64,000 bases of DNA from Rhizobium binae (lineage in GTDB: Bacteria; Pseudomonadota; Alphaproteobacteria; Rhizobiales; Rhizobiaceae), in contig NZ_CP071604.1 in assembly GCF_017357225.1 (NCBI RefSeq), positions 1,181,001 to 1,245,000 on the forward strand. Reading direction: 5' to 3'. Position 1 is the first letter of the stretch. Every line of letters starts with the position of its first letter. The notes beneath the pieces are model-generated. The model ran no database searches, had not been told where the DNA came from, and saw only the letters and a list, made by a program, of their open reading frames with translations. This document shows, piece after piece, positions 1 to 64,000 of this stretch. Position numbers and translations under genes: made by a program.

Positions 1-2
1 GG

Positions 3-743
3 GCACGCTTTTCCGATCAGGCCTGTGGCGCCAAGGTTCACGTCGTCTACGATGCCAATGCCGAACGGCCGATCTATGCGGCGGTGACGCCGGCCAATGT
101 CAACGACATCACCGCCGCCAAGGTCATGCCCATCGAGGCAGGCGCCACCTATGTCTTCGACCTCGGCTATTACGATTTCGGCTGGTGGGCGAAGCTCAAT
201 GCCGCCGGCTGCCGCATCGTCACGCGCCTCAAATCCCATACCAAATTGGCCGTCATCGAGGAAAGAGCGGTTAGCCCGGATGGAACCATCCTGTCGGATC
301 GGGTCGGCCTTCTGCCGCAGCGCATGGCAAAAAGCCGCAGGAACCCGATGAGCGGGCCGGTTCGGGAGATCTGTGTGCAGATCGAAACCGGCAAGATATT
401 GCGCATCTTCTCCAACGATCTCGATGCCCCGGCAGAAGAGATCGCCGCGCTCTACAAGCGCCGCTGGGCGATCGAGCTGTTCTTCCGCTGGGTCAAGCAG
501 ACGCTGAAAATCCGCCATTTCCTCGGCAACAGCGAGAATGCCGTGCGCATCCAGATCGCCGTCGCTTTGATCGCATACCTGCTGCTGCAGATGGCCAAGG
601 CCGACCAGACCACCGTCACAAGCCCGCTCGCCTTCGCCCGCCTGGTGCGCGCCAATCTCATGCATCGCCGCAGGATCGACCGCCTGTTGCAACCCGCCGG
701 CAGGCCACCACACAGTCCCCACCAGATGAGCCTCCAATGGTGA
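3..743 (+). CDS. IS4-family transposase, 3' part (5' end outside window)
   Basis: DDE transposase that would cut and paste an insertion sequence. The frame is open from base 3, so the gene starts before the window; an internal GTG at 84 is probably not the real start. Visible marks are the aspartate in the DLGYYDFGWW segment and the IS4 YREK signature in YKRRWAIELFFRWVK (Y-x2-R-x3-E-x6-K), followed by the usual hydrophobic helix VALIAYLLLQM. The stop at 741-743 lies just before the sequence taaaccggacacc, which may belong to the right terminal repeat. The left end cannot be seen, so completeness and target duplication cannot be judged. Confidence 0.85.
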   Translation, partial: ARFSDQACGAKVHVVYDANAERPIYAAVTPANVNDITAAKVMPIEAGATYVFDLGYYDFGWWAKLNAAGCRIVTRLKSHTKLAVIEERAVSPDGTILSDRVGLLPQRMAKSRRNPMSGPVREICVQIETGKILRIFSNDLDAPAEEIAALYKRRWAIELFFRWVKQTLKIRHFLGNSENAVRIQIAVALIAYLLLQMAKADQTTVTSPLAFARLVRANLMHRRRIDRLLQPAGRPPHSPHQMSLQW

Positions 744-766
744 CCAAATTTAAACCGGACACCAGT

Positions 767-849
767 GGGCTTGACCCGAGGATCCGCGGCCGGCCTCCAC
801 CGCAGCGGCATCGATCCCAGGCTCAAGGCCTGGATGACGGAGGTTGGGG
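767..849. repeat. Rhizobial intergenic palindromic repeat (type A), copy 1
   Basis: Contains cttgacccgaggatcc and, further on, gatcccaggctcaaggcc followed by tggatgacggagg. The same module recurs at about 1921, 2052, 2422 and 63868. It resembles the mosaic intergenic repeats (RIME-like) of rhizobia; the family assignment is from memory, the repetition is seen directly. Confidence 0.75.
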
Positions 850-898
850 TGGCGCTGCCAAACTGCGCCGCGATCGGTCCTCTTGAGATCACGCAGGC

Positions 899-1750
899 TT
901 AGTTCGTCAGGTATTTTCGAAGAAAGGCGTAGACGCTGCGTATGGACTTTGCCGCGGCGTCGGGATCGTATTTTTCGATATGACCCAGCACCCTTTTTCC
1001 CACCATGAACTCCGGCGCATCGAAATTGTGATAGACGCCCCTGTAGACATCGAGCTCGACGGGCGGGGCATTGTCGCTGAGGCGGGCGAGCCTCTTCTGG
1101 CACCGTTCAGCCCGGCTCCAATTATCCCGTTCGCCGGTCATGATCAGGGTCGGCACTGTCGGATCGCCCCGATCCGCGTCACAGGCGGGATAATAGGCAA
1201 CCGCCGCCCTGAACTTGCGCTCCATCAGCTGTTCGTTCCCGGCGATTTTCGTGGCGTCCAGCGTCGCGGTGGCGCCGGCCGAAAAGCCCATCAAGGCGAC
1301 GCGGCTGGTATCGACGAAGCTCGACCTCGATAGAAATTCCAGAGCGCCATAGGCGTCGAAGACGCGTTCGGGAAGAGCGCTTCCACAGGTGTCGTCGAGC
1401 TTGCGGGTGGTGAAGCTGTCGACAACGAGCACGACATAGCCCCATTTCACCAGCCGTTTCGGCCAAAGATCTTTGACGCTCAAACGCAGGTGATCGCAAC
1501 CATGCAGGAGAACCACCGCCGGGAAGGGGCCGTCGCCGGCAGGGCGGGATAGATATCCGAGCAACGGCGTGCCCTGCGGCTGGGAGAGAATCTCTCCCTG
1601 TTCGAGGGCCTTGCGGATGCGAAACGGGCTGAGCTTGACGGGGGCGCTTTCGAACCGCACCAGTTCCTCCGCAGCGGCCGGGTTCGCGGACAGGGGGATG
1701 CCGAGAGAAGCGATGAGGCAAAGAAGAAGTCTCGAGACGGTGGTTTTCAC
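899..1750 (-). CDS. Secreted dienelactone-hydrolase-like alpha/beta hydrolase
   Basis: Probable exported hydrolase of the dienelactone hydrolase family; substrate unknown. I chose the GTG at 1750 because GGAGGAG lies just upstream; a GTG four codons earlier (1762) is possible. Residues 1-28 form a signal peptide (hydrophobic SRLLLCLIASLGIPL, then ANPAAAEE). The core shows the oxyanion segment VLLHGCDH, the nucleophile elbow GFSAGA (serine; in classical dienelactone hydrolases this residue is cysteine), an aspartate in TGERDNW and a histidine in VYHNFD. It stands alone between the IS element and the repeat-rich spacer. Confidence 0.75.
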   Translation of the reverse strand: MKTTVSRLLLCLIASLGIPLSANPAAAEELVRFESAPVKLSPFRIRKALEQGEILSQPQGTPLLGYLSRPAGDGPFPAVVLLHGCDHLRLSVKDLWPKRLVKWGYVVLVVDSFTTRKLDDTCGSALPERVFDAYGALEFLSRSSFVDTSRVALMGFSAGATATLDATKIAGNEQLMERKFRAAVAYYPACDADRGDPTVPTLIMTGERDNWSRAERCQKRLARLSDNAPPVELDVYRGVYHNFDAPEFMVGKRVLGHIEKYDPDAAAKSIRSVYAFLRKYLTN

Positions 1751-1920
1751 AGTCTCCTCCACCTGTGATCGACAGCCTGTTGATAGTATATGCCTCGCTC
1801 ACGACGGATGGTACCGCTTGTCACCTCGGTCCATGCATTGCACAAGTTTGGTTTTTCCGATTTCTGGAGGTACTCGGGAGGGGTCGCCGTCTTGCCTCTG
1901 CACCACCAGAAGCGGCATGA

Positions 1921-1956
1921 ATGCCAGGCTCAAGGCCTGAATGACGGAGGGTGGGG
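1921..1956. repeat. Type A intergenic repeat, partial copy 2
   Basis: Carries the right half only: atgccaggctcaaggcctg followed by aatgacggagggtgggg. Confidence 0.65.
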
Positions 1957-2051
1957 CGGGCGGATTGCCAAAGCGGAAGTTCGTGTTGACTAACGCCGCT
2001 GAGCCGCCACCACGGTTTGCCATGGAGCCCACCCCTTGCTCCGTCCTCCTC

Positions 2052-2150
2052 GGGCTTGACCCGAGGATCGGGCTTGACCCGAGGATCCACGGCCGGTCGC
2101 AGCGGGCATGGATCCCAGGCTCAAGGCCTGGGATGACGGAGGGTGGAGGA
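2052..2150. repeat. Type A intergenic repeat, copy 3 with internal duplication
   Basis: The left arm gggcttgacccgaggatc occurs twice in tandem (near 2052 and 2070), followed by ggatcccaggctcaaggcc and gggatgacggagggtgg. The two halves can pair into a long hairpin. Confidence 0.75.
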
Positions 2151-2421
2151 GCGCGTTTTGCCAAATCCGGCGTCGGCGCGAGGTGGAGGAATCTGACACG
2201 AGAAGGCTCGATTTCGAACCGGCGGGAGAGGCGTAATCAGTTCTTGATCACCCCCCAGCGGATCAGTTATCACTACCGTAAATCCAAACTGCGAAATTTG
2301 AATCCGGAGCTGATGTCGGCGGTCAAGTCGGCGCGGCTCTTCGAACTTGTGCGCTGTTCGCAGCGCCTTGCGAACGAGTCAGCGTGTCAGCGCCCGCTCA
2401 TTTGCCAAGGAGCCTACCCCT

Positions 2422-2530
2422 TGCTCCGTCATCCCAGGGCTTGACCCGAGGATCCACTTCGGCTTCCACCAGCGGCAGCGGGCATGGATCCCAGGGTCAA
2501 GCCAGGTCAAGCCCTGGGATGACGGAGGTG
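2422..2530. repeat. Type A intergenic repeat, copy 4
   Basis: Both arms are present: ttgctccgtcatcccagg and gcttgacccgaggatcc at the left, ggatcccagggtcaagcc and gccctgggatgacggagg at the right. Ends about 85 bases before the first phage gene. Confidence 0.75.
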
Positions 2531-2615
2531 GGGAGCGCGCTTGGCCAAATCTAGCTAAGCAGCGCCCGACGCGGGCGCGTTGGCAGGACATCCACTCGTC
2601 ACAAGGAGATTTGCT

Positions 2616-2852
2616 ATGGATCCTTCGATTGCTCCGGCTTCGCGGGCCGCGGTGGTGACACCGAACGATACCGCCATTGTCGGCGCCCGTGCGCTTTATA
2701 TCGGCACGGCCGGTGATGTGGCGATTGCGCCGCGCCGCGATGTGGATCCCGTCATCTTCAAGAGCGTGCCGGCCGGGACGATCCTTCCCGTTCATGCTGC
2801 CATCGTGGCGCTGACCGGGACCACGGCCTCCAACATTATCGCCTTGTTCTGA
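2616..2852 (+). CDS. Phage spike base protein, RCAP_rcc01079-like
   Basis: A 78-residue protein resembling the small spike-base family first named from the Rhodobacter gene transfer agent. The family pattern is visible: V-TPNDT near the N-terminus, then RALYIGTAGDVAI, FKSVPAGTILPV and a final GTTASNIIALF. ATG 2616 is preceded by AAGGAG at 2602-2607. It lies upstream of the terminase genes rather than in the tail region, as expected if the phage map is circularly permuted. Assignment is by remembered family pattern. Confidence 0.7.
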   Translation: MDPSIAPASRAAVVTPNDTAIVGARALYIGTAGDVAIAPRRDVDPVIFKSVPAGTILPVHAAIVALTGTTASNIIALF

Positions 2853-2869
2853 GCGTCAGACGCCAACCG

Positions 2870-3340
2870 ATGGGCAGGCCGAGCAAGTTCAGCCAGGCGC
2901 TGGCGGAAAAAATCTGTGCGCGCATCGCAGACCGGGAAAGCCTGGGTTCGATCTGCCGGGATGAGGACATGCCGGCGAAATCGACGGTGCTCGCCTGGCT
3001 GGCGGATGAGGACAAGGCGGCGTTTCGGGCGCGTTATGCGCTGGCCCGCGAGATCCTCGCCGACAGCTTTGTCGACGAACTGGTCGAGATTGCCGACGAC
3101 CGCTCCAATGACTGGATCGAGAAGAAGAACGCCGCCGGCGAAACCACCGGCTGGCAGGAGAACGGCGAGGCGATCAGGCGCTCGCAGCTGCGCATCGCCA
3201 CCCGCCAATGGGTGGCCGAGAAGCTGAAGCCCAAGAAATACGGCGCCAAGGTCGAGCCCGAACAGGGTGTCACCGGCGAAGTCTCGCAACTGCTGGAAGA
3301 TATCAATGGCAAGACGCGCGGACTTCCAAACGGCGGTTGA
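2870..3340 (+). CDS. Terminase small subunit
   Basis: A 156-residue DNA-recognition subunit of the packaging motor. It opens with the usual GRPSKFSQALAEKICARIAD helix-turn-helix segment and SLGSICRDEDMPAKSTVLAWL, typical of ubiquitous phage small terminases, and ends in a charged tail. The start is ATG 2870, 17 bases after the spike gene. It overlaps the large-subunit gene by 35 bases, supporting co-translation. Confidence 0.85.
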   Translation: MGRPSKFSQALAEKICARIADRESLGSICRDEDMPAKSTVLAWLADEDKAAFRARYALAREILADSFVDELVEIADDRSNDWIEKKNAAGETTGWQENGEAIRRSQLRIATRQWVAEKLKPKKYGAKVEPEQGVTGEVSQLLEDINGKTRGLPNGG

Positions 3341-4877
3341 CCGGTTCTCCGACTGGCGGTGGCGGCTGAACAATCTCTACTGGATCACCGACAAGGCCGG
3401 CAAGCGCGTCAAATTCGAAATGAATCTGATGCAGGCGACCTTCTTCGAGGAGATGCATTATCTGAACGTGCTTTTGAAGGCCCGCCAGCTGGGGCTGACC
3501 ACCTTCATCCAGATCTTCATGCTCGATGCCTGCGTCTTCAACCGGGATATCAGGGCCGGCACCATCGCCCATACACTCGGCGACGTGCAGACGATCTTCC
3601 GGGACAAGATCAAATATCCCTATGACAATCTGCCCGAAGGCATCCGCAATGCCGTGCCTGTTGTCAGGACCAACCAGACCGAATTGCTGCTCGCCAACAA
3701 TTCGAGCATTCGCGTCGGCACCTCGCTGCGCTCGGGTACGCTGCAGTATCTGCACATTTCGGAATACGGAAAGCTCTGCGCCAAATATCCCGACAAGGCG
3801 CGGGAGGTCCGCACCGGCGCGCTGAATACGGTGCAGGCCGGCCAGCTGGTCTTCGTCGAAAGCACGGCGGAAGGCCAGGAGGGGCATTTCTATTCGCTTT
3901 GCGAGGATGCGCAGGTCAAGCAGCGCCAGGCGGCGAAGCTGACCGAGCTCGACTTCAAGTTCCATTTCTTCCCCTGGTGGAAGGAGCCGCATTATGCGAT
4001 CGCGCCCGGGGGCGTCATCATCAGCGATGCCTTCGCCAAATATTTCCGCGAGCTTGCCGAACAGGGGATCGAACTGACGGAGGGCCAGAAGGCCTGGTAC
4101 GTCAAGAAGGCCGAGATCCAGCTCGGCGACATGAAGCGCGAATATCCCTCGACGCCGGCCGAGGCTTTCGAGGCGAGCGTCGAGGGCGCCTATTATGCCG
4201 ATCAGATGGCGCTTGCCGATGCCGAGGAGCGCATCGGCGTCTTCCCGCATGTCGTGGGTTATCCGGTTCATACCATCTCCGACATCGGCATGGACGACGC
4301 CAACAGCGTCTGGCTGTTCCAGGTGCTGCCCGGCCGCGTCAGGATGATCGGTTATTTCGAGCATACCGGCACCGGCATGGACGGCATGCTCGACGAGCTG
4401 GAGCGGCGGGCGGGCGAACATGGCTATGTCTACGGCGTCCATAACATGCCGCACGACATCAAGGTCAGGGAATGGACGCGCGGCGGCATGACGCGCATCG
4501 AAGTGATGCTGAGAGAGGTCAAGGCCCGTGGTCTCGGCACGGTGCGCAAGGTCGAGCGCGCCTATGTCCACGACCGTATCAACGGCACCCGGCGCATCCT
4601 GGCAAAGGTCGAGTTCGACCAGGCCGGCTGTGGCGAGGGCATCAAGTGCCTGCGCAACTACCGCAAGGAATGGGACGAAGACCTCGGCGTCTTCCGCGAC
4701 GTGCCACTGCACAACTGGGCTTCGCACGGCGCCGACGCTTTCGGCGGCCTGCCGATCATCTTCACTGGCCTGGCGCCCGAACCGCTGAAGCCCGAGCGTA
4801 AGCCGCTGCGGACATTCCAGACCATGACATTCAACGAATTTGCCGATTCCACTCCGAGACAGAGCGAGCGTGTTTGA
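3306..4877 (+). CDS. Terminase large subunit (ATPase/nuclease)
   Basis: Motor ATPase and nuclease that packages phage DNA into the prohead. ATG 3306 (MARRADFQTAV) is taken as start because upstream codons lie in the small-subunit gene; the protein is about 523 residues. The ATPase segment has LKARQLGLTTF in the Walker A position (leucine replaces the usual lysine of RQLGKS) and LHISEYGK as Walker B. The C-terminal nuclease begins at the first acidic motif SDIGMDDANSVW. Its TGA overlaps the portal ATG by one base. Confidence 0.9.
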   Translation: MARRADFQTAVDRFSDWRWRLNNLYWITDKAGKRVKFEMNLMQATFFEEMHYLNVLLKARQLGLTTFIQIFMLDACVFNRDIRAGTIAHTLGDVQTIFRDKIKYPYDNLPEGIRNAVPVVRTNQTELLLANNSSIRVGTSLRSGTLQYLHISEYGKLCAKYPDKAREVRTGALNTVQAGQLVFVESTAEGQEGHFYSLCEDAQVKQRQAAKLTELDFKFHFFPWWKEPHYAIAPGGVIISDAFAKYFRELAEQGIELTEGQKAWYVKKAEIQLGDMKREYPSTPAEAFEASVEGAYYADQMALADAEERIGVFPHVVGYPVHTISDIGMDDANSVWLFQVLPGRVRMIGYFEHTGTGMDGMLDELERRAGEHGYVYGVHNMPHDIKVREWTRGGMTRIEVMLREVKARGLGTVRKVERAYVHDRINGTRRILAKVEFDQAGCGEGIKCLRNYRKEWDEDLGVFRDVPLHNWASHGADAFGGLPIIFTGLAPEPLKPERKPLRTFQTMTFNEFADSTPRQSERV

Positions 4878-7144
4878 TGGAAGACGAGACGACGGTTTTG
4901 GAAGGCGGGCAGCACTGGGATCCGGCAAAGGTCGGCGCCCATTGGCAGCAGGAGCTCGAACGCGCCCAGCGCTATTTCAAGTCCTGGCACGACCGCTGCG
5001 TCAAGATCGAGAAGATCTATCTCGACCAGCAGGCGGACCAGACGAGCGCCGCCAAGCGCCGCTTCCCGATGCTCTGGGCCAATACCGCGGTGCTGCAGCC
5101 GGCCGTCTATGCCCGCGTGCCGCAGCCGGTCGTCGAGCGCCGCTTCAAGGATGCCGAACCCGTCGCCCGCATCGCTTCGGAAATCGTCGAACGCAATCTC
5201 GCCTATACAGGCGACGAGGCCGATCTCGATTCGATCATGCGGGCGGTGCGCGACGATTTCCTGCTCTGCGCCCGCGGCACGGTGTGGCTGCGCTACGAGG
5301 CCGATTTCGAGCCGCTGGACATGGGAATCGAACCTTCGAAGCCGCCGGCAGCTCAAGGTTCTGGCGCAGGCCTGCCCGGCGGTATCGGCGGCGAGATCGG
5401 CGCCATGGGCGGTCCTCAGCCCGAAGTGATCGCCGACGAGCGCGTCTGCATCGATTATGTCCACTGGTCGGATTTCCTGCATTCGCCGGCGCGCCGCTGG
5501 AAGGACGTCACCTGGGTGGCGCGGCGCGTGCCGATGACCGAGGCGGAGATGGAAAAACGCTTCGGCCGTGAGGCCATGACCTCGGGGCCGGCGCAGGCGG
5601 CAGCAGGCGGCAAGGGTGCCAGCCAGACCGAGCGGGCCGAAAACGAGGGCAAGACCCATGTCTGGGAAATCTGGTGCAAGAGCGAGAACTACACCGTCTG
5701 GATTGCCGAGGGTTCGTCTGTCGCATTGGAAGTGTCCGAGCCGCCGCTCGAGCTGACGCATTTCTGGCCTTGCCCGCGCCCGGCCTATGGCACGGTGTCG
5801 ACCAGTTCGCTGATCCCGGTTCCCGACTACGTCTATTACCAGCAGCAATGCGACGAGATCGATCTCTTGACCAGGCGCATCAACAAGCTGACCGATCAGC
5901 TGCGGCTGAAGGTGTTCTATCCCTCCGGCGACGGCGCGATCTCGCCGGCGATCGAAAAGGCGATGCGGCCCGAGAACGACATGGTCATGGTGCCGATCCC
6001 GGAATGGGCTGCCTTCACCGACAAGGGCGGTTCGAAGGCAATCGTGACGCTGCCGATCGATGAGGTGCAGAAGGTGATCGTCGCCTGCATGGCGGCGCGC
6101 AAGCAGCTGATCGAGGATGTCTACCAGATCACCGGCATCTCCGACATCGTGCGCGGCGACACGCAGGCCTCGGAGACGGCGACGGCGCAGCGGATCAAGA
6201 GCCAGTGGGGCTCGATCCGCATCCGCGACCGCCAGGCCGAGCTTGCCCGCTTTGCCCGCGACATCATCCGCCTTGCCGGCGAAATCATCTGCGACCAGTT
6301 CCAGCCGGAAACGCTGATGCTGGTGAGCGGCATCAAGCTTCCCACCATGGCTGAGAAAGAGCAGGTGCAAATGCAGATGCAGATGGCGGCGCAGCAGGCG
6401 GCCATGCGGGCGCAGCAGATGGGCCAGCCGGCCCCGCAGCCGCCCGAACTGCCGCCGCAGCTGCAGCAGATGATGGGGCAGCCGACGATCGACGAGGTGG
6501 TGCAGCTCTTGCGCGATGACAGCATTCGCGGCTTCCGGATCGACATCGAAACGGACTCGACGATCGAGCCCGACGAGGACGCGGAAAAGCAGCGGCGCAT
6601 GGAATTCGTGCAGATGGTCGGCGGCTTCATGCAGCAGGCCGGCGCCATGGCGCAGCAGAGCCCGATGCTGGTGCCGGTCATGGTCGAGACGCTGCTCTTT
6701 GCCGCCCGCGGCTTCCGCGCCGGCCGCCAGCTCGAAAGCACGCTGGAGCAGGTGGGCGCCCAGCTCTCCCAGGCGGCGAGCGCGCCGAAGCCCGACCCGC
6801 AGCCTACGCCCGGTGAGATGATCAAGCTGAAGACCGAGCAGGTGAAGGCCGGTGCCGAACAGCGGAAGGCCGAGCTTGGCGTGGCGCAAGCGGAGATCGA
6901 GCATCGCGCCATGCTGGAACAGGCGCGCGGCGAGGCGGCGGCGCAGGCGACCGACCAGATGCGCGCGAGCTATCAACAAGCCCGGGAGCAACAGCATGAG
7001 AGAACGTTATTGCCGCGTCTGCGGCGGCTGGCACGCGCTCGACGCATGGCCGCACAATTGCATGCCGGTGAAGAACCTGGCGCAGTCGGATCTGCCGGCG
7101 CCGCATTTCGTCAGCGATACGATCGACATCCAGTCGATGCATGA
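4877..7144 (+). CDS. Phage portal protein
   Basis: A portal of about 755 residues, the ring through which DNA enters and leaves the head. The length and opening (WDPAKVGAHWQQELERAQRY, then LDQQADQTSAAKRRFPMLWAN) fit the large portals of short-tailed rhizobial phages. The C-terminal third is rich in Gln, Met and Ala (MQMQMAAQQAAMRAQQMG) and likely forms the helical barrel. The last about 150 bases overlap the next gene in another frame, so the final 49 residues may be a late extension. ATG 4877 overlaps the terminase stop; a TTG one codon earlier is less likely. Confidence 0.88.
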   Translation: MEDETTVLEGGQHWDPAKVGAHWQQELERAQRYFKSWHDRCVKIEKIYLDQQADQTSAAKRRFPMLWANTAVLQPAVYARVPQPVVERRFKDAEPVARIASEIVERNLAYTGDEADLDSIMRAVRDDFLLCARGTVWLRYEADFEPLDMGIEPSKPPAAQGSGAGLPGGIGGEIGAMGGPQPEVIADERVCIDYVHWSDFLHSPARRWKDVTWVARRVPMTEAEMEKRFGREAMTSGPAQAAAGGKGASQTERAENEGKTHVWEIWCKSENYTVWIAEGSSVALEVSEPPLELTHFWPCPRPAYGTVSTSSLIPVPDYVYYQQQCDEIDLLTRRINKLTDQLRLKVFYPSGDGAISPAIEKAMRPENDMVMVPIPEWAAFTDKGGSKAIVTLPIDEVQKVIVACMAARKQLIEDVYQITGISDIVRGDTQASETATAQRIKSQWGSIRIRDRQAELARFARDIIRLAGEIICDQFQPETLMLVSGIKLPTMAEKEQVQMQMQMAAQQAAMRAQQMGQPAPQPPELPPQLQQMMGQPTIDEVVQLLRDDSIRGFRIDIETDSTIEPDEDAEKQRRMEFVQMVGGFMQQAGAMAQQSPMLVPVMVETLLFAARGFRAGRQLESTLEQVGAQLSQAASAPKPDPQPTPGEMIKLKTEQVKAGAEQRKAELGVAQAEIEHRAMLEQARGEAAAQATDQMRASYQQAREQQHERTLLPRLRRLARARRMAAQLHAGEEPGAVGSAGAAFRQRYDRHPVDA

Positions 7145-7307
7145 CGGCCGGCATTACACTTCCAAAGCCAGGCTGCGCTCCGCCTACCGGGCAGCCGGCG
7201 TGGTCGAGATCGGCAATGAGAAGCCGCAGCCGATCGAAAAGCCGAAGACGGACCGGAAGGCGATCCGCAACGAATTGCGGCGGGTCTACGCCGAGCACAA
7301 CGCCTGA
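6996..7307 (+). CDS. Small cysteine/histidine-rich phage protein
   Basis: A 103-residue protein starting at ATG 6996, entirely within the portal gene for its first half but in another frame. Its N-terminus, RYCRVCGGWHALDAWPHNC, has a C-x2-C pair followed by H and C residues that could bind zinc. The rest is basic with an IRNELRRVYAEHNA end. A conserved head-module protein is likely, as the frame keeps good codon use in the overlap. Function unknown. Confidence 0.65.
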   Translation: MRERYCRVCGGWHALDAWPHNCMPVKNLAQSDLPAPHFVSDTIDIQSMHDGRHYTSKARLRSAYRAAGVVEIGNEKPQPIEKPKTDRKAIRNELRRVYAEHNA

Positions 7308-7405
7308 TTCATGTCGCCCGGAAGTGTGCAGCGGTTCGGGGATAACGACAGGCACGAAACAAAGACCTCAGTGGGCATCAATCCCCGACAAAGGAAATTC
7401 CTGAT

Positions 7406-8452
7406 ATGGATATGGAAGACCTGAACGAGGCCGGCAACGGCAGCGAAGAATTCGGCGCGGCCGGCGGCAATTCAATGAATGATGGGCCGGTCAGCATTCG
7501 CGACAGCCTGAAAGCGGCGATCGACACCGTCGAAGGCGGGCCGGGCGATCTGCCGGGCCAGCCGCGCGACGGCGAAAACGGCCGCTTCCCGGCCAAGGGG
7601 CAGGAGCAGGCTGGCAGGACGGCCACAGCAGGGCAGACGCCTGCGGCACAGCAGACCGGCGACACCGACAGCCGTCAACAGCCTGCCGCCACCGTCAGCC
7701 GCGTGCCGCCGGGCTGGTCGACCGAGGCCAAGGCGCAGTTTTCGAACCTGCCGAGCGAGGTGCAGGCGGCGATCGCCAAGCGCGAGCAGGAAGTCGATCG
7801 CGGCTTCCGCGTGCTGCAGGATTACAAGGGGCTGGAGGAATTCACCCCGATCGTCCGCCGGGCCGGCATGACGCATGCCGATGTCATGCGCCGGGCGATC
7901 GACTGGGAAAAGGCGCTGATCCGCGATCCCGTCAACACCGTTCTTCACGTCGCCAAGGTGGCCGGGGTCAATCTTCACGCCCTCGTCAACGGTCAGACGG
8001 GGGAGGCCCTGCAGCGCAATGCGCAGCAGGTGCAGCCACAGCCTCGATCCATCAATGTCGAGGCCACGGTCGAACATGTTTTGCGCAAGAGGGACACCGA
8101 AACTCAGGTCGATGCCTTTCTTTCCGATCCGGCCAATGCGCATGCCGAAGACGTTCTCGACGACATGGTCGCCCTCATCAATGCGGGGCGGGCATCGACA
8201 CTTCAGGACGCCTACGACGCCGCATGCTGGATGCGACCGGACATTCGCCAGCAGTTGATCAGCCAGACTGCGCAGCCCGTCCGAGACCACCACGCCCAGA
8301 GGGCCGCAGCGGCAGATCAAGCCCGCCGCGCCTCGCGATCCATCTCTGGCTCTTCCGCGCCGGGCCCGACCCGCGACGCGGCAAGAGCCCAGCCAACCTC
8401 CATCCGCGACTCGCTGCGCGACGCCATGCGTTTTTCGCGCGGCCAAGTCTGA
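7406..8452 (+). CDS. Putative scaffolding protein
   Basis: A 348-residue acidic and glutamine-rich protein directly before the capsid gene, the normal place of a scaffold. Low-complexity ends flank a helical middle (WSTEAKAQFSNLPSEVQAAIAKREQEVDRGF, split here only by structure, not by motif). The motif SIRDSL occurs twice, near residue 31 (VSIRDSLKAAID) and near the C-terminus (TSIRDSLRDAMR), an unusual internal repeat. AAAGGA precedes ATG 7406. The scaffold call rests on position and composition. Confidence 0.6.
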   Translation: MDMEDLNEAGNGSEEFGAAGGNSMNDGPVSIRDSLKAAIDTVEGGPGDLPGQPRDGENGRFPAKGQEQAGRTATAGQTPAAQQTGDTDSRQQPAATVSRVPPGWSTEAKAQFSNLPSEVQAAIAKREQEVDRGFRVLQDYKGLEEFTPIVRRAGMTHADVMRRAIDWEKALIRDPVNTVLHVAKVAGVNLHALVNGQTGEALQRNAQQVQPQPRSINVEATVEHVLRKRDTETQVDAFLSDPANAHAEDVLDDMVALINAGRASTLQDAYDAACWMRPDIRQQLISQTAQPVRDHHAQRAAAADQARRASRSISGSSAPGPTRDAARAQPTSIRDSLRDAMRFSRGQV

Positions 8453-8476
8453 TCAAAGGCCAAGTCTGATCAAAGG
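8443..8476 (+). repeat. 17-bp perfect tandem duplication between scaffold and capsid genes
   Basis: The sequence ccaagtctgatcaaagg occurs at 8443-8459 and again at 8460-8476. The first copy contains the scaffold stop codon; the second supplies the AAAGG ribosome binding site of the capsid gene. Confidence 0.9.
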
Positions 8477-8484
8477 AATGATCG

Positions 8485-9459
8485 ATGCCCATTTCGCCCA
8501 ACCTCTCTGAAATCGTCACCACGACGCTGCGCAACCGCAGCGGCACGGTCGCCGACGACGTGACGAAGAACAACGGTCTTCTCACCCGTCTCAACAGCCG
8601 CGGCCGCAAGAAGCCGGTCTCCGGCGGCCGCACCATCGTCCAGGAACTGCAGTACCAGGAAAATTCGACCTTCAAGCGCTATTCCGGCTACGATATCCTG
8701 AACGTCCAGCCCTCCGACGTCATCACCGCCGCCGAGTACGACCTGAAGCAGGCCGCGGTCGCCGTCTCCATGTCCGGCCTCGAACAGCTGCAGAATTCCG
8801 GCGAGGATGCGATCCTCGATCTGCTCGAGCAGCGCATCGAGAACGCCGAAACGACGCTGAAGAACAACATCGCGCTCGATTGCTATTCCGACGGCACCGC
8901 CGATGGTGGGCGTCAGATCGGCGGCCTGCAGCTCTTGATCTCGACCTCGCCGACCTCGGGCACGGTCGGCGGCATCTCGCGCGCCACCTGGGGTTTCTGG
9001 CGCAACCAGAAATTCTCCGCCACGGCCGATGGCGGCGCGGCCGCCACCAATGCGAACATCCAGAGCTACATGAACCGGCTCTATATGTCCTGCGTGCGCG
9101 GCGCCGACGCGCCCGATCTCGTTGTCGCCGACAACAACTTCTTCCGCCTCTACTGGGAATCGCTGCAGGCGATCCAGCGCATCACCTCCGCCGACAAGGG
9201 CATGGCCGGCTTCCAGTCGCTGCAATATATGGGCGCCGACGTGATCTTCGACGGCGGCTTCGGCGGCGGCGCGCCTTCCAACCAGATGTTCTTCCTCAAC
9301 ACCAAATACCTGTTCTACCGCCCGCACCGCGACCGCGACATGGCGCCGATCGGCGACGAGCGCATGAACACCAACCAGGACGCCTTCGTGCAGCTCATGG
9401 GCTTCGCCGGCAACCTCACCATGAACAACGCCTTCCTGCAGGGCGTGCTGTTCGCCTGA
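8485..9459 (+). CDS. Major capsid protein
   Basis: A 324-residue major head protein, expected HK97-fold. It lacks a signal or motif of its own, but order (portal, scaffold, this gene), length and the pattern are typical: VTKNNGLLTRLNSRGRKKPVSGG near the start and QELQYQENSTFKRYSGYD, then a C-terminal LNTKYLFYRPHRDRDM and NNAFLQGVLF. Codon use is strongly biased to C-ending codons, suggesting high expression. ATG 8485 follows the ribosome binding site supplied by the upstream duplication. Confidence 0.85.
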   Translation: MPISPNLSEIVTTTLRNRSGTVADDVTKNNGLLTRLNSRGRKKPVSGGRTIVQELQYQENSTFKRYSGYDILNVQPSDVITAAEYDLKQAAVAVSMSGLEQLQNSGEDAILDLLEQRIENAETTLKNNIALDCYSDGTADGGRQIGGLQLLISTSPTSGTVGGISRATWGFWRNQKFSATADGGAAATNANIQSYMNRLYMSCVRGADAPDLVVADNNFFRLYWESLQAIQRITSADKGMAGFQSLQYMGADVIFDGGFGGGAPSNQMFFLNTKYLFYRPHRDRDMAPIGDERMNTNQDAFVQLMGFAGNLTMNNAFLQGVLFA

Positions 9460-9481
9460 TCGAACGAAAGGATCAACTCCA

Positions 9482-10267
9482 ATGACCATCGCAATTTCCC
9501 AGACCGATCGTCTTGGCGCGAACCCGTTCGTCGTCGAAGGCCCGATCGTCGCCGGATCCGGTATCCCCGGTCCGAACTTCGCCCTCGGCGCGGTAGCCGG
9601 CGGCGACCGTGAATCCGAATGGGTCTACTGCCAGCTGGTGCTCGCAGCGCAGACGACCCTGCAGCCCGGTCAATGGTTCCAGTGGACCCGGGATTATGTC
9701 GCTTCGCTGTTGACCACGGCCGCCGCCGTCGTCGGCCAGCGCTGCGGCGTCTTCTCCGGCGCCGCCCAGCCGCCGACGCTGACCGGCGGCCCGGTCGGCG
9801 CCATCACGCTTCAACCCGGCACCTATTACATCTGGCTGCAGCGCAACGGCCAGGCGCCGGCCCAGGTGGCGACCGCAACGGCGGCCCTCGTCGTCGCCGA
9901 AACCACCACCACCGCGGGCCAGGCAAGTGCGCCTGCCTCGGCGACCGTCGGCACCAAGGCGATCGCCAACGTCAACTTTGCCGCCGCCAACCAGACGTTT
10001 ACCGCAACGACGGTCAACGGCTCCAACCTGCTGACGAACCTCTCCGGCCTCAATGCCGGCTCCGGCCCGTTCATCGGCGCGGCCGTCGCCGGCACCGGTA
10101 TCCCAGGCGGCACGACGATTGCGGGCATCACCTACAGCCCGAATGGCGTCGCCCAGAGCATCACGCTCTCGGCCAATGCCACCGCCAACGGCACGGGCGT
10201 CACTATCACCGCGACCGGTGTTCTCGAGGCGACGCTGATGCGGCCGTTTCTGTCGAAGGTGAACTAA
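9482..10267 (+). CDS. Probable head decoration or head fibre protein
   Basis: A 261-residue protein 22 bases after the capsid gene. The N-terminal half is a compact beta-rich segment (FVVEGPIVAGSGIPGPNFALG, shortened here: FVVEGPIVAGSG). After an Ala/Thr linker comes an Ig-like beta module with IGAAVAGTGIPGGTTIAGI and SITLSANATANGTGV. Such add-on domains are common on capsid decorations and fibres. I do not recognise a named family; the role is inferred from position. Confidence 0.5.
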   Translation: MTIAISQTDRLGANPFVVEGPIVAGSGIPGPNFALGAVAGGDRESEWVYCQLVLAAQTTLQPGQWFQWTRDYVASLLTTAAAVVGQRCGVFSGAAQPPTLTGGPVGAITLQPGTYYIWLQRNGQAPAQVATATAALVVAETTTTAGQASAPASATVGTKAIANVNFAAANQTFTATTVNGSNLLTNLSGLNAGSGPFIGAAVAGTGIPGGTTIAGITYSPNGVAQSITLSANATANGTGVTITATGVLEATLMRPFLSKVN

Positions 10268-10302
10268 ACCACAGCAATCAACTGACTTCTTCGTGTGCGG
10301 TG

Positions 10303-10445
10303 TGCCCCTCATCCGCCTGCCGGCACCTTCTCCCCGCTTGTGCGGGGCGAAGGGGATATGCGGCAACCTCTCCGTTCCCCTCGGACCTATCGTGGGGCAC
10401 GTCCCCTCTCCCCGCGAGCGGGGAGAGGGCTAGGGTGGGGGGCAG
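10303..10445. repeat. Rhizobial intergenic repeat (type B) inside the phage structural operon
   Basis: Left part cccctcatccgcctgccgg with ccttctccccgcttg, right part gtcccctctccccgcgagc and gggagagggctagggtgg. The arms are mutually complementary and can fold. The same module lies at 52905-53045 between betB and betA. It fills the gap between two phage head genes. Confidence 0.8.
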
Positions 10446-10501
10446 CCATCCGCACGACATCGCTCATCCCACATCCCCGCCATCAACAGCGAGCAAACAC
10501 C

Positions 10502-11062
10502 ATGCCTGACAGCAACACCGGAATTTATGCCTCCTTCAGCCTCGAGCCGGTCGAACAGACCTTTCTGACCGAGAAGGAGGGCCGGCCGATCTTTGCCGAC
10601 AAGGAATTCGTCCGCATCTTCATCGCCGGCGACAAGCACACCGAGGTCTATCGCGAGGTGACCGACAACGACAAACAACGTTTTGCCGATGCCTATAAGC
10701 GGTGCAAGGAGGGCGCCGCCGCCCGCGAGCAGCTGACCGGCACGCCGCTGGCGCAATGGCCCTATCTGAAGCCCAGCCAGATCAAGGAGCTGGAGGCGAT
10801 CAACATCTATACGGTCGAGCAGCTCGCCGCGCTTTCCGATACGGCCAAGCAGAAGGTCGGCATGGGCGCCAACGAGCTCACCGCCGCCGCCCGCGCCTAT
10901 CTCGCGAGCGCCGAGAACTCCAGTGCGGCCTCGGCCTTTGCCGCTGAAAACGAGCGGCTGAAGGGTGAGGTCAGCCGGCTGCAGGAGCAGATGAAGGAAA
11001 TGGCCCTGCGCTTCGAGGCGCTCGAGAACGAAAGCCAGAAGTCCCGCGGACGCGCGGCCTGA
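10502..11062 (+). CDS. Phage protein with C-terminal coiled coil
   Basis: A 186-residue protein in the head-tail region. It starts at ATG 10502 after the type B repeat. The N-terminal half includes EKEGRPIFADKEFVRIFIAGD and KPSQIKELEAINIYTVEQLAALSD, the latter a helix-hairpin-like segment; the last about 45 residues (AENERLKGEVSRLQEQMKEM) are a clear heptad coiled coil. It is a conserved type of gene in rhizobial short-tailed phages as I recall. No function can be assigned. Confidence 0.6.
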   Translation: MPDSNTGIYASFSLEPVEQTFLTEKEGRPIFADKEFVRIFIAGDKHTEVYREVTDNDKQRFADAYKRCKEGAAAREQLTGTPLAQWPYLKPSQIKELEAINIYTVEQLAALSDTAKQKVGMGANELTAAARAYLASAENSSAASAFAAENERLKGEVSRLQEQMKEMALRFEALENESQKSRGRAA

Positions 11063-11097
11063 ACCAGCCCGCCAGTCACTTGAACGGAGATCCCCGC

Positions 11098-11802
11098 ATG
11101 TCGCTCCTGACCATCATTCAGAACGTCTGCGCGGAGATCGACCTCGATCCGCCGACGGCCGTCATGTCTTCGGCGGATCCGCAGATCATGCAGCTGCGCA
11201 TCCTCTCCACCCGCGCCGGCCGCGGCCTGATGCGAGCCCACGACTGGTCGGCGCTGATGGTGCGGCGGCAATTCGCAGCGACGGGTGTTGCCCCCGAGCC
11301 GGCCGAGCCGCCTTCCGACTGGGATCGCTTCGCGGCAAATGGGCGGCTCTGGAATGCCTCGCGCCTCTGGGCGCTGAACGGCCCTGTCGAGCCGCAGGCC
11401 TGGCAGCGCCATACGATCCCCAATTCCAACCCGGTGCCGCAGATCTGGCGGATGGCCGGCGGCAAGCTCGACATTTATCCGAACGTTGCCGGCGAGACGA
11501 TGGAATATGCCTATATCTCCGGCTTCTGGGTGACGGTGAATGGCGGCGCCAGCAACGCCGGCAACTGGGCCAACGACACCGATACGGCCCGCTTTCCCGA
11601 AGAGCTGCTCGAACTCTCGCTGATCTGGCGCTGGAAGCGGGCCAAGGGCCTCGATTATGGCGAGGAGCTCGCCAGTTTCGAGCGATCCAAGGAAGCCGCG
11701 ATCGGCGCCGATCGTGCTGCGGGCGCTGTCGACCTTTCGTTGCCGGCGAGGGGAGAGGCGCCCGAAAATTATTGGCCCGGCACGATCACGGTGGCGCCAT
11801 GA
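11098..11802 (+). CDS. Head-tail adaptor protein
   Basis: A 234-residue protein likely forming the ring below the portal. GGAGAT precedes ATG 11098. Features are the short helical N-terminus (MSLLTIIQNVCAEIDLDPP), the RGLMRAHDWSALM motif often seen in short-tail adaptors, and the conserved end segment FPEELLELSLIWRWKRAKG and YGEELASFERSKEAAI. It overlaps the following nozzle-like gene by four bases (ATGA), as paired adaptor and nozzle genes often do. The call is from pattern and gene order. Confidence 0.65.
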   Translation: MSLLTIIQNVCAEIDLDPPTAVMSSADPQIMQLRILSTRAGRGLMRAHDWSALMVRRQFAATGVAPEPAEPPSDWDRFAANGRLWNASRLWALNGPVEPQAWQRHTIPNSNPVPQIWRMAGGKLDIYPNVAGETMEYAYISGFWVTVNGGASNAGNWANDTDTARFPEELLELSLIWRWKRAKGLDYGEELASFERSKEAAIGADRAAGAVDLSLPARGEAPENYWPGTITVAP

Positions 11803-13622
11803 CCCGCAGACCTGTTCCCCCGAACGGCCGCACCCGCCGCGTTTCGCCAGGCAAAGACTGGATCGCGCCGATCGGCGGCTGGCGAACCGACGTCGAGATG
11901 GCCGATATGCCCGAAGATGCGGCCTTCCAGCTCGACAATTTCTTTCCCGAGGCAAACCGCGTGCGCGCCCGCTACGGTTTTCTCGCCTTTTCCACCGGTC
12001 TCGGCGCCGACGTGCAGACGGTCATTCCCTATTCCGGCGTTTCCAACAGGCTGTTTGCCGCCGCCGGCGACAAGATATTCGACGTCACGGTGGGCGGTGC
12101 TGCCGGCGCGCCCGTCGTCTCGGGCCTGGCGAGCGCCCACTGGTCGGTGCAGCAATATACCAACCCGGCCGGCCAGGAATTCCTGCGCCTGGTCAACGGC
12201 CTCGACACGCCGCTGATCTTTAACGGCACCTCCTGGACGAACAATTTCCTGGTCGGCACGGCAGCCCTCGCCACCCAGAATGTCGCCGTGCGCAACACGG
12301 CCTATACGCTGAGTTTCTTCGGCACCGGCTCGGTGACGCTTTCCGGCGCCTTCGCCGGCACGCTGAACGGCACCGGCGCCGGCAACCGGGTGTCGCTCAC
12401 CTTTACGCCGGCGGCCGGCACGCTCACCGTCACCGTGACGGGAACGGTCAGCAATGCCCAGCTGGAAAAGGGCGTGGCCGCCACGCCCTATGTCGCCTCG
12501 ACGATGATCACAGGCATATCCGACGCCTCGCTGCTTGCCGCCGTCACCGCCTATCGCTCGCGCCTGTGGTTCATCGAGAAGAATTCGACCAATGTCTGGT
12601 ATCTCGCCACCGACGCCGTCAGCGGCGCCGCCACCGTTCTGCCGGTCGGCGGCAACATGAAATATGGCGGCACGCTGGTGGCGATCAATGTCTGGACGAT
12701 CCCGGTTGCGGCCGGCCTGCAGCAGTGCCTGGTGCTGATCTCCTCGGAGGGCGAGGTGATCGTCTTCCAGGGATCCGACCCGTCGAGCGCTTCGAACTGG
12801 GGCCTGATCGGCACCTTCAAGCTCGGCCGGCCGCTTGGGCTCGACCGCTGTCTGCTGTCGGTCGGCGCCGATCTGGCGATCATGACGACCGACGGCATCG
12901 TGCCGATCACCAAGGCCGTGCAGCTCGATCGCGGCGCCACCAGCCTCGGGGCGATTACAGCAAGGATCGCCCCGACCTGGCGCGAGACGGTGGCGGCGGC
13001 CGGCACAAGCTCTGGGGAGTGGCAGCTTTCGAGCTTCCCGGCCAGGCAGATGGCGATCGTCAACCTGCCGTCCTCCTTCGGCCCCTATCAATATGTGATG
13101 AACACCGAAACCGGCGCCTGGTGCCGCTTCGTCGGCATGCCCGCCTCCTGCTGGGCGACTTGGCAGGACCGGCTGTTCTTTGGCGCCGCCGACGGCACGC
13201 TTTACGAAGCGGAAGTCGGGGCGAACGACAATGGCGCGGCGATCGACGCGCTGATGGTCGGCGCCTGGAGCCGCTTCGGCGACGGGCTCTCGACCAAGCT
13301 GTCGAAACTGATCGGGGTGACGGCCGAGATCGGCGTGTCGACGCTGATGTATGGCGGCATCTCGGTCGACTATCAGACGAAAGTGCCGACAGCGCTTCTG
13401 TCGTCGGTCGAGAACAATGCGGCGGCGAAATGGGGAACGGCGATCTGGGGAGTTTCGAAATTCCCCGGCATTTCGCTGGTGCGCAAATTCGCCTCCGCCG
13501 GCGGCGCCGGTTCGGCGCTTGCGCCCACCATCCGGGCGCTGATCTCGGGCTCGTCAGGCACCGTCTCGGAAGCCGCCGTTGTCGGCGGTTCGCTGCTTTA
13601 CGAGAGGGGCGCGCCGATTTGA
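11799..13622 (+). CDS. Tail nozzle / DNA-stabilisation-like protein
   Basis: A 607-residue protein after the adaptor, where T7-type tail tubular protein B or P22 gp10 would be. The N-terminus contains WIAPIGGWRTDVEMADMPEDAAFQLDNFFPE, a known opening of such proteins (quoted in part: DAAFQLDNFFPE). Repeated beta-rich stretches suggest a propeller. Residues about 170-225 read as an inserted jelly-roll-like module (YTLSFFGTGSVTLSG to LEKGVAATPY). The stop overlaps the TTG start of the next gene. Confidence 0.6.
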   Translation: MTRRPVPPNGRTRRVSPGKDWIAPIGGWRTDVEMADMPEDAAFQLDNFFPEANRVRARYGFLAFSTGLGADVQTVIPYSGVSNRLFAAAGDKIFDVTVGGAAGAPVVSGLASAHWSVQQYTNPAGQEFLRLVNGLDTPLIFNGTSWTNNFLVGTAALATQNVAVRNTAYTLSFFGTGSVTLSGAFAGTLNGTGAGNRVSLTFTPAAGTLTVTVTGTVSNAQLEKGVAATPYVASTMITGISDASLLAAVTAYRSRLWFIEKNSTNVWYLATDAVSGAATVLPVGGNMKYGGTLVAINVWTIPVAAGLQQCLVLISSEGEVIVFQGSDPSSASNWGLIGTFKLGRPLGLDRCLLSVGADLAIMTTDGIVPITKAVQLDRGATSLGAITARIAPTWRETVAAAGTSSGEWQLSSFPARQMAIVNLPSSFGPYQYVMNTETGAWCRFVGMPASCWATWQDRLFFGAADGTLYEAEVGANDNGAAIDALMVGAWSRFGDGLSTKLSKLIGVTAEIGVSTLMYGGISVDYQTKVPTALLSSVENNAAAKWGTAIWGVSKFPGISLVRKFASAGGAGSALAPTIRALISGSSGTVSEAAVVGGSLLYERGAPI

Positions 13623-14035
13623 TCGTCTGCGAACCCAGTGCCGAGATCGCCGCCTGGGTCGGCGCCAGGATCGGCGTCACCTTCCATCCGCCCTACACCA
13701 CGCTTGCCCATGTCGATCGCGGCCGGATCATCGCCGGCTTCGTCTTCAACGTCTGGACCGGGCACGATATCGAGATCTCGCTCGCCGCCGACCGGCTGTC
13801 GCTGACGCTGATGCGGGCGGTGTTCGACTATGTCGTCAACCAGCTTGGCTGCCGCCGCGCCACCTGCCGCACCCGCGCCGACAACAGCCCCGCCCAGAGG
13901 CTGCTCGCCAGAGTGGGCGCCGAGCCGGAGGGCCGCCAGCGCGGCTATTTCGGCGATTGCGACGGCCTGCTTTACGGAATCATCAAAGAGGATTTTCCCT
14001 ATGGTCTCCACGCCAAAGGCCCCGAAGGCGCCTGA
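13619..14035 (+). CDS. Phage GNAT-like acetyltransferase
   Basis: A 138-residue protein starting at TTG 13619, whose start overlaps the nozzle stop (TTGA). The layout fits the GNAT fold: FVFNVWTGHDIEISLAA beta strand, RLSLTLMRAVFDYV helix, CRRATCRTRADNSPAQRLLARVG (the N-x-x-A-Q-R-L segment is the usual coenzyme A-binding helix region) and the final GYFGDCDGLLYGI strand. Such small GNATs are frequent between tail genes in alphaproteobacterial phages. Its target is unknown. Confidence 0.6.
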   Translation: MIVCEPSAEIAAWVGARIGVTFHPPYTTLAHVDRGRIIAGFVFNVWTGHDIEISLAADRLSLTLMRAVFDYVVNQLGCRRATCRTRADNSPAQRLLARVGAEPEGRQRGYFGDCDGLLYGIIKEDFPYGLHAKGPEGA

Positions 14036-15005
14036 TCCGACCCAGACCGCAGCGGCGCAGACGGCCACCAATGTCGACACCGCCATTGCCAATGCCGGCT
14101 TGAGCCACACCAACCAGTACACGCCGGATGGTTCGTTGGAATACAAGGTCACCGGCTACCAGACGATGAAGGACCAGAACGGCAAGAGCTACCAGCTGCC
14201 GACCTATTCGGCCTATCAGAGCTATTCGCCGGAGAACCAGGCGATCTACGACCAGACGCAACAGACGCAGCTTGGCCTCGCCAGGCTCGCCAGCGATCAG
14301 ACCGGCAAGATCTCCGGCATCCTCGGAACCAATATCGATCTCAGCGCCGGCAATGTCGACAAATATGTCAACGATCACTGGCGCTCCGGCTTCGACAACC
14401 AGTGGGACCGCGACCAGGCGAGCCTCGAGCAGAGCCTGGCCGACAAGGGCATCGCGATGGGCTCGGAGGCCTACGACAACGCCATGCGGGATTTTTCCAC
14501 CCGCAAGCAGGCCGCATCCGACCAGTATCTCGGCGACATGTATTCGAATGCGCAAAACTCGATCCTGACCGAGCGCAACCAGCCGCTGAACGAGATTTCG
14601 GCGCTGATGTCGGGCTCGCAGGTGCATCAGCCGAACTATGTCAATACGCCGACGACTGAGCTGCCGACCGTCGACCAGGCCGGGCTGATCAACGAGAACT
14701 TCAATCAGAAGATGGGCCTCTACAACCAGCAGCTTGCCCAGTCGAACGCCGCGATGGGCGGCCTCTTCGGCCTTGGCGGAACACTGCTTGGCGGCTGGGC
14801 AAAGTCCGACCGGCGACTGAAGGAAGACATCAGCCGCGTCGGCACGCTTGATAACGGCCTGCCCATCTACGCCTTCCGGTACAAGGCGGGCGGCCCCATG
14901 CAGCTCGGCCTGATGTCCGACGATGTGCGCAAGACCCATCCGGACGCCGTGTTCGAACACGCCGACGGCTTCGACCGCGTCGACTACGAAAGGGCAGTGG
15001 CATGA
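14001..15005 (+). CDS. Tail protein with C-terminal S74-type chaperone-like segment
   Basis: A 334-residue protein starting at ATG 14001, overlapping the GNAT gene by 35 bases. The middle is helical and glutamine/asparagine-rich (DQTQQTQLGLARLASDQTG). The end has a small hydrophobic glycine stretch (MGGLFGLGGTLLGGW) then KSDRRLKEDISRVGTLDNG and YAFRYKAGG, the opening of the peptidase S74 intramolecular chaperone domain of fibres. That segment is cut short at about 65 residues, so full self-cleavage is doubtful. It may be an internal or tail-tip protein. Confidence 0.6.
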   Translation: MVSTPKAPKAPDPTQTAAAQTATNVDTAIANAGLSHTNQYTPDGSLEYKVTGYQTMKDQNGKSYQLPTYSAYQSYSPENQAIYDQTQQTQLGLARLASDQTGKISGILGTNIDLSAGNVDKYVNDHWRSGFDNQWDRDQASLEQSLADKGIAMGSEAYDNAMRDFSTRKQAASDQYLGDMYSNAQNSILTERNQPLNEISALMSGSQVHQPNYVNTPTTELPTVDQAGLINENFNQKMGLYNQQLAQSNAAMGGLFGLGGTLLGGWAKSDRRLKEDISRVGTLDNGLPIYAFRYKAGGPMQLGLMSDDVRKTHPDAVFEHADGFDRVDYERAVA

Positions 15006-15310
15006 TCCCAACCATCTCAGGCGGCAATACCGGCAGGACACGGGGCGACATCGACGACCAGCGCAAGCGGCTGGCCTACGCCATGCTGCAGCAGGGCATG
15101 GATGCGAGCCCGGTGCAATCAACCTGGCAGGGCGCGGCGCGGCTTGCGCAGGCCTTGATGGGTGGGTTGGCGATCAGGCAGGCGGATCAGGAACAGAAGG
15201 CGGCTGCAACTCAAGCTCCCGCTGTGCCGACGGCCACGCCTTCAACTCCGCCGGCAAGGTCTTCCGGCCTCCTGCCGTCGTTCTCAGGCGGCAAGCGCAC
15301 TGTTGCGTGA
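15002..15310 (+). CDS. Short phage protein, possible remnant of a larger virion protein
   Basis: A 102-residue protein overlapping the previous gene by four bases (ATGA). RKRLAYAMLQQGMDASPVQ and TWQGAARLAQALMGGLAIRQ form a segment that I recall as the N-terminus of much larger internal virion proteins of related phages. Here it is followed only by a Pro/Ala/Thr-rich tail and a stop. Truncation is an inference. Confidence 0.5.
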   Translation: MIPTISGGNTGRTRGDIDDQRKRLAYAMLQQGMDASPVQSTWQGAARLAQALMGGLAIRQADQEQKAAATQAPAVPTATPSTPPARSSGLLPSFSGGKRTVA

Positions 15311-15502
15311 GAAAGCATCTTCCCTTCGCCGCCGTCTAGCGCCGCGGCACCCATCCGCGTTTAGGCATGCTCCGGTCGCTGGCTTTTCGCCGAGCGGAGA
15401 ATGCCACTCCTTCAAACCAGAACCCAATGAGCGACCCGCGGGCTAGGCGCCTTCGAGGGCCGCAACCTTGTCGATCACAATCACCATCCACAGGAGGTCT
15501 TA

Positions 15503-16138
15503 ATGTCAGATCCCAACAAAGCACCGGTTGCCCCGCCGATAAGATATGCCGAGCTTAGAGCTGACCCTTATGCGGGACAGTCAGGCGATCTTTCGCTTAA
15601 CAATGTCATGCGCGCCATCAGCCGCGGCACTGTCGCCGGTCCCTATCTCGACGAAATGGACGCTGGGACAAACGCAATTCTGGCGCCCGTTTTTGACCCA
15701 CTGCTGCCTGATAGATTGTTTCCGCCGCTGCCGGGCCAAACCTATGCGGAGCGGTATGATAACGCACTCGCTATTCAGCGCGGGATGGATAGAGCCTTCG
15801 ACGACCAGCATCCCTATATCTCCACGACATTGCAAGGGGCCGGAGAGCTAGCCTCTGACGCTGCCTTTAAGTTGCCGTCAGGGAGGGCGGCCGACACCGC
15901 GCTGGCCGGTATCAAAGGGTTCGGATCTGGGGAAGGTGGTTTCAGCAATCGGGCCGAGCAGGCCTTCCATGACGCTCTCGAAGAGGCTGTGGAAGGCTTC
16001 GGCATGGATGCGCTGGAAAGACGCGGCATGATGCCGACGCAAGCCGGTCCCGAAGCTCATCGTAAAGCCGGCGCCAGGGCCCTGACGCGCGCGCTTCTTA
16101 GAGCTGGCAGCCGAAACGGCGGTGGTGGTGGCTGGTAG
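15503..16138 (+). CDS. Hypothetical phage protein
   Basis: A 211-residue protein with a strong ribosome binding site (AGGAGG at about 15492) before ATG 15503. It includes an acidic N-terminal half (YLDEMDAGTNAILAPVFDPL), a helical region (RAEQAFHDALEEAVEGFG) and a Gly-rich basic end. I do not recognise the family. It sits where ejection proteins of short-tailed phages are expected but is far shorter than those. Confidence 0.5.
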   Translation: MSDPNKAPVAPPIRYAELRADPYAGQSGDLSLNNVMRAISRGTVAGPYLDEMDAGTNAILAPVFDPLLPDRLFPPLPGQTYAERYDNALAIQRGMDRAFDDQHPYISTTLQGAGELASDAAFKLPSGRAADTALAGIKGFGSGEGGFSNRAEQAFHDALEEAVEGFGMDALERRGMMPTQAGPEAHRKAGARALTRALLRAGSRNGGGGGW

Positions 16139-16154
16139 AATGAATTTGACAGGC

Positions 16155-16640
16155 TTAGCCGCCCTCGAAGGCGATCTGGATCGGTATGGCGACCAGCAGC
16201 AAAGTTGCGAACGTCACCATGAAACCAAGCACGCCGCCCAAGAGGCAGTTCATGACGCTGAAGATCGCTCCCTCGCCATTCGCCCGCGCCTGCTTCCATC
16301 CGCGGATTGGCAACAGAAACACCGCGAACGGCGCCCTGACAAGGATATGGGCGGCATATTTCAAAACGGCCGAAAAATCGTTTCGACTCCAGCCGATCGA
16401 AAGATCGGAAGGCCGCAAAGCGTGAAGCGCATCCCTCCGTCCGATGAAGTAACAGAGCCATCCTGCCGTCAAAACGCCGGCAAGAAGCATTGTCAACTCG
16501 ATCGGAAACTGATCGATCACCCGCCGGAGGAGAGTTTTCTGGAGCGGGGCCCATGAGGCAATCGCCACGACGGCGGCGAGGATCGCGGCGATCGTGATCG
16601 CTTTGCGTGAAGGTTTGTTCGGCTGGTGATCGGTCTGCAT
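16155..16640 (-). CDS. Small membrane protein encoded against the phage operon
   Basis: A 161-residue protein, opposite in direction to its neighbours, typical of a 'moron' gene expressed from the prophage. ATG 16640 (MQTDHQPNKPSRK) is chosen; the frame runs further upstream into the next gene's leader. Three hydrophobic helices are visible: ITIAAILAAVVAIASWA, LTMLLAGVLTAGWLCYFI and the C-terminal LLGGVLGFMVTFATLLLVAI. It could act in superinfection exclusion, but nothing proves it. Confidence 0.5.
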   Translation of the reverse strand: MQTDHQPNKPSRKAITIAAILAAVVAIASWAPLQKTLLRRVIDQFPIELTMLLAGVLTAGWLCYFIGRRDALHALRPSDLSIGWSRNDFSAVLKYAAHILVRAPFAVFLLPIRGWKQARANGEGAIFSVMNCLLGGVLGFMVTFATLLLVAIPIQIAFEGG

Positions 16641-16707
16641 GCCGCAACCGATACTATAGGTTTGAAGGCCTCGCAATTCGCGGGGCCTTGTCTTTTGGAG
16701 AAGGTGA

Positions 16708-18063
16708 ATGCCCAGAAATCCATCAACCGGCATCTATTCCAAGCCCGCCGGCACGACCCCTTCCGTCGGCCAGGTCATCGACCCGGCGCCATGGAACGCG
16801 CTGACCACCGATCTCGGCAACGAAATCACCAACTCGCTGCCGCGCGACGGCTCCGCACCGATGGCCGCGCCGCTCAAGGCCGCAGGCGGCACGGTGTCGG
16901 CGCCGGGCGTCGGCTTCGCCTCGAACCCGCAGAGCGGGATCTATCTCAAGGGCGGCGGAGTGCTGGGTTTCACCCAGAACGGCGTCGACATCACCTTCGA
17001 AAAGGCCTCGGTCTATGCGGCGAAGTCAGGCGATTACGCCGCGCTTGCGTCCGACGACAACGCCGTCCACCGCTTCACCGCGGCCGCTACGCTCAGCCTG
17101 ACAGCAGCGGCAACGCTCGGCGCAAACTGGCACTATTGCGTCATTGCCGATGGCGGCGACGTGACGATCGATCCGAACGGGTCGGAGACAATCGACGGCG
17201 CGGCGACACTTGTCGTCAAGGACGGCTACAGCGTCGAGATCATCTGTTCCGGCGCCGCCTTCTTCACCAACAAGCTCTTCGCCAGGATCCAGAGCAAAGC
17301 GGACAGCGCGGCTGTCGGGGATTTCGTCGTCGGGCTCGTCCTTTCCAATAACGGCGCCAACCCGACCACCCATGTCGATTTTTCCGCCGGCTCCGCCAGA
17401 TCGGGGGCAAGCTTCGTTTCGAGCGCAACGCCATTGACGAAGCGCGTGACGGGAACATTCGCGGCGGGAACGGGCGCCGGCGGCCTCGATGCCGGCGCCG
17501 TCGCTGCAAATGCGACATACTTCGCCTATGCCTTGCGCAAGGACGCCGACCTGTCTTTCGACGTGGTGCTCTCGACCTCGGCAACGATCGCCGGCGTCAC
17601 CACGACGCTGCTCACCGGCTATACCATCGTCAAATGCATCGGCGTGGTGCTGACGGATGCAAGTTCGTTTATCCGCCAGTTCGTCATGTATCCGCGTGAC
17701 GAATACACCTTCGTTACGCCGGCCAAGGACGCGATTAGCGCCGCTATCTCTACGACCTCGGCACTCCTGCCGCTGACAGTGCCGAATGGGGTGAAGGTCA
17801 AGGCGAAGCTGCGGTTTGAACTCACATCGAGCGCGACGACCAATGCTGCACTGATTCATGATCCGGCGCAGGGTATTCTCACTGCTGGCATCTCTGGTGA
17901 TGGCGGCAACTTAGGCGCCGTTCAGGTTGCAGGCAACTATGCCATAGGCAGCCAGGATGTTTGGACGAACACGAGCAAGCAAGTCAGGCAGGTCGCTGGG
18001 GCTGCCGGCAATATCTGGGTGTGGACCGATGGGTTTCATTTCCCATGCGGGAGGAACCCATAG
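16708..18063 (+). CDS. Tail fibre protein
   Basis: A 451-residue fibre. GGAGAA precedes ATG 16708. The N-terminal MPRNPSTGIYSKPAG to VIDPAPWNALTTDLGNEI is the usual virion-attachment start of alphaproteobacterial phage fibres. Then come repeated beta-structured stretches rich in Ala, Thr and Gly. The C-terminal region from about residue 400 (GDGGNLGAVQVAGNYAIGSQ) is probably the receptor-binding end. It precedes the surface-modification genes, as in many converting phages. Confidence 0.75.
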   Translation: MPRNPSTGIYSKPAGTTPSVGQVIDPAPWNALTTDLGNEITNSLPRDGSAPMAAPLKAAGGTVSAPGVGFASNPQSGIYLKGGGVLGFTQNGVDITFEKASVYAAKSGDYAALASDDNAVHRFTAAATLSLTAAATLGANWHYCVIADGGDVTIDPNGSETIDGAATLVVKDGYSVEIICSGAAFFTNKLFARIQSKADSAAVGDFVVGLVLSNNGANPTTHVDFSAGSARSGASFVSSATPLTKRVTGTFAAGTGAGGLDAGAVAANATYFAYALRKDADLSFDVVLSTSATIAGVTTTLLTGYTIVKCIGVVLTDASSFIRQFVMYPRDEYTFVTPAKDAISAAISTTSALLPLTVPNGVKVKAKLRFELTSSATTNAALIHDPAQGILTAGISGDGGNLGAVQVAGNYAIGSQDVWTNTSKQVRQVAGAAGNIWVWTDGFHFPCGRNP

Positions 18064-18193
18064 CACCGTTTGTTTCCCGATCAAGCGATGCTGCACAGGC
18101 GCATGCTCGCAAGCTTTTGGCGCGGATATACGCGGGCGATCTCTGGCAATAGACGACGTCGTGAGTTAATGACCTTCGGACTCGGAGGAAATC

Positions 18194-18751
18194 ATGGCAA
18201 CCGATAAAGCATCGTACCGGAATCGTGGAGGAATTCTTCAGCGTCTCGTTACCGCCTACAAGCGATTTCGCTACTTCAGCCGCGCCGGCTCGAACCTGGT
18301 TGTCAAGCGGAGCGCCGAGTTTCGCATGGTGAAGCACGCAGTTCTTGAGGTCGGCAGCAATGTCACGATTCAAGACTATTCATTCTTCCAACTCACGATG
18401 CCTGAGCCGAAGGTGTTTATTGGAAACAACACTGTTATCGGGCGCCGGAACATCATTACTGCCAAGAACCGCATCTCGATTGGCAACGATGTGCTCATCG
18501 GCTCAGATGTTCAGATCATCGATCACAGCCATGGCATGAGGCGAGACGCACTGATCAGGCTTCAGAAGGCTGAAATCGGCTTTGTCGAAATTGGCGATGA
18601 CGTCTGGATTGGTGCAGGTGCCAAAATATTGATGAACGTTACGGTTGGGAAGGGCGCCGTGATCGGAGCGAACTCCGTTGTCACGACCGATATTCCCGAC
18701 TACGGAATCGCTGTGGGCTCGCCGGCGAAAGTTGTTAAATACCGTGCTTAA
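18194..18751 (+). CDS. Left-handed beta-helix (hexapeptide) acetyltransferase
   Basis: A 185-residue O-acetyltransferase of the LbH/NodL-WbbJ type, expected to acetylate a sugar of lipopolysaccharide or capsule with acetyl-CoA. Hexapeptide repeats are visible (IGNNTVIGRRNIIT, IGNDVLIGSDVQI, IGDDVWIGAGAKIL, VGKGAVIGANSVV), with the catalytic histidine region IIDHSHGM and the closing GSPAKVVK. A ribosome binding site GGAGGA precedes ATG 18194. Base composition is lower in GC than the structural genes, suggesting separate acquisition. A decayed relative lies at 21655-21797. Confidence 0.8.
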   Translation: MATDKASYRNRGGILQRLVTAYKRFRYFSRAGSNLVVKRSAEFRMVKHAVLEVGSNVTIQDYSFFQLTMPEPKVFIGNNTVIGRRNIITAKNRISIGNDVLIGSDVQIIDHSHGMRRDALIRLQKAEIGFVEIGDDVWIGAGAKILMNVTVGKGAVIGANSVVTTDIPDYGIAVGSPAKVVKYRA

Positions 18752-18842
18752 TCAGCGGTGATATCTCGTGCCGTGGTGTTGGGGCCGTGCCAATTATTGG
18801 AGACTTCTCCAACGGTGAGCACCTGCGGGATCGTACCGAATG

Positions 18843-19841
18843 CTAGGCACGGTCGCCTATCGCGATCCGATCGCTTTCTTCTGAGACGCGTCTGGACCCT
18901 AACTGCTCCAGCTTTGCCTTAGCCCGGCGCGCGGCGGCATGGCACGGTTTCTCGATCCAACGATAGAACGGATAAACCAGCGCAAGTGAAAGGATGCAGA
19001 CGACGATTGGCGGCGTTACCAACCATTCAACAGCAGTCGCCGCGATGATGTGGACGAGATAAATTGAGAAGCAGGCGGCGCCTATGACTTCGAGCGTCTT
19101 TACGGGGCCTCGGTCTGCCGCATTCCTGATCTCGGCCATGATCCAGCAGCCCGCCAGCGCGGAAAATGGCGTCATGGTCAGGTAGAAGCCAACGGGTGTG
19201 TTCATCGTTGCCCAATAAAGGACGGACGCAATCGCCGCTGTGACAGCGCGCCAGAGCCACACATTGCCGGCGAGTTTCAGGCGGTCGAAATTTTCAGCGA
19301 GATAGCAGCCGATCAGCCAAGCGGGAAGGCCGACAATCCAGTTTAGCAGCGGCCCGTACGACTGGGCATTGCCGTATCGATCCGGGCCTACGCCGATCGC
19401 GACGCCATATGAGGCGATGACCGACGCAGCGATGATCAGCGGCCAACCGATGCGTCGAGCCGCCGGCAGGAACAGCGGATAAAGGCAATAGTAGACCGTC
19501 TCGCAGACGACCGACCATAGTATGAAGCCGTCGATGGGATTGTATGCCCTGATACCCAGTGCTTGCGCCATGAGGAATGCCACCGCGGACGGTGGCACGA
19601 TGCGAAGGAACCGGCCGGCGAGGAACGGGGCGGTTCGAAGCTCCTGCCGCCGGTATGGGTAATGAATGCAGAACCCTGAAATCACGAAGAAGGCGATAAC
19701 GGCGGGGTGCCCCGTGAAGATGTAACGCGAAACGCCAGGCATCGACGGCCCAAGCAAATGCGCAAACACAACAGACAGAGCAGCAACCGCTCTGACGGTA
19801 TCCAAGCCCGCGATTCTATTTGAATGTTGTGATGATCTCAT
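18843..19841 (-). CDS. Acyltransferase-3 family membrane O-acyltransferase (cassette copy 1 cargo)
   Basis: Integral membrane protein likely acylating a surface sugar. The start at ATG 19841 (MRSSQHSNRIAGLDTVRA) is chosen; an ATG 12 codons earlier (19877) is possible. The acyltransferase-3 signature is clear: GLDTVRAVAALSVVFAH, then FFVISGFCIHYPYRR, and about ten hydrophobic helices ending with FYRWIEKPCHAAARR. It lies opposite to the phage operon with its own leader. That leader is repeated upstream of the methyltransferase at 20560-21405. A likely role is lysogenic conversion that changes the receptor. Confidence 0.8.
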   Translation of the reverse strand: MRSSQHSNRIAGLDTVRAVAALSVVFAHLLGPSMPGVSRYIFTGHPAVIAFFVISGFCIHYPYRRQELRTAPFLAGRFLRIVPPSAVAFLMAQALGIRAYNPIDGFILWSVVCETVYYCLYPLFLPAARRIGWPLIIAASVIASYGVAIGVGPDRYGNAQSYGPLLNWIVGLPAWLIGCYLAENFDRLKLAGNVWLWRAVTAAIASVLYWATMNTPVGFYLTMTPFSALAGCWIMAEIRNAADRGPVKTLEVIGAACFSIYLVHIIAATAVEWLVTPPIVVCILSLALVYPFYRWIEKPCHAAARRAKAKLEQLGSRRVSEESDRIAIGDRA

Positions 19842-19913
19842 TTCGCTAACGTAACCGTTAAGCGAAAACTTTAGCAATAGGCAACTATTAGTGTACTTTG
19901 CGGTACCAATATT
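19798..19913. repeat. Leader/promoter region of the acyltransferase, copy 1 of a duplicated 116-bp segment
   Basis: Covers the first codons of the acyltransferase and its upstream DNA. It aligns without gaps in length to 21445-21560: shared blocks include aagcgaaaactttagcaata and cggtacc(a/g)atatt. Confidence 0.8.
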
Positions 19914-19965
19914 AAGCGCTGGCTAGGAAGTCAGTCCACGCACTCCCCACCTCGGAGCCCACCCC

Positions 19966-20220
19966 ATGCTCGTCCATAACTGGCGCGAGGTGCTTAAGCG
20001 CGCCTGGTCAATTCGACTGATGGCCCTCGCGCTCCTCTGCATCGTCCTCGAGCCCGTCATCAATTTCGTCGCCGGCACCTGGATACCTCGCAACGTCTAC
20101 ATGCAGCTCGCCATGTCGGTCATGACCGGCCTGCTCACCGCGGCGGCGATCGTCGCCCGCATCGTCTTCCAACAGCAAGTTTCAGGAGAACTGAATGGCA
20201 AACCGCCTTCAGAGGGGTAG
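19966..20220 (+). CDS. Holin (cassette copy 1, intact)
   Basis: An 84-residue membrane protein predicted to open the inner membrane at lysis. Two helices are visible: IRLMALALLCIVLEPVINFVAG and MQLAMSVMTGLLTAAAIVARIVF, with a charged end. It overlaps the first codons of the endolysin reading frame (ATG 20195), as small-genome lysis genes often do. A decayed second copy lies at 21798-21977. Because the endolysin next to it is broken, it must act with the endolysin at 21952 if lysis occurs. Confidence 0.7.
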   Translation: MLVHNWREVLKRAWSIRLMALALLCIVLEPVINFVAGTWIPRNVYMQLAMSVMTGLLTAAAIVARIVFQQQVSGELNGKPPSEG

Positions 20221-20510
20221 CGCTGCGGCTGCAATGGCCGTGGCGCTCGTCGGCAGCTTCGAAGGGCTGCGGCAGCACGCCTATCCGGATCCGGCCACAC
20301 AGGGGCGATTTGTTACGGCAGCACCAATGGGGTGAAGCCCGGGTATCGCAGGACGGTGGAGCAGTGCAAGGCGCTGCTGGCGTTGGAGCTTCAAGCCTAT
20401 GCGCGCGGCATCGAAAGCTGTGTGCGCGTGCCCTTGCCGGATGCGCGTTTCGTGGCGCTGACCTCGTTCGCCTACAATGTCGGCGTCAGGGTGGCCTGCG
20501 GAATATACAA
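20195..20510 (+). pseudogene. Endolysin pseudogene (cassette copy 1)
   Basis: Nearly identical to the intact endolysin at 21952 for about 300 bases. It lacks 10 bases near 20300 (after ggatccggccaca), which shifts the frame after codon about 36 and gives an early stop. It then loses all similarity after gtggcctgcgg at about 20505, so the 3' third is gone. Confidence 0.85.
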
Positions 20511-20559
20511 ATCCGGTCGGTGGAAAACCGCGCGAGTATTTCGTTTTTCACCTCACAGG

Positions 20560-21405
20560 CTAGAACGATACGCCAATGCCAGCTCCCGGGTACCAGTGAT
20601 CAAGCGGCTTTTCGGAGAAGAAGACGAACTTTCGGCCGCTCTCTCTTGAAAAACGGGAGAGGCTGTCGGTAACATGAGCATTGTCGCCCAAGATGATTGC
20701 TCCGATGGCAAGTTTTTTGGAAATCGTCTGATATTCTTGGTATTCGTACTCTCCACTATGGTCGGAATCATTGACGAACATGTCAATTGGTTCAGCGAAG
20801 GTCGTGAGCGACTGTATTGAGTCGCCATAGAGGATACGCCCCACGGTGGCGTATTCGCCCGTAAACAACGCACCCGCTTCCGGCCTGATTTCTGTTCCGT
20901 AGTAACGGCCGGGATGGCCCTCGGCGGCGTTTCGCAGCAAAGCACTCGCCAGCACACATGATCCAACCCCGTGATCGACCCCTGTTTCGATGAGAACTTT
21001 CGGCTTCTTCACGCGGGCAATGGCATACCAACCAAGGCGTCGACCATACTCGATCTCAATGTCATCGCCATAGCGGCTTTCCTTGAGGTGATTTTCAAGA
21101 TGCAGGCGCAGTGAGGCATCATTCTCCAGTTCGGACATGTAGCCGTCGATCACCTCATATGCTGCACCAGTGATGGTCGAAATGAGATGGATCAGGTGAT
21201 CCCGATTATCCGGAGTCAGCGCATAGTAGAAGTTGGAAACTTCCTTTTCCTTCCATGCCCAACTCCTCGCCGTCTGTACGGCTGGAAGTGTATACGACAG
21301 GGCGATAGCCTTTCGCTTTCCATGGTCTCGAATGATCCTCAGCCTCTTTTTCAATGGCTTGGGAAGAACCCGCAATACGGGCATCAGGAATGCTGGCACA
21401 GGCAT
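20560..21405 (-). CDS. Class I SAM-dependent methyltransferase (cassette copy 2 cargo)
   Basis: A 281-residue protein of the Methyltransf_24 type. ATG 21405 (MPVPAFLMPVLRV) with GGAG nine bases upstream is chosen. The SAM-binding core reads VLIETGVDHGVGSCVLASAL, then GRYYGTEIRPEAG and DMFVNDSDHSGEYEYQEYQ, followed by LAIGAIILGDNAHVTDS. Such enzymes often methylate sugars of surface polysaccharide. The open frame continues upstream for about 100 codons through a remnant of the acyltransferase start (NRIEGLDTV); there the matching start codon is ATA. It is a different cargo in the same position as the acyltransferase. Confidence 0.75.
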   Translation of the reverse strand: MPVPAFLMPVLRVLPKPLKKRLRIIRDHGKRKAIALSYTLPAVQTARSWAWKEKEVSNFYYALTPDNRDHLIHLISTITGAAYEVIDGYMSELENDASLRLHLENHLKESRYGDDIEIEYGRRLGWYAIARVKKPKVLIETGVDHGVGSCVLASALLRNAAEGHPGRYYGTEIRPEAGALFTGEYATVGRILYGDSIQSLTTFAEPIDMFVNDSDHSGEYEYQEYQTISKKLAIGAIILGDNAHVTDSLSRFSRESGRKFVFFSEKPLDHWYPGAGIGVSF

Positions 21406-21444
21406 TAATTTCGCTCCGGCATAAAAACTGCCCCCCGCTCCGAC

Positions 21445-21560
21445 AGTATCAAGGCCTTCGATTCTGTTTGAACACGGAAGTGATCGTATCTCGCGAAGTA
21501 ACCGAGAAGCGAAAACTTTAGCAATAGACAACCGTTGGCGTACCGATCGGTACCGATATT
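21445..21560. repeat. Leader region of the methyltransferase, copy 2 of the duplicated 116-bp segment
   Basis: Matches 19798-19913 at the same length. On the minus strand it still encodes SNRIEGLDTV in the place of the acyltransferase SNRIAGLDTV, showing that an acyltransferase start once lay here. Confidence 0.8.
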
Positions 21561-21654
21561 TTTGTAGCCGTCGACATCGAATCTCTGGAATCGCGACCTC
21601 GTCGCGGCTCCTCATAGAGTTGACGGCAACGGCGCTTAAGTCGAGCGAAGGCGG

Positions 21655-21797
21655 ACATCGGATTGTCGAAAATGGCGATGCCGTCTGGATCGGCGCAGGT
21701 GCCAAATGAGAGGGACCGGCGCCGTGATCGGCGCAAATCCCGTCGTCATGGCCGATATTCCCGGCTATCGGATCGCGGTTGGTTCGCCAGCGCTGAA
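21655..21797 (+). pseudogene. Remnant of a hexapeptide acetyltransferase
   Basis: Short blocks match the intact gene at 18194: gtctggatcggcgcaggtgc (encodes VWIGAG), then gtgatcggcgcaaatcccg and ccgatattcccggctatcgg, ending in ggttcgccagcg (GSPA). A deletion of about 25 bases and a stop (TGA at about 21707) break the frame. It is fused directly to the holin remnant. Confidence 0.8.
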
Positions 21798-21977
21798 GTA
21801 CGCCTGGAGCGTCCGTCTAATGGCGTTGGCGCTCATTTTCATCATCCTCGAGTCTACATCCAGCTCGCCATGTCGATCATGACCGGCCTGCTCACCGCGG
21901 CGGCGATCGTCGCCCGCCTCGTCTTTCAACAGCAAATCTCAGGAGAACTGAATGGCAAACCGCCTTCAGAAGGGTAG
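21798..21977 (+). pseudogene. Holin remnant (cassette copy 2)
   Basis: Starts as tacgcctggagcgtccgtc and matches the intact holin except that about 45 bases between the two membrane helices and the N-terminal 14 codons are missing, which shifts the frame. The second half still reads MSIMTGLLTAAAIVARLVFQ and could in principle start at its own ATG. Confidence 0.75.
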
Positions 21978-22416
21978 CGCTGCGGCTGCAATGGCCGTGG
22001 CGCTCGTCGGCAGCTTCGAGGGGTTGCGGCAGAATGCCTATCCCGATCCGGCCACCAAGGGGCCGCCCTGGACGATTTGTTACGGCAGCACCAATGGGGT
22101 GAAGCCCGGGGATCGCAGGACGGTGGAGCAGTGCAAGACGCTGCTGGCGCTGGAGCTTCAGGCCTATGCGCGCGGCATCGAAAGCTGTGTCCGCGTGCCC
22201 TTGCCGGATGCGCGTTTCGTGGCGCTGACCTCGTTTGCCTATAATGTCGGCGTCAGGGCGGCCTGCGGCTCGAGCGCGGTCAGGCTCATCAACCAGGGCA
22301 GGACGGCCGAGGGCTGCGAGGCGCTGCTCAAGTGGAACCGTGCGGCCGGCATCATCTTTCCCGGGCTGACGCGGCGCCGGCAGAAAGAGCGGCAATTCTG
22401 CCTGGAGGGCATCTGA
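21952..22416 (+). CDS. Endolysin, GH24 lysozyme with SAR-like N-terminus (intact copy)
   Basis: A 154-residue muramidase. AGGAG precedes ATG 21952. The catalytic glutamate is in GSFEGLRQNAYPD, with the following C and T of WTICYGSTNG completing the E-C/D-T pattern of phage lysozymes, and the conserved ALTSFAYNVGV. The N-terminal stretch SAAAAMAVALVGS is weakly hydrophobic, as in signal-arrest-release endolysins. It overlaps the i-spanin start by one base. This is the only complete endolysin of the two copies. Confidence 0.85.
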   Translation: MANRLQKGSAAAAMAVALVGSFEGLRQNAYPDPATKGPPWTICYGSTNGVKPGDRRTVEQCKTLLALELQAYARGIESCVRVPLPDARFVALTSFAYNVGVRAACGSSAVRLINQGRTAEGCEALLKWNRAAGIIFPGLTRRRQKERQFCLEGI

Positions 22417-22778
22417 TGTTCTCCCTGCTCGACACGCTCAAGATGGGCGCCGGCATCGCCGCCGGGTTGGTGCTCTATCACCTCTATGCCGTTTCGATCG
22501 GCTATCCCTCGGCGGCCCGGCAGGCGCGCGCCGGCTATGTGATGCTGGCCGAGAAGACAGCGGCCGAGGCGCGGGCGGCCGAGATGGAGCGCCAGCGCAA
22601 TGCGGCCTCGCTCGCCACCGAAGAGCACCGCAAGCGCCTTCTGGCCGCGGAGGTGGCCGAGCAGGCGGCCAGAGACACATTGGAAAACGAGATCCGATCC
22701 TATGAACTCGAGCTTTCGCGAGAGAACCGCGCTTGCGCTGTCACTGCTGCTGATCGTCAGTGGCTGCTCCGCCACTGA
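22416..22778 (+). CDS. Inner-membrane spanin (Rz-like)
   Basis: A 120-residue protein with one N-terminal membrane helix (MGAGIAAGLVLYHLYAVSI) and a long charged coiled coil (EKTAAEARAAEMERQRNAAS, RKRLLAAEVAEQAARDTLEN). Its position after the endolysin and the lipoprotein gene nested in its 3' end identify it as the i-spanin. ATG 22416 overlaps the endolysin stop TGA. Confidence 0.8.
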   Translation: MFSLLDTLKMGAGIAAGLVLYHLYAVSIGYPSAARQARAGYVMLAEKTAAEARAAEMERQRNAASLATEEHRKRLLAAEVAEQAARDTLENEIRSYELELSRENRACAVTAADRQWLLRH

Positions 22779-23010
22779 GCGCCTGAACCAGGCGGCGGTT
22801 GCCAAGGGGAGGGCGGCGGCCGGCCTCGTGCTGCCGCCGCTGCCCGACGATTTGAGACGGCAGGAAGCGCATGCGCCTGTCCTCGAAGGCGAGCCGCTGA
22901 TCGCAATCCTTGCCCGTGAGCGCCAGGCGCTCGACCGCGCCAATGCCCGCCAGGGGCGCACCGTCGAATTCTACGACGACCTCACCAGCCGATACGGAAG
23001 ACGCCGATGA
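22702..23010 (+). CDS. Outer-membrane spanin lipoprotein (Rz1-like)
   Basis: A 102-residue lipoprotein starting at ATG 22702 inside the i-spanin gene in another frame (77-base overlap). The signal peptide ends in the lipobox LLIVSGCS; the mature part has the Pro-rich LVLPPLPDDLRRQ typical of o-spanins. With the i-spanin it would join inner and outer membranes to finish lysis. Confidence 0.8.
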   Translation: MNSSFRERTALALSLLLIVSGCSATERLNQAAVAKGRAAAGLVLPPLPDDLRRQEAHAPVLEGEPLIAILARERQALDRANARQGRTVEFYDDLTSRYGRRR

Positions 23011-24863
23011 TGAACGCCATTTCGATTGCCCTTGCCAATCCGCTGCTGAAAGGTGGGGACGGCAGCGCCGGAGATCCCGACCGCTACATGTTCTTCGCCA
23101 CCCGCAACCGCATGCCGTCGGGCGCGATCGTCACCGCCGCCTCCGGCACGAACTATGTCTGCACCAAGATCGTCGTCAACACGCCGCAATATAAGACGCG
23201 GACCTTCCGCTTCCATCTCTCCGGCTTCGCCTCGACCGAGGGCGGAAATTCGCCGCAGGAAACCGTCGTTACCGGCGCGATCGGCACGCCGGGCAATTCG
23301 GTCATCGCCGATGCCATGTTCATCCGCGTCGCCGGCGTCTTCCACCAATGCAGCTTCGCCGGCTCGAACACCGTGACGGTCGCCGACCAGACGAACGGCG
23401 CCTGGACGGACGAACTGACCATTCCCGATGTCGCGCCGGAAAGCGAAATCGAAATTTGGCTGTTTTATCACACCGCCGTCGGCGACAAGATCTGGCCGGT
23501 CTACCGCATCCAGAAGCATCGCGGCGAACGCGTCTGGGGTGCCGGCGATCTCGATACGCTGCTTGCCTTCAAGGATAGCCCGCTCGCCGACAGCACCGCC
23601 GCCCTCGATACGAGCTATGGCCAGCAGGCGCAGCCGCAATATTGGGGCGCCGATTTCATGGTCGCCAAGGGCGATTGGGACGGAAGACCGGTCGCCCTCG
23701 GCTTCGTCGACAGCATCGGCGAGGCGCGCCAGGAATATTCTTCCGCCGCCGATGCCCGCGGCAATCTCGGCTGGTTGCGCCGCTGGCTCGACAAGGACGG
23801 CGGCACCGGGAGAATTCCGCATTGCCTGGTCGGCATGCCGGGCGCCGGATCGCTGCGCGAATACACCGGATCCGGGTCGTCCATCGCAACCCGGAGAAGG
23901 GATATCATTCGCGAGATCAAGGCGTTCAACGGCAACAAGCTGCCCTTCACCGTCATCGCCAACCAGATGGGGCAGAACGATACATCGACATCCTACAGCA
24001 CCTGGTTCAACAGCAATTACCGCGGCCTGGTCGGGCGACTGCGCACGGAATATGCGGGCGTCAGGTTCGTGGCCTTCCCGCCACTCGGCCGCACGACGAT
24101 CACGCGCAACGTTACGCTCACATCCGTTGGCACCGTCGCAACGGCGACCATCGCAAGCGGCCTCAACGGTCTTGTGACGGGGCAGACCGTCAGTATTTCA
24201 AACGCAACGCCGACGGCTTACAACGGGAACTATGTGATCACCGTCACCGGTGCCAATAGCTTCACCTACGAATTCTCAGGCGGCACGTCGCCGGCAACCG
24301 GATCCATTACCTGCAACGATCTCGGCTTGCGGGCCGAATATCAGGTCTATGGCGCCAACAACAGCTGGCCGGCGGACGGCACGGACGCTTCGGGCAAATG
24401 GCGGCTGCACGATGATATCATGGCGCAGACATCGGCCTGCTGCGATGCGGCGATCGATACCTACGGCGCCTGGGTGTCGCCGTCGAGGGGTGGCGTCTGG
24501 CCTGGCATGCTGGAGCTTCCGAGCACCATGTTGACCGCTCAGGCCGGAACGGATGGTGTGACCACCTACAATACGATCGTCGTCGCCGATGCCAGCCTCT
24601 TCAGGCCGGAGCAGACGCTGCATATATATTCGGGTCCGGAGGGCGTCGCTCGCCTCAGCACCCAGGTCGTCGGCAGCATCGCCGGCAACGTCATCACCTA
24701 TCAGGGGGCGAGCGCCGCCATCCTGCCGGTTGGCTCGGTGGTGCGGCCGGCGCCGTCGGTCGGAGAGCTTTCGCCGGTGTCCTTCATCCATCCGCAGGCG
24801 ATCATGATCGACCGCATCGCCGACGGCATTGCGCAATCCGAAAAGCTGAAATTCAATTCATGA
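23007..24863 (+). CDS. Tailspike-like protein with SGNH/GDSL-type esterase domain
   Basis: A 618-residue protein after the lysis genes. Residues about 225-350 carry an SGNH hydrolase pattern: GFVDSIGEARQ (candidate nucleophile Ser236), a later GMPGAG, and IANQMGQND (block III). A candidate histidine is in FIHPQ near residue 595. Between them, residues about 368-437, lies an Ig-like beta module (TIASGLNGLVTGQTVSISN, FTYEFSGG) that looks inserted. Virion-borne SGNH domains often deacetylate surface polysaccharide. ATG 23007 overlaps the spanin stop (ATGA). An ATG one codon later is possible. Confidence 0.6.
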   Translation: MMNAISIALANPLLKGGDGSAGDPDRYMFFATRNRMPSGAIVTAASGTNYVCTKIVVNTPQYKTRTFRFHLSGFASTEGGNSPQETVVTGAIGTPGNSVIADAMFIRVAGVFHQCSFAGSNTVTVADQTNGAWTDELTIPDVAPESEIEIWLFYHTAVGDKIWPVYRIQKHRGERVWGAGDLDTLLAFKDSPLADSTAALDTSYGQQAQPQYWGADFMVAKGDWDGRPVALGFVDSIGEARQEYSSAADARGNLGWLRRWLDKDGGTGRIPHCLVGMPGAGSLREYTGSGSSIATRRRDIIREIKAFNGNKLPFTVIANQMGQNDTSTSYSTWFNSNYRGLVGRLRTEYAGVRFVAFPPLGRTTITRNVTLTSVGTVATATIASGLNGLVTGQTVSISNATPTAYNGNYVITVTGANSFTYEFSGGTSPATGSITCNDLGLRAEYQVYGANNSWPADGTDASGKWRLHDDIMAQTSACCDAAIDTYGAWVSPSRGGVWPGMLELPSTMLTAQAGTDGVTTYNTIVVADASLFRPEQTLHIYSGPEGVARLSTQVVGSIAGNVITYQGASAAILPVGSVVRPAPSVGELSPVSFIHPQAIMIDRIADGIAQSEKLKFNS

Positions 24864-24875
24864 CAGGGTGCCGAT

Positions 24876-25304
24876 ATGACATCGAATGACGATATCCTGC
24901 GCGCTCTCGGGCGCGTGGAGGGCCGCCTGACCGGCATCGAGGAAAACGTCGCGCTGCTGCGCCAGGAGATGGGTGACGAAAAGGCCAATGCCCATGATTC
25001 CAGGGTGGTGATCCACAAGCGCCTTGACGAGCAGGCAAGGCAGATCGCCCGTCTCGATACGAAAGTGGCGATCAGCGGCGGCGCCGATGCGCAGATCCGC
25101 GCCGAGATCGGAACGCTCAAGGAAACCGTCGAGAGGAACCAGGAGACGGTCGGCCCGGCGCTCGAGGAGTGGAAACGGATGAAATCGATCGGCTACGGCA
25201 TTTCAGGGCTGATCGCCTTTGCCGGGCTGACGACCGGCGGGATCGTTGCCTATGCCAGCGACGGCGCCGTGGCGGCGTTCAGGCATTGGTTGAAGATCAG
25301 TTGA
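24876..25304 (+). CDS. DUF1515-like membrane-anchored coiled-coil protein
   Basis: A 142-residue protein: a long N-terminal coiled coil (GRVEGRLTGIEENVALLRQE, then VVIHKRLDEQARQIARLD), followed by EEWKRMKSIGYGISGLIAF and one membrane helix. This is the layout of the rhizobial DUF1515 family. It is the last gene of the prophage and may take part in lysis or adsorption; function unknown. Confidence 0.65.
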   Translation: MTSNDDILRALGRVEGRLTGIEENVALLRQEMGDEKANAHDSRVVIHKRLDEQARQIARLDTKVAISGGADAQIRAEIGTLKETVERNQETVGPALEEWKRMKSIGYGISGLIAFAGLTTGGIVAYASDGAVAAFRHWLKIS

Positions 25305-25491
25305 GCAGTGCACGTTTCTACGCTCATGGCAATTCGCGGAGCATGCCATCAAGTTGAAGCGCAGCAAAACAAGCCTCGCGCGGCTGATATAGTGAAGTCT
25401 CGCAGGCCGTGCGCAAACATGTCCGAATTTTAGACTTTGCTAACGAACCAAATCGCCGCCTGTTTGTTATCTCTTTCAGGAGGAAACAGAC

Positions 25492-25677
25492 ATGAAGGAC
25501 ATGAACAATCGCCAAGTGCGCGTTCCGGGTCCGCGGGAGCATGATATCGCGGAGCATTGCCGCAAGTTCGGCATTGGGCCGGCGGAGGAGAAGAAGCTGA
25601 AGAAGCTGCTGGGATCTCACGCGCCGTTGCACGAGATCCAGGCCAATCAGCCGCCGCGCCAGCCGAAATGGCGGTGA
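25492..25677 (+). CDS. Small rhizobial protein (DUF3606-like)
   Basis: A 61-residue basic protein with a strong AGGAGG before ATG 25492. REHDIAEHCRKFGIGPAEEKKLKKLLG forms a single helical domain similar to small DUF3606-type proteins (partial motif quoted: HCRKFGIGPAEEKK). Probably a host gene outside the prophage. Function unknown. Confidence 0.55.
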   Translation: MKDMNNRQVRVPGPREHDIAEHCRKFGIGPAEEKKLKKLLGSHAPLHEIQANQPPRQPKWR

Positions 25678-25978
25678 AAACGGGCAGCTGGAGCTCTCTG
25701 TATTCCGAAGACGCAAGCAGAAATCCGGCAGCAATAGATTGTGCGACGAAGTTTTACTCGGAGAGCGCGACAATGGGTCACGGAATATTTCCGCTGGGAG
25801 AAATAAGTTGGGAAATACTGCGCCGTTCAAGTATCTCCGGCGGAACTTCCGGCGCCGCCAGGTGTTTTCAGTGAAGGGCCGCGTGGCAGGTTTTGTCTCC
25901 TGTGTACCCCTGCTACCCCTGCAGGCGCTGCGCGGCCCACTGACATTCTCGGCCGACAGCAGCGCGCACCCCGCGCCT
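25678..25978. other. Intergenic, nothing recognised
   Basis: Between two small convergent genes. No repeat, terminator or gene remnant stands out. A right attachment site of the prophage could lie between 25305 and here but none is visible. Confidence 0.5.
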
Positions 25979-26179
25979 TCAATGTGGAAGCTCGCGCGAC
26001 AGCATCAGAATATAATCATCGGCGATATCGGCGACTACCATGGCCGCTTCCGCCGGCGGAAAGCCCCAGCCGACGGCCTCGGCGACGATCTTCATCACAT
26101 GCGGTTCAAGTGCCTCGCGGCAGTCGGACAGAGTTTTGACTTGCGGGCTTTTGGCACGAAATTCCACGACATTGCTCAC
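25979..26179 (-). CDS. Small conserved rhizobial protein
   Basis: A 66-residue acidic protein (MSNVVEFRAKSPQVKTL, then HVMKIVAEAVGWGFPPAEAA and IADDYILML), two predicted helices. The pattern is typical of short hypothetical proteins in rhizobia. No function known. Confidence 0.5.
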   Translation of the reverse strand: MSNVVEFRAKSPQVKTLSDCREALEPHVMKIVAEAVGWGFPPAEAAMVVADIADDYILMLSRELPH

Positions 26180-26718
26180 GGCATACCCTCCGTTTGATAT
26201 GTTACGCCCCTACGCATGAAGCCTCTTTCCACGGAAAGCGGGCTTGGGGTCCGGTACAGATCCGGACAATTAGTAATCGTGAAAATACGATGGCACAGGG
26301 CGGCACGCATTCAAGCGGATGCTGATATTAAGGTAAGCGCGTAGGGTTAATTCGTCCGGCGGCAGCGGGTCGCCCTCGCAAGCCGCTGTCAGCTGATGGT
26401 GCAACCTCTTGTTTCCGTGTCGCTTTCCGGCACGAAAAATGGCCCGTCCCGCAGGATTTTCGCGCGCAATCGCGGAATTTGCCATAGGCAGCGGCGGCAA
26501 TGGCTTGGGAAGCGGGCAGCTTGTGCCGGGGCCGGACAGAGACAGGAAAAGCCCGTCTGCACGGACGGGCTTTTGATCTCCATTTCGGTTGTCGCAATGC
26601 CCGGCCGCTTCAGGGCTCGACAAATAGCACCGCGACGAAGGTTTTATTGCCCGACGCGGCCGCTTCAGGCCGCGGCAAAGGGTACGGCGACGAAAGTTTA
26701 TTGCCGGACGCGGCCGCT
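26180..26718. other. Intergenic region with terminator and tandem repeat
   Basis: Holds a strong bidirectional terminator (26547-26574) and two extra copies of the protease 3' end (26601-26702). The stretch 26180-26540 has no convincing gene; a small RNA ending at the terminator on the + strand is possible but unsupported. Confidence 0.5.
26547..26574. terminator. Bidirectional rho-independent terminator
   Basis: Perfect 11-bp arms aaaagcccgtc and gacgggctttt around a 6-base loop. The T-run on either strand lets it end transcription of the downstream protease gene from the minus strand and anything coming from the left. Confidence 0.85.
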
Positions 26719-26757
26719 TCAGGCCGCGGCAAAAGGCACGGCGACGAAGGTTTTATT
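26601..26757 (-). repeat. Triplicated 3' end of the degP-like gene
   Basis: Three units of about 48 bases at 26601-26648, 26654-26702 and 26709-26757, spaced 53-55 bases. Each includes the codons for the protease C-terminus and a stop. On the minus strand they encode KTFVAVPFAAA (in-gene copy), a frameshifted copy with one T missing, and KTFVAVLFVEP. Confidence 0.85.
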
Positions 26758-28221
26758 ACCGTCGCGTTCAATGAGCAGCAGCACCGATTTGCGGCCGGCC
26801 TTGCCGGCTTCGGCGATCGCGGCCTTGACGTCGCGGGCATTGTGGACCGGCCGGTCGTTGACCGAGACGATGACGTCGCCCGACTGGATGCCGGCGGCGG
26901 CCGCCGACTTGTCCGGCTTGACGCTGGCGACCACGGCGCCGCTGACAGAGCGCGGCAGATCGAGCTGCTGGCGCAGGTCGGGCGTCAGATCGGCAAGGCC
27001 GATGCCGAGGCTCGGCTGGCCGGTCGCCTGGCCCTGTGCGTCCGGGTGTTCGACCGCCGCCTGTTTCTGGCCGTCGGCATTGGCGCCGACGGTGACGCTG
27101 AGATCGATCGTCTTGCCGTCGCGCCAGACGGCGAGCGATTCCCGCGTACCCGGTGAAAGATCGGCGACGAGCCGCGACAAGTCCTTCGGCGTCTTGACGG
27201 CCTCGCCGCCGACCGAGAGGACGATATCGCCGGGCTTCAGGCCGGCCTCTGCGGCCGGCGTATCGGCGGAGACGGCGGCCACCAGCGCCCCGCCCGTCTT
27301 GTCGAGACCGACGGCATCGGCGACGTCTTTGGTGACCGGCTGGATCTGCACGCCGAGATAGCCATGGTCGATCGAGCCGTTCTTCTCAAGCTTGGCGACG
27401 ATCGCCTTGGCCTCATCGGAGGGAATGGCGAAGCCGACGCCGACGCTGCCGCCGTTCGGCGAATAGATGGCGGTGTTGATGCCGACCACCTTGCCCTCGC
27501 GGTCGACGAGCGGGCCGCCGGAGTTGCCGTGGTTGATCGGCGCGTCGATCTGGATGAAGTCGTCATAGGGTCCGCTATGCAGGTCGCGGCCGCGCGCCGA
27601 GACGATGCCCGCCGTTACCGTCGTGCCGATGCCGAAGGGATTGCCGATCGCCAGGATCTGGTCGCCGAGCTTCAGCCTGTCGGAATCGCCCCAGGCGATG
27701 GTCTGCAGCGGCTTGCCGGCCGCGATCTTCAGCACGGCGACATCGGATTTGGGGTCGGTGCCGATCAGCTTGGCCGGCAGTTCGGTGCCGTCGTCGAGCG
27801 TCACCTTGATGTCGAGAGCATTGTCGATGACATGGTTGTTGGTGACGATGACGCCGTCAGGGCTGATGATGAAGCCGGAGCCGAGCGCCATCGCATGCTG
27901 CGAGCGCGGATTGCGCGGCGCCTGCCGGGGCAGGGGGATCCCCTGATCCTCGAAGAACTGGCGGAACTGCTCGTCCATCGGCGATTGCTGATCGGCGCTG
28001 ACGTCGGTCGCCTTCATCGTCGTGGTGATGGTGACGACGGCCGGTTTGTCGGCGTCGACGATCGCGGCGAACGAGCCGCCCGCGGCCAGAATGCCGCCCG
28101 TATCCGAGGGTGCGGCAAAAGCGTTGGACGTGTTGATTGCAAAGGGCAGGCAGGCGGCGCCGGCGATGACGGCGGCTCCGACGAGCGCTGCGGTGCGGTG
28201 TTTGCGGAGGATATGTGGCAT
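26719..28221 (-). CDS. Periplasmic serine protease, DegP/HtrA family (Do)
   Basis: A 500-residue periplasmic protease/chaperone for misfolded envelope proteins. ATG 28221 (MPHILRKHRTAALVG) gives a normal signal peptide ending near NAFA; upstream in-frame ATGs would add 34 odd residues. The trypsin-like domain has the triad His in VTNNHVIDN, Asp in PKSDVAVLK and Ser in HGNSGGPLV. Two PDZ domains follow (LGVQIQPVTKDVADAVGL and the C-terminal LGIGLADLTPDL region). The 3' end is repeated twice downstream. It is monocistronic and ends before the strong terminator at 26547. Confidence 0.9.
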   Translation of the reverse strand: MPHILRKHRTAALVGAAVIAGAACLPFAINTSNAFAAPSDTGGILAAGGSFAAIVDADKPAVVTITTTMKATDVSADQQSPMDEQFRQFFEDQGIPLPRQAPRNPRSQHAMALGSGFIISPDGVIVTNNHVIDNALDIKVTLDDGTELPAKLIGTDPKSDVAVLKIAAGKPLQTIAWGDSDRLKLGDQILAIGNPFGIGTTVTAGIVSARGRDLHSGPYDDFIQIDAPINHGNSGGPLVDREGKVVGINTAIYSPNGGSVGVGFAIPSDEAKAIVAKLEKNGSIDHGYLGVQIQPVTKDVADAVGLDKTGGALVAAVSADTPAAEAGLKPGDIVLSVGGEAVKTPKDLSRLVADLSPGTRESLAVWRDGKTIDLSVTVGANADGQKQAAVEHPDAQGQATGQPSLGIGLADLTPDLRQQLDLPRSVSGAVVASVKPDKSAAAAGIQSGDVIVSVNDRPVHNARDVKAAIAEAGKAGRKSVLLLIERDGNKTFVAVPFAAA

Positions 28222-28732
28222 GGCGGTAATCTCTTGGGCGCTAGCCCCTTGGAAGAGCGTTGCGTGTGACGGCGTCATGGCTCCAATGAGTGCGGACCTG
28301 GCGTCGGATGGCGTAGGCGCCAATTCCTCTCGAGGATACGCGCAGTCGTCGGGGGCGGCGGCCTGGCGAATGGAAGAATTCGCGCTCGCCTATTCATATG
28401 ATTGCGTCGAGGCGATTTACAAATTAAATATTGATCATGTTTATATTGCCGATTTGTAAGGTGTGACTTGGGTTTAACCTTCATTCCGGCCGCCGCTCAA
28501 GGGCGGCTGCGGCGCATCGGCAAAGGCCAGCCGCAATCTCTCCGGCAACATCGCATCCGCTCGGATTTCCATCGAAAACAATAGGCTTATTGCCGGCCGA
28601 CGATCCCGCCGCCTTGGGAACAGGTCGCGACGATCAGATGTTAGTAGACTCTAAAATATTTCTTCTTCAGAAAGTAAAGGCGGAGAATCGGCAGTGTATG
28701 AGTCCCGCAGCGGCAGACGAGGAGCGACGAGC
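28222..28732. other. Intergenic between divergent protease and LacI genes
   Basis: About 510 bases. The part 28390-28460 is AT-rich and probably contains promoters; no operator could be assigned and no gene seen. Confidence 0.5.
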
Positions 28733-29764
28733 ATGTCGGTGGCGGGGGGCAGCGGGCCCAGGCGCGGTGCGCCCGTGAAACTCAGCGATGTGGCGAAGAA
28801 GGTGGGCGTCAGTCCGATCACCATCTCGCGCGCGCTGCGCAATCCCGAAATCGTCTCCGAGGATCTGCGCGAGGAGATCCTGCGCACGGTCGAGGAAATG
28901 GGCTATATTCCCAATCTCGCTGCCCGGGCGCTGGCCGGCCGCCACAACGGCATCGTCGCCGTCATCTCGCCCGCCTTGCACCAATACGGCTTCACCGGCC
29001 TGATGGTCGGTATCGAGGATCGCTTCCGCGACACCGATCTCACCGTGCAATATTCCAATACACTGCACCATGCCGAGGGCGAGGCCGGCCTGTTGAAATC
29101 CTTCCTGACGCAGAAGCCGGCCGGCGTCATCATTGCGGGCGCCGAATCCTACCGCGAACTTCTGCCGCTGATCGAAAACGCTGCCTGTCCGATCGCCCAT
29201 ATCACCGATCTCAGCCAGGAGCCGCAGAAGCTCGTCGTCGGCCTCGATCATTATACGGCAGGCGCCGAACCGACCCGCTTCCTGTTGTCGAGGGGCTATA
29301 ACAGGATCGCCTTCTTCGGCCGCGGCGCCGATGTCCGCTCGCGCCGGCGGATCGAAGGCTATGAGGATGTGATGCGGCAAGCCGGGCGTTTCGACCCCGA
29401 TCTGATTATCGGCGGCGATGCGCCAAGCCGCACCGGCCTCGGCAGGGAACTGTTTGCCCGCCTGGTCGAGCGCGTGCCCGATGTCGATGCCGTCTTTGCC
29501 CAGAGCGACGAATTGGCGCTCGGCGTGCTCATCGAATGCAAGGCGCGTGGCATCCGCGTGCCGGAGGAACTCGGCATCTGCGGTTTCAACGATCTGGAAT
29601 TTTCCGCCTTCATCGAGCCGTCGCTGACGACGGTGTCTATCCCGCGCCACGACATCGGCTACCGCGTTGCCGACATGCTGCTGCGCGCCATCCGCGGCGA
29701 ACCGCCTGGCGAGGACCGGGTCGATTGTGGTTTCTCGATCATTGCACGCGGTTCGACACGATAA
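28733..29764 (+). CDS. LacI-family transcriptional regulator
   Basis: A 343-residue repressor. ATG 28733 is preceded by GGAGCGACG. The HTH and hinge read KLSDVAKKVGVSPITISRALRNP to MGYIPNLAARALAG; the periplasmic-binding-like core has the usual DAVFAQSDELALGVL and GICGFNDLEFSAFIEPSLTTV (given in part). The sequence is most like gluconate-type GntR repressors, but no sugar gene is adjacent, so the ligand is unknown. Confidence 0.85.
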   Translation: MSVAGGSGPRRGAPVKLSDVAKKVGVSPITISRALRNPEIVSEDLREEILRTVEEMGYIPNLAARALAGRHNGIVAVISPALHQYGFTGLMVGIEDRFRDTDLTVQYSNTLHHAEGEAGLLKSFLTQKPAGVIIAGAESYRELLPLIENAACPIAHITDLSQEPQKLVVGLDHYTAGAEPTRFLLSRGYNRIAFFGRGADVRSRRRIEGYEDVMRQAGRFDPDLIIGGDAPSRTGLGRELFARLVERVPDVDAVFAQSDELALGVLIECKARGIRVPEELGICGFNDLEFSAFIEPSLTTVSIPRHDIGYRVADMLLRAIRGEPPGEDRVDCGFSIIARGSTR

Positions 29765-29864
29765 TCTGCTCCGACGCGACAACAGATTTGAAGCCGGGCC
29801 TTGCTGCCGGGAACCGCCCGGATTATTCCTGATATCAACGAAATGACGATCACTGTGCTGAAAA

Positions 29865-30785
29865 ATGGATAAGGCGGGACTGTTTTTCGACAGGATGCGG
29901 ACCTTTGTCCGCGTCGCCGAGCGCGGCAACCTGTCGCTGGTGGCAAAGGAACTGGGCATCGGCCAATCCACCGTGACGCGCCACCTCAACGAGCTCGAGG
30001 AGGCTGTCGGCGTGCCGCTTCTCAGCCGCACCACGCGTCGCGTCACCCTGACGGAAGAAGGCAGTCGCTACTATACCAACTGCCTTCAGATCTTGCGCCT
30101 CGTCGAACAGGCTGCCGAAGAAGCCAGAGATGCACGTCAGGCGCCGGCTGGCGCGGTTCGCCTTTCCTGTACGGCAGCGCTCGGCGTCATGCATGTCACG
30201 CGAATGATCTTCGACTTCCAGGACAGGCATCCTGACATCCGCGTCGACCTCAACCTGACGGACGAGCGTATCGATCTGGTTCGCGAGGGCGTTGACGTGG
30301 CGCTGCGTCTCGGGCCTCTTGCCGACAGCTCGATGAAACTTCATGCGGTCGGAGAGAGCCAGCGGCTGCTGGTCGGCGCTCCGACCTATCTGTCCGCCCG
30401 GGGGCGGCCGGAGCGTCCGGCCGATCTCTCACGCTACGAAACCGTCGTGATGTCCAACGTGGCAGGCAGCAATCAGCTCCGTCTTTCCGCTCCCGACGGC
30501 AGCAGCCTGACGATCCCGGTCAGCGGTCGGTTGCGCGTCGACCACGGGCTTGCGGCGCGCGAAGCCCTTGCGGCCGGACGCGGCATTGGCCCTACCCATC
30601 TTTGGCTGGTTCACGATCTGCTGGACGATGGCCGGCTCGAGGTCGTGCTCGCAGACTATCGGCCTTCGCCGGTCCCGCTGAGCTTGCTGATTGTGCCGGA
30701 GCGCGCAGCCATTGCCCGCGTTCGCCTTCTCGTCGACTATCTTGCCGCCGAGATTGCCAAGCTGCCGGGAATCCGGCCATCGTAA
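29865..30785 (+). CDS. LysR-family transcriptional regulator
   Basis: A 306-residue regulator: winged HTH RMRTFVRVAERGNLSLVAKE with STVTRHLNELEEAVGVPLL (split), followed by a substrate-binding domain (RLSCTAALGVMHVTRMIF). It belongs to the group with the LNLTDERIDLVREGVDVALR motif, which often control nearby quinone- or aldehyde-metabolising genes. It faces the NmrA-like gene tail to tail, so regulation of it is possible but not by a shared promoter. Confidence 0.85.
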   Translation: MDKAGLFFDRMRTFVRVAERGNLSLVAKELGIGQSTVTRHLNELEEAVGVPLLSRTTRRVTLTEEGSRYYTNCLQILRLVEQAAEEARDARQAPAGAVRLSCTAALGVMHVTRMIFDFQDRHPDIRVDLNLTDERIDLVREGVDVALRLGPLADSSMKLHAVGESQRLLVGAPTYLSARGRPERPADLSRYETVVMSNVAGSNQLRLSAPDGSSLTIPVSGRLRVDHGLAAREALAAGRGIGPTHLWLVHDLLDDGRLEVVLADYRPSPVPLSLLIVPERAAIARVRLLVDYLAAEIAKLPGIRPS

Positions 30786-30824
30786 CGCGTTGTTTTCAAG
30801 CATGTCGTTGTCGCGGGGCAGGCC

Positions 30825-31778
30825 TCAGCCTGCGAAAGACCGCTTGTCGCCGCGCCAGCCCGACGTCCGCAGAAACTGCTCCCAGTTGAGCGTCTCTGGG
30901 ACCAGCCGCCGGCTCCATTCGAGATCGTGCTCCTTGCCGAAATAGCCATACTCGACCGCATATTCGACCATCCCGAGAATCTCTCGGACGAGAAATTCGT
31001 TGGCGGCAAACTCCGGAAAATAGGTGAGCAGCCCCTCCCTGGTGAAAGCATTTCGATACTCGGCCTTGCGGCCGGTCACGCGTTGAAAGGTTTCGACCAT
31101 CTGGCGCGGAGAAATGATATCGCCGACGACCGGCAGCGTTTTGCCGTTGTAGCGCTCGGGGTTTGAGAAGATCTCGAGGACAACAGGGCCGGTCGCCGTC
31201 AGCGGATCGACGAAGGGTGCTGCGAAACCTTCAGGAAGATAAATCGGCAACAGCAGCGTGTCGCCTTCCATGCGCGGCGCATAATATTCGAGAAGATTGG
31301 TGTAGAAGAATGCCAGCATGATGAAGGAATGCGAGACCGGCAGGCCGCGAATGTGATCCGCAACGCGTGCCTTGTCCGTAAAGTGCGGCGCATATTTCGT
31401 CCCGCCGGTGATCTCGTCGACATTCTCGAGCGTGCTGAAGACAATGTGCCCGACCCCGGCCTCCACGGCCGCATCCGCCAATTGCCGCCCGAGAGGCGCC
31501 TCGGTTGTTTCCGGCGGGGCGATCGGCGGCGTCATCAGAAACGCGCCATCCGCGCCCTTGAAGGCAGCAACGAAATCCTGCTGCCGGCCGAGTTCGAGCG
31601 GCACGGCGGCGATCTCGGCGCCGAGTTTTTCCAGACGCAAAGCTTCCGGCGAATCCTTTCTGCGCGTGAAAGCACGGACGCGGAAGCGCTGGCTTGCAAG
31701 AAGTGTCGCAACGACGCTGCGCCCCTGTTTGCTCGTTGCACCGGTAACCGCGATCAGTGGCTTGTTGTCTTTAGACAT
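30825..31778 (-). CDS. NmrA-like NAD(P)-binding protein
   Basis: A 317-residue short-chain dehydrogenase-like protein of the NmrA/HSCARG group. ATG 31778 gives MSKDNKPLIAVTGATSKQG, with the dinucleotide motif TGATSKQGRSVV (G-x-x-x-x-G-x-x). The second half has AFFYTNLLEYYAPRM and VGDIISPRQMVETFQRVTG, typical of the family. Members act as NADP sensors or reductases; a reaction cannot be assigned. Confidence 0.8.
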   Translation of the reverse strand: MSKDNKPLIAVTGATSKQGRSVVATLLASQRFRVRAFTRRKDSPEALRLEKLGAEIAAVPLELGRQQDFVAAFKGADGAFLMTPPIAPPETTEAPLGRQLADAAVEAGVGHIVFSTLENVDEITGGTKYAPHFTDKARVADHIRGLPVSHSFIMLAFFYTNLLEYYAPRMEGDTLLLPIYLPEGFAAPFVDPLTATGPVVLEIFSNPERYNGKTLPVVGDIISPRQMVETFQRVTGRKAEYRNAFTREGLLTYFPEFAANEFLVREILGMVEYAVEYGYFGKEHDLEWSRRLVPETLNWEQFLRTSGWRGDKRSFAG

Positions 31779-32011
31779 GGCTTCATCCTTCCCTGTTATT
31801 GGCTGCCGGCTGAAGAGCCGGCGTCTTATGCCGGGAGGGCGGTCGGCCGATGCCGATGGCCCACCCCATGGCAGGCACCAATAACTCATCGGGGACTACA
31901 GCTGTAGATACGCATAATGCATAAGATAATGCCGTTTTTTGGATAAATGGAGAGAACGGGGCGACCGGGAAGCGCCGGAGAACCAAAGGCTCTGCCGGCG
32001 CCCTCTATTGC

Positions 32012-32983
32012 TCAGGGTATCAGCAGGATACTGCCCGCCGAGCGTCCGGACTCCATCTCTTCGTGCGCCTTGGCAACATCGGCCAAACGGTATTCGGCAG
32101 CGATTTGCGAAACGATTCCTGTTTCCATCGCTCCGACGGCAGCGAGTGCTGCCTCGCGGTACTGTCCGATGTCAGCACACCAGGCCATGATGCTCGGACG
32201 GCAGAGGGCCTTGCCCGGGTGAAGCTCCGCGACAGGCACGGGCGGAATGGCACCGGCCGCCTGACCGATGGTGACGGCCATGCCGAATGGCCGGACCGAG
32301 CGTATGGTCTTGAGGAGCGTGTCGCCGCCTATGCCGTCATAGGCGACGTCTACGCCGGGCCCGTTCGTGAGCCGTTTCACTTCCGCGACGATATCGGCGT
32401 CCCGTCCGACGATGAGGTGATCCGCGCCCCATGATGCGGCAAGCGCCGCCTTCTCGGAAGAGCCGACCGTGCCGATCACCGTGGCATCCAGCGATTTGGC
32501 CCAGCGAACGAGGACGCTGCCGAGCCCGCCCGCGGCGGCATGAACCAGAACCTGCATTCCCCCACGCACATCATAAGTCTTTCTCAACAGCATGTAGGCC
32601 GTCATGCCCTTGAGGAGCGAACTTGCTGCCGTTTTTGCGGAAACGCCATCCGGCAGCTTGATCGCCCTTTCAGCGGCGATATTCCGCGCGGAGAGATAGG
32701 CGCCAACCGGAGGTCCGGCATAGGCGACGCGGTCACCCCTTTTGAACATCGAGACGCCGGCGCCGACATCCTCGACGATTCCCGCCGCCTCGGCGCCGAT
32801 CACCGAGGGGTAGGACGGCATCGGATAGAGGCCCGTTCGGTGGTAGACGTCGAGAAAGTTGGTTCCGATCACCTCATGACGAATTTTGATCTCGCCGTCA
32901 GCCGGAGGATCACAATGGTGCTTCTCGACATGGAACTGGGTGACGTCGCCGGGGGCGTTCAGCCATACGATTTGGTCGGTCAT
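32012..32983 (-). CDS. Quinone oxidoreductase, zinc-independent (QOR type)
   Basis: A 323-residue NADPH:quinone reductase-like MDR protein. N-terminal GroES-like domain (NFLDVYHRTGLYPMP, GAEAAGIVEDVGAGV) lacks zinc ligands; the nucleotide-binding motif is HAAAGGLGSVLVRWAK. It is divergent from the LysR gene at 33055 with a striking palindrome between them, so control by that regulator is likely. Probably detoxifies quinones or enals. Confidence 0.88.
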   Translation of the reverse strand: MTDQIVWLNAPGDVTQFHVEKHHCDPPADGEIKIRHEVIGTNFLDVYHRTGLYPMPSYPSVIGAEAAGIVEDVGAGVSMFKRGDRVAYAGPPVGAYLSARNIAAERAIKLPDGVSAKTAASSLLKGMTAYMLLRKTYDVRGGMQVLVHAAAGGLGSVLVRWAKSLDATVIGTVGSSEKAALAASWGADHLIVGRDADIVAEVKRLTNGPGVDVAYDGIGGDTLLKTIRSVRPFGMAVTIGQAAGAIPPVPVAELHPGKALCRPSIMAWCADIGQYREAALAAVGAMETGIVSQIAAEYRLADVAKAHEEMESGRSAGSILLIP

Positions 32984-33043
32984 CGCTCGTTCTCTCCTTT
33001 ATGTGGGCAGAATAAGCGGTGGCGCCATGTGTGAAAATTCCCT

Positions 33044-33070
33044 ATTCTCTCCCAATGATTGGGAGAGAAT
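33044..33070. promoter_or_regulatory. Perfect 27-bp palindrome over the LysR start codon
   Basis: Arms attctctcccaat (33044-33056) and attgggagagaat (33058-33070) around a single G at 33057. The LysR ATG (33055-33057) lies at the centre. It sits 60 bases from the start of the divergent quinone oxidoreductase and is a candidate autoregulatory operator. Confidence 0.7.
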
Positions 33071-33921
33071 TCACAAATATCGACTGGGACGACCTTCGGC
33101 ATTTCCTGGCGCTGGCCCAGTCGGGAACGCTGCTTGGCGCCGCAAGGCAGCTCGGCGTCGAACACGCCACGATAAGCCGGCGGGTCTCGTCGCTCGAAGC
33201 GAGCCTGGGTCGCAAGCTCGTCGACCGGCGCGGACGGCGCATCAATTTGACCCAGGACGGAGAGCAGGTTGCCCGGCACGCAGCTCTCGTTGCGGTCCAG
33301 ACGGCAGCCATCGAGCAGCTTGGTCGCAGCAGCACCACGGAATTGCGCGGTCACGTCAGGATCAGCGCGCCCCCCGCACTGTCGAGCGTGCTGCTGGCAA
33401 AGCCGATCGCGGCCGTCAGGCGCGACCATCCCGGCGTTGAGATCACCCTTGTTGGCGAAAAGCGCCTCGCCTCGCTGAACAGACGAGAGGCAGATATCGC
33501 CGTGCGGATGTCGCGTCCCGAGGACGGCGATTACTTGATCGTCAAGCTCGGCGAGACAAGCTTTCATCTTTACGCATCGAAGACCTATCTTGAAACCGTT
33601 CCACCGCAGGACTGGACCTTCATCGGCTACGACGAAACCATGAATGCCTCACCGCAACAGTTGCGGCTGATCGAGCTCGCCGCCGGCCGGCCGATCGCGG
33701 TCAGGTCGTCCGTTCTGGAGTTTCAGGCCGCAACCGCAAGGCTCGGCGCAGGTGTCGTCATGCTGCCCGAATTCGCCGTCCCGGCGTCCAGCGGCCTCCA
33801 GCGCATTGAGACGGAACATGTTTTGACGAGAGAGGTCTGGCTGGTCGTCCATTCGGACATCAAGGACGTCCCCTCCATTCGCGTCGTCATCGATGCGCTG
33901 AAAACCGTTCTGCAGGCGTAG
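33055..33921 (+). CDS. LysR-family transcriptional regulator
   Basis: A 288-residue regulator. ATG 33055 gives MIGREFTNIDWDDLRHFLA; GTG or other starts downstream would remove helix 1. HTH: GTLLGAARQLGVEHATISRR; effector domain from about residue 90 (GHVRISAPPALSSVLL). It is divergent from the quinone oxidoreductase. The start codon lies in the centre of a perfect palindrome, suggesting that binding there would block its own translation start region and transcription. Confidence 0.83.
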   Translation: MIGREFTNIDWDDLRHFLALAQSGTLLGAARQLGVEHATISRRVSSLEASLGRKLVDRRGRRINLTQDGEQVARHAALVAVQTAAIEQLGRSSTTELRGHVRISAPPALSSVLLAKPIAAVRRDHPGVEITLVGEKRLASLNRREADIAVRMSRPEDGDYLIVKLGETSFHLYASKTYLETVPPQDWTFIGYDETMNASPQQLRLIELAAGRPIAVRSSVLEFQAATARLGAGVVMLPEFAVPASSGLQRIETEHVLTREVWLVVHSDIKDVPSIRVVIDALKTVLQA

Positions 33922-33936
33922 TCCGCCGGGTGCACA

Positions 33937-34245
33937 TCACGCCTCGAATGAAATAATAATTTTATGTATTCCTATATATAGGAACAACAAATACATAGAA
34001 GATCTTCCCTTGTACGCATCGTTTATGAAATTTCGCAGCTTAATGTAATCATCAGGCACAATTATGCTAGCTGCTCTTTCGTCGTCACTTAGGCTATAGT
34101 CTTTCGGCGCCTTAGAAAGCTGCAGGGTAGCGATTTTGTAATTTTCAATTAATTCTGGTGCGTTTTGTTTTATGTATGAAAACGCATCGTTGATTTCATC
34201 TGGCGTGGGAAATATAATCTTGGAGTCGCCCATATTTCCGCTCAA
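33937..34245 (-). CDS. AT-rich small protein, possible immunity protein
   Basis: A 102-residue acidic protein (MSGNMGDSKIIFPTPDEIND; ATG 34233 is an alternative). Codon use is AT-rich, unlike the host genes around it, so recent transfer is likely. It has a helical N-terminal half and an aromatic C-terminus (SSMYLLFLYIGIHKIII). I do not recognise the family. Just upstream on the same strand is a fragment with an SxGC motif, so an effector/immunity pair is one reading. Confidence 0.5.
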   Translation of the reverse strand: MSGNMGDSKIIFPTPDEINDAFSYIKQNAPELIENYKIATLQLSKAPKDYSLSDDERAASIIVPDDYIKLRNFINDAYKGRSSMYLLFLYIGIHKIIISFEA

Positions 34246-34594
34246 CTTGAAAGAAGCAATTATATTGTTGAAGTTACTTAGCGATCAGATCATAGCCATC
34301 CGCTTTCAGCACGACATCCTGAGCTAGGCGCCAGGACTGAATACTACTCAGCTCGTCGTTAGGCGCAACAGCCACACACCCACTTGAGCCTGTTCCGAAA
34401 TTCGCGCATCAACCTCGGCACTGACGTCGCCCAGATGGCAATCGCCAGCTAGCAGCCATAGGGGGCGAATAGTGTAATCGCCCGAATCCTTTCTGGGTGA
34501 CAGCAGGCCGGCGGCCGCTCTCGAAGTTGCTGATATGATGCAATTGCGATTTGACCGCAGCCGACCTGTTCAGAAAGGAGATAACGGCAAGACG
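34246..34594. other. Intergenic region, gene fragment only
   Basis: Contains the fragment at 34274-34408; the rest (34409-34594) shows nothing recognisable. Confidence 0.5.
34274..34408 (-). pseudogene. Fragment resembling an L,D-transpeptidase-like (Tlde1/DUF2778) C-terminus
   Basis: On the minus strand this reads NFGTGSSGCVAVAPNDELSS followed by a helical end and a TAA at 34274-34276. The TG-x-S-S-G-C-V pattern resembles the catalytic cysteine region of L,D-transpeptidase folds. The frame is closed by a stop just upstream, so only about 42 codons remain. The family call is tentative. Confidence 0.35.
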
Positions 34595-35554
34595 TCAGCC
34601 CTGCATCTCCTTTTCCCACCAGCCACGGGTGTTCACGTTAGCGGCGTCAGCAAGGGCTTCCAACTCGGCGATCTCGTCGCTGGTGAGTTTTATGCGGCTG
34701 GCCCGAACCAGACCATCGATATAGCTGGCCTTCGTGACGCCGATGATCGGCGTCGTGCCCTTGGCGATAGCCCACGCCACGGCGACATCGGGGACAGCCG
34801 CATCCTGGCTCCGTCCAATCGAGGCGAGTTTGTCCGTCAGCGCCGTCAACCGGGGCAGCATATCATTATAGGCCTGCGCCCGGTTTGTACCTTGCGGCAG
34901 CGGGTTCTCCGGACTGTACTTGCCGCTCAAGGCACCCTGTTCGAGAACCATATAGGCGAAGAACGGGATGCCCTGATTGCGGCAATGGTCGAGGATGCCA
35001 GCATCCTCGGAGCTGCGGTAGAGGAGGCTATAGTGATTCTGGATGGCTTCGACCCGGAACCCGGCTTCGCCGAGGATCTGGTCGGCGAGCTTGATTTCAA
35101 CCAGATTGTGATTGGAGACGCCGACATGCTTGACCTTCCCGCTCTTCAGCAATGGAATGAGGCGAGGCGTCCATCGGGCCACATCCGTTGGGTTGTGAAT
35201 CCAGTAGAGATCGACGTAGTCGGTCCCGAGGCGCCCCAGGCTCTGCTCCAGCATGTCGGCCATCGGATCCTCGCCGCCTCCTGCGGCCTGCGGGGTGAAC
35301 TTCGTGGAGAGTAGGTAGTCGTTGCGGGCATAGCGCTTCAGGACTTCTCCAAGCACGGTCTCGGAGCGGCCCATGCCATACACAATGGCGGTGTCCCATA
35401 GGGTGAACCCGGCCGCGTGTGCCCTGTCAGCTAACTCTTCCAAATCGGCCCGAGTGAGGCCGCTGCCAAAGTAGCCGTCGCCGGTCTCGCCGCTGTCGCC
35501 CCAAGCCCAGGTGCCCAGCGCAACCGTGGGGATCTTCAGATTCTCGATTGTCAT
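34595..35554 (-). CDS. Aldo/keto reductase
   Basis: A 319-residue NADPH-dependent reductase. ATG 35554 gives MTIENLKIPTVALGTWAWG. AKR marks: GFTLWDTAIVYGMGRSE (Asp and Tyr of the catalytic tetrad), TKFTPQ (Lys), the DYVDLYWIHNP motif (His) and the C-terminal IIGVTKASYIDGLV cofactor loop. It is divergent from the AraC gene at 35712, which probably regulates it. Likely reduces aldehydes. Confidence 0.88.
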   Translation of the reverse strand: MTIENLKIPTVALGTWAWGDSGETGDGYFGSGLTRADLEELADRAHAAGFTLWDTAIVYGMGRSETVLGEVLKRYARNDYLLSTKFTPQAAGGGEDPMADMLEQSLGRLGTDYVDLYWIHNPTDVARWTPRLIPLLKSGKVKHVGVSNHNLVEIKLADQILGEAGFRVEAIQNHYSLLYRSSEDAGILDHCRNQGIPFFAYMVLEQGALSGKYSPENPLPQGTNRAQAYNDMLPRLTALTDKLASIGRSQDAAVPDVAVAWAIAKGTTPIIGVTKASYIDGLVRASRIKLTSDEIAELEALADAANVNTRGWWEKEMQG

Positions 35555-35711
35555 ATGTGCTCCATGCCTGCTCTCCGGCCAACTTCGCTGTGACCCGCAG
35601 CAGGCACTGTGTTGCAAGATGGTGCCGACCGTTAGCCTGATGCGCCGGAATTCCTGCCCAATCCTCCAGAAGAGCGGTGAGTTCACCTTGCCGCCCCGCG
35701 GCGTGGGTGCA

Positions 35712-36623
35712 ATGGTTGATTTCATGAAGACACTGAACGAAATCGCCGCTCTCATAGCCCGGCACGTCTCGAAGGATGGCTTCCACGCCACCTCCATCGA
35801 ACGCGCGACACTTGTTCGATCCTCCACGTTGACGATGCCGATGCCGAGTGTGTACCGGCCGCAACTATGCCTCGTCGCGCAGGGGCGCAAGGACGTAACG
35901 ATGGGCGATCACATATTCAGATATTCACCGGGACGCTATGGAATCGTGACTCATGACCTTCCAGCGATAGGGCATGTGGTCGAGGCGACGCCTGACAACC
36001 CCTATCTCTGCCTATACCTCGATTTCGATCCGATTATGCTAGGGGACCTGGCAGCGCGCGTGCCGCCGCCGCCAGGAACGCCATCTCCTCCGATAGGCAA
36101 GACGGTGTCCGATGCCGGTCCTGGTCTGCTTGACGCGACGCTCCGTCTGCTGCGCCTGCTTGACGATCCGGCGGCGCTGCCCGTGCTCGGACCTCTTGCC
36201 GAACAGGAAATCATCTATCATCTGCTTGCCGGGCCAGACGGTATCAGAATGCGCCACATCACCTCAAGCCAGGGACGAGTGGCGCAGATCGGCCGCGCCA
36301 TTGCGTGGATCGGCCAGAACTTCCGGGAACGGCTCAGCATCGAGCGACTTGCCGCGGAAACAGGCATGAGTCCGTCGAGCTTGCATGAGCATTTTCGCGC
36401 CGTGACGGCGATGACGCCACTACAATTCCAGAAACAGCTCAGACTGCAGGAGGCGCGCAGTCTGATGTTGCTGCAGGACATCGATGTTACGACCGCCGCC
36501 CTCCGCGTAGGTTACGAAAGCCCAACGCAGTTCAGTCGCGAATATCGCCGCCACTTTGGAGAGCCACCCGCGCGCGACATAGCCCGCTTGCGCGCTTCGC
36601 CTGCCTTAGCAGTGGTCGCTTGA
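35712..36623 (+). CDS. AraC-family transcriptional regulator
   Basis: A 303-residue regulator. ATG 35712 (MVDFMKTLNEIAALI) is chosen; ATG 35724 is also possible. The N-terminal part fits the AraC_N domain (RPQLCLVAQGRKDVTMGDH), the C-terminal two HTH motifs include IERLAAETGMSPSSLHEHFR and TAALRVGYESPTQFSREYRR. It shares a promoter region with the aldo/keto reductase gene, a common pairing in proteobacteria. Confidence 0.85.
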   Translation: MVDFMKTLNEIAALIARHVSKDGFHATSIERATLVRSSTLTMPMPSVYRPQLCLVAQGRKDVTMGDHIFRYSPGRYGIVTHDLPAIGHVVEATPDNPYLCLYLDFDPIMLGDLAARVPPPPGTPSPPIGKTVSDAGPGLLDATLRLLRLLDDPAALPVLGPLAEQEIIYHLLAGPDGIRMRHITSSQGRVAQIGRAIAWIGQNFRERLSIERLAAETGMSPSSLHEHFRAVTAMTPLQFQKQLRLQEARSLMLLQDIDVTTAALRVGYESPTQFSREYRRHFGEPPARDIARLRASPALAVVA

Positions 36624-36756
36624 TTCAGGATTTAAGAGATCTTCCCGTCAGCGATTGGTCCGCGCCATCGCCATCCCCGGCACCTAGGGCCGGGTGCCCA
36701 TTCTGCTCCAATCACCGAGCTCATCCGGCGAGGCTGACCACCCCTTTGCAGCCGCA

Positions 36757-39054
36757 TCACTTTTCGCAGAGCCGCCGGCCGCCGGAATAGGGCTGATAGG
36801 TACAATCGGACGGCCGGAAGGAGCGGTAACTGCGCGAGCAGGCGCTGATGTTGCAGGACGGCGGTGCGCCTTGACCATCATCTGCCGCTTCGGCCGATCG
36901 CACACCGTTCAGCGTTGGCTCGCTCGTCGCCTCGCGCATGAAGTCCCGCCAGATATGCGCCGGCAGGCCGCCGCCCGTCACTCCCTTCATCGGCGCATCA
37001 TCGTCATTGCCGACCCAAACGCCGACGACGAGCGAGTCCGTGAAGCCGACGAACCAGGCATCCCGATTGTCCTGGCTGGTGCCGGTCTTGCCGGCCGCAA
37101 AGGTGCCGGGATCCGCGCCCCGTCCGGTGCCGCGCTCGACCACCATCTGCAGGAGCCCGAGGAGATCGGACTGGTAGGGCGAAAGATCGACATCCGGTTT
37201 TGACTGTGAGCCAACGCGAAATGTCTTGGGCTGCCCTGCCGCCTGGAAGTCGATGATGCCCCAGGGCTTGACCGGTGCCCTGCCGAGCTGGACGGAGGCA
37301 TAGGCGCTGGTGAGGTTGAGCAGATTGACTTCGGAGGTGCCAAGCGCCAGGGACGGCGTGTTGGCCAGTGGCGCATCGATGCCGAGTTCGCGTGCGGCGG
37401 CAATCACATTGTCGAGGCCTACCTCTTCGGCAAGCGCCACCGATGCGGCATTGAGCGATCGCGCGAACGCCTCGGCAAGCGTGACCCACCCACTATAGTT
37501 GCCGCCGGAATTTTCCGGCGACCAGCCGTCGATTTCGATCGGCGCGTCCAGAACCCGGTCGGACAAGGTGAGCCCGGCCTTCAAGGCTGCATAATAAACG
37601 AACAGCTTGAAGGTGGAGCCCGGCTGGCGCATCGCCGTGACGGCACGGTTGAACTGGCTCGCCTTGTAGTCGCGCCCGCCGACCATCGCCACGACCGCGC
37701 CGTCCGGCGTCATCGCAACCAGGGCGGCTTGCGATGCGCCGACCGTCTTTCCCTCACCGTCCAGGGCTTTTTTCACGATCCGTTCGGCGCTCTGCTGCAA
37801 CTGCGGCACCAGCGTCGTGCGCACCGTCGTCGAACCCGGCGAGGACCCGGCGATCTCGCTCGCCTGCGGTGAAATCCAGTCTGCAAACCAGCTTCCCGAG
37901 CGCGGCGTCGGTGTCGTTGGATGCAGCCTGGCAAAGCTACCTTTGGCCTCCGCCGCCTGTGGCGCGGTGATCTTGCCATTGGCCGCCATCGCGTCGAGAA
38001 CGACCATGGTGCGCTGCCGGGCGCCTTCGAAATTGTCGATCGGGTTCCATTGGCTCGGCGCCCGCAGCAATCCCGCCAGCATCGCCGACTCCGGCAGGTT
38101 GAGGTCGCCGATATCCTTGTTGAAATAGATCCGCGCGGCGGCAGGCATGCCGGTGGCGCCGGCGCCAAGATAGACGCTATTGAGATAGCGCGTCAGGATT
38201 TCCGCCTTGCCGAGCTTCCACTCCAGCCAGAACGCGATGACGACCTCCTGGATCTTTCGTTTTATGGTTCGGTCGCTGTCGAGATATTGCAGCTTGATGA
38301 GCTGCTGGGTGATGGTGCTGCCGCCTTCCACCACCGAGCCGGCCTCCAGGTTGCGCAGAAACGCCCTGACGATGCCCCTGGGGTCGATGCCGAAATGATC
38401 CATGAACCGGCGATCCTCGATTGAGAGGACGGCATCGATCAGATAGGGCGGAAACTGGTCGTATCGGGCATAGGGCCCTTGATAAGGTCCCTGTCTGACC
38501 AGCGGCGCACCGTCCGCGGTTTCCAGCACGACGACCGGCTTTAACGTTCCATCCCGGATTTCGCTCCAGGGCACGTCTTTCAGGGCCCAGACCAGCACGA
38601 TTGCGACGAGGAGGCAGACAAGAAGGGCCGAACCAAAAGCGAATTTCCGCCATCCGGCGATGCGCGATGCGCTCTGTCGACTTTCACGCGGCTTTGAGCG
38701 CCGATCGCGAATTCGGCGCCCCACTTTGGCCGAAGCAGTCGTCATCCATGTCAGGGGAGTTGACATCATTCCAGGCCGCGCCGACTTGCCCAGCTTCGCC
38801 CTCCAGGACAATGCGGCCGCCTTGATCTTCGCCAAGGCAGAACTTGCCTGCACATCCTGGCGTATCGCACGCAACAGGGTTCTGGCGGCCTGCCTGGTCT
38901 GGTCGAAAGATCCGTGGGGCGGCTTCGCGTCGTCGGCCTGGGTGGTTCCTGGCGAATCCGAGGCGGCCGCTTGCGCTGGCGAATCCAGCTTCTGATGGCG
39001 GCCCGAACTCGAACTGCTAATGCTTTCACCTGAGGTTTCGGGAGAGTTGGGCAT
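36757..39054 (-). CDS. Class A penicillin-binding protein with BA14K-like C-terminal tail
   Basis: A 765-residue bifunctional peptidoglycan synthase. Residues 1-135 are a polar cytoplasmic extension; one membrane helix spans about 138-158. The GT51 domain has the catalytic Glu in SIEDRRFMDHFG (about 213) and EGGSTITQQL. The transpeptidase has SxxK at GSTFK (Ser480), SLN (533) and KTGTSQ (656). The end (734-765) reads SCNISACSRSYRSFRPSDC then YQPYSGGRRLC, resembling the BA14K lectin-like repeat found in rhizobia, an unusual fusion. The gene stands alone. Confidence 0.88.
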   Translation of the reverse strand: MPNSPETSGESISSSSSGRHQKLDSPAQAAASDSPGTTQADDAKPPHGSFDQTRQAARTLLRAIRQDVQASSALAKIKAAALSWRAKLGKSARPGMMSTPLTWMTTASAKVGRRIRDRRSKPRESRQSASRIAGWRKFAFGSALLVCLLVAIVLVWALKDVPWSEIRDGTLKPVVVLETADGAPLVRQGPYQGPYARYDQFPPYLIDAVLSIEDRRFMDHFGIDPRGIVRAFLRNLEAGSVVEGGSTITQQLIKLQYLDSDRTIKRKIQEVVIAFWLEWKLGKAEILTRYLNSVYLGAGATGMPAAARIYFNKDIGDLNLPESAMLAGLLRAPSQWNPIDNFEGARQRTMVVLDAMAANGKITAPQAAEAKGSFARLHPTTPTPRSGSWFADWISPQASEIAGSSPGSTTVRTTLVPQLQQSAERIVKKALDGEGKTVGASQAALVAMTPDGAVVAMVGGRDYKASQFNRAVTAMRQPGSTFKLFVYYAALKAGLTLSDRVLDAPIEIDGWSPENSGGNYSGWVTLAEAFARSLNAASVALAEEVGLDNVIAAARELGIDAPLANTPSLALGTSEVNLLNLTSAYASVQLGRAPVKPWGIIDFQAAGQPKTFRVGSQSKPDVDLSPYQSDLLGLLQMVVERGTGRGADPGTFAAGKTGTSQDNRDAWFVGFTDSLVVGVWVGNDDDAPMKGVTGGGLPAHIWRDFMREATSEPTLNGVRSAEAADDGQGAPPSCNISACSRSYRSFRPSDCTYQPYSGGRRLCEK

Positions 39055-39158
39055 CGGTTACCGCTAAAAAGGCCGCGCAGCATGCGCTTTATAGCCGGGG
39101 GATGCCGCGCGTTCTACCGCAAAAAGCCCCAACGGACTGCTCTCATGACAATGACAGC

Positions 39159-39800
39159 TTAAAGTGCGATCTGGGAAGCGACCGAGATCAATTCTTGGGA
39201 ATTCGGTGACTTGAATGTCTTGAGCCCGGCCTCCAGAACTTCCGTGTAGCTCCAGCGGACGATGCCCTCCCGGTCGATGAGGAACTGACCGACAAGCTGC
39301 CCGTGGTCGGCAGTGATCATCTGCTGATCGGCTTCCGTAATCTGATATCCTTCCTTCTCGTTGAGAAAATCGTCCATCGCCACCACGCTCATAGGCTCGG
39401 GCAACTCGCCCGGAAGATCGATCCGGATCGCCATGACCGTATCGATCCCGACCTCGCGTAAGCCGAAGGCTTGGTGCGAAGCCCGTACCGGGTCGGAAGC
39501 GGCAAGAAGATCGGGTATCGGATGGTAACGGAAATAGAGCCGCGCGCGTTCGACCGGGGTGTTGACCACAGCGAGGGATTGGACGCCTTTCTCGCGCAGC
39601 ATCGGGTTCAGATATGCCATGGCAGCGACATGGCGCCGGCAGAACGGGCAATGCAGGCCTCGAAACAAACCGATCAACAACGGGCTGCGGCCACGAAAAT
39701 CATCGAGTGCGATCTTCCCCTCGCGCGAGATCGCATCAAGCACGACGTTCGGGACGCGGTCGCCCGGTTGCAGGGGATGGTCGACAGAGCGCGTGGACAT
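39159..39800 (-). CDS. Peroxiredoxin-like (AhpC/TSA) protein
   Basis: A 213-residue thioredoxin-fold protein. ATG 39800 gives MSTRSVDHPLQPGDRVPNVV with GAGG upstream. The motif GLHCPFCRRHVAAM has a CxxC at the peroxidatic site, as in PRX-like proteins of the AhpC/TSA superfamily; the C-terminal FLIDREGIVRWSY is conserved. It probably reduces peroxides or acts as a thiol oxidoreductase. Confidence 0.78.
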   Translation of the reverse strand: MSTRSVDHPLQPGDRVPNVVLDAISREGKIALDDFRGRSPLLIGLFRGLHCPFCRRHVAAMAYLNPMLREKGVQSLAVVNTPVERARLYFRYHPIPDLLAASDPVRASHQAFGLREVGIDTVMAIRIDLPGELPEPMSVVAMDDFLNEKEGYQITEADQQMITADHGQLVGQFLIDREGIVRWSYTEVLEAGLKTFKSPNSQELISVASQIAL

Positions 39801-40294
39801 GAACAACCTCCTCGCTCGAGGATCAGTCGAGAAAAGCGCCACGTTAAGTCGAGGCGTCGAAATTAAGCGCTGCAAGGCATGACCTCTCGTCTTACCGCAC
39901 CGCCAGCATCCCATCCAAAATGGTCTCACATTGGCCCGCGGGCAAGCGCTAAACAGCGAATCGTGGTTTGAAAAAGCCCGTTTCTGCAAAATTCTGATAT
40001 TTTTGGGCGGCCGTAAGGTGTACCCAGCGCAATTCTCTGTGTCGGTCTTTTGAAGCCAACCACTCGTCCGCCGCAGTCAGCACGAGAGCCGCATGCCGGC
40101 TCTCTGCCCAAGACCACGCCGGCGGCGCTGCCGATATCGCCGAAGGTCGCCATCACAGCCATCATGCGAAAGATCATCCTGCTGGCAAACACACTCCTGC
40201 GGAAAAACCAAAAATGGACACCAAAAGCCGCTTGATCAAAACGGATACTCTAGCGACGCGAGTCGACGATGGCCAGGAGCGGTCGGCACCAGGC
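39801..40294. other. Intergenic, no supported gene
   Basis: About 490 bases. An 88-codon frame on the minus strand (39926-40192) has a hydrophobic start, but composition beyond it is not protein-like. Nothing else recognised. Confidence 0.5.
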
Positions 40295-40900
40295 TTAGCA
40301 GGCGCTCGACGCGGCTCGCAGGGTTAGCCTCTTGAGGCCTTTGTTCCGGAAGCGGGTAAACGCTGGCATGTCGCCCTTCACCTTCACCCGGATGAGCGCT
40401 CCTTCGTAGGCCTCGACGATGCATGCGGCGAGATCGGCTATGTCCTCCCCCGTCGCGATGTCGCCTTCCTGTTGAGCAATGGACAACAGTTCTGCGATGC
40501 TCCGTTCCCAGCGATCAAATGAGGTGGCCAGCGCATCAAGTACGAAGGCGCTTCGTCCTGCCGCCGTTTGAGCGAGTACCCCATAGAGGCACCCTGCATA
40601 GGGTGCGTCTCGTATCAGCTCCTGTTCGAGCATTTCGAAATAAGCGTCGAGACGGGCCAGCGGGCGGCGCGACGTGTCCGAGAACAGCGCCTTCCTGATC
40701 ATGCTGTACTTGGCTTCATAGGCCTCGATGATCGCGACGATGAAATCGTCCTTGCTCTGGAAGAAGTAGTAGAACGATCCCTTCGGGACATCGACGGCCT
40801 TCAAGATCGGCCCGATCCCGACGCCGTCGTACCCATGGGCGAGCAACTGTCGCATGCCTTCGGAAAGGAGACGCGTGCGCGTCGCAGATTGAATATTCAT
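40295..40900 (-). CDS. TetR-family transcriptional regulator
   Basis: A 201-residue repressor: HTH GIGPILKAVDVPKGSFYYFFQSKDD (shortened), C-terminal TetR_C_6/AcrR-like domain (DAPYAGCLYGVLAQTAAGRS). It is divergent from the EamA transporter; a palindrome, tagac-cgatc-gtcta, lies between the genes four bases before its start codon, so autoregulation and control of the transporter are likely. Confidence 0.86.
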   Translation of the reverse strand: MNIQSATRTRLLSEGMRQLLAHGYDGVGIGPILKAVDVPKGSFYYFFQSKDDFIVAIIEAYEAKYSMIRKALFSDTSRRPLARLDAYFEMLEQELIRDAPYAGCLYGVLAQTAAGRSAFVLDALATSFDRWERSIAELLSIAQQEGDIATGEDIADLAACIVEAYEGALIRVKVKGDMPAFTRFRNKGLKRLTLRAASSAC

Positions 40901-40903
40901 AAC

Positions 40904-40918
40904 TAGACCGATCGTCTA
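40904..40918. promoter_or_regulatory. Candidate TetR operator
   Basis: Inverted repeat TAGAC-N5-GTCTA (40904-40918) between the TetR and EamA starts. It is flanked by a direct repeat agattgaatat at 40886-40896 and 40921-40931. Confidence 0.6.
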
Positions 40919-40959
40919 CAAGATTGAATATACATCATACCTGCACGGAGCAATTTGTC

Positions 40960-41850
40960 ATGACCTTATCACGGGAGCGTCGTACGGGGATTTATCTGGT
41001 CATCGCGTCGGCGCTCATGTGGAGTACCGCAGGCCTGTTCGTGCGCATGGCCGACATGGATGTCTGGTCGATGGTCGCCTGGCGGTCAGCCTTCTCCTTC
41101 GTGACGCTTGGAGCTTTCCTGATCGTCCAGAGAAGGGTTGGCAAGCCGCGGCTTAGTACCTACGGGATGCCGGGCGTCGCAGCCTCCGTTGTCTCGGCAT
41201 TCGCTGCCATCACCTATATCGCATCCCTTCAGTGGACGACGGTCGCCACTGTGATGACGGTGTACGCCACCTTGCCTTTCATCGCGACAGGTATCGCCTT
41301 CTTGTGGCTTCGGGACCGTGTGACCTATCGTTTCGTCGCCGCCGGCGGTGCGGCCTTCGTCGGCGTGGCTATCTCGGTCGGCGCGGCCGTGTCGGCTCGG
41401 GATGTGCTGGGTATCCTGTGCGCCTTCGCTATGACGACAGGGTGCGCCACCCAGATCGTTATCGCCAGGCGCTTTCCCGAGATGGACACGACGATGATGA
41501 CGGCCTTTGCGGCTCTCGCTTGCCTGTGCATCGCGTTGCCACTGATGCATTTCGAGATACTCATCCCGCAGCAGCTTCTTGCCTGTGCGCTCTATGGGGT
41601 GTTCACGACGGGCATAGGTTATATCCTTCTGCTCCTCGGGTCGCGTCGCGTCGGTTCTGGAGAGGCCGGGCTGCTCTCCATGCTCGACGTGGTGCTTGGG
41701 CCAGTGTGGGTCTGGCTCTTCTATGATGAACAGATTTCGCTGCCGGTCCTTGTTGGAGGCGCGGTCGTTCTGGCAGCCGTCTTATGGTACCTCGCGTCGG
41801 ATCGAACGACTGCTGTTGCCGCCGGCCAGAGCCTCTCCGGGTTAGATTGA
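40960..41850 (+). CDS. EamA/DMT-superfamily transporter
   Basis: A 296-residue inner-membrane exporter with ten predicted helices in two EamA repeats. ATG 40960 gives MTLSRERRTGIYLVIASALMW; repeat hallmarks are WSTAGLFVR and the central LLLLGSRRVGSGEAGLL with WLFYDEQ. The last codons (AGQSLSGLD) are read out of a 32-bp inverted repeat, so the C-terminus may have been changed by that element. Substrate unknown. Confidence 0.85.
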   Translation: MTLSRERRTGIYLVIASALMWSTAGLFVRMADMDVWSMVAWRSAFSFVTLGAFLIVQRRVGKPRLSTYGMPGVAASVVSAFAAITYIASLQWTTVATVMTVYATLPFIATGIAFLWLRDRVTYRFVAAGGAAFVGVAISVGAAVSARDVLGILCAFAMTTGCATQIVIARRFPEMDTTMMTAFAALACLCIALPLMHFEILIPQQLLACALYGVFTTGIGYILLLLGSRRVGSGEAGLLSMLDVVLGPVWVWLFYDEQISLPVLVGGAVVLAAVLWYLASDRTTAVAAGQSLSGLD

Positions 41851-42182
41851 AGCATTCTGCCGGAGCAGGATTTCGTCAGGGCAAAGGCGATTGGCGATGG
41901 GCATACCCCCAGGTACGTCCGAGCCGATCGCCTCTGATCCTGGCGGAAACATGCCCGGCCCACCGGCCGCACCGCTTCGCCGTGGCTAAGCGATAAGTGC
42001 GTCCGGCGATTCTGCAGTCTTGCAGATTTGCCGAGCAAATCTGCGGGAGGGTTGGCTGAAACGGGCCGGCTGATCGACCGGCCGGCTTGGCCGTAGGGCT
42101 GGGCTACGACGCGCGCCGGCCGGTCGACCATCCGACTCCGCTTGAGCCAACAGAATGATTCAATCTAGCCCGGAAAGGCTCT
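41828..42182. repeat. MITE-like element: 32-bp inverted repeats flanking about 290 bp
   Basis: Left repeat 41828-41859 begins agagcctctccgggttag; right repeat 42151-42182, reversed, begins agagcctttccgggctag. 29 of 32 positions match. The interior has more palindromes (ccggccggc near 42066-42100) and no gene. Confidence 0.7.
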
Positions 42183-42448
42183 AAGCGCTTGGGCCGGACG
42201 TCGGCCGAGATGGCCCGAGTTGGGCGGAATCCGAGAACGAAGGTGACGATCCTGGAGAAGTTGGCGACCATGCCCAGGGCAGGATCATGACGCTGTCGCC
42301 CCGCTTGACCGGGCCGCCACCTGGCGGACATTGTCAGCCATGTAGAAAAGATTACTTTAGACGCAGGGGCTTGGCTGTTGGGAGTTCCTGGCAGTGGGGC
42401 TGCGATAATATCGACTCGTTAAGCGTGCTGCGAGGAGGGGCTGCGTCT
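41851..42448. other. Non-coding rearranged region before the histidine kinase
   Basis: Contains the inverted-repeat element and the cysN fragment; 42326-42448 is leader of the kinase gene with GAGGAGG before ATG 42449. Confidence 0.6.
42234..42325 (-). pseudogene. Fragment of cysN
   Basis: About 92 bases that align without gaps to 44298-44389 within cysN. Shared blocks include cgaaggtgacgatc, ttggcgaccatgcc, ggcaggatcat and acgctgtcgccc. Orientation is the same as in cysN. No frame is kept beyond the fragment. Confidence 0.8.
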
Positions 42449-43423
42449 ATGTTGCTGGAAGATTTGTATCGCCTGATGAAGACCGGGCACGTACAGGCGC
42501 AGGGCATTGTCGACACGATGACCCAGCCTGTTGTCGTCCTGGATCAGAATTTTTGTGTCACGACCGCAAACCACGCGTTCATCAAGGCTTTCGAAGTCGA
42601 GCGGGACGATATCCTGTCGCAAAGCTTCTTCCGGCTTGGCAATGGGCAATGGGACATTCCGGAGCTTCGGCAGCTCATAGCCTCCGTGATCCCAAGGGCG
42701 GCCGCCGTCATCGGTTATGAAGTGAAGCATGATTTCCCGACAATCGGCCGGCGGACCTTTCTTGTCGATGCCCGCCGCCTCGTTCATCCGGATGGCAACA
42801 GCCCCAACATCCTGGTCATCTTCGACGACGTGACGGAGCGCCAGCGCCACGATGCGGAGATGGACTTCCTCGTCGCCGAGATGCGGCATCGGCTGAAAAA
42901 CCTCTCGGCCGTCGTTCAGTCGGTGGTCAAGAACACCCGGGCCGACGATCCAGCTGTGGCAAGTTTCAAGGAAGCGTTGCTTGGAAGGCTGGATATCACC
43001 TTTCGAGCTCAGGAAGTTGCCGCCGTTGGCGGCTCGGCTGAATTGGAGACGTTGCTGAGAGACGCGGTCGGTCCGACGATCTCGGGACGGCTCGAATGCT
43101 CTGGGCCTTCCGTAGAAATTCGAGGTTCAAAGATTCTTCCGGTCAGCATGATCCTGCACGAGCTCGGCACGAACGCGTTAAAGCACGGAGCTGCCTCGGT
43201 ACCCGGCGGAAAGATACGGGTGACCTGGGAGTTGGAAGGTCCGCGGGATCGGACGCTGCTCGCATGCCAGTGGCGCGAGGAAGCAGGGCCGCGTATTCAT
43301 GAGGCCGCCCGCACGGGCTATGGGACAGAACTGATCGAAGGCCTCGCCGGCCACGTGGGTGGAAGCGTGGAACTCAGCTATCCTCCCAGTGGTTTCACCG
43401 CAACGATCAAGATCCCGATGTGA
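42449..43423 (+). CDS. HWE-type sensor histidine kinase, cytosolic, with PAS domain
   Basis: A 324-residue kinase. ATG 42449 (MLLEDLYRLMKTG) has GAGGAGG upstream. No membrane helix. The PAS domain covers about residues 25-145 (PVVVLDQNFCVTTANHAFI). The phosphoacceptor box is AEMRHRLKNLSAVVQSVV, the N box HELGTNALKHGA, and the WRE of CQWREEAGP completes the HWE signature. A truncated receiver gene follows. PAS/HWE kinases are frequent in rhizobial general stress and light responses. Confidence 0.88.
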   Translation: MLLEDLYRLMKTGHVQAQGIVDTMTQPVVVLDQNFCVTTANHAFIKAFEVERDDILSQSFFRLGNGQWDIPELRQLIASVIPRAAAVIGYEVKHDFPTIGRRTFLVDARRLVHPDGNSPNILVIFDDVTERQRHDAEMDFLVAEMRHRLKNLSAVVQSVVKNTRADDPAVASFKEALLGRLDITFRAQEVAAVGGSAELETLLRDAVGPTISGRLECSGPSVEIRGSKILPVSMILHELGTNALKHGAASVPGGKIRVTWELEGPRDRTLLACQWREEAGPRIHEAARTGYGTELIEGLAGHVGGSVELSYPPSGFTATIKIPM

Positions 43424-43429
43424 GGTCAT

Positions 43430-43690
43430 GTGAGCGATAGTGTCGACGCCAGGGCAGAAGGCGAGACCACGATCCTCGTCGTCGAGGACGAGTTCTTCAT
43501 CGCCCATGAGCTCCGACGCAAACTGAGTGCTGCTGGATTGCGGGTGCTTGGCCCGGTGTCATCCAACGAGCACGCCCTCGATCTTTTGCAGCAGGAGCGA
43601 CCGGACGTCGCTGTTCTTGACGTTCATCTCGCCGGGACAAGAGCGACCCCGGTAGCCGCGGATAAGAGGCCGGTCTGGCCGGCCCCTTGA
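43430..43690 (+). pseudogene. Truncated response regulator
   Basis: Starts at GTG 43430, six bases after the kinase. The receiver begins normally: ILVVEDEFFIAHELRR (acidic pocket) and PDVAVLDVHLAG (phosphoacceptor Asp). After this it switches to TRATPVAADKRPVWPAP and stops, so the conserved Thr and Lys and half the domain are missing. The break lies next to cysN. Activity is unlikely. Confidence 0.8.
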
Positions 43691-43696
43691 TCCCGA

Positions 43697-45193
43697 TCAG
43701 ATATCGCTGGCGGCGCTCGACCACAGCTCGGCGGCCTCGGCCGCCGTCATCCGGCGCACCTCGGCCTCATGGCTGCGGCTGGCGAAGAGTTCGCTCGCCA
43801 TGATCTGCTCGGCGAGATCGGCCGGCAGCGAGAGGATGACGCGGGCATCGCCATTGTGCAGGCCGCCGAGTTCGGTGCGCTTGCCCGTCACCATGCCGCC
43901 GGCGACCGTATTGTTGGTCTCCGGATCGATCAGGATGAAGGAGCCGGACTGCCGGTTCTGCTCGTAGGGGTCGAAGATCGCCGCCTCGTCGAAGGCAAGG
44001 CGCACCTTGCCGATCGCGTTCATGTAGAGCCGCTGGGCGGCGTTCCACGTGCCGGTCTTCAATTCGAGCTGGCTGAGCGGCTGCACCTGGACGCGCTGGC
44101 GGCGCGACCCGCTCTTCAGCCAGTAGCGTTTGCCGGGCTCGATGCCCTCGGGCTGGAGGGCGACGATCTGGGCGTCGAAAGAAAGGCCGACCTGCGGCTG
44201 GGCATCGATCGAGACGATCATGTCGCCGCGCGCCACGTCGACCTGGCGGTCGAGCACCAGCGTGATCGCGTCGCCGGCAACCGCGGCGTTGCGCACGAGA
44301 TCGAAGGTGACGATCTTGGAGACATTGGCGACCATGCCGGACGGCAGGATCATTACGCTGTCGCCCGGCTTGACCGAGCCGCCGGCAACCGTGCCCTGAT
44401 AGCCGCGGAAGCTTTCGCCCGGACGCGACACACGCTGCACGGAGAGGCGGAAGCCAACCGTCTGCGACGAGCGCACGGTGGCAAGTTCCAGCGTCTCCAC
44501 CAGCGTCGGGCCGCTGTACCAGGGCATGGCGGCCTGGCCGGAATAGACGACGTTTTCGCCCTTCAGCGCCGACATCGGAATGGCGGTGATCTGCTTGACG
44601 CCGAGCGACAGCGCGAATTCGCGGAATTCGTGGCTGATCTTCTCGAAACCGGCGCGGTCGTAGCCCGTCAGGTCGATCTTGTTGACGGCGAGCACGAACT
44701 GCCTGATGCCGAGCAGCGAGGCGATCGTCGCATGACGGCGCGTCTGCTCCAGGATGCCGAAGCGCGCGTCGACGAGCAGGATGGCGAGATCGGCGGTCGA
44801 AGCGCCGGTCGCCATGTTGCGGGTATACTGCTCGTGGCCGGGCGTGTCGGCGACGATGAAGGAGCGCTTGTCGGTCGAGAAATAGCGATAGGCGACGTCG
44901 ATGGTGATGCCCTGTTCGCGCTCGGCCTGCAGGCCGTCGAGCAGCAGCGCGAAATCGGGCAGGCCGAGATCGTTCTGCTTGCCGGTGGAATCGCGCTGCA
45001 GCGTGGCGGCCTGGTCTTCCTTGACCGCCTTGGTGTCCCAGAGCAGGCGGCCGATGAGCGTCGACTTGCCGTCATCGACGCTGCCGCAGGTGATGAGGCG
45101 CAGCGGGCGCGAGTCGCGCTGAGCCTTCTGCGGCTCGGCCGCGGGCAGGCTGACGGCGATTGCGGCCGAGACGGCGGTGTTGGCTGCGGTCAT
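43697..45193 (-). CDS. cysN: Sulfate adenylyltransferase subunit 1 (GTPase)
   Basis: A 498-residue GTPase subunit that drives APS synthesis with CysD. ATG 45193 (MTAANTAVSAAIA) is chosen, two bases before the cysD stop; an ATG six codons earlier is possible. G motifs: GSVDDGKST (P-loop), DTPGHEQYTRN and VNKIDLTGYD. There is no C-terminal APS kinase domain, unlike the CysNC/NodQ fusions of some rhizobia, and no cysC nearby. This matches a pathway through APS reductase. Part of cysH-cysD-cysN. Confidence 0.93.
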   Translation of the reverse strand: MTAANTAVSAAIAVSLPAAEPQKAQRDSRPLRLITCGSVDDGKSTLIGRLLWDTKAVKEDQAATLQRDSTGKQNDLGLPDFALLLDGLQAEREQGITIDVAYRYFSTDKRSFIVADTPGHEQYTRNMATGASTADLAILLVDARFGILEQTRRHATIASLLGIRQFVLAVNKIDLTGYDRAGFEKISHEFREFALSLGVKQITAIPMSALKGENVVYSGQAAMPWYSGPTLVETLELATVRSSQTVGFRLSVQRVSRPGESFRGYQGTVAGGSVKPGDSVMILPSGMVANVSKIVTFDLVRNAAVAGDAITLVLDRQVDVARGDMIVSIDAQPQVGLSFDAQIVALQPEGIEPGKRYWLKSGSRRQRVQVQPLSQLELKTGTWNAAQRLYMNAIGKVRLAFDEAAIFDPYEQNRQSGSFILIDPETNNTVAGGMVTGKRTELGGLHNGDARVILSLPADLAEQIMASELFASRSHEAEVRRMTAAEAAELWSSAASDI

Positions 45194-45194
45194 C

Positions 45195-46148
45195 TCAGAA
45201 ATATCCTTCACGCTTCTTCTTTTCCATGGAGCCGGACTGGTCGCGGTCGATGGCGCGGCCCTGGCGTTCGGACACAGTTGCGATTTCGAGTTCGGCGATC
45301 ACCTCTTCCAGCGTGGTCGCCTGCGAGCGGATGGCGCCGGTCAGCGGGAAGTCGCCGAGCGTGCGGAAACGGATCATGCCTTCCTGGCGCACTTCGCCGG
45401 GCAAAAGTTCGAGCCGCGGATCCTCGGCAAGGATCATCATGCCGTCACGCTCGACGAATTTGCGCTTCTTGGCGTAGTAGAGCGGAACGAGCGGAATGTC
45501 CTCGGCCTGGATGTAGCGCCAGATATCCACCTCGGTCCAGTTCGACAACGGGAAGGCGCGCACGCTTTCGCCCTTGCGGATCATGCCGTTATAGATGTTC
45601 CACAGTTCCGGCCGCTGGTTGCGCGGATCCCAGCGATGGTCGGGCGTGCGGAAGGAATAGATGCGCTCCTTGGCGCGGCTGGCTTCCTCGTCGCGGCGCG
45701 CGCCGCCGAAAGCGGCGTCGAACTGGCCGGCATCGAGCGCCTGGCGCAGGCTCTCGGTCTTCATGATGTCGGTGAAGGCGGCCGAACCATGGGTGAAGGG
45801 CGTGATGTTTTCGGCCGCACCGCGCGGATTGATGTGCTCGATCAGGTCGAGATCGTACTTCTTCGCGGTCTCGTCGCGGAAGGCGATCATCTCCCGGAAT
45901 TTCCAGCCGGTGTTGACGTGCAGGAGCGGGAAGGGCACGCGGCCGGGATAGAAGGCCTTGCGCGCCAGATGCAGCAGCACCGAGGAATCCTTGCCGATCG
46001 AATAGAGCATGACGGGACGCTCGAATTCGGCCGCAACCTCGCGGAAGATATGGATGGATTCGTTCTCCAGCGCCTTCAGATGCGGGTCGAGCGGCGCCTT
46101 AGCGCTCTGCGGGTTGCTGAGTTCCGTATCCGGACGGCTATCGGGCAT
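45195..46148 (-). CDS. cysD: Sulfate adenylyltransferase subunit 2
   Basis: A 317-residue subunit that makes APS from ATP and sulfate. The PP-loop is [35 protein letters not shown] and the C-terminal [20 protein letters not shown] are family hallmarks. Expressed before cysN with near-contact junction, 115 bases after cysH. Confidence 0.94.
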
Positions 46149-46263
46149 GTGTTACTCCAGGCTGTCGGTCGTTTGCGGCTACCGGCAAACAATTCCAAGA
46201 TGTTGGCTTCCCCAAAGGCTGCGGCGGTCGCCGCGCCCTGATTGGGAAAGCCGTGAGGGTTGA

Positions 46264-47022
46264 TTATTGCGCGGCGATCACCGAGGCCTCTTCGGCGACA
46301 TGCAGGCCGCATTCGCGCTTCTCGTCCTGCTCCCACCACCAGCGGCCGGCGCGCTCCGGCTCGCCGGGCTTGATCGCCCGTGTGCACGGCTCACAGCCGA
46401 TCGAGGGATAGCCGCGGGCATGCAGCGGATTGACCGGCACGCCGTTGTCGGAAACGAAGGCCTTGATCGCCTCGATGTCCCAATCGGCCAGCGGATTGAC
46501 CTTCATGAGGTGCCGTTCTGCGTCATATTCGGCAAAGGGCGTCTCGGCGCGGTTGGCCGATTGCCCGCGGCGCAGGCCGGTGATCCAGATGGTTGCGCCT
46601 TCGAGTGCGCGCGCAAGCGGCTTCAGCTTGCGCACGCCGCAACAGGCATGCCTTGCCTCGACGCTTTCGTAGAAGCCGTTGAGGCCGTATTTTGCCGCAT
46701 AGGCGTCGATATCGGCCTTTTCGGGGGTGAAGCGCTGGATGTGGATGTCGTATTGGGCTTCGGTCTCGTCTATCAGCGACAGTGTCTCGGCAAACAGCCG
46801 GCCGGTCTCAAGCGTCGCGATGTCGATCGGCAGGCGGTGCGTGCCGATCTCGGCGGTGATCACCTGGTCCTCGATGCCGAGCGAGGTGGTGAAGACCACG
46901 CGCCCGCCAAGGCCCGCCACCAGCGACAGACGCCCGGCAAGGCCGAGACCCGCAAGCGTGTCGTTCAGCGCCTTAGCGTCCGCAATCGGTCGTTCTTCCG
47001 CAATCGTATTGTCAACAGTCAT
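46264..47022 (-). CDS. cysH: Adenylylsulfate (APS) reductase, thioredoxin-dependent
   Basis: A 252-residue reductase converting APS to sulfite. ATG 47022 (MTVDNTIAEERPIAD) is used. The two pairs of iron-sulfur cysteines, HACCGVRKL and GCEPCTR, mark the APS-type (not PAPS-type) enzyme; the catalytic cysteine is in KRECGLH near the C-terminus. First gene of the cysH-cysD-cysN run. Confidence 0.92.
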   Translation of the reverse strand: MTVDNTIAEERPIADAKALNDTLAGLGLAGRLSLVAGLGGRVVFTTSLGIEDQVITAEIGTHRLPIDIATLETGRLFAETLSLIDETEAQYDIHIQRFTPEKADIDAYAAKYGLNGFYESVEARHACCGVRKLKPLARALEGATIWITGLRRGQSANRAETPFAEYDAERHLMKVNPLADWDIEAIKAFVSDNGVPVNPLHARGYPSIGCEPCTRAIKPGEPERAGRWWWEQDEKRECGLHVAEEASVIAAQ

Positions 47023-47447
47023 GGGAATCCTGTCCTTTGTTGAGCAGGAGTATCGCAGTTCCCACGTGCATCGCACAGAAAAAGGGATTTCGAAAGCTGC
47101 GGCCCCAGGAGCAAATATCTCTCCGAAGCTGCCGCAACGCAAAAAAACAGCCGCCCGAGGTCAAAGACCCGCCGCCAGCAGCTTGAATGTCTACAAAAAT
47201 AGTAGAGTTACACGCAGCCTGTCAATTCGAAATCTGAAGTGATGGCGAAAAAGGTGCGGAAGGCGGGGATTTGGCGTAGATTGCAAGGGCTTGGCCGAGC
47301 GTGAAAAACGCGGCCAGAAATGCTTGTCCCTCAAGGCTTTCTCTAGCGCGTTCAAATTCCGTTCATGCTGGTTGTGCCATAGAGGCGAATGTACTCGTGA
47401 AGCGGCGCGGCAATGCGCGCCGCCTGTGTGTGTGTCGACGGTCTGAG
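47023..47447. promoter_or_regulatory. Divergent promoter region between cysH and the Rrf2 regulator
   Basis: 425 bases without a gene. An inverted repeat TCTAC-N7-GTAGA lies at 47190-47206, 168 bases before the cysH start, in an AT-rich stretch. It is a candidate regulator site; the assignment is inference. Confidence 0.45.
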
Positions 47448-47894
47448 ATGATTACGCAAAAGGCGAAATATGCGCTGCGGGCGCTGACGGTTCTGGCGGA
47501 TGCCCATGCCGACGAACCGGTGATGATTTCGGATATCGCCGCCCAGCAGAAGATCCCGAAAAAGTTCCTCGAACAGATCCTGCTCGACCTGAAACATCAC
47601 GGCATCGTCGTCAGCCGCCGCGGCAAGCAGGGCGGTTATCTCCTGCTGAAGCCCGCCCACACGATCACCTTCGGCGAAATCCTGCGCATCATCGACGGAC
47701 CGATCGCGCCGCTGCCGTGCCTGTCGATCACCGCCTACCGCAAATGCGACGATTGCGACGGCGAACAGACGTGCGAAATCCGCCACGTCTTCGCCAAGGT
47801 CGCCGACGCCACCCGCAAGGTGCTGTTCTCGACGACCATTGCCGATGCCGTCGGCCCAGGGCATGGCGCCGAAGTCACCCGCCTGCTTGCCTGA
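47448..47894 (+). CDS. Rrf2-family transcriptional regulator, probable sulfur or iron-sulfur sensor
   Basis: A 148-residue regulator. ATG 47448 gives MITQKAKYALRALTVLAD. The winged HTH is DIAAQQKIPKKFLEQILLDL with the wing RRGKQGGYLL. Cysteines in PCLSITAYRKCDDCDGEQTC (C-x8-C-x2-C-x5-C) could hold an iron-sulfur cluster, as in RirA/IscR relatives. Its place divergent from cysH suggests control of sulfate assimilation. Confidence 0.85.
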   Translation: MITQKAKYALRALTVLADAHADEPVMISDIAAQQKIPKKFLEQILLDLKHHGIVVSRRGKQGGYLLLKPAHTITFGEILRIIDGPIAPLPCLSITAYRKCDDCDGEQTCEIRHVFAKVADATRKVLFSTTIADAVGPGHGAEVTRLLA

Positions 47895-47964
47895 CCTGCT
47901 ATCCGCCGGCTTTCCCCGGTGCTGCCGCGCGTCTGTTGCGCGCAAGCGAGGCAGGTATCTCCAC

Positions 47965-48726
47965 CTATGGGCGGAGACCTCCAATCGTATAGCCGCCATC
48001 GACGGTGATTTCTTGCCCAGTGACGAAGTCGGCATCATGGGAAAGCAACCAAGCGACGGTACCTGCGATATCCTCTGACGTTCCATTTCGCCGAAGCGGT
48101 GTGTGGGCGGCTAGCCTTGCGGCAAACGCCGGATCGATAACATCATCCGCCATCGGTGTGAGAATAATCCCGGGATTGATGGCATTGATCCGGATGTTGC
48201 GAGCGCCTTGCTCCACTGCCAGGGTTCGCATCATCGCGAGCAACGCCCCCTTTGTGCTGGCATAGGCCCCCGCGCCCGGCATTACCCCGGCAGCTGTCCA
48301 CGAAGCGTTGATGAGAATGCTGCCGCCTTGCAGGACGGGCAGGCAGTGTTTGATCGTGAAGAAGGTGCCCTTGAGATTGGTGTCGATCAGCGCGTCGAGA
48401 TCGTCTGCATCAGTCACCGCCAATGGTTTGAATTCGCCGAGAACTCCGGCATTGGCGAAGACCGCATCCAGCCGTCCGAAGCGTGCGATCGTCTTATCGA
48501 CAATCGCCGCGACTGCTTCATTGTCGGCGATATCCCCGGCAATTGCGATGGCCGCACCGCCCGATGCCTCGATCTCCGACAGCAGTCGATTGATCGGCTC
48601 GGGGCGGCGTCCGACGAGGACGAGTTGGGCTCCTTCCGCTGCCAGGCGAAGGGCGGCAGCCCGCCCCATCCCCGTTCCAGCACCTGTAATGAGAACCGTT
48701 TTGCCGATGAACCGGGTTTGCATCAT
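47965..48726 (-). CDS. SDR-family oxidoreductase
   Basis: A 253-residue classical short-chain dehydrogenase. ATG 48726 has GGAGCAAGAC upstream; the next codon is also ATG. Motifs: VLITGAGTGMGRAAAL (TGxxxGxG), VFANAGVLGEF (NAG region), and the Ser-Tyr-Lys site as INASWTAAGVMPGAGAYASTKGALL (here quoted in part: GAGAYASTKGAL). Divergent from the LysR at 48827, its likely regulator. Confidence 0.88.
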   Translation of the reverse strand: MMQTRFIGKTVLITGAGTGMGRAAALRLAAEGAQLVLVGRRPEPINRLLSEIEASGGAAIAIAGDIADNEAVAAIVDKTIARFGRLDAVFANAGVLGEFKPLAVTDADDLDALIDTNLKGTFFTIKHCLPVLQGGSILINASWTAAGVMPGAGAYASTKGALLAMMRTLAVEQGARNIRINAINPGIILTPMADDVIDPAFAARLAAHTPLRRNGTSEDIAGTVAWLLSHDADFVTGQEITVDGGYTIGGLRP

Positions 48727-48826
48727 GTCTTGCTCCTTGGATGATTGCATCGAGGCGGTTGTAATTCGAGCATTGCCTCATGATAATTGGAGAAAATACG
48801 CAATCATTTAAAAGCAGGATTATCGA

Positions 48827-49741
48827 ATGGGTCTCTTTCGCTCGATGCAGGTGTTTGTAACAACGGTGCAGGAAGGCTCGATGAGCGCAGCATCGGGCAA
48901 GCTCGGCATATCGCCGGCAATGGTCGGGCAACACGTGGCCGCATTGGAGGAACGGCTCGGTACCCGCCTCCTCAACAGAACCACGCGCCGGCAGAGCCTG
49001 ACAGATTTCGGCAAGAGCTACCTCGAGCAGTGCCGGGACATTCTGGAGCGCGTGGCCATTGCGGATCAGGACGCCGAGGCATCACAGACGAAGCCGCGTG
49101 GTCTCTTGAAGGTCACGGCGCCGACGACTTTCGGGGCGGAGGTGTTGATGCCGGCTTTACCGCGCTATCGAAAGATCGCCCCTGAAGTGATGCTGGATAT
49201 CACCTTGACCGACCGCAACGTCGATATCGTCGACGAAGGTTTTGACATCGCGATCCGCATCGGAGACCTGCCCGACAGCCGCCTCATCGCGCGTCGGCTG
49301 GCTCCCTATCGAATGATGATTTGCGCGTCACCGGATTACCTCGCTCGACATGGAAATCCTGCCCATCCAAGCGCGCTTTCCGGCCACGAGACCATCGGCT
49401 TTACCCCGGCAGTACGCTCGCCGTGGAGGCTTTCGAAAGGCAAGGAGGAGGTCGAGGTCGTGCCCAGACTGCCGATCAGCGTCAACAGCGGCCAAGCCGT
49501 GCGCATGGCCGCTCGTGCCGGTTTGGGTATCGTCATGCAGCCAGCCATCCTGCTGGCTTCGGATATCCGGGCCGGCCTTCTTGTCCAGCTCTTCCCCGAT
49601 TGGCATCTGCGTGAGCGGCCTATGTCGCTCGTTTATCACCGGGATCGGCGCATGACCCCACGCGTGCGAAGCATCATCTCCTTCGTCATTTCGGAGTTCG
49701 CAGCAGAGCCAGAGAGCCCGACAAACCGTCCTGCCGAGTGA
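48827..49741 (+). CDS. LysR-family transcriptional regulator
   Basis: A 304-residue regulator (MGLFRSMQVFVTTVQEGSM, HTH ASGKLGISPAMVGQHVAALE, then LGTRLLNRTTRRQSLTD). The effector domain has LDITLTDRNVDIVDEGFDIA, as in regulators of short-chain dehydrogenases. It is divergent from the SDR gene with 100 bases between starts. Confidence 0.86.
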   Translation: MGLFRSMQVFVTTVQEGSMSAASGKLGISPAMVGQHVAALEERLGTRLLNRTTRRQSLTDFGKSYLEQCRDILERVAIADQDAEASQTKPRGLLKVTAPTTFGAEVLMPALPRYRKIAPEVMLDITLTDRNVDIVDEGFDIAIRIGDLPDSRLIARRLAPYRMMICASPDYLARHGNPAHPSALSGHETIGFTPAVRSPWRLSKGKEEVEVVPRLPISVNSGQAVRMAARAGLGIVMQPAILLASDIRAGLLVQLFPDWHLRERPMSLVYHRDRRMTPRVRSIISFVISEFAAEPESPTNRPAE

Positions 49742-49776
49742 CCGCAATCGATGCAGTCACGCCTCTGGTGGCACGA

Positions 49777-49916
49777 TCAGCTTTCCTGCAGTTCGCTGGC
49801 GCACCTGGCTCTGATCGAGGCGGCGATGAAGATGCGCGAGAGACCGTGATAGAGCGGCTCGCGCCACACGAGCCGCGAGGTGATGTAGCCGATCATCGAA
49901 CCGCCATGCGTGAAGC
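49777..49916 (-). pseudogene. C-terminal fragment of an unidentified gene
   Basis: Minus-strand frame with normal host codon use: HGGSMIGYITSRLVWREPL then YHGLSRIFIAASIRAR and a stop at 49777-49779. No start or N-terminal part is present; it breaks off at the toxin-antitoxin promoter. The family is not recognised. Confidence 0.4.
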
Positions 49917-49921
49917 AATTT

Positions 49922-49938
49922 TATAGCAACTTGCTATA
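49922..49938. promoter_or_regulatory. Operator palindrome of the HigBA-type locus
   Basis: Perfect arms TATAGCAA (49922-49929) and TTGCTATA (49931-49938) around one C, 58 bases before the toxin start. A further half-site atagcaa is at 49964-49970. Typical of autoregulation by the antitoxin. Confidence 0.7.
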
Positions 49939-49995
49939 GTGGTGCGATTGCGCTACATTTGACATAGCAAAATGAGATGGACGCTATTTCGGTCT

Positions 49996-50283
49996 ATGCA
50001 CGTCATCACACAGAAAAAGATCTGGGAGGCGAAAGACCGATGGCCTCAAGCGGCCAATGCTCTGGATACTTGGTATCGACTGATGAAATCGGCGGAGCCG
50101 ACAGACTTCGCCGACATGAAATCATTGTTTCCGGCAACAGATAAAGTCGGACAGCATCACGTATTCGACATTGGTAGCAATAAGATCCGCCTGATCGCGG
50201 TGGTGCATTACAAATTCAAGAAAGTCTATATTCAGCGGATTATGGATCACGCGGAATATGACAAAGGAGTATGGAAGGGTTAG
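49996..50283 (+). CDS. HigB-family toxin (mRNA interferase)
   Basis: A 95-residue RelE-fold toxin of the HigB type that cuts ribosome-bound mRNA. ATG 49996 gives MHVITQKKIWEAKDRWPQA; an ATG eight codons upstream (49972) is possible. Family marks are ALDTWYRLMKSAEPTDFAD, FDIGSNKIRLIAVVHYKFK and the final YIQRIMDHAEYDK. The toxin comes first, followed four bases later by the antitoxin, the HigBA order. Confidence 0.85.
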   Translation: MHVITQKKIWEAKDRWPQAANALDTWYRLMKSAEPTDFADMKSLFPATDKVGQHHVFDIGSNKIRLIAVVHYKFKKVYIQRIMDHAEYDKGVWKG

Positions 50284-50287
50284 GCCG

Positions 50288-50695
50288 ATGAGCGCACTTG
50301 TAAAACTCGTAAGCGAGCACTGGACACATGTGGCTCCTCTTCTTGCTATGCCGGCCAATGAGGCCGAGTATGATCGTCTGGTGGGGCAGCTTGATGAGAT
50401 TCTCGCCGAAGTGGGTGACGATGACGATCATCCTTTGGCCTTGCTTGCGTCTCGCATGGCGGACCTTGTTGAGGCCTATGACGAGCAGAACCGGCCGATG
50501 CCGCCCGTGACCGGAGCCGATGCCCTTCGTTATATAATGGAGGAGCGGGGTCTCAGCCAGTCCGAGGTGCCGGAAGTCGGCGCTCAGTCTGTTGTCTCCG
50601 AGATTCTCAGCGGGAAACGGCAAATCAATCTTAGGCAGGCGCGCGCGCTGAGCGAGCGATTTCTTCTGCCTGCATCAGCATTTCTCTCGCTCTGA
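50288..50695 (+). CDS. HigA-family antitoxin
   Basis: A 135-residue antitoxin. ATG 50288 follows the toxin stop by four bases. An acidic N-terminal half (VGQLDEILAEVGDDDDHPLA) precedes an Xre-type HTH (YIMEERGLSQSEVPEVGAQS, VVSEILSGKRQINLRQARAL) expected to bind the palindrome at 49922. Confidence 0.85.
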   Translation: MSALVKLVSEHWTHVAPLLAMPANEAEYDRLVGQLDEILAEVGDDDDHPLALLASRMADLVEAYDEQNRPMPPVTGADALRYIMEERGLSQSEVPEVGAQSVVSEILSGKRQINLRQARALSERFLLPASAFLSL

Positions 50696-50710
50696 CAGAC
50701 CCTGATGGGC

Positions 50711-51148
50711 TCAGCCGAGTTCCTGGGCAAGTCCGATGAGCAGCCCTTCAGGACCACGGATGTAGCAGAGCCGATAGGCATCCTTATACCGCACGACTTC
50801 GCCGACGAGCTCTGCGCCGCGGCGGCGGAGCCTTTCGAGCGTCTCGTCGATGTCGTCGACGGTGAACATGGCGCGGAGATAGCCGAGGGCATTGACCGGG
50901 GCGTTGCGGTGATCTGCGACGACATCCGGCTTGATAAAGCGGGAGAGCTCGAGCCGGCTGTGTCCATCCGGCGTGCGCAGCATGGCGATCTCGACATGCT
51001 GATCGCCCAGCCCTGTGACACGTCCGGCCCATTCGCCTTCGATCGTCGCCTGCCCTTCGAGTTCGAGGCCGAGTTCGCGATAGAAATCAATCGCCGCTGC
51101 GAGGTCTTCGACGACGATCCCGACATTGTCCATCCGCTTGAGCGCCAT
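50711..51148 (-). CDS. VOC-superfamily (glyoxalase-like) protein
   Basis: A 145-residue protein with the double beta-alpha-beta-beta-beta fold. ATG 51148 (MALKRMDNVGIVVEDLAAA) has a GGAG upstream; an ATG five codons earlier is possible. Metal-site residues can be placed at VEIAMLRTPDGHSRLELS (Glu) and in the second half FTVDDIDETLERL / YIRGPEGLLIGLAQEL (Glu). Could be a glyoxalase, dioxygenase or resistance protein. Confidence 0.78.
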   Translation of the reverse strand: MALKRMDNVGIVVEDLAAAIDFYRELGLELEGQATIEGEWAGRVTGLGDQHVEIAMLRTPDGHSRLELSRFIKPDVVADHRNAPVNALGYLRAMFTVDDIDETLERLRRRGAELVGEVVRYKDAYRLCYIRGPEGLLIGLAQELG

Positions 51149-51226
51149 GCTGCCAATCTCCAAGCTGTCGCCCGAGCCTACAAGGTGCCGCCTGATCTGA
51201 CAACGGACGCTTGATCAGGTCCGCCA

Positions 51227-52879
51227 TCACCGATCGCTGACCGCCGCCCTCGGATTGACCCAGGGCTCCTGGTTCGAGCGCGCCAGCGGGTGCTTGCCGA
51301 GGATGTGGTCGGCGGCCTTCTCGCCGGTCATGATCGAGGGGCCGTTCAGGTTGCCGTAGGTGACATGCGGGAAGATCGAGCTGTCGGCGACGCGTAATCC
51401 ATCGACGCCGATCACCCGGGTCTGCGGATCGACCACCGCCATCGGATCGTCCTTGGCGCCCATCTTGCAGGTGCCGCAGGGGTGATAGGCGCTTTCCAGA
51501 TGTTCGCGCAGGAAGGCGTCGATCTCTTCGTCGCTCTGCACGCCTTCACCCGGCTGGATCTCCGGACCGCGATAGGCGTCGAAGGCCGTCTGCCCGAAGA
51601 TCTCGCGGGTCAGCCGCACGCAGTGGCGGAATTTCTGCCAATCCTCTGGATGGCTCATATAGTTGAAGCGCAGCACCGGCTCGGCCTTGGGGTCGGGCGA
51701 GCGCAGCGTCACGCTGCCGCGCGATTTCGACAGGTTGTAGCCGACATGCACCTGGAAACCATGGCTTTTGGCGGCTGCCTTGCCGTCATAGCTGATCGCC
51801 ACCGGCAGGAAATGATACTGAATGTCGGGCTGCTTCAGGCCGGGGGCGGACCGCAGGAAGGCGCAGGCCTCGAACTGGTTGGAAGCGCCGAGCCCGCCCT
51901 TCGACAGCAGCCATTGCGCGCCCGCAACGCCCTGCCAGAACCAGGGCAGCCAGGAGTAGAGCGACACCGGCTTGGTGCTTACCTGCTGGAAGTAGAACTC
52001 CATATGGTCCTGCAAATTGGCGCCGACTCCCGGCCGGTCGGCCTTCACCGCAATGCCCATGTCGTTGAGATGCTGGCCCGGGCCGATGCCCGACAGCATC
52101 AGAAGCTTCGGCGAATTGAAAGAGGAGGCCGAGACGATCACCTCGCGCGTCGCCTTGATCACCTCCACCTTGCCGCCGCGCTCGATCTCGACGCCGGTCG
52201 CCCGGCCTTCCTCGATCACGATCTTTCGCGCCAGGCCATAGACGATGCCGACATTGTCCCGCTTCAGCGCCGGCTTCAGATAGGCGTTGGCGGCAGACCA
52301 GCGGCGGCCGGCAAAGATGGTCTGCTCCATCAGACCGAAGCCTTCCTGCTTGCTGCCGTTATAGTCCTCCGTCGTCTCGAAACCCGCCTGCTTGCCGGCC
52401 TCGATGAAGGCCCGGAACAGTGGATTGGTGAAGCCGCCGCGCTGGACATGCAGCGGGCCGTCGGTGCCGCGCCAGCCTTCCTCGCCGCCATGCGAATGTT
52501 CCATCCGCTTGAAATAGGGCAGAACGTCGGCATAGGCCCAGCCGCTGGCGCCAAGCTCCTCCCAGCGGTTGAAGTCTTCCGCATGGCCGCGCACATAGAC
52601 CATGCCGTTGATCGAGGAGGAGCCGCCGATCACCTTGCCGCGCGGCGCGGTGATGCGCCGGTTGTTGAGGTGGGGCTCCGGCTCGGACAGATAACCCCAA
52701 TTGTAGCGCTTCATGCTCATCGGCCAGGCAAGGGCCGCCGGCATCTGGATGAACGGCCCGAAATCGCTGCCGCCTGCCTCGATGACGAGAACGGAATTCT
52801 TGCCGTCTTCCGACAGGCGATAGGCGAGGGCGGACCCCGCCGAGCCCGAGCCGATGATGACGAAATCTGCTTGTTGCAT
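51227..52879 (-). CDS. betA: Choline dehydrogenase
   Basis: A 550-residue GMC flavoenzyme oxidising choline to betaine aldehyde at the membrane. FAD motif [19 protein letters not shown] with EAGGSD; GMC signature [20 protein letters not shown] (split) and the C-terminal HPCGTCKMG with catalytic His region. Last gene of betI-betB-betA, separated from betB by a type B repeat. Confidence 0.92.
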
Positions 52880-52904
52880 CTTCTTGCTTTCCTTGAAAGT
52901 GCCT

Positions 52905-53045
52905 GCCCCTCATCCGGCTGCCGCCAGCTTCTCCCCGCTTGCGGGGAGAAGGGACATGCCGCGACCTCTCCGATCCCTTGCTCCTCTGGTTTGGCACGTC
53001 CCCTCTCCCCGTTCTTACGGGGAGAGGGTTAGGGTGAGGGGCAGG
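52905..53045. repeat. Type B intergenic repeat between betB and betA
   Basis: Same module as at 10303: gcccctcatccggctgccg at the left, cccctctccccgttcttac and gggagagggttagggtgag at the right, able to fold into a long hairpin. It may adjust transcript levels of the downstream betA. Confidence 0.8.
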
Positions 53046-53063
53046 GGCGGAGGCAAATGCTCT

Positions 53064-54527
53064 TCAATAAGGCGCCGCCACCGGCCCCATGCCGACGTAA
53101 ACCGTCTTCAACTCGGAATAATGCTCCAGCGCGGCGAGTGAATTCTCGCGGCCGAAGCCGGATTGTTTCGAGCCGCCGAAGGGGATCTCGACCGGGCAGA
53201 GATTGTATGTGTTGATCCAGAGCGTGCCGGCCTCCAGCCGGTCGACGACGCGGTGGGCGCGGGTGAGGTCGGCGGTGAAGACGCCCCCCGACAGCCCGAA
53301 TTCGCTGGCGTTGGCGCGGCCGATCACCTCGTCCTCATCGTCGAAATCGAGCACCGACATGACGGGCCCGAAGATCTCCTCGCGGGCGATGGTCATGTCG
53401 TCGGTGACGTCGGCAAACACCGTCGGCTGCACGTAATAGCCTTCGCCGGAGACGTTGTTCGGAATGCCGCCGCCGGCAACGAGCGTCGCGCCCTCGGCCT
53501 TGCCCTTCTCGATGTAGGCGATCACCTTCTCGCGCTGCGCCCAGGAGACCATCGGGCCGATCTGCGTCGCCTCGTCCATCGGGTCGCCGATCAGCATCGC
53601 CTCGGTGCGCGCCTTCAGCCGCTTCAGGAACTCCGTCTTGATCCCCTTCTGCACGAAGACGCGGGTGCCGTTCGAGCAGACCTGGCCGGTCGAATAGAAA
53701 TTGCCGAGCATGGCCCCGCCGACCGCCGAATCGAGATCGGCGTCATCGAAGACGATGAGCGGCGACTTGCCGCCGAGCTCCATCGTCACATGCTTGAGGT
53801 TGCCGGCCGCAGCCGCCGCCACCCGGCGCCCTGTTGGCACCGATCCGGTCAGCGACACCTTGGCGACACCGGGATGGTTGACGAGCAGCGGCCCAGTATC
53901 GCGGTCGCCCTGGATGACGTTGAAGAGCCCCTTCGGCAACCCCGCCTCGTGCAGGATCTCGGCGATCTTCAGGGCGCCGAGCGGTGTGTTTTCCGACGGC
54001 TTGAACACCATGGAATTGCCTGAGATCAGCGCCGGCGCACCTTTCCAGCAGGCGATCTGCTGCGGATAGTTCCAGGCGCCGATGCCGACACAGACGCCGA
54101 GGGGGACACGCTTGGTATAGGCAAAATCCTGGCCGAGCGGGATATGCGAACCGTTGAGGCCGGCCGGCGCGACGCCGCCGAAGAACTCGAAGGCGTCTGC
54201 GCCCGACGTCGGGTCGGCGACGATCGTCTCCTGGATCGGCTTGCCGGTATCGAGCGTTTCCAGTTCGGAAAGCTCGCGGTTGCGCTCGCGCATGATCTCG
54301 GCGGCGCGCTTCAAGATGCGGCCGCGTGCCATCGGGCTCATCGCCGCCCATTCCGGCTGGGCGCGTTTGGCCGCCGCGATCGCCTGTTCGACGATCGCAG
54401 GCGTTGCCGCATGCAGCCGGGCGATCACCTCGCCGGTGGCAGGATAAAGGCTCTCGATGACAGTGCCGTCGCTATCCTCGACATATTCGCCATCGATGAA
54501 GTGAGAGGCTTTCGGCTGGGCTTTCAT
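53064..54527 (-). CDS. betB: Betaine aldehyde dehydrogenase
   Basis: A 487-residue aldehyde dehydrogenase making glycine betaine. Catalytic Glu in [11 protein letters not shown], catalytic Cys in [13 protein letters not shown], and the NAD segment [13 protein letters not shown]. Its start is one base from the betI stop, so co-translated. Confidence 0.93.
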
Positions 54528-54528
54528 G

Positions 54529-55170
54529 TCACTTGTCCTTGGAGCGTTCGATGTGGTCGTTTCTTTTCCCCTGGGCAGAAGGGGAGGTGGCGGCGAGCAG
54601 CGCGCTCAGATAGTCTTCCGTCAGCGCGATCGAGGCTTCGATCCCGATCGGCGCCGATTTCAGACTTTGCCTGATATAAAGCCCGTCGATCATCGCCGCA
54701 GCGCCCTCGGCGATGCGTTCTGCGGCGTCGGCCGGCAGCAGCGCCTTGAGATCGGCGAGCAGGTTGGAGCGCAGCCGGCGGGCATAGATCACCAGGAAGC
54801 GGCGCGTCTCCTCCGAACGCTGCGCTTCGGCGTAAAAGGCAAGCCAGGCGGCAATCGTGTCGGGCGCGAACTGGTCGGCATGGAAGCTGACGCGGATGAC
54901 GGCCGAAAGCCGCTCGCGTGGCGTGCGCGCCTCCTTCAGCGCCGCCACCGTATCGTGGCGCAGCTGCCGAAGCAGCGAGCGGATCGTCTCGATCAGCAAT
55001 TGCTCCTTGCTGCCGAAATAGTGGTGCGCAAGGGCCGGCGAGACGCCGGCCTGGCGGGCGATATCGGACATGGTGACGGCCAGCGAGCCGTGATCGCCGA
55101 TCACCCGCAGCGCCGCATCGACGAGCGCTTTGCGGCGCAACGGCTCCATTCCGACCTTCGGCACGCCCAC
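54529..55170 (-). CDS. betI: Choline-responsive TetR-family repressor
   Basis: A 213-residue repressor, first gene of the operon. [20 protein letters not shown] and the [23 protein letters not shown] are the BetI pattern. It would bind the palindrome at 55201-55220 and be released by choline. No betC lies in the operon, unlike some sinorhizobia. Confidence 0.92.
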
Positions 55171-55200
55171 TACCTCCTGTAAACGCCGCCTATGTTATTT

Positions 55201-55220
55201 TTGATTGACTGATCAATCAA
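55201..55220. promoter_or_regulatory. Likely BetI operator
   Basis: Arms TTGATTGA (55201-55208) and TCAATCAA (55213-55220) around CTGA, 31 bases before the betI start. The placement and length fit the known BetI box. Confidence 0.75.
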
Positions 55221-55303
55221 CAAAAATCTTCGCCGAATTGATTTGGCTCACATCTTTTCCGGAAGATCTGGGGCAACATATTCAAATGATCAGGAGGTGT
55301 GCT

Positions 55304-55852
55304 ATGACCAGCGTCTTCAATGATATGCCCGAATCCTCTCTGCGGTCGAAATGGGCATGGTTCCTCGGCCTCGGGGTCCTGCTTCTTATCTGCGGCCTCA
55401 TCGCTCTCAGCAATCTGCTGATGGCGACCGTCGTTTCGGTCTTTTACGTCGGCATGCTCATGCTGGCTGGCGGCGTCATCTATCTCGTCCACGCTTTTCA
55501 GGTGCGCCGTTGGGATCAGGTGCTCTTCTGGGCTCTGAGCGGCGTGCTTTACGTGCTTGCCGGCATCTGCGCCTTCGTCAATCCCATCTTCACCTCGGCG
55601 GCCTTGACCCTGTTTCTTGCCATTGCGCTGCTGGTGGCCGGCATATTCCGTGTCTGGGTCGGGATGCGCATGCGACCGCTCAAGGGCTGGCGCTGGATCG
55701 CTGCAAGCGGCGTCATAACGGCGCTCGCCGGCTTTATCATCGCACTGGGCTGGCCGGTAAACAGCCTCTGGATCCTCGGTCTGTTCCTGGCCTTCGATCT
55801 GATCGTCCAGGGATGGACGATGATCGCCGTTGGCCTTGGATTGCGCAGTTGA
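55304..55852 (+). CDS. HdeD-like membrane protein (DUF308)
   Basis: A 182-residue protein with six hydrophobic helices (WAWFLGLGVLLLICGLIAL at the start) in three DUF308 pairs. AGGAGG precedes ATG 55304. HdeD relatives act in acid stress; the role here is unknown. Confidence 0.82.
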   Translation: MTSVFNDMPESSLRSKWAWFLGLGVLLLICGLIALSNLLMATVVSVFYVGMLMLAGGVIYLVHAFQVRRWDQVLFWALSGVLYVLAGICAFVNPIFTSAALTLFLAIALLVAGIFRVWVGMRMRPLKGWRWIAASGVITALAGFIIALGWPVNSLWILGLFLAFDLIVQGWTMIAVGLGLRS

Positions 55853-56069
55853 AATCGAGCGAGAGCATTGCTCGTCCCTCTTGCCGGTCGTTTCCTTTTT
55901 GACAAGGTCGCGAGAGGGGATTAAACTTTAAGGATTAAGGGTCGGCCCGAACATGCGGGCCATCTTCTCGTTGATGCGCCAGCGCACCGGCGGTATTGGC
56001 GAATGCCGAAAATGGTCATGCGTCCCCCAAAGGCAGGGTTCTGCCTGAATAAAAAAAGGGAGGAAGTTC

Positions 56070-56306
56070 ATGCCGATGGTCACCGTTTCCATCTCTCCGC
56101 AACAGGCAGCGGGCATCCGTGCCGCCGTCGACAATGGCGGTTACGCCTCGAGCAGCGAGGTCGTCCGCGAGGCGCTCCGCCTCTGGGATAGCGCGCGAAA
56201 GCTCGGCGAAATCAAGGCCGATCTCCTCGATGACGAGATCTCGGGCGGCAGATGCGTCGCCGACATGTTCGCCGATCATGAGGCGCAGCGCCGTCGCTCC
56301 GCCTGA
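56070..56306 (+). CDS. Orphan ParD-type antitoxin
   Basis: A 78-residue ribbon-helix-helix protein: VTVSISPQQAAGIRAAVDNG, then YASSSEVVREALRLWDSAR, a classical ParD N-terminus, and a short acidic tail. GGGAGG precedes ATG 56070. No ParE toxin follows; the next gene is an EAL protein. Confidence 0.75.
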   Translation: MPMVTVSISPQQAAGIRAAVDNGGYASSSEVVREALRLWDSARKLGEIKADLLDDEISGGRCVADMFADHEAQRRRSA

Positions 56307-56463
56307 ACAACTTTGATTGTATAGGGTAATTCGAATAAACGCGGAACGCGCGGTGGTGGTTCGCGTCTTTCACAAAACTTTCACACTGGCGAAAGGGTTC
56401 ATTGATCCTTCTGCCGCATGGTCCTGGCTCAAGAAGAACAAATCACAGCGGAGCTTGGCCGAG

Positions 56464-58281
56464 ATGAAAACCGGCACATCCCTGGCTGCCCCCGTCGAGC
56501 CTGGCGTCCTGCGCCGTTATGCCAGCGATCAGATCGTCACCCTCGCCAAGCTCGTGGTCGAGAACGCCTTCCAGCCGATCGTCGAGGCCGGCACCGGCAC
56601 GGTGTTCGGTTACGAGTCCCTCATGCGCGGCCAGGAGCGCATCGGCTATGATACGCCGGCTGACATTCTCGATCAGGCCCATGAGGCCGGCCAGTTGCTG
56701 CAGCTCGAACAGATGCTGGCGAGCCGCGCGCTCGCCAAGTTCGCGACGCTGTCGAACTTCTCCACCTCGACGCTGTTCCTCAATCTCGACGTCCGCCTCA
56801 TCCCGCATGGCGAACGGCTGGTCGAAAACCTGCTGCAGCATCTGAGGACCGCGAATATCCCACCGTCTTCGATCTGTTTCGAATTCTCCGAGCGTTTCGA
56901 CAATACCAGCGTGCCGGAATTTTCAGCCCTGGTATTGAAGCTGCGCAAGGCCGGCTTCAAGCTGGCGATCGACGATTTCGGCGTCGGGCACGGCGAAATG
57001 AAACTGCTGTGCGATCATGCGGTCGATTATCTGAAGATCGACCGCCATTTCGTTGCCGAGGTCGACCGTAGCCCGCGCAAGCGCCATCTTCTGAAGAGCA
57101 TCGTCAATATCGCCCATGTGCTCGGCACCCGCGTTATTGCAGAGGGCATCGAGACCGAGGCCGAATTCATCGCCTGCCGCGAATATGGCGTCGATCTCGT
57201 CCAGGGTTGGTTCATCTCGCGGCCGACGACGCACATCTCCGAGCTGGCGCCCTCCTTCCCGCATCTGCAGGAGCTCGGGAAAAGCAAGCGCGCCAGCCAG
57301 TCGCTCGACGAGATCCTCATCCGCAAGCAGATCGAGCTGCTGCCGACGGTCTACGAAAACGACAGCATCGACAGCGTCTTCGAGCTTTTCCGCCGCAATC
57401 CGCGCCAGGCCTTTTTTCCGGTGCTCAATGCCAACAGCGAGCCGCGCGGCATCATCCACGAGCATCACCTCAAGGAATATATCTACCAGCCCTTCGGCCG
57501 CGATCTGCTGAAGAACAAGATGTACGAGCGCAGCATTTCGCATTTCGTCGAGATGGCGCCGATCGTCGGCCTCGACAGCGATGCCGAGCAGCTGATGGCG
57601 ATCTTCGCCAATATGGAAGGCAGCAACTGCCTGATCCTGACCGACAATATGCGCTATGCCGGCGTTGTCTCTGCCGCCTCGCTGATCAAGGTCATCAACG
57701 AGAAGCAGCTGAAGACCGCCCAGGACCAGAACCCGCTGACCGGCCTGCCGGGCAATCGCGCCATCCGCGATTTCATGCGCCAGTCCGGCCGCGACGGCGA
57801 TGAGCTCCGCCATTTCTGCTATTGCGACTTCGACAATTTCAAGCCGTTCAACGATGCCTACGGCTTCCATCTCGGCGACCATGCGATCTCGCTGTTTGCC
57901 GCGCTGATCCGCCGCTATTTCTTCGCCGAGCGACATTTCCTCGGCCATGTCGGCGGCGACGATTTCTTCATCGGCGTCGTCGGCTGGACCCAGGGGGAGC
58001 TGACCGAGATCCTCGACCGGCTGATCAGCGATTTCTACGACGACGTGCTCGACCTCTATTCTGAAGAGCACCGCACCGCCGGCCGAATCCGCGGCCACGA
58101 CCGCACCGGCGCCGAAGCCCTGTTCCCGCTGATGCGCTGCTCGATCGGCGTGCTCGAACTGCCGGAAGGCCTCGTCATCGACGATATCAACCGCGTCAGC
58201 GCCGAGATCGCCGTCATCAAATCGGCCGCCAAGGAGAGCGAGGAGGGCCTCGCCTTCCAGGTCCTGGGCGAGGCGAATTGA
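56464..58281 (+). CDS. EAL-CBS-GGDEF protein (cyclic di-GMP turnover)
   Basis: A 605-residue cytosolic protein if ATG 56464 (MKTGTSLAAPVEPG) is used; the frame is open upstream to a TTG at 56317. The EAL domain comes first: GYESLMRG, NLDVRLIP, EFSERFD, AIDDFGVGHG, DYLKIDRHFV and EGIETEAEF keep the metal and substrate residues, so phosphodiesterase activity is likely. A CBS pair region follows (FFPVLNANSEPRGI). The GGDEF domain has GGDDF instead of GGDEF, and no RxxD inhibitory site is visible, so cyclase activity is doubtful. Confidence 0.82.
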   Translation: MKTGTSLAAPVEPGVLRRYASDQIVTLAKLVVENAFQPIVEAGTGTVFGYESLMRGQERIGYDTPADILDQAHEAGQLLQLEQMLASRALAKFATLSNFSTSTLFLNLDVRLIPHGERLVENLLQHLRTANIPPSSICFEFSERFDNTSVPEFSALVLKLRKAGFKLAIDDFGVGHGEMKLLCDHAVDYLKIDRHFVAEVDRSPRKRHLLKSIVNIAHVLGTRVIAEGIETEAEFIACREYGVDLVQGWFISRPTTHISELAPSFPHLQELGKSKRASQSLDEILIRKQIELLPTVYENDSIDSVFELFRRNPRQAFFPVLNANSEPRGIIHEHHLKEYIYQPFGRDLLKNKMYERSISHFVEMAPIVGLDSDAEQLMAIFANMEGSNCLILTDNMRYAGVVSAASLIKVINEKQLKTAQDQNPLTGLPGNRAIRDFMRQSGRDGDELRHFCYCDFDNFKPFNDAYGFHLGDHAISLFAALIRRYFFAERHFLGHVGGDDFFIGVVGWTQGELTEILDRLISDFYDDVLDLYSEEHRTAGRIRGHDRTGAEALFPLMRCSIGVLELPEGLVIDDINRVSAEIAVIKSAAKESEEGLAFQVLGEAN

Positions 58282-58356
58282 CGCCCTTGCCGCTTCCAAC
58301 CTTTCCAAGCCGGCGATGCTGATTTAATTCCCTGTTGGATCAGGGAGGATCGCACC

Positions 58357-59352
58357 ATGCCATTGCCTCAGGAAATGCGTTTCGTCGATCTCAAGTCCTT
58401 CGGCGGGCCGGAGGTGATGGTGATCGGCAGCGGCCCGCTGCCGCTGCCCGGAGAGGGTCAGGTGCTGGTGCGCGCCGAGGCGATCGGCGTCAACCGCCCC
58501 GATATTGCCCAGCGCCAGGGCAGCTATCCGCCGCCCAAGGATGCGAGCCCGATCCTCGGTCTGGAGCTGGCAGGTGAAATCGTAGCCGTCGGTCCTGGTG
58601 TCAGCGATCATGCCGTCGGCGACAAGGTCTGCGGCCTTGCCAATGGCGGCGCCTATGCCGAATATTGCCTGCTGCCGGCAGGCCAGATCCTGCCCTTCCC
58701 GAGGGGCTATGACGCGGTGCAGGCCGCAGCTCTTCCCGAAACCTTCTTCACCGTCTGGGCCAATCTCTTCCAGATGGCCGGGCTGACCGAGGGCGAGACG
58801 GTGCTGATCCACGGCGGCACCAGCGGCATCGGCACGACGGCGATCCAGCTCGCCCGCGCCTTCGGCGCCGAGGTCTACGCGACGGCCGGCTCACCTGAGA
58901 AATGCGAGGCCTGCGAAAGGCTCGGCGCCAAACGCGCGATCAACTATCGGAGCGAGGATTTTGCCGAGGTGATCAAGGCCGAGACCGGCCAGGGCGTCGA
59001 TATCATCCTCGATATGATCGGCGCCGCCTATTTCGAGCGCAACCTCGCCTTGCTCGCCAAAGACGGTTGCCTGTCGATCATCGCCTTCCTCGGCGGCGCC
59101 GTTGCCGAAAAGGTCAATCTGTCGCCGATCATGGTCAAGCGGCTGACGGTCACCGGCTCCACCATGCGCCCGCGCACGGCCGAGGAAAAACGCGCCATCC
59201 GCGACGACCTGCTCGCCGAGGTCTGGCCGCTGCTGGAGGCCGGCGCCGTCGCTCCAGTCATCCACAAGATCCTTGCCTTCGAAGAGGTTGCCGAGGCGCA
59301 TCGCCTGATGGAAGCCGGCAGCCATATCGGCAAGATCGTGCTCACCGTCTGA
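58357..59352 (+). CDS. NAD(P)H quinone oxidoreductase
   Basis: A 331-residue zinc-free MDR enzyme of the PIG3/QOR type. GroES-like domain with [17 protein letters not shown], nucleotide motif [16 protein letters not shown], substrate loop [16 protein letters not shown] lies before ATG 58357. Likely reduces quinones. Confidence 0.88.
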
Positions 59353-59513
59353 CGTCAGTTTCGGACCAGCATTGGCGCGCAAGGTGGCGGCGATCCTGGC
59401 CGTTTGTGAGTCTCCGGGATCGTTGAACAGCTGTCTGATCGAAACCCGGCCCGCGAAACTGCGCATCTTGATGTGGCGTTGCTTGCGCGTTGTACGGTCC
59501 CTACGAGGATACA

Positions 59514-60293
59514 ATGGCTCTATTCCACGCCTGTCCCATCTGCCGCAGCAGAATTCCGCATTTCGTACCGCTTCCACGCTACTACGTCGACAAGGCGGTG
59601 GAGCACGGCTTTCCCTATGGCCTGCATGAATTCGAGACGATCAACCATCAGGCCTATAGCTGTCCCAATTGTCATTCGACCGATCGCGACAGGCTCTTCG
59701 CGCTATTCCTGACGCCGGTATTCCAGCGCCTCAACCAGGCGCAGCCCGTCCGCTTCCTGGACATTGCGCCTGGCCGCGCCTTGACCTTCTGGCTCAAGAG
59801 CCACCCGCATGTCTTCTACCGCAGCTGCGACATGCATTTGCCCGAGGCAGACGACAAAGCGGACATTCATAACCTGCCGTACGCAGACGAGAGCTTCGAC
59901 TTCGTGCTTTGCTCGCATGTGCTCGAACACGTCGAGGATCCAGTGCGTGCCACGGCCGAAATCCGCCGAGTCCTGAAGCAGGACAGCGTCGCCATCCTGA
60001 TGGCGCCGATCTGCCTGTCGATCGAGCACACCTACGAGAATCCCGAGGTGACGACGCCAGAAGGCCGCTGGGCGCATTTCGGCCAGGACGACCATGTGCG
60101 TCTCTTCTCAAGGTCCGGCTTTATAGATGTGATCCAGCGCGCCGGTTTGGGTGTCCAGCGGATTCCCGTCACCGATTTCCTGACGCCCGAGGTGTGCGAG
60201 ACCTATGGCATCGGCAGCAACTCCATCCTCTATCTCGGCGTCAAGCAACAGGCCGTCCAGCAGGCTCCGGAACCGGAGCGCAACGTCGCCTGA
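59514..60293 (+). CDS. Zinc-ribbon SAM-dependent methyltransferase
   Basis: A 259-residue protein. ATG 59514 gives MALFHACPICRSRIPHFVPL. CPIC and a second CPNC (about residue 48) form a zinc ribbon. The class I methyltransferase core reads VRFLDIAPGRALTFWL, SFDFVLCSHVLEHVEDPVRA and ILMAPICLS. Such enzymes often act on glycans; the substrate is unknown. A terminator follows. Confidence 0.78.
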   Translation: MALFHACPICRSRIPHFVPLPRYYVDKAVEHGFPYGLHEFETINHQAYSCPNCHSTDRDRLFALFLTPVFQRLNQAQPVRFLDIAPGRALTFWLKSHPHVFYRSCDMHLPEADDKADIHNLPYADESFDFVLCSHVLEHVEDPVRATAEIRRVLKQDSVAILMAPICLSIEHTYENPEVTTPEGRWAHFGQDDHVRLFSRSGFIDVIQRAGLGVQRIPVTDFLTPEVCETYGIGSNSILYLGVKQQAVQQAPEPERNVA

Positions 60294-60315
60294 AAGATCT
60301 GGTCTTCGTTGTAAG

Positions 60316-60344
60316 AGGCGCCTCGAACCCTGAGGCGCCTTTTC
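60316..60344. terminator. Rho-independent terminator between convergent genes
   Basis: Perfect 9-bp arms aggcgcctc and gaggcgcct around a 7-base loop, followed by ttttcatttt. Ends the methyltransferase transcript; from the other strand a weaker end for the MFS gene. Confidence 0.8.
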
Positions 60345-61770
60345 ATTTTCGGCTGTCTCTCAGCGTTATCGCCGCCGCAATCGCGACGATGCCGGGCAGC
60401 GCCATCGCCGCATAGAGCCAGTGCGCCGCCGCGATACTGCCGGCAACGCCGCCCGGTTCGACGAGGCCGGCGCCATTGGCGATGACGCCGGCGATGGCCG
60501 CACCGAAGGCGCCGCCGAGCGAACTCATCGTCGGGATCGCCGCCGAGGCCTTGTCCTGTTCGTTGCTGGCGACGAGCTTCAGCACCATGCCGACGAGATG
60601 CGCCCAGCCGAGGCCGATGCCGAAGCCCATCATGAATATGGCGATCGCCGCCGGAACGATCAGCGGCAAATGCCCCTGCGGATTGTCCCTGGCGAGGAGG
60701 AGGGCCAGTGAAGCGGTTGCCGCCGTTTCGATCAGCGCGCCGGCAACGATCGCCGCATAGGCCCGCCTGCCGCTCAGGGAGCTGCTGAGGAAGGCGGCGA
60801 AGGTCCAGCCGAGCGCGACGAGCGCCACGAGATAGCCCGACATCAGCGGCGCCACCCCATGCAGGCTCTGCAGGAAATAGGGAATGAAGACGTCGCTGAC
60901 GAGCACGAGGGTCATGGCGAGCATCGCTAGATAGACGCGGGAAATCGGCTTCGACAGGCTGACGGCGCCGGATGGCAGCAGCCGGTTGCGGCTTCGGGTC
61001 TCGATGAGCAGCATGGCCGATACCGCAATGAGCGAGGCGGCGATGAGAGCGGCTTTGATGGCTGTCGCCGCGATCGCGCCGGCGACGCTGATCATCAGCA
61101 CGGCGGCCAGAAGCAGCCCGATCTGCGCAAGCGGCGTCTTGACCTGCTCGCGGTCGTCCTCGACCTCCGGCAAGAGCCGCGGTGCCAGCGCCGCCATCAC
61201 GAGGCCGAGCGGCACGAGCAGGATGAAGGCGTAGCGCCAGCTGCTGCCGGAGGCAAAGAAGCCGCCGAGCGTCGGGCCGATGACGGTGGAGATCCCCCAG
61301 ATCGCTGCGTAAAGGGTCGTCGCCTTCGGCCACAACGGTTCGGGATAGACGAAGCGGATGAAGGCGTAGCCGAGGGCCGCAAGCGCCCCCGTGCCAAGCC
61401 CCTGCAGCGCCCGGCCGATCAGCACCACCGGCATTGACGGGGCGATTGCGGCGACCAGGCTGCCCGCGCCGAAGACGAGGGCGGCGATCACATAGACGCC
61501 GCGCAGTGTAATTCCCCGCGGCCGCATGGCGACGAAAATCGAGCCGAGCACGGCGGCGGCGACGAACAGGCTCGTCACCCAGGAAAACAGGGCAAGACCG
61601 CCGATGTCGCGCACGATCGAAGGGGCTATGGTCGCGGTGATGTAGCTCTCGACCGCATAAAGCGTCACGCCGCCGGCCAGCATCAGCGTTGCGGCCAGGT
61701 GCTCGGGAAGGAACAGGCGCAAGACGGAATTGACGTTCGCATTGGCGATGGTCTGGTCGATTTCGGACAT
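60343..61770 (-). CDS. MFS transporter (DHA2-like drug exporter)
   Basis: A 475-residue transporter with about 14 hydrophobic helices. Motif C-like TVIGPTLGGFF in helix 5 and the GRALQGLGTGALAALG segment mark a multidrug exporter. Divergent from the SufR-like regulator at 61873, with an inverted-repeat operator between them. Confidence 0.85.
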   Translation of the reverse strand: MSEIDQTIANANVNSVLRLFLPEHLAATLMLAGGVTLYAVESYITATIAPSIVRDIGGLALFSWVTSLFVAAAVLGSIFVAMRPRGITLRGVYVIAALVFGAGSLVAAIAPSMPVVLIGRALQGLGTGALAALGYAFIRFVYPEPLWPKATTLYAAIWGISTVIGPTLGGFFASGSSWRYAFILLVPLGLVMAALAPRLLPEVEDDREQVKTPLAQIGLLLAAVLMISVAGAIAATAIKAALIAASLIAVSAMLLIETRSRNRLLPSGAVSLSKPISRVYLAMLAMTLVLVSDVFIPYFLQSLHGVAPLMSGYLVALVALGWTFAAFLSSSLSGRRAYAAIVAGALIETAATASLALLLARDNPQGHLPLIVPAAIAIFMMGFGIGLGWAHLVGMVLKLVASNEQDKASAAIPTMSSLGGAFGAAIAGVIANGAGLVEPGGVAGSIAAAHWLYAAMALPGIVAIAAAITLRDSRK

Positions 61771-61806
61771 GGGGCGATCCTCGACGTTTTCGCTGGCGGG
61801 AAATTA

Positions 61807-61830
61807 TTTTCCAAGTTATAAATTGGAAAA
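61807..61830. promoter_or_regulatory. Operator candidate between MFS exporter and SufR-like regulator
   Basis: Arms TTTTCCAA (61807-61814) and TTGGAAAA (61823-61830) with an 8-base spacer; a further half-site ttggaaaat at 61864-61872 touches the regulator start. Confidence 0.7.
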
Positions 61831-61872
61831 TTGCATGCCTCCCGAATTAAAACAAGACATGGCTTGGAAAAT

Positions 61873-62496
61873 ATGCGCCAATCCCCAGCCAACCGGATTC
61901 TGATCCTGATAAAGACCGAGGGTCCCCAGCTTGCCTCCGCAATCGGCGATACGCTCGGCATCACGGGCGAGGCCGCCCGCCAGCAGCTGGCCAGGATGGC
62001 GGAGGAGGGGCTGGTGGAGCCGGTTTCCGTCGCCGCCGCAGGCCGGGGACGCCCGCGTCAGCTCTGGCACCTGACCGCCGCCGGCAACCGCCGCTTTCCC
62101 GACGGCCATGCCGAACTGACGGCAAACCTGCTCGCCACCCTCACCGAACAGCTTGGAGCCGCAGCGCTCGATACCGTGATCTCCGCGCGCGAGGCCGAAA
62201 CGCTGAAGCGCTATCGCCAAGAGCTGAAAATTGCCGGCGACCTTGCGGCGCGCGTCGAAAGCCTGGCCGCCATCCGCACGCGCGAAGGCTATATGGCCGA
62301 TAGCTGGCAGGAGGCCGATGGCTCTTTCATACTGGTCGAAAACCACTGCCCGATCTGCGCGGCCGCATCCGCCTGCGCCGGCTTCTGCCGCTCCGAGCTT
62401 GAAACTTTCCGCGCCGTCCTCGGCGCCGGGGTCGAGCGCAGCCAACACATCCTCGCCGGCGCCCGCCGCTGCGCCTACCGCATCACGCCGCGTTGA
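61873..62496 (+). CDS. Helix-turn-helix regulator with C-terminal cysteine cluster (SufR-like)
   Basis: A 207-residue regulator. ATG 61873 gives MRQSPANRILILIKTEG. Winged HTH ASAIGDTLGITGEAARQQLA with wing GRGRPRQLW. The C-terminal half has HCPICAAASACAGFCRSE and a later RRCAY, a cysteine set like the iron-sulfur site of SufR-type regulators. It is divergent from the MFS exporter and likely represses it. Confidence 0.8.
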   Translation: MRQSPANRILILIKTEGPQLASAIGDTLGITGEAARQQLARMAEEGLVEPVSVAAAGRGRPRQLWHLTAAGNRRFPDGHAELTANLLATLTEQLGAAALDTVISAREAETLKRYRQELKIAGDLAARVESLAAIRTREGYMADSWQEADGSFILVENHCPICAAASACAGFCRSELETFRAVLGAGVERSQHILAGARRCAYRITPR

Positions 62497-62520
62497 GGCC
62501 TGTCCCGCGGGGCAGGCGCA

Positions 62521-63732
62521 TCAGGCCGGCTGCCGCGCCTGGCGCCGCTCGCTTTCGAGATAGAGCAGAGCTCCGATCGCCACCAGACCGGCGCCGGCGC
62601 CGACGAAGGCGGTGCCGGAATAGTTGGTGATACCGGTGCCGAAGGCGAAGAACCCGGCGGCGATGCCGGTGCCGATGAAACTGTTGAGCGAGATCAGCGA
62701 GGTTCCGAGGCCCGGTCGGTCGGCGATCAGGTCCTGCAGATAGGTGATCGGCACGCTGAGGATCGCCGCCGCCCCGCACGCATTGAGGAGGAGCAGCGCG
62801 TAAATGTGCCAGCGCGCCGAGGCAAAGCCGAGCAGCATCAGATAGATGCAGTAGATCAGCGCGCCGAAGGCAAGCACATGCACGGTGCGGAAGCGGCGTT
62901 GGGCAAAACCCCACAGCATCATGAACGGCATTTCGAGAAAGGCCGTCAATCCGGCCATGAAGCCGACATCGACCACGGTTCCGCCGGCCGCATGGGTAAT
63001 GATCAGCGGCGAGAGCATTCCGTTCAGCCGCTGCAGCCCGAAAAGCAGCGACATGACGACGACGCGCACCAGCACGGCAGGCATGAAGATCCGTTTCAGT
63101 GACGCCAGAAAGCCGGCGTGATCGAGACCGGGGCCGGCCGTGCCGTTGCCGGGAGCGAAGAAGAAATACAGGCAGAAGCAGACGAGGCTCGCGAAGGCCG
63201 CGATCCCATAGGCCGGCGTCATCGACGCCGAATTGGCGAGGTAAAGGCCGATCAGCCCCGGCGCCAGCGCCCAGGAGCCGGAAAACAGCGCCCGCACCGT
63301 CGCCGTAACCGCCGCTGCCTGGCCGCGCTCGATCTGGTTGGTCCTGGCGCGCAGGCTGGCGAAAAGCAGCGAATAGGTGGAATTGCTCATCGGCACCAGC
63401 AGCAGCGTCGAGATGGCGAAGATTGCCGGGCTGTGGATGATCGCGATCGATCCGAAGCCGAGCATGCCGGCAACCGACAGCGCCAGCACCAGCGGCCGCC
63501 GCTCCTTCAGCCTGTCCGACCAGATGCCGAGCGTCAGGCTGGTCGTCACATTGACGATCGCCGAGAAGAACACCAGCGCCGAATAGGCGCCGTTGCTGAG
63601 ACCCAATTCATTGATGCCGATGATCGACTGGTAAGGCACGGTCGAGGCATAGGTAAAGGCGAGCGCGACGAGCGTCACGGTGGGAATGCGGATCCTGTTG
63701 TCGCCAAGGATCAAGGAAAAACTGGATGACAT
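62521..63732 (-). CDS. MFS transporter, sugar-efflux (SET) type
   Basis: A 403-residue transporter with twelve helices. ATG 63732 (MSSSFSLILGDNRIRIP) is used; an upstream ATG 24 codons earlier is less likely. VPYQSIIGINELGLSN and LGIWSDRLKERRPLVL (motif A) fit sugar-efflux transporters. Substrate not known. Confidence 0.8.
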   Translation of the reverse strand: MSSSFSLILGDNRIRIPTVTLVALAFTYASTVPYQSIIGINELGLSNGAYSALVFFSAIVNVTTSLTLGIWSDRLKERRPLVLALSVAGMLGFGSIAIIHSPAIFAISTLLLVPMSNSTYSLLFASLRARTNQIERGQAAAVTATVRALFSGSWALAPGLIGLYLANSASMTPAYGIAAFASLVCFCLYFFFAPGNGTAGPGLDHAGFLASLKRIFMPAVLVRVVVMSLLFGLQRLNGMLSPLIITHAAGGTVVDVGFMAGLTAFLEMPFMMLWGFAQRRFRTVHVLAFGALIYCIYLMLLGFASARWHIYALLLLNACGAAAILSVPITYLQDLIADRPGLGTSLISLNSFIGTGIAAGFFAFGTGITNYSGTAFVGAGAGLVAIGALLYLESERRQARQPA

Positions 63733-63867
63733 GCGAGCGGTTCCTGACGCATCACCTTTAGCCGGAATCGGAGACATCAGGGAAACGATAGTTTTCGATC
63801 GCATGCGTCAGTTTCTGTGATGAGTATTTGCGAAGAGGCGGTGGCCGTCCGACGGAGCTGCTTGGTC

Positions 63868-63919
63868 GAGCCCGGGGCTGCATTCCAGGCTCAAGGCCTG
63901 GAATGACGGAGGGTAGGGG
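63868..63919. repeat. Type A intergenic repeat, partial copy 5
   Basis: tcgagcccggggctgcattc followed by caggctcaaggcctggaatg and acggagggtaggg. The rest of 63733-64000 shows no gene. Confidence 0.7.
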
Positions 63920-64000
63920 TTCGACCGGCAGAAGGCGCGACTGTCCGGACGGAGAATTGGCACAGGTACTTGCTACTCCGCCGTACCTCACGTACTTGCC

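Follow-up and report, generated by a model that had tools for sequence, protein, structure and literature searches.

P22, which with the Sf phages of Shigella represents the serotype-converting temperate phages, is a podovirus. The head-tail genes of gene transfer agents (GTAs) are under purifying selection, and tailocins have no capsid, portal or terminase genes. Serotype-converting phages carry acyltransferase or glycan enzymes that modify the O-antigen (passages of PMC3851460), and an abundant family of Mx8/Pr-type podoviral prophages is concentrated in Rhizobium leguminosarum (passages of PMC10386132). In Escherichia coli, lysis genes served as the homology for phage exchange with a defective prophage, and mosaics that retain a trace of homology mostly do so on one side (passages of PMC3945230).

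Here we describe a locus in a window of Rhizobium binae DNA (contig NZ_CP071604.1), the window being the whole stretch of 64,000 nucleotides that was analysed. A slot between a tail-fibre gene and holin-endolysin genes takes up varied genes of polysaccharide-modification type, which probably alter the bacterial surface and are stacked and swapped in many Rhizobium species. The best explanation, which we consider likely, is that the slot belongs to a stranded late-gene cluster from an Mx8-type podovirus, passed on mostly by vertical descent and fixed, throughout a large Rhizobium clade, between degP and a dienelactone-hydrolase gene. Like the serotype-converting phages, the locus carries phage-borne genes from families of glycan-modifying enzymes; unlike them, it has no recognisable integrase or repressor, its slot lies between the tail fibre and the lysis genes, and its modules stack with truncated lysins. 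The passages of PMC10386132 on Mx8/Pr-type prophages hold no description of a fixed degP locus, host-like inheritance or a cargo slot. In the mosaic exchange described in passages of PMC3945230 segments are replaced, whereas the modules of the degP slot add up and the old holin stays. "Grounded" prophages (PMC6379469) are likewise immobile and collect genes, but the degP cluster does so in a single defined slot with defined borders, where one functional theme dominates.

The late-gene cluster and its inheritance

The cluster is a podoviral late-gene block of Mx8 type, 22.7 kb long, with a capsid that matches that of Mx8 at 52%. Its morphogenesis genes (2616..15310, plus strand; PHROGs), which related genomes carry in the same order at this site, include, among others, the small and large terminase subunits (2870..3340 and 3306..4877), portal (4877..7144), major capsid (8485..9459), a tail protein (11098..11802), an amidase-like protein (11799..13622) and a virion protein (14001..15005). 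With capsid, portal and terminase all present, the cluster does not match a tailocin. Beyond the slot, also on the plus strand, lie a conserved gene that is Rz-like by position only and returned no match in Pfam and PHROG searches (22416..22778), a lysophospholipase L1-like (SGNH) esterase (23007..24863; PHROG, E = 1e-118) and the final block gene, conserved in most related loci (24876..25304). A conserved non-coding block (2236..2310, plus strand) lies upstream of the late genes; its RNA fold had no support (z = -0.34), no known RNA family reached the gathering score in the window, and weak miRNA- and snoRNA-like matches there were rejected as not credible in a bacterium.

As in GTAs of the RcGTA type (passages of PMC9662315), these are head-tail genes without phage early genes that evolve with the host, here with recombination inside the core. 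Unlike that of RcGTA, the capsid is not found by the HK97-type profile PF05065, whose two matches in this genome are outside the cluster (2.13 and 2.76 Mb). The original prediction spoke of a prophage, a label that needs qualifying: no integrase, repressor or replication gene was recognised among the called genes at 2616..26179 (PHROGs, and Pfam for those scanned), direct repeats shared by the two cluster ends, as expected of attachment sites, do not exceed 11 bp, and the cluster occupies one fixed site and is largely inherited with the host. That site, at degP, is shared by 33 of the 35 genomes with a close endolysin (leaving aside a G099 locus at 70%, matches at 52% or less and short fragments of 47-62% identity; G-numbers and L073 are codes of compared related genomes or loci), and the upstream flanking gene is also visible at 29 of these 33 loci. 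Fragments of the cluster are kept around degP in seven of nine further genomes; of the genomes with a degP identity of 82% or less, G134 alone was included in the analysis.

The structural genes, which are under purifying selection, have diverged about as much as host genes and for the most part agree with the host tree. The structural core shares 10 of 18 splits with the unlinked rpoB and gyrB (shuffled maximum, 2), with a dS ratio to them of 0.93-1.5, and dN/dS is 0.025 in the capsid and 0.10-0.19 for the remaining structural genes tested. In a further set of dS alignments, stop codons, present in 15 of 26 for the portal and in one each for degP and the acyltransferase, were skipped. The core also recombines, because its two halves conflict at 7 of 17 supported splits and the dS of the capsid and of one virion gene correlates weakly with that of the host (rho = 0.33 and 0.31). 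Neither the tail fibre nor the acetyltransferase tracks the host tree: they share 1 of 13 and 0 of 10 splits with host genes, respectively, the latter with a dS ratio of 4.5.

Two modules in the window

The left border of the slot is the tail-fibre gene (16708..18063, plus strand; PHROG tail fiber, E = 5.6e-8), which anchors the left side in 29 of the 33 loci at the site, and the right border is an intact endolysin (21952..22416, plus strand; Phage_lysozyme, E = 7.8e-39) with close relatives, whole or broken, in the 40 other fetched loci. Module 1 consists of an intact hexapeptide acetyltransferase (18194..18751, plus strand; Pfam Hexapep, E = 2.8e-15), an inverted acyltransferase-3 of the O-acetyltransferase type (18843..19877, minus strand; Pfam Acyl_transf_3, E = 6.6e-26; PHROG O-acetyltransferase) whose true start, judged by alignment, is probably near 19841, an intact holin (19966..20220, plus strand; PHROG, E = 3.5e-7; Pfam DUF7940) and a frameshifted endolysin (20195..20501, plus strand) whose match stops near codon 106. 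The next 933 bp (20502..21434) are matched in only one of the other loci compared, that of the near-identical strain VL252, and contain the SAM methyltransferase of module 2 (20560..21405, minus strand; Pfam Methyltransf_24, E = 6.2e-17). The rest of module 2 is a reverse-order remnant (21437..21640, minus strand; 86-87% identical to G010, G036 and G065) made up of an acyltransferase 5' end without ATG, its upstream region and an intergenic stretch, then the 3' end of a hexapeptide gene (21647..21792, plus strand; 75% identical to 18565..18727) and a holin with an internal deletion (21788..21977, plus strand), ahead of the border endolysin.

Much of the original prediction was borne out: the holin-endolysin pair, the hexapeptide acetyltransferase and a "leader" each occur twice, the two inverted genes are the acyltransferase-3 and the methyltransferase, and the surviving parts are divided between the copies. 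Within the window, two stretches of the holin-endolysin region align between the copies, at 93% (20095..20306 and 21852..22063) and 95% identity (20303..20501 and 22070..22268); the leaders (21435..21560 against 19787..19913) are 75.6% identical, with E of about 1e-18, beyond chance. The proposal that each leader drives the inverted gene found no support: a promoter scan returned 2 matches against 2.2 expected (terminators, 5 against 3.7). As for the proposed conserved border, leader 1 (19798..19913, minus strand) is the acyltransferase 5' end plus upstream sequence, extending over about the first 17 codons. Among 41 loci the leader stands at the start of an acyltransferase gene in 11 related loci and in window copy 1, its other occurrences being the copy 2 remnant and a 63-bp fragment in L073; a generic border is therefore rejected, and the tail fibre and holin-endolysin are the borders. 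At the likely acyltransferase start, window copy 2 has no ATG, which is present in the other usable rows of the alignment (row G070 excluded).

Duplication of a single cassette with reciprocal decay, as had been proposed, is not supported for the two copies, because their gene orders differ (acetyltransferase-acyltransferase in copy 1, the reverse in copy 2) and leader 2, 86-87% identical to G010, G036 and G065, is only 76% identical to copy 1. The alignments indicate that copy 2 goes back to the reverse-order arrangement seen in other species. This module would have been inserted behind codon ~106 of the endolysin, the body of its acyltransferase would have been swapped for the methyltransferase, and its acetyltransferase and holin would have decayed, perhaps because module 1 supplies both. 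At E 1e-20 the methyltransferase was found in one of 148 genus genomes, its own, and was rejected as a widespread genus cargo; its identity to a protein attributed to R. leguminosarum bv. viciae WSM1455 is 97%. If the resident cassette or its lysis pair had been tandemly duplicated in place, with subsequent reciprocal decay and methyltransferase capture, this would explain why the window's two holin-endolysin copies are closer to each other (92.3% over a 417-column gapped alignment) than to any other compared locus (best, 90.9%), and in G014, too, the two holins resemble each other (87.1%) more than either resembles that of G083. Yet high identity confined to the lysis genes is also compatible with gene conversion or with a donor belonging to a shared gene pool, and the two holins of G009, 83.0% alike, are 90.6 and 88.8% identical to the relative G068; given also the gene orders and leader affinities, we regard duplication as unlikely.

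Cargo exchange and stacking across the genus

Cargo lies between conserved genes, is present in some relatives and absent in others, as in a moron, and is common to distant species. The 29 tail-fibre-anchored loci display 24 cargo line-ups, the empty one included; a polysaccharide-type enzyme is present in 26 and no cargo was called in two. Among 48 listed pairs of loci with a structural stretch 94.0-99.2% identical, which are not independent of one another and include some loci cut by contig ends, cargo differs in 47. What stands of the modular locus originally predicted is this exchange beside conserved lysis genes, without the leader as border. The window holds Acyl_transf_3, Hexapep and methyltransferase families, and relatives hold WbqC, GT2, DegT and others. 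Movement of a module is indicated by G107 and G065, whose cargo is 92.8% identical between flanks at about 82%. Minus-strand cassettes of other kinds are also present in the region, and many cargo genes have no Pfam match.

Judging from the protein families, which are broad, we infer that the cargo acts on the surface; it would alter the O-antigen or another surface glycan and so change phage adsorption or recognition. Across 67 of 77 loci, with duplicates and cargo-free loci removed, tail-fibre type is correlated with cargo (rank Mantel r = 0.34, p = 0.001); once the tail-fibre N-terminus is held constant, the correlation is a hint only (r = 0.11, p = 0.025).

Stacking is one-way: the old lysin is truncated, and new cargo and a second lysis pair lie behind it. 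A 3'-truncated lysin followed by cargo and a later lysin occurs in 8 of 33 loci (G000, G008, G009, G013, G014, G019, G032 and G065), seven of them with a second full-length holin, and the breakpoints fall near lysin codons 17, 24, 35, 46, 53 and 106. Against the unstacked G010, G065 gives one alignment of 96.9% over 2,628 nt, from the tail-fibre end across the cargo and holin 1 into the lysin for 24 codons, beyond which 1,741 bp are inserted before the second pair aligns at 90.4%; the values for G019 against G017 are 95.8% then 91.2%, and in G009/G068 and G032/G034 the second stretch is overall about as alike as the first. The first half of the later lysin is less alike than the second in four of five pairs, as expected of a crossover inside the lysin, with G065/G010 the opposite (94.8 then 91.3%).

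Each second lysis pair would have come from outside, a reading to which holin divergence lends little weight. Relative to the unstacked relative, holins 1 and 2 are 86.6 and 81.7% identical in G065, 90.6 and 88.8% in G009, 94.6 and 92.9% in G032, and 83.9 and 83.0% in G014; holin 1 is always the nearer, by 1-5 points only, and that of G065 is itself diverged, so that clean resident and foreign holin alleles, as proof of import, were not borne out. Incoming phage DNA would recombine at its right side through homology within the lysis genes and would be joined illegitimately at its left, inside the old lysin, each arrival bringing cargo and a lysis pair and leaving the old holin behind.

Competing readings and significance

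If these loci were ordinary converting prophages that repeatedly integrate at an attachment site near degP, their fixed position would reflect site preference. Relatives in G001 and G076 do occupy other sites together with recombinase/integrase and repressor- or primase-like genes (read from translations), and the tail fibre and acetyltransferase depart from the host tree; but the splits and dS that the structural genes have in common with unlinked host genes, the degP-site fragments in further genomes, and a window cluster with neither recognised early genes nor end repeats make this quite improbable. Relaxed storage in a dead prophage, where any passing gene would be tolerated and the surface bias would only mirror the genes that phages carry, is also unlikely. 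Damaged structural genes in 8 of 30 assessable loci favour it, as do the cargo genes without Pfam match and the cassettes of other kinds, and the endolysin is broken in 4 of 33 loci; however, the low dN/dS of the capsid and the other structural genes speaks against it, and in 20 of the 30 loci that could be assessed all 11 structural genes remain near full length. A stranded, largely vertically inherited cluster with a cargo slot is the reading we prefer. It is also conceivable, if doubtful, that the cluster is a live host-owned particle system, an Mx8-type GTA or a capsid-bearing killer particle, regulated by the host through tandem upstream non-coding blocks, with tail fibre and slot being traded so that producers would escape their own particles and target kin with other surfaces.

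The degP cluster is a candidate domesticated particle outside the RcGTA lineage, and its stacking, with the lysin cut at various codons among the genomes, offers a readable record of gene addition to a resident prophage. The surface glycans of rhizobia play a part in legume infection and phage sensitivity. A fixed slot that collects alternative glycan enzymes would provide one address for strain-to-strain surface variation across much of the genus.

Cargo exchange between tail fibre and lysis genes

Here we show that the late-gene cluster of an Mx8-type podovirus, lying between a dienelactone-hydrolase gene and degP, carries a variable slot between its tail-fibre gene (16708..18063) and its holin-endolysin genes. 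Of 148 genomes in the genus, counting the window's own, 65 gave a match to the window endolysin. From 34 genomes besides the window's, 40 loci were taken whose endolysin, complete or fragmented, is at least 82% identical; a 70% match in genome G099, short fragments of 47-62% and matches of 52% or less were excluded. In 33 loci, including the window's (33 of 35 genomes), the endolysin occupies one chromosomal site with degP downstream. The dienelactone-hydrolase gene is visible upstream in 29 of them, the other four reaching contig ends first, and in genome G008, where the degP match is partial and weak, it marks the site together with the next gene, LacI (90%).

The original prediction held that cargo genes are exchanged between a leader repeat on one side and the lysis genes on the other. 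Exchange was borne out, with 24 cargo arrangements (counting the empty one) in 29 anchored loci; the border is the tail fibre, the left anchor in 29 of the 33 site loci, and not the leader. By a tally of gene calls, 26 of the 29 encode an enzyme of a surface-glycan family, and two have no cargo called. Represented are the hexapeptide acetyltransferase, several families of acyltransferase-3, class I methyltransferases, one PEMT-type methyltransferase, and an operon encoding DegT aminotransferase, methyltransferase, WbqC, glycosyltransferase 2, TylF-type methyltransferase and FAD oxidoreductase; these names are broad, and the surface function is predicted only. The sampled genomes represent one per species, and statements within species rest on IMG/VR contigs, where 63 tail-fibre-anchored loci, a set mixing the cluster with other phages and repeating some strains, held 41 arrangements, with such an enzyme in 36. 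In two R. etli phage records, a putative acetylesterase or acyltransferase gene ends at most ~0.7 kb upstream of a close endolysin (88%).

Among the listed locus pairs, which overlap and include loci cut by contig ends, eight of the nine whose structural stretches are 99.9% identical or more have the same cargo, the ninth differing because one locus is cut; at 94.0-99.2% identity, cargo differs in 47 of 48. Genome G065 and distant G107 have cargo that is 92.8% identical, against ~82% in the G107 flanks, and therefore cargo travels.

Upstream of the tail fibre, a minus-strand cassette of about five genes is conserved in seven loci (L042, L047, L050, L058, L065, L070 and L071), between tail fibre and virion genes wherever both are seen. 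Three others (L051, L056 and L068) carry N-terminal tail-fibre-gene fragments upstream of the full gene, from which the tail fibre may be swapped by stacking similar to that of the lysis genes.

Stacked lysis genes and the two modules of the window

An extra holin or lysin piece is present in 11 of the 33 site loci, and eight loci are ordered as old cargo, holin, 3'-truncated lysin, new cargo and second lysis pair. Among stacked loci, the holin after the old cargo is a divergent allele in G019, and the second holin is decayed in the window. The lysin is broken near codons 17 (G009, G013), 24 (G065), 35, 46, 53 and 106, and at codon 23 in G032, which shares its cargo with G065; this scatter disfavours a site-specific recombinase. 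Stacking would be driven by homology on one side only, within the lysis genes, and the available text of PMC3945230 describes exchange with defective prophages that yields mosaics with a trace of homology on one side.

G065 and its unstacked relative G010 are 96.9% identical over 2,628 nt, as far as lysin codon 24, where a 1,741-bp insert in G065 follows before a 90.4% alignment resumes from the second holin. The gene-wise comparison tempers this picture, at 86.6% for holin 1, 81.7% for holin 2, and 94.8 and 91.3% for the lysin halves. In four stacked/unstacked pairs holin 1 is always closer to the relative, by 1-5 points; the two holins of G009 and of G065 are less alike than holin 1 and the relative's, those of G014 more alike. 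The first half of the later lysin is less alike than the second in four of five pairs. Locus L064 (genome G006) has a further copy of the endolysin and of the gene after it downstream; there the second endolysin is missing its 5' part, a polarity opposite to that of other loci.

Within the window, the predicted repeats are real: the holin-endolysin copies are 92-95% identical, the hexapeptide gene's 3' end recurs at 21647-21792, and the second leader copy (21435-21560) is 75.6% identical to the first (19787-19913). Pfam and PHROGs agree with the gene names proposed, 'holin' deriving from a single PHROG match (E 3.5e-7) and Pfam DUF7940. A BLASTN search of the window and 40 related loci places the leader at the start of an acyltransferase-3 gene in 11 of the latter; it is present in both window copies and leaves a 63-bp remnant in locus L073. 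Spanning approximately the first 17 acyltransferase codons and upstream sequence, it belongs to one cargo gene; copy 2 lacks the ATG at the acyltransferase start position, and a promoter scan gave a chance-level result.

Module 1 runs acetyltransferase, acyltransferase, holin and truncated lysin; G010, G036 and G065 run acyltransferase, acetyltransferase, holin and lysin, and module 2 appears to descend from this reverse order. In module 2 a methyltransferase-bearing 933 bp stands where the acyltransferase body would be, and acetyltransferase and holin both carry deletions. One working pair could be made up of module 1's intact holin and module 2's intact lysin.

The degP site and its other elements

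Eight loci sit away from degP. In the two whose translations were read, G001b and G076b, genes left of the terminase resemble a serine recombinase or tyrosine integrase, alongside repressor-, helicase- or primase-like proteins; in the window's cluster, Pfam and PHROGs recognised no gene of these kinds. Around degP in nine further genomes, cluster fragments are kept in seven and absent from two (G146 and G134). The available text of PMC10386132 reports a family of Mx8/Pr-type prophages found above all in R. leguminosarum, and that of PMC8631192 a different temperate family of rhizobia, which has a 5-kb variable region of its own. A literature search by title and start of abstract, with most subscription journals outside it, found no account of the degP-site cluster, its inheritance or its slot.

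A conserved non-coding block upstream of the late genes (2236-2310), containing a TGATC-N11-GATCA dyad seen by eye, has 72 copies in 34 loci, one to three per locus and often ~370 bp apart, and is a candidate control array. It occurs in 40 of the 148 genomes and at a single place in the window genome; with five candidates scored per genome, no listed match lay near the eight endolysin loci sited elsewhere. Palindromic repeats of the CATCCCAGGGCTTGACCCGAGGATCC type (2418-2533) separate this block from the first late gene, and three 54-bp direct repeats, 70-100% alike, lie at the 3' end of degP (26588-26750). At codon 67 the capsid gene of G002 is interrupted (L080:9870-10154); that of G032 is interrupted too, and in loci L239-L245 the capsid was matched only from residue 67. 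The G002 insert matches group I intron RF00028 with 43.9 bits (E 2.4e-9), under its gathering score of 50.

Inheritance and selection of the cluster

A capsid scan of named genomes gave 21 loci, the family occurring in R. croatiense, R. bangladeshense, R. aethiopicum, R. esperanzae, R. phaseoli, R. leguminosarum, R. johnstonii, R. ruizarguesonis and others. Three of the 33 site loci are cut short by contig edges; of the 30 that could be assessed, 20 retain the complete set of 11 structural genes at close to full length, two more depart from this only by an interrupted capsid gene, and eight are damaged. A broken endolysin occurs in four of the 33.

Trees were compared with one of unlinked rpoB+gyrB in 21 genomes. 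The splits in common number 10 of 18 for six structural genes together (mean 0.29 and maximum 2 with labels shuffled), 12/16 for degP with the dienelactone-hydrolase gene, 8/17 for endolysin, 7/18 for the next gene, 6/14 for the last gene, 1/13 for tail fibre and 0/10 for the hexapeptide gene. Relative to rpoB+gyrB, median dS is 0.93-1.5 in the six structural genes, 1.3 in degP and 2.2 in the dienelactone-hydrolase gene; endolysin reaches 2.1, tail fibre 2.6 and the hexapeptide gene 4.5. Four structural genes correlate with the host in dS rank at 0.44-0.65, against only 0.33 in the capsid and 0.31 in the virion gene. The capsid has a dN/dS of 0.025, and the five remaining structural genes have values of 0.10-0.19. 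The two core halves disagree at 7 of 17 supported splits, and the structural core therefore recombines too. On the split sharing and dS figures, the particle genes are roughly host-inherited, and they are under selection, while tail fibre and hexapeptide gene are traded among genomes.
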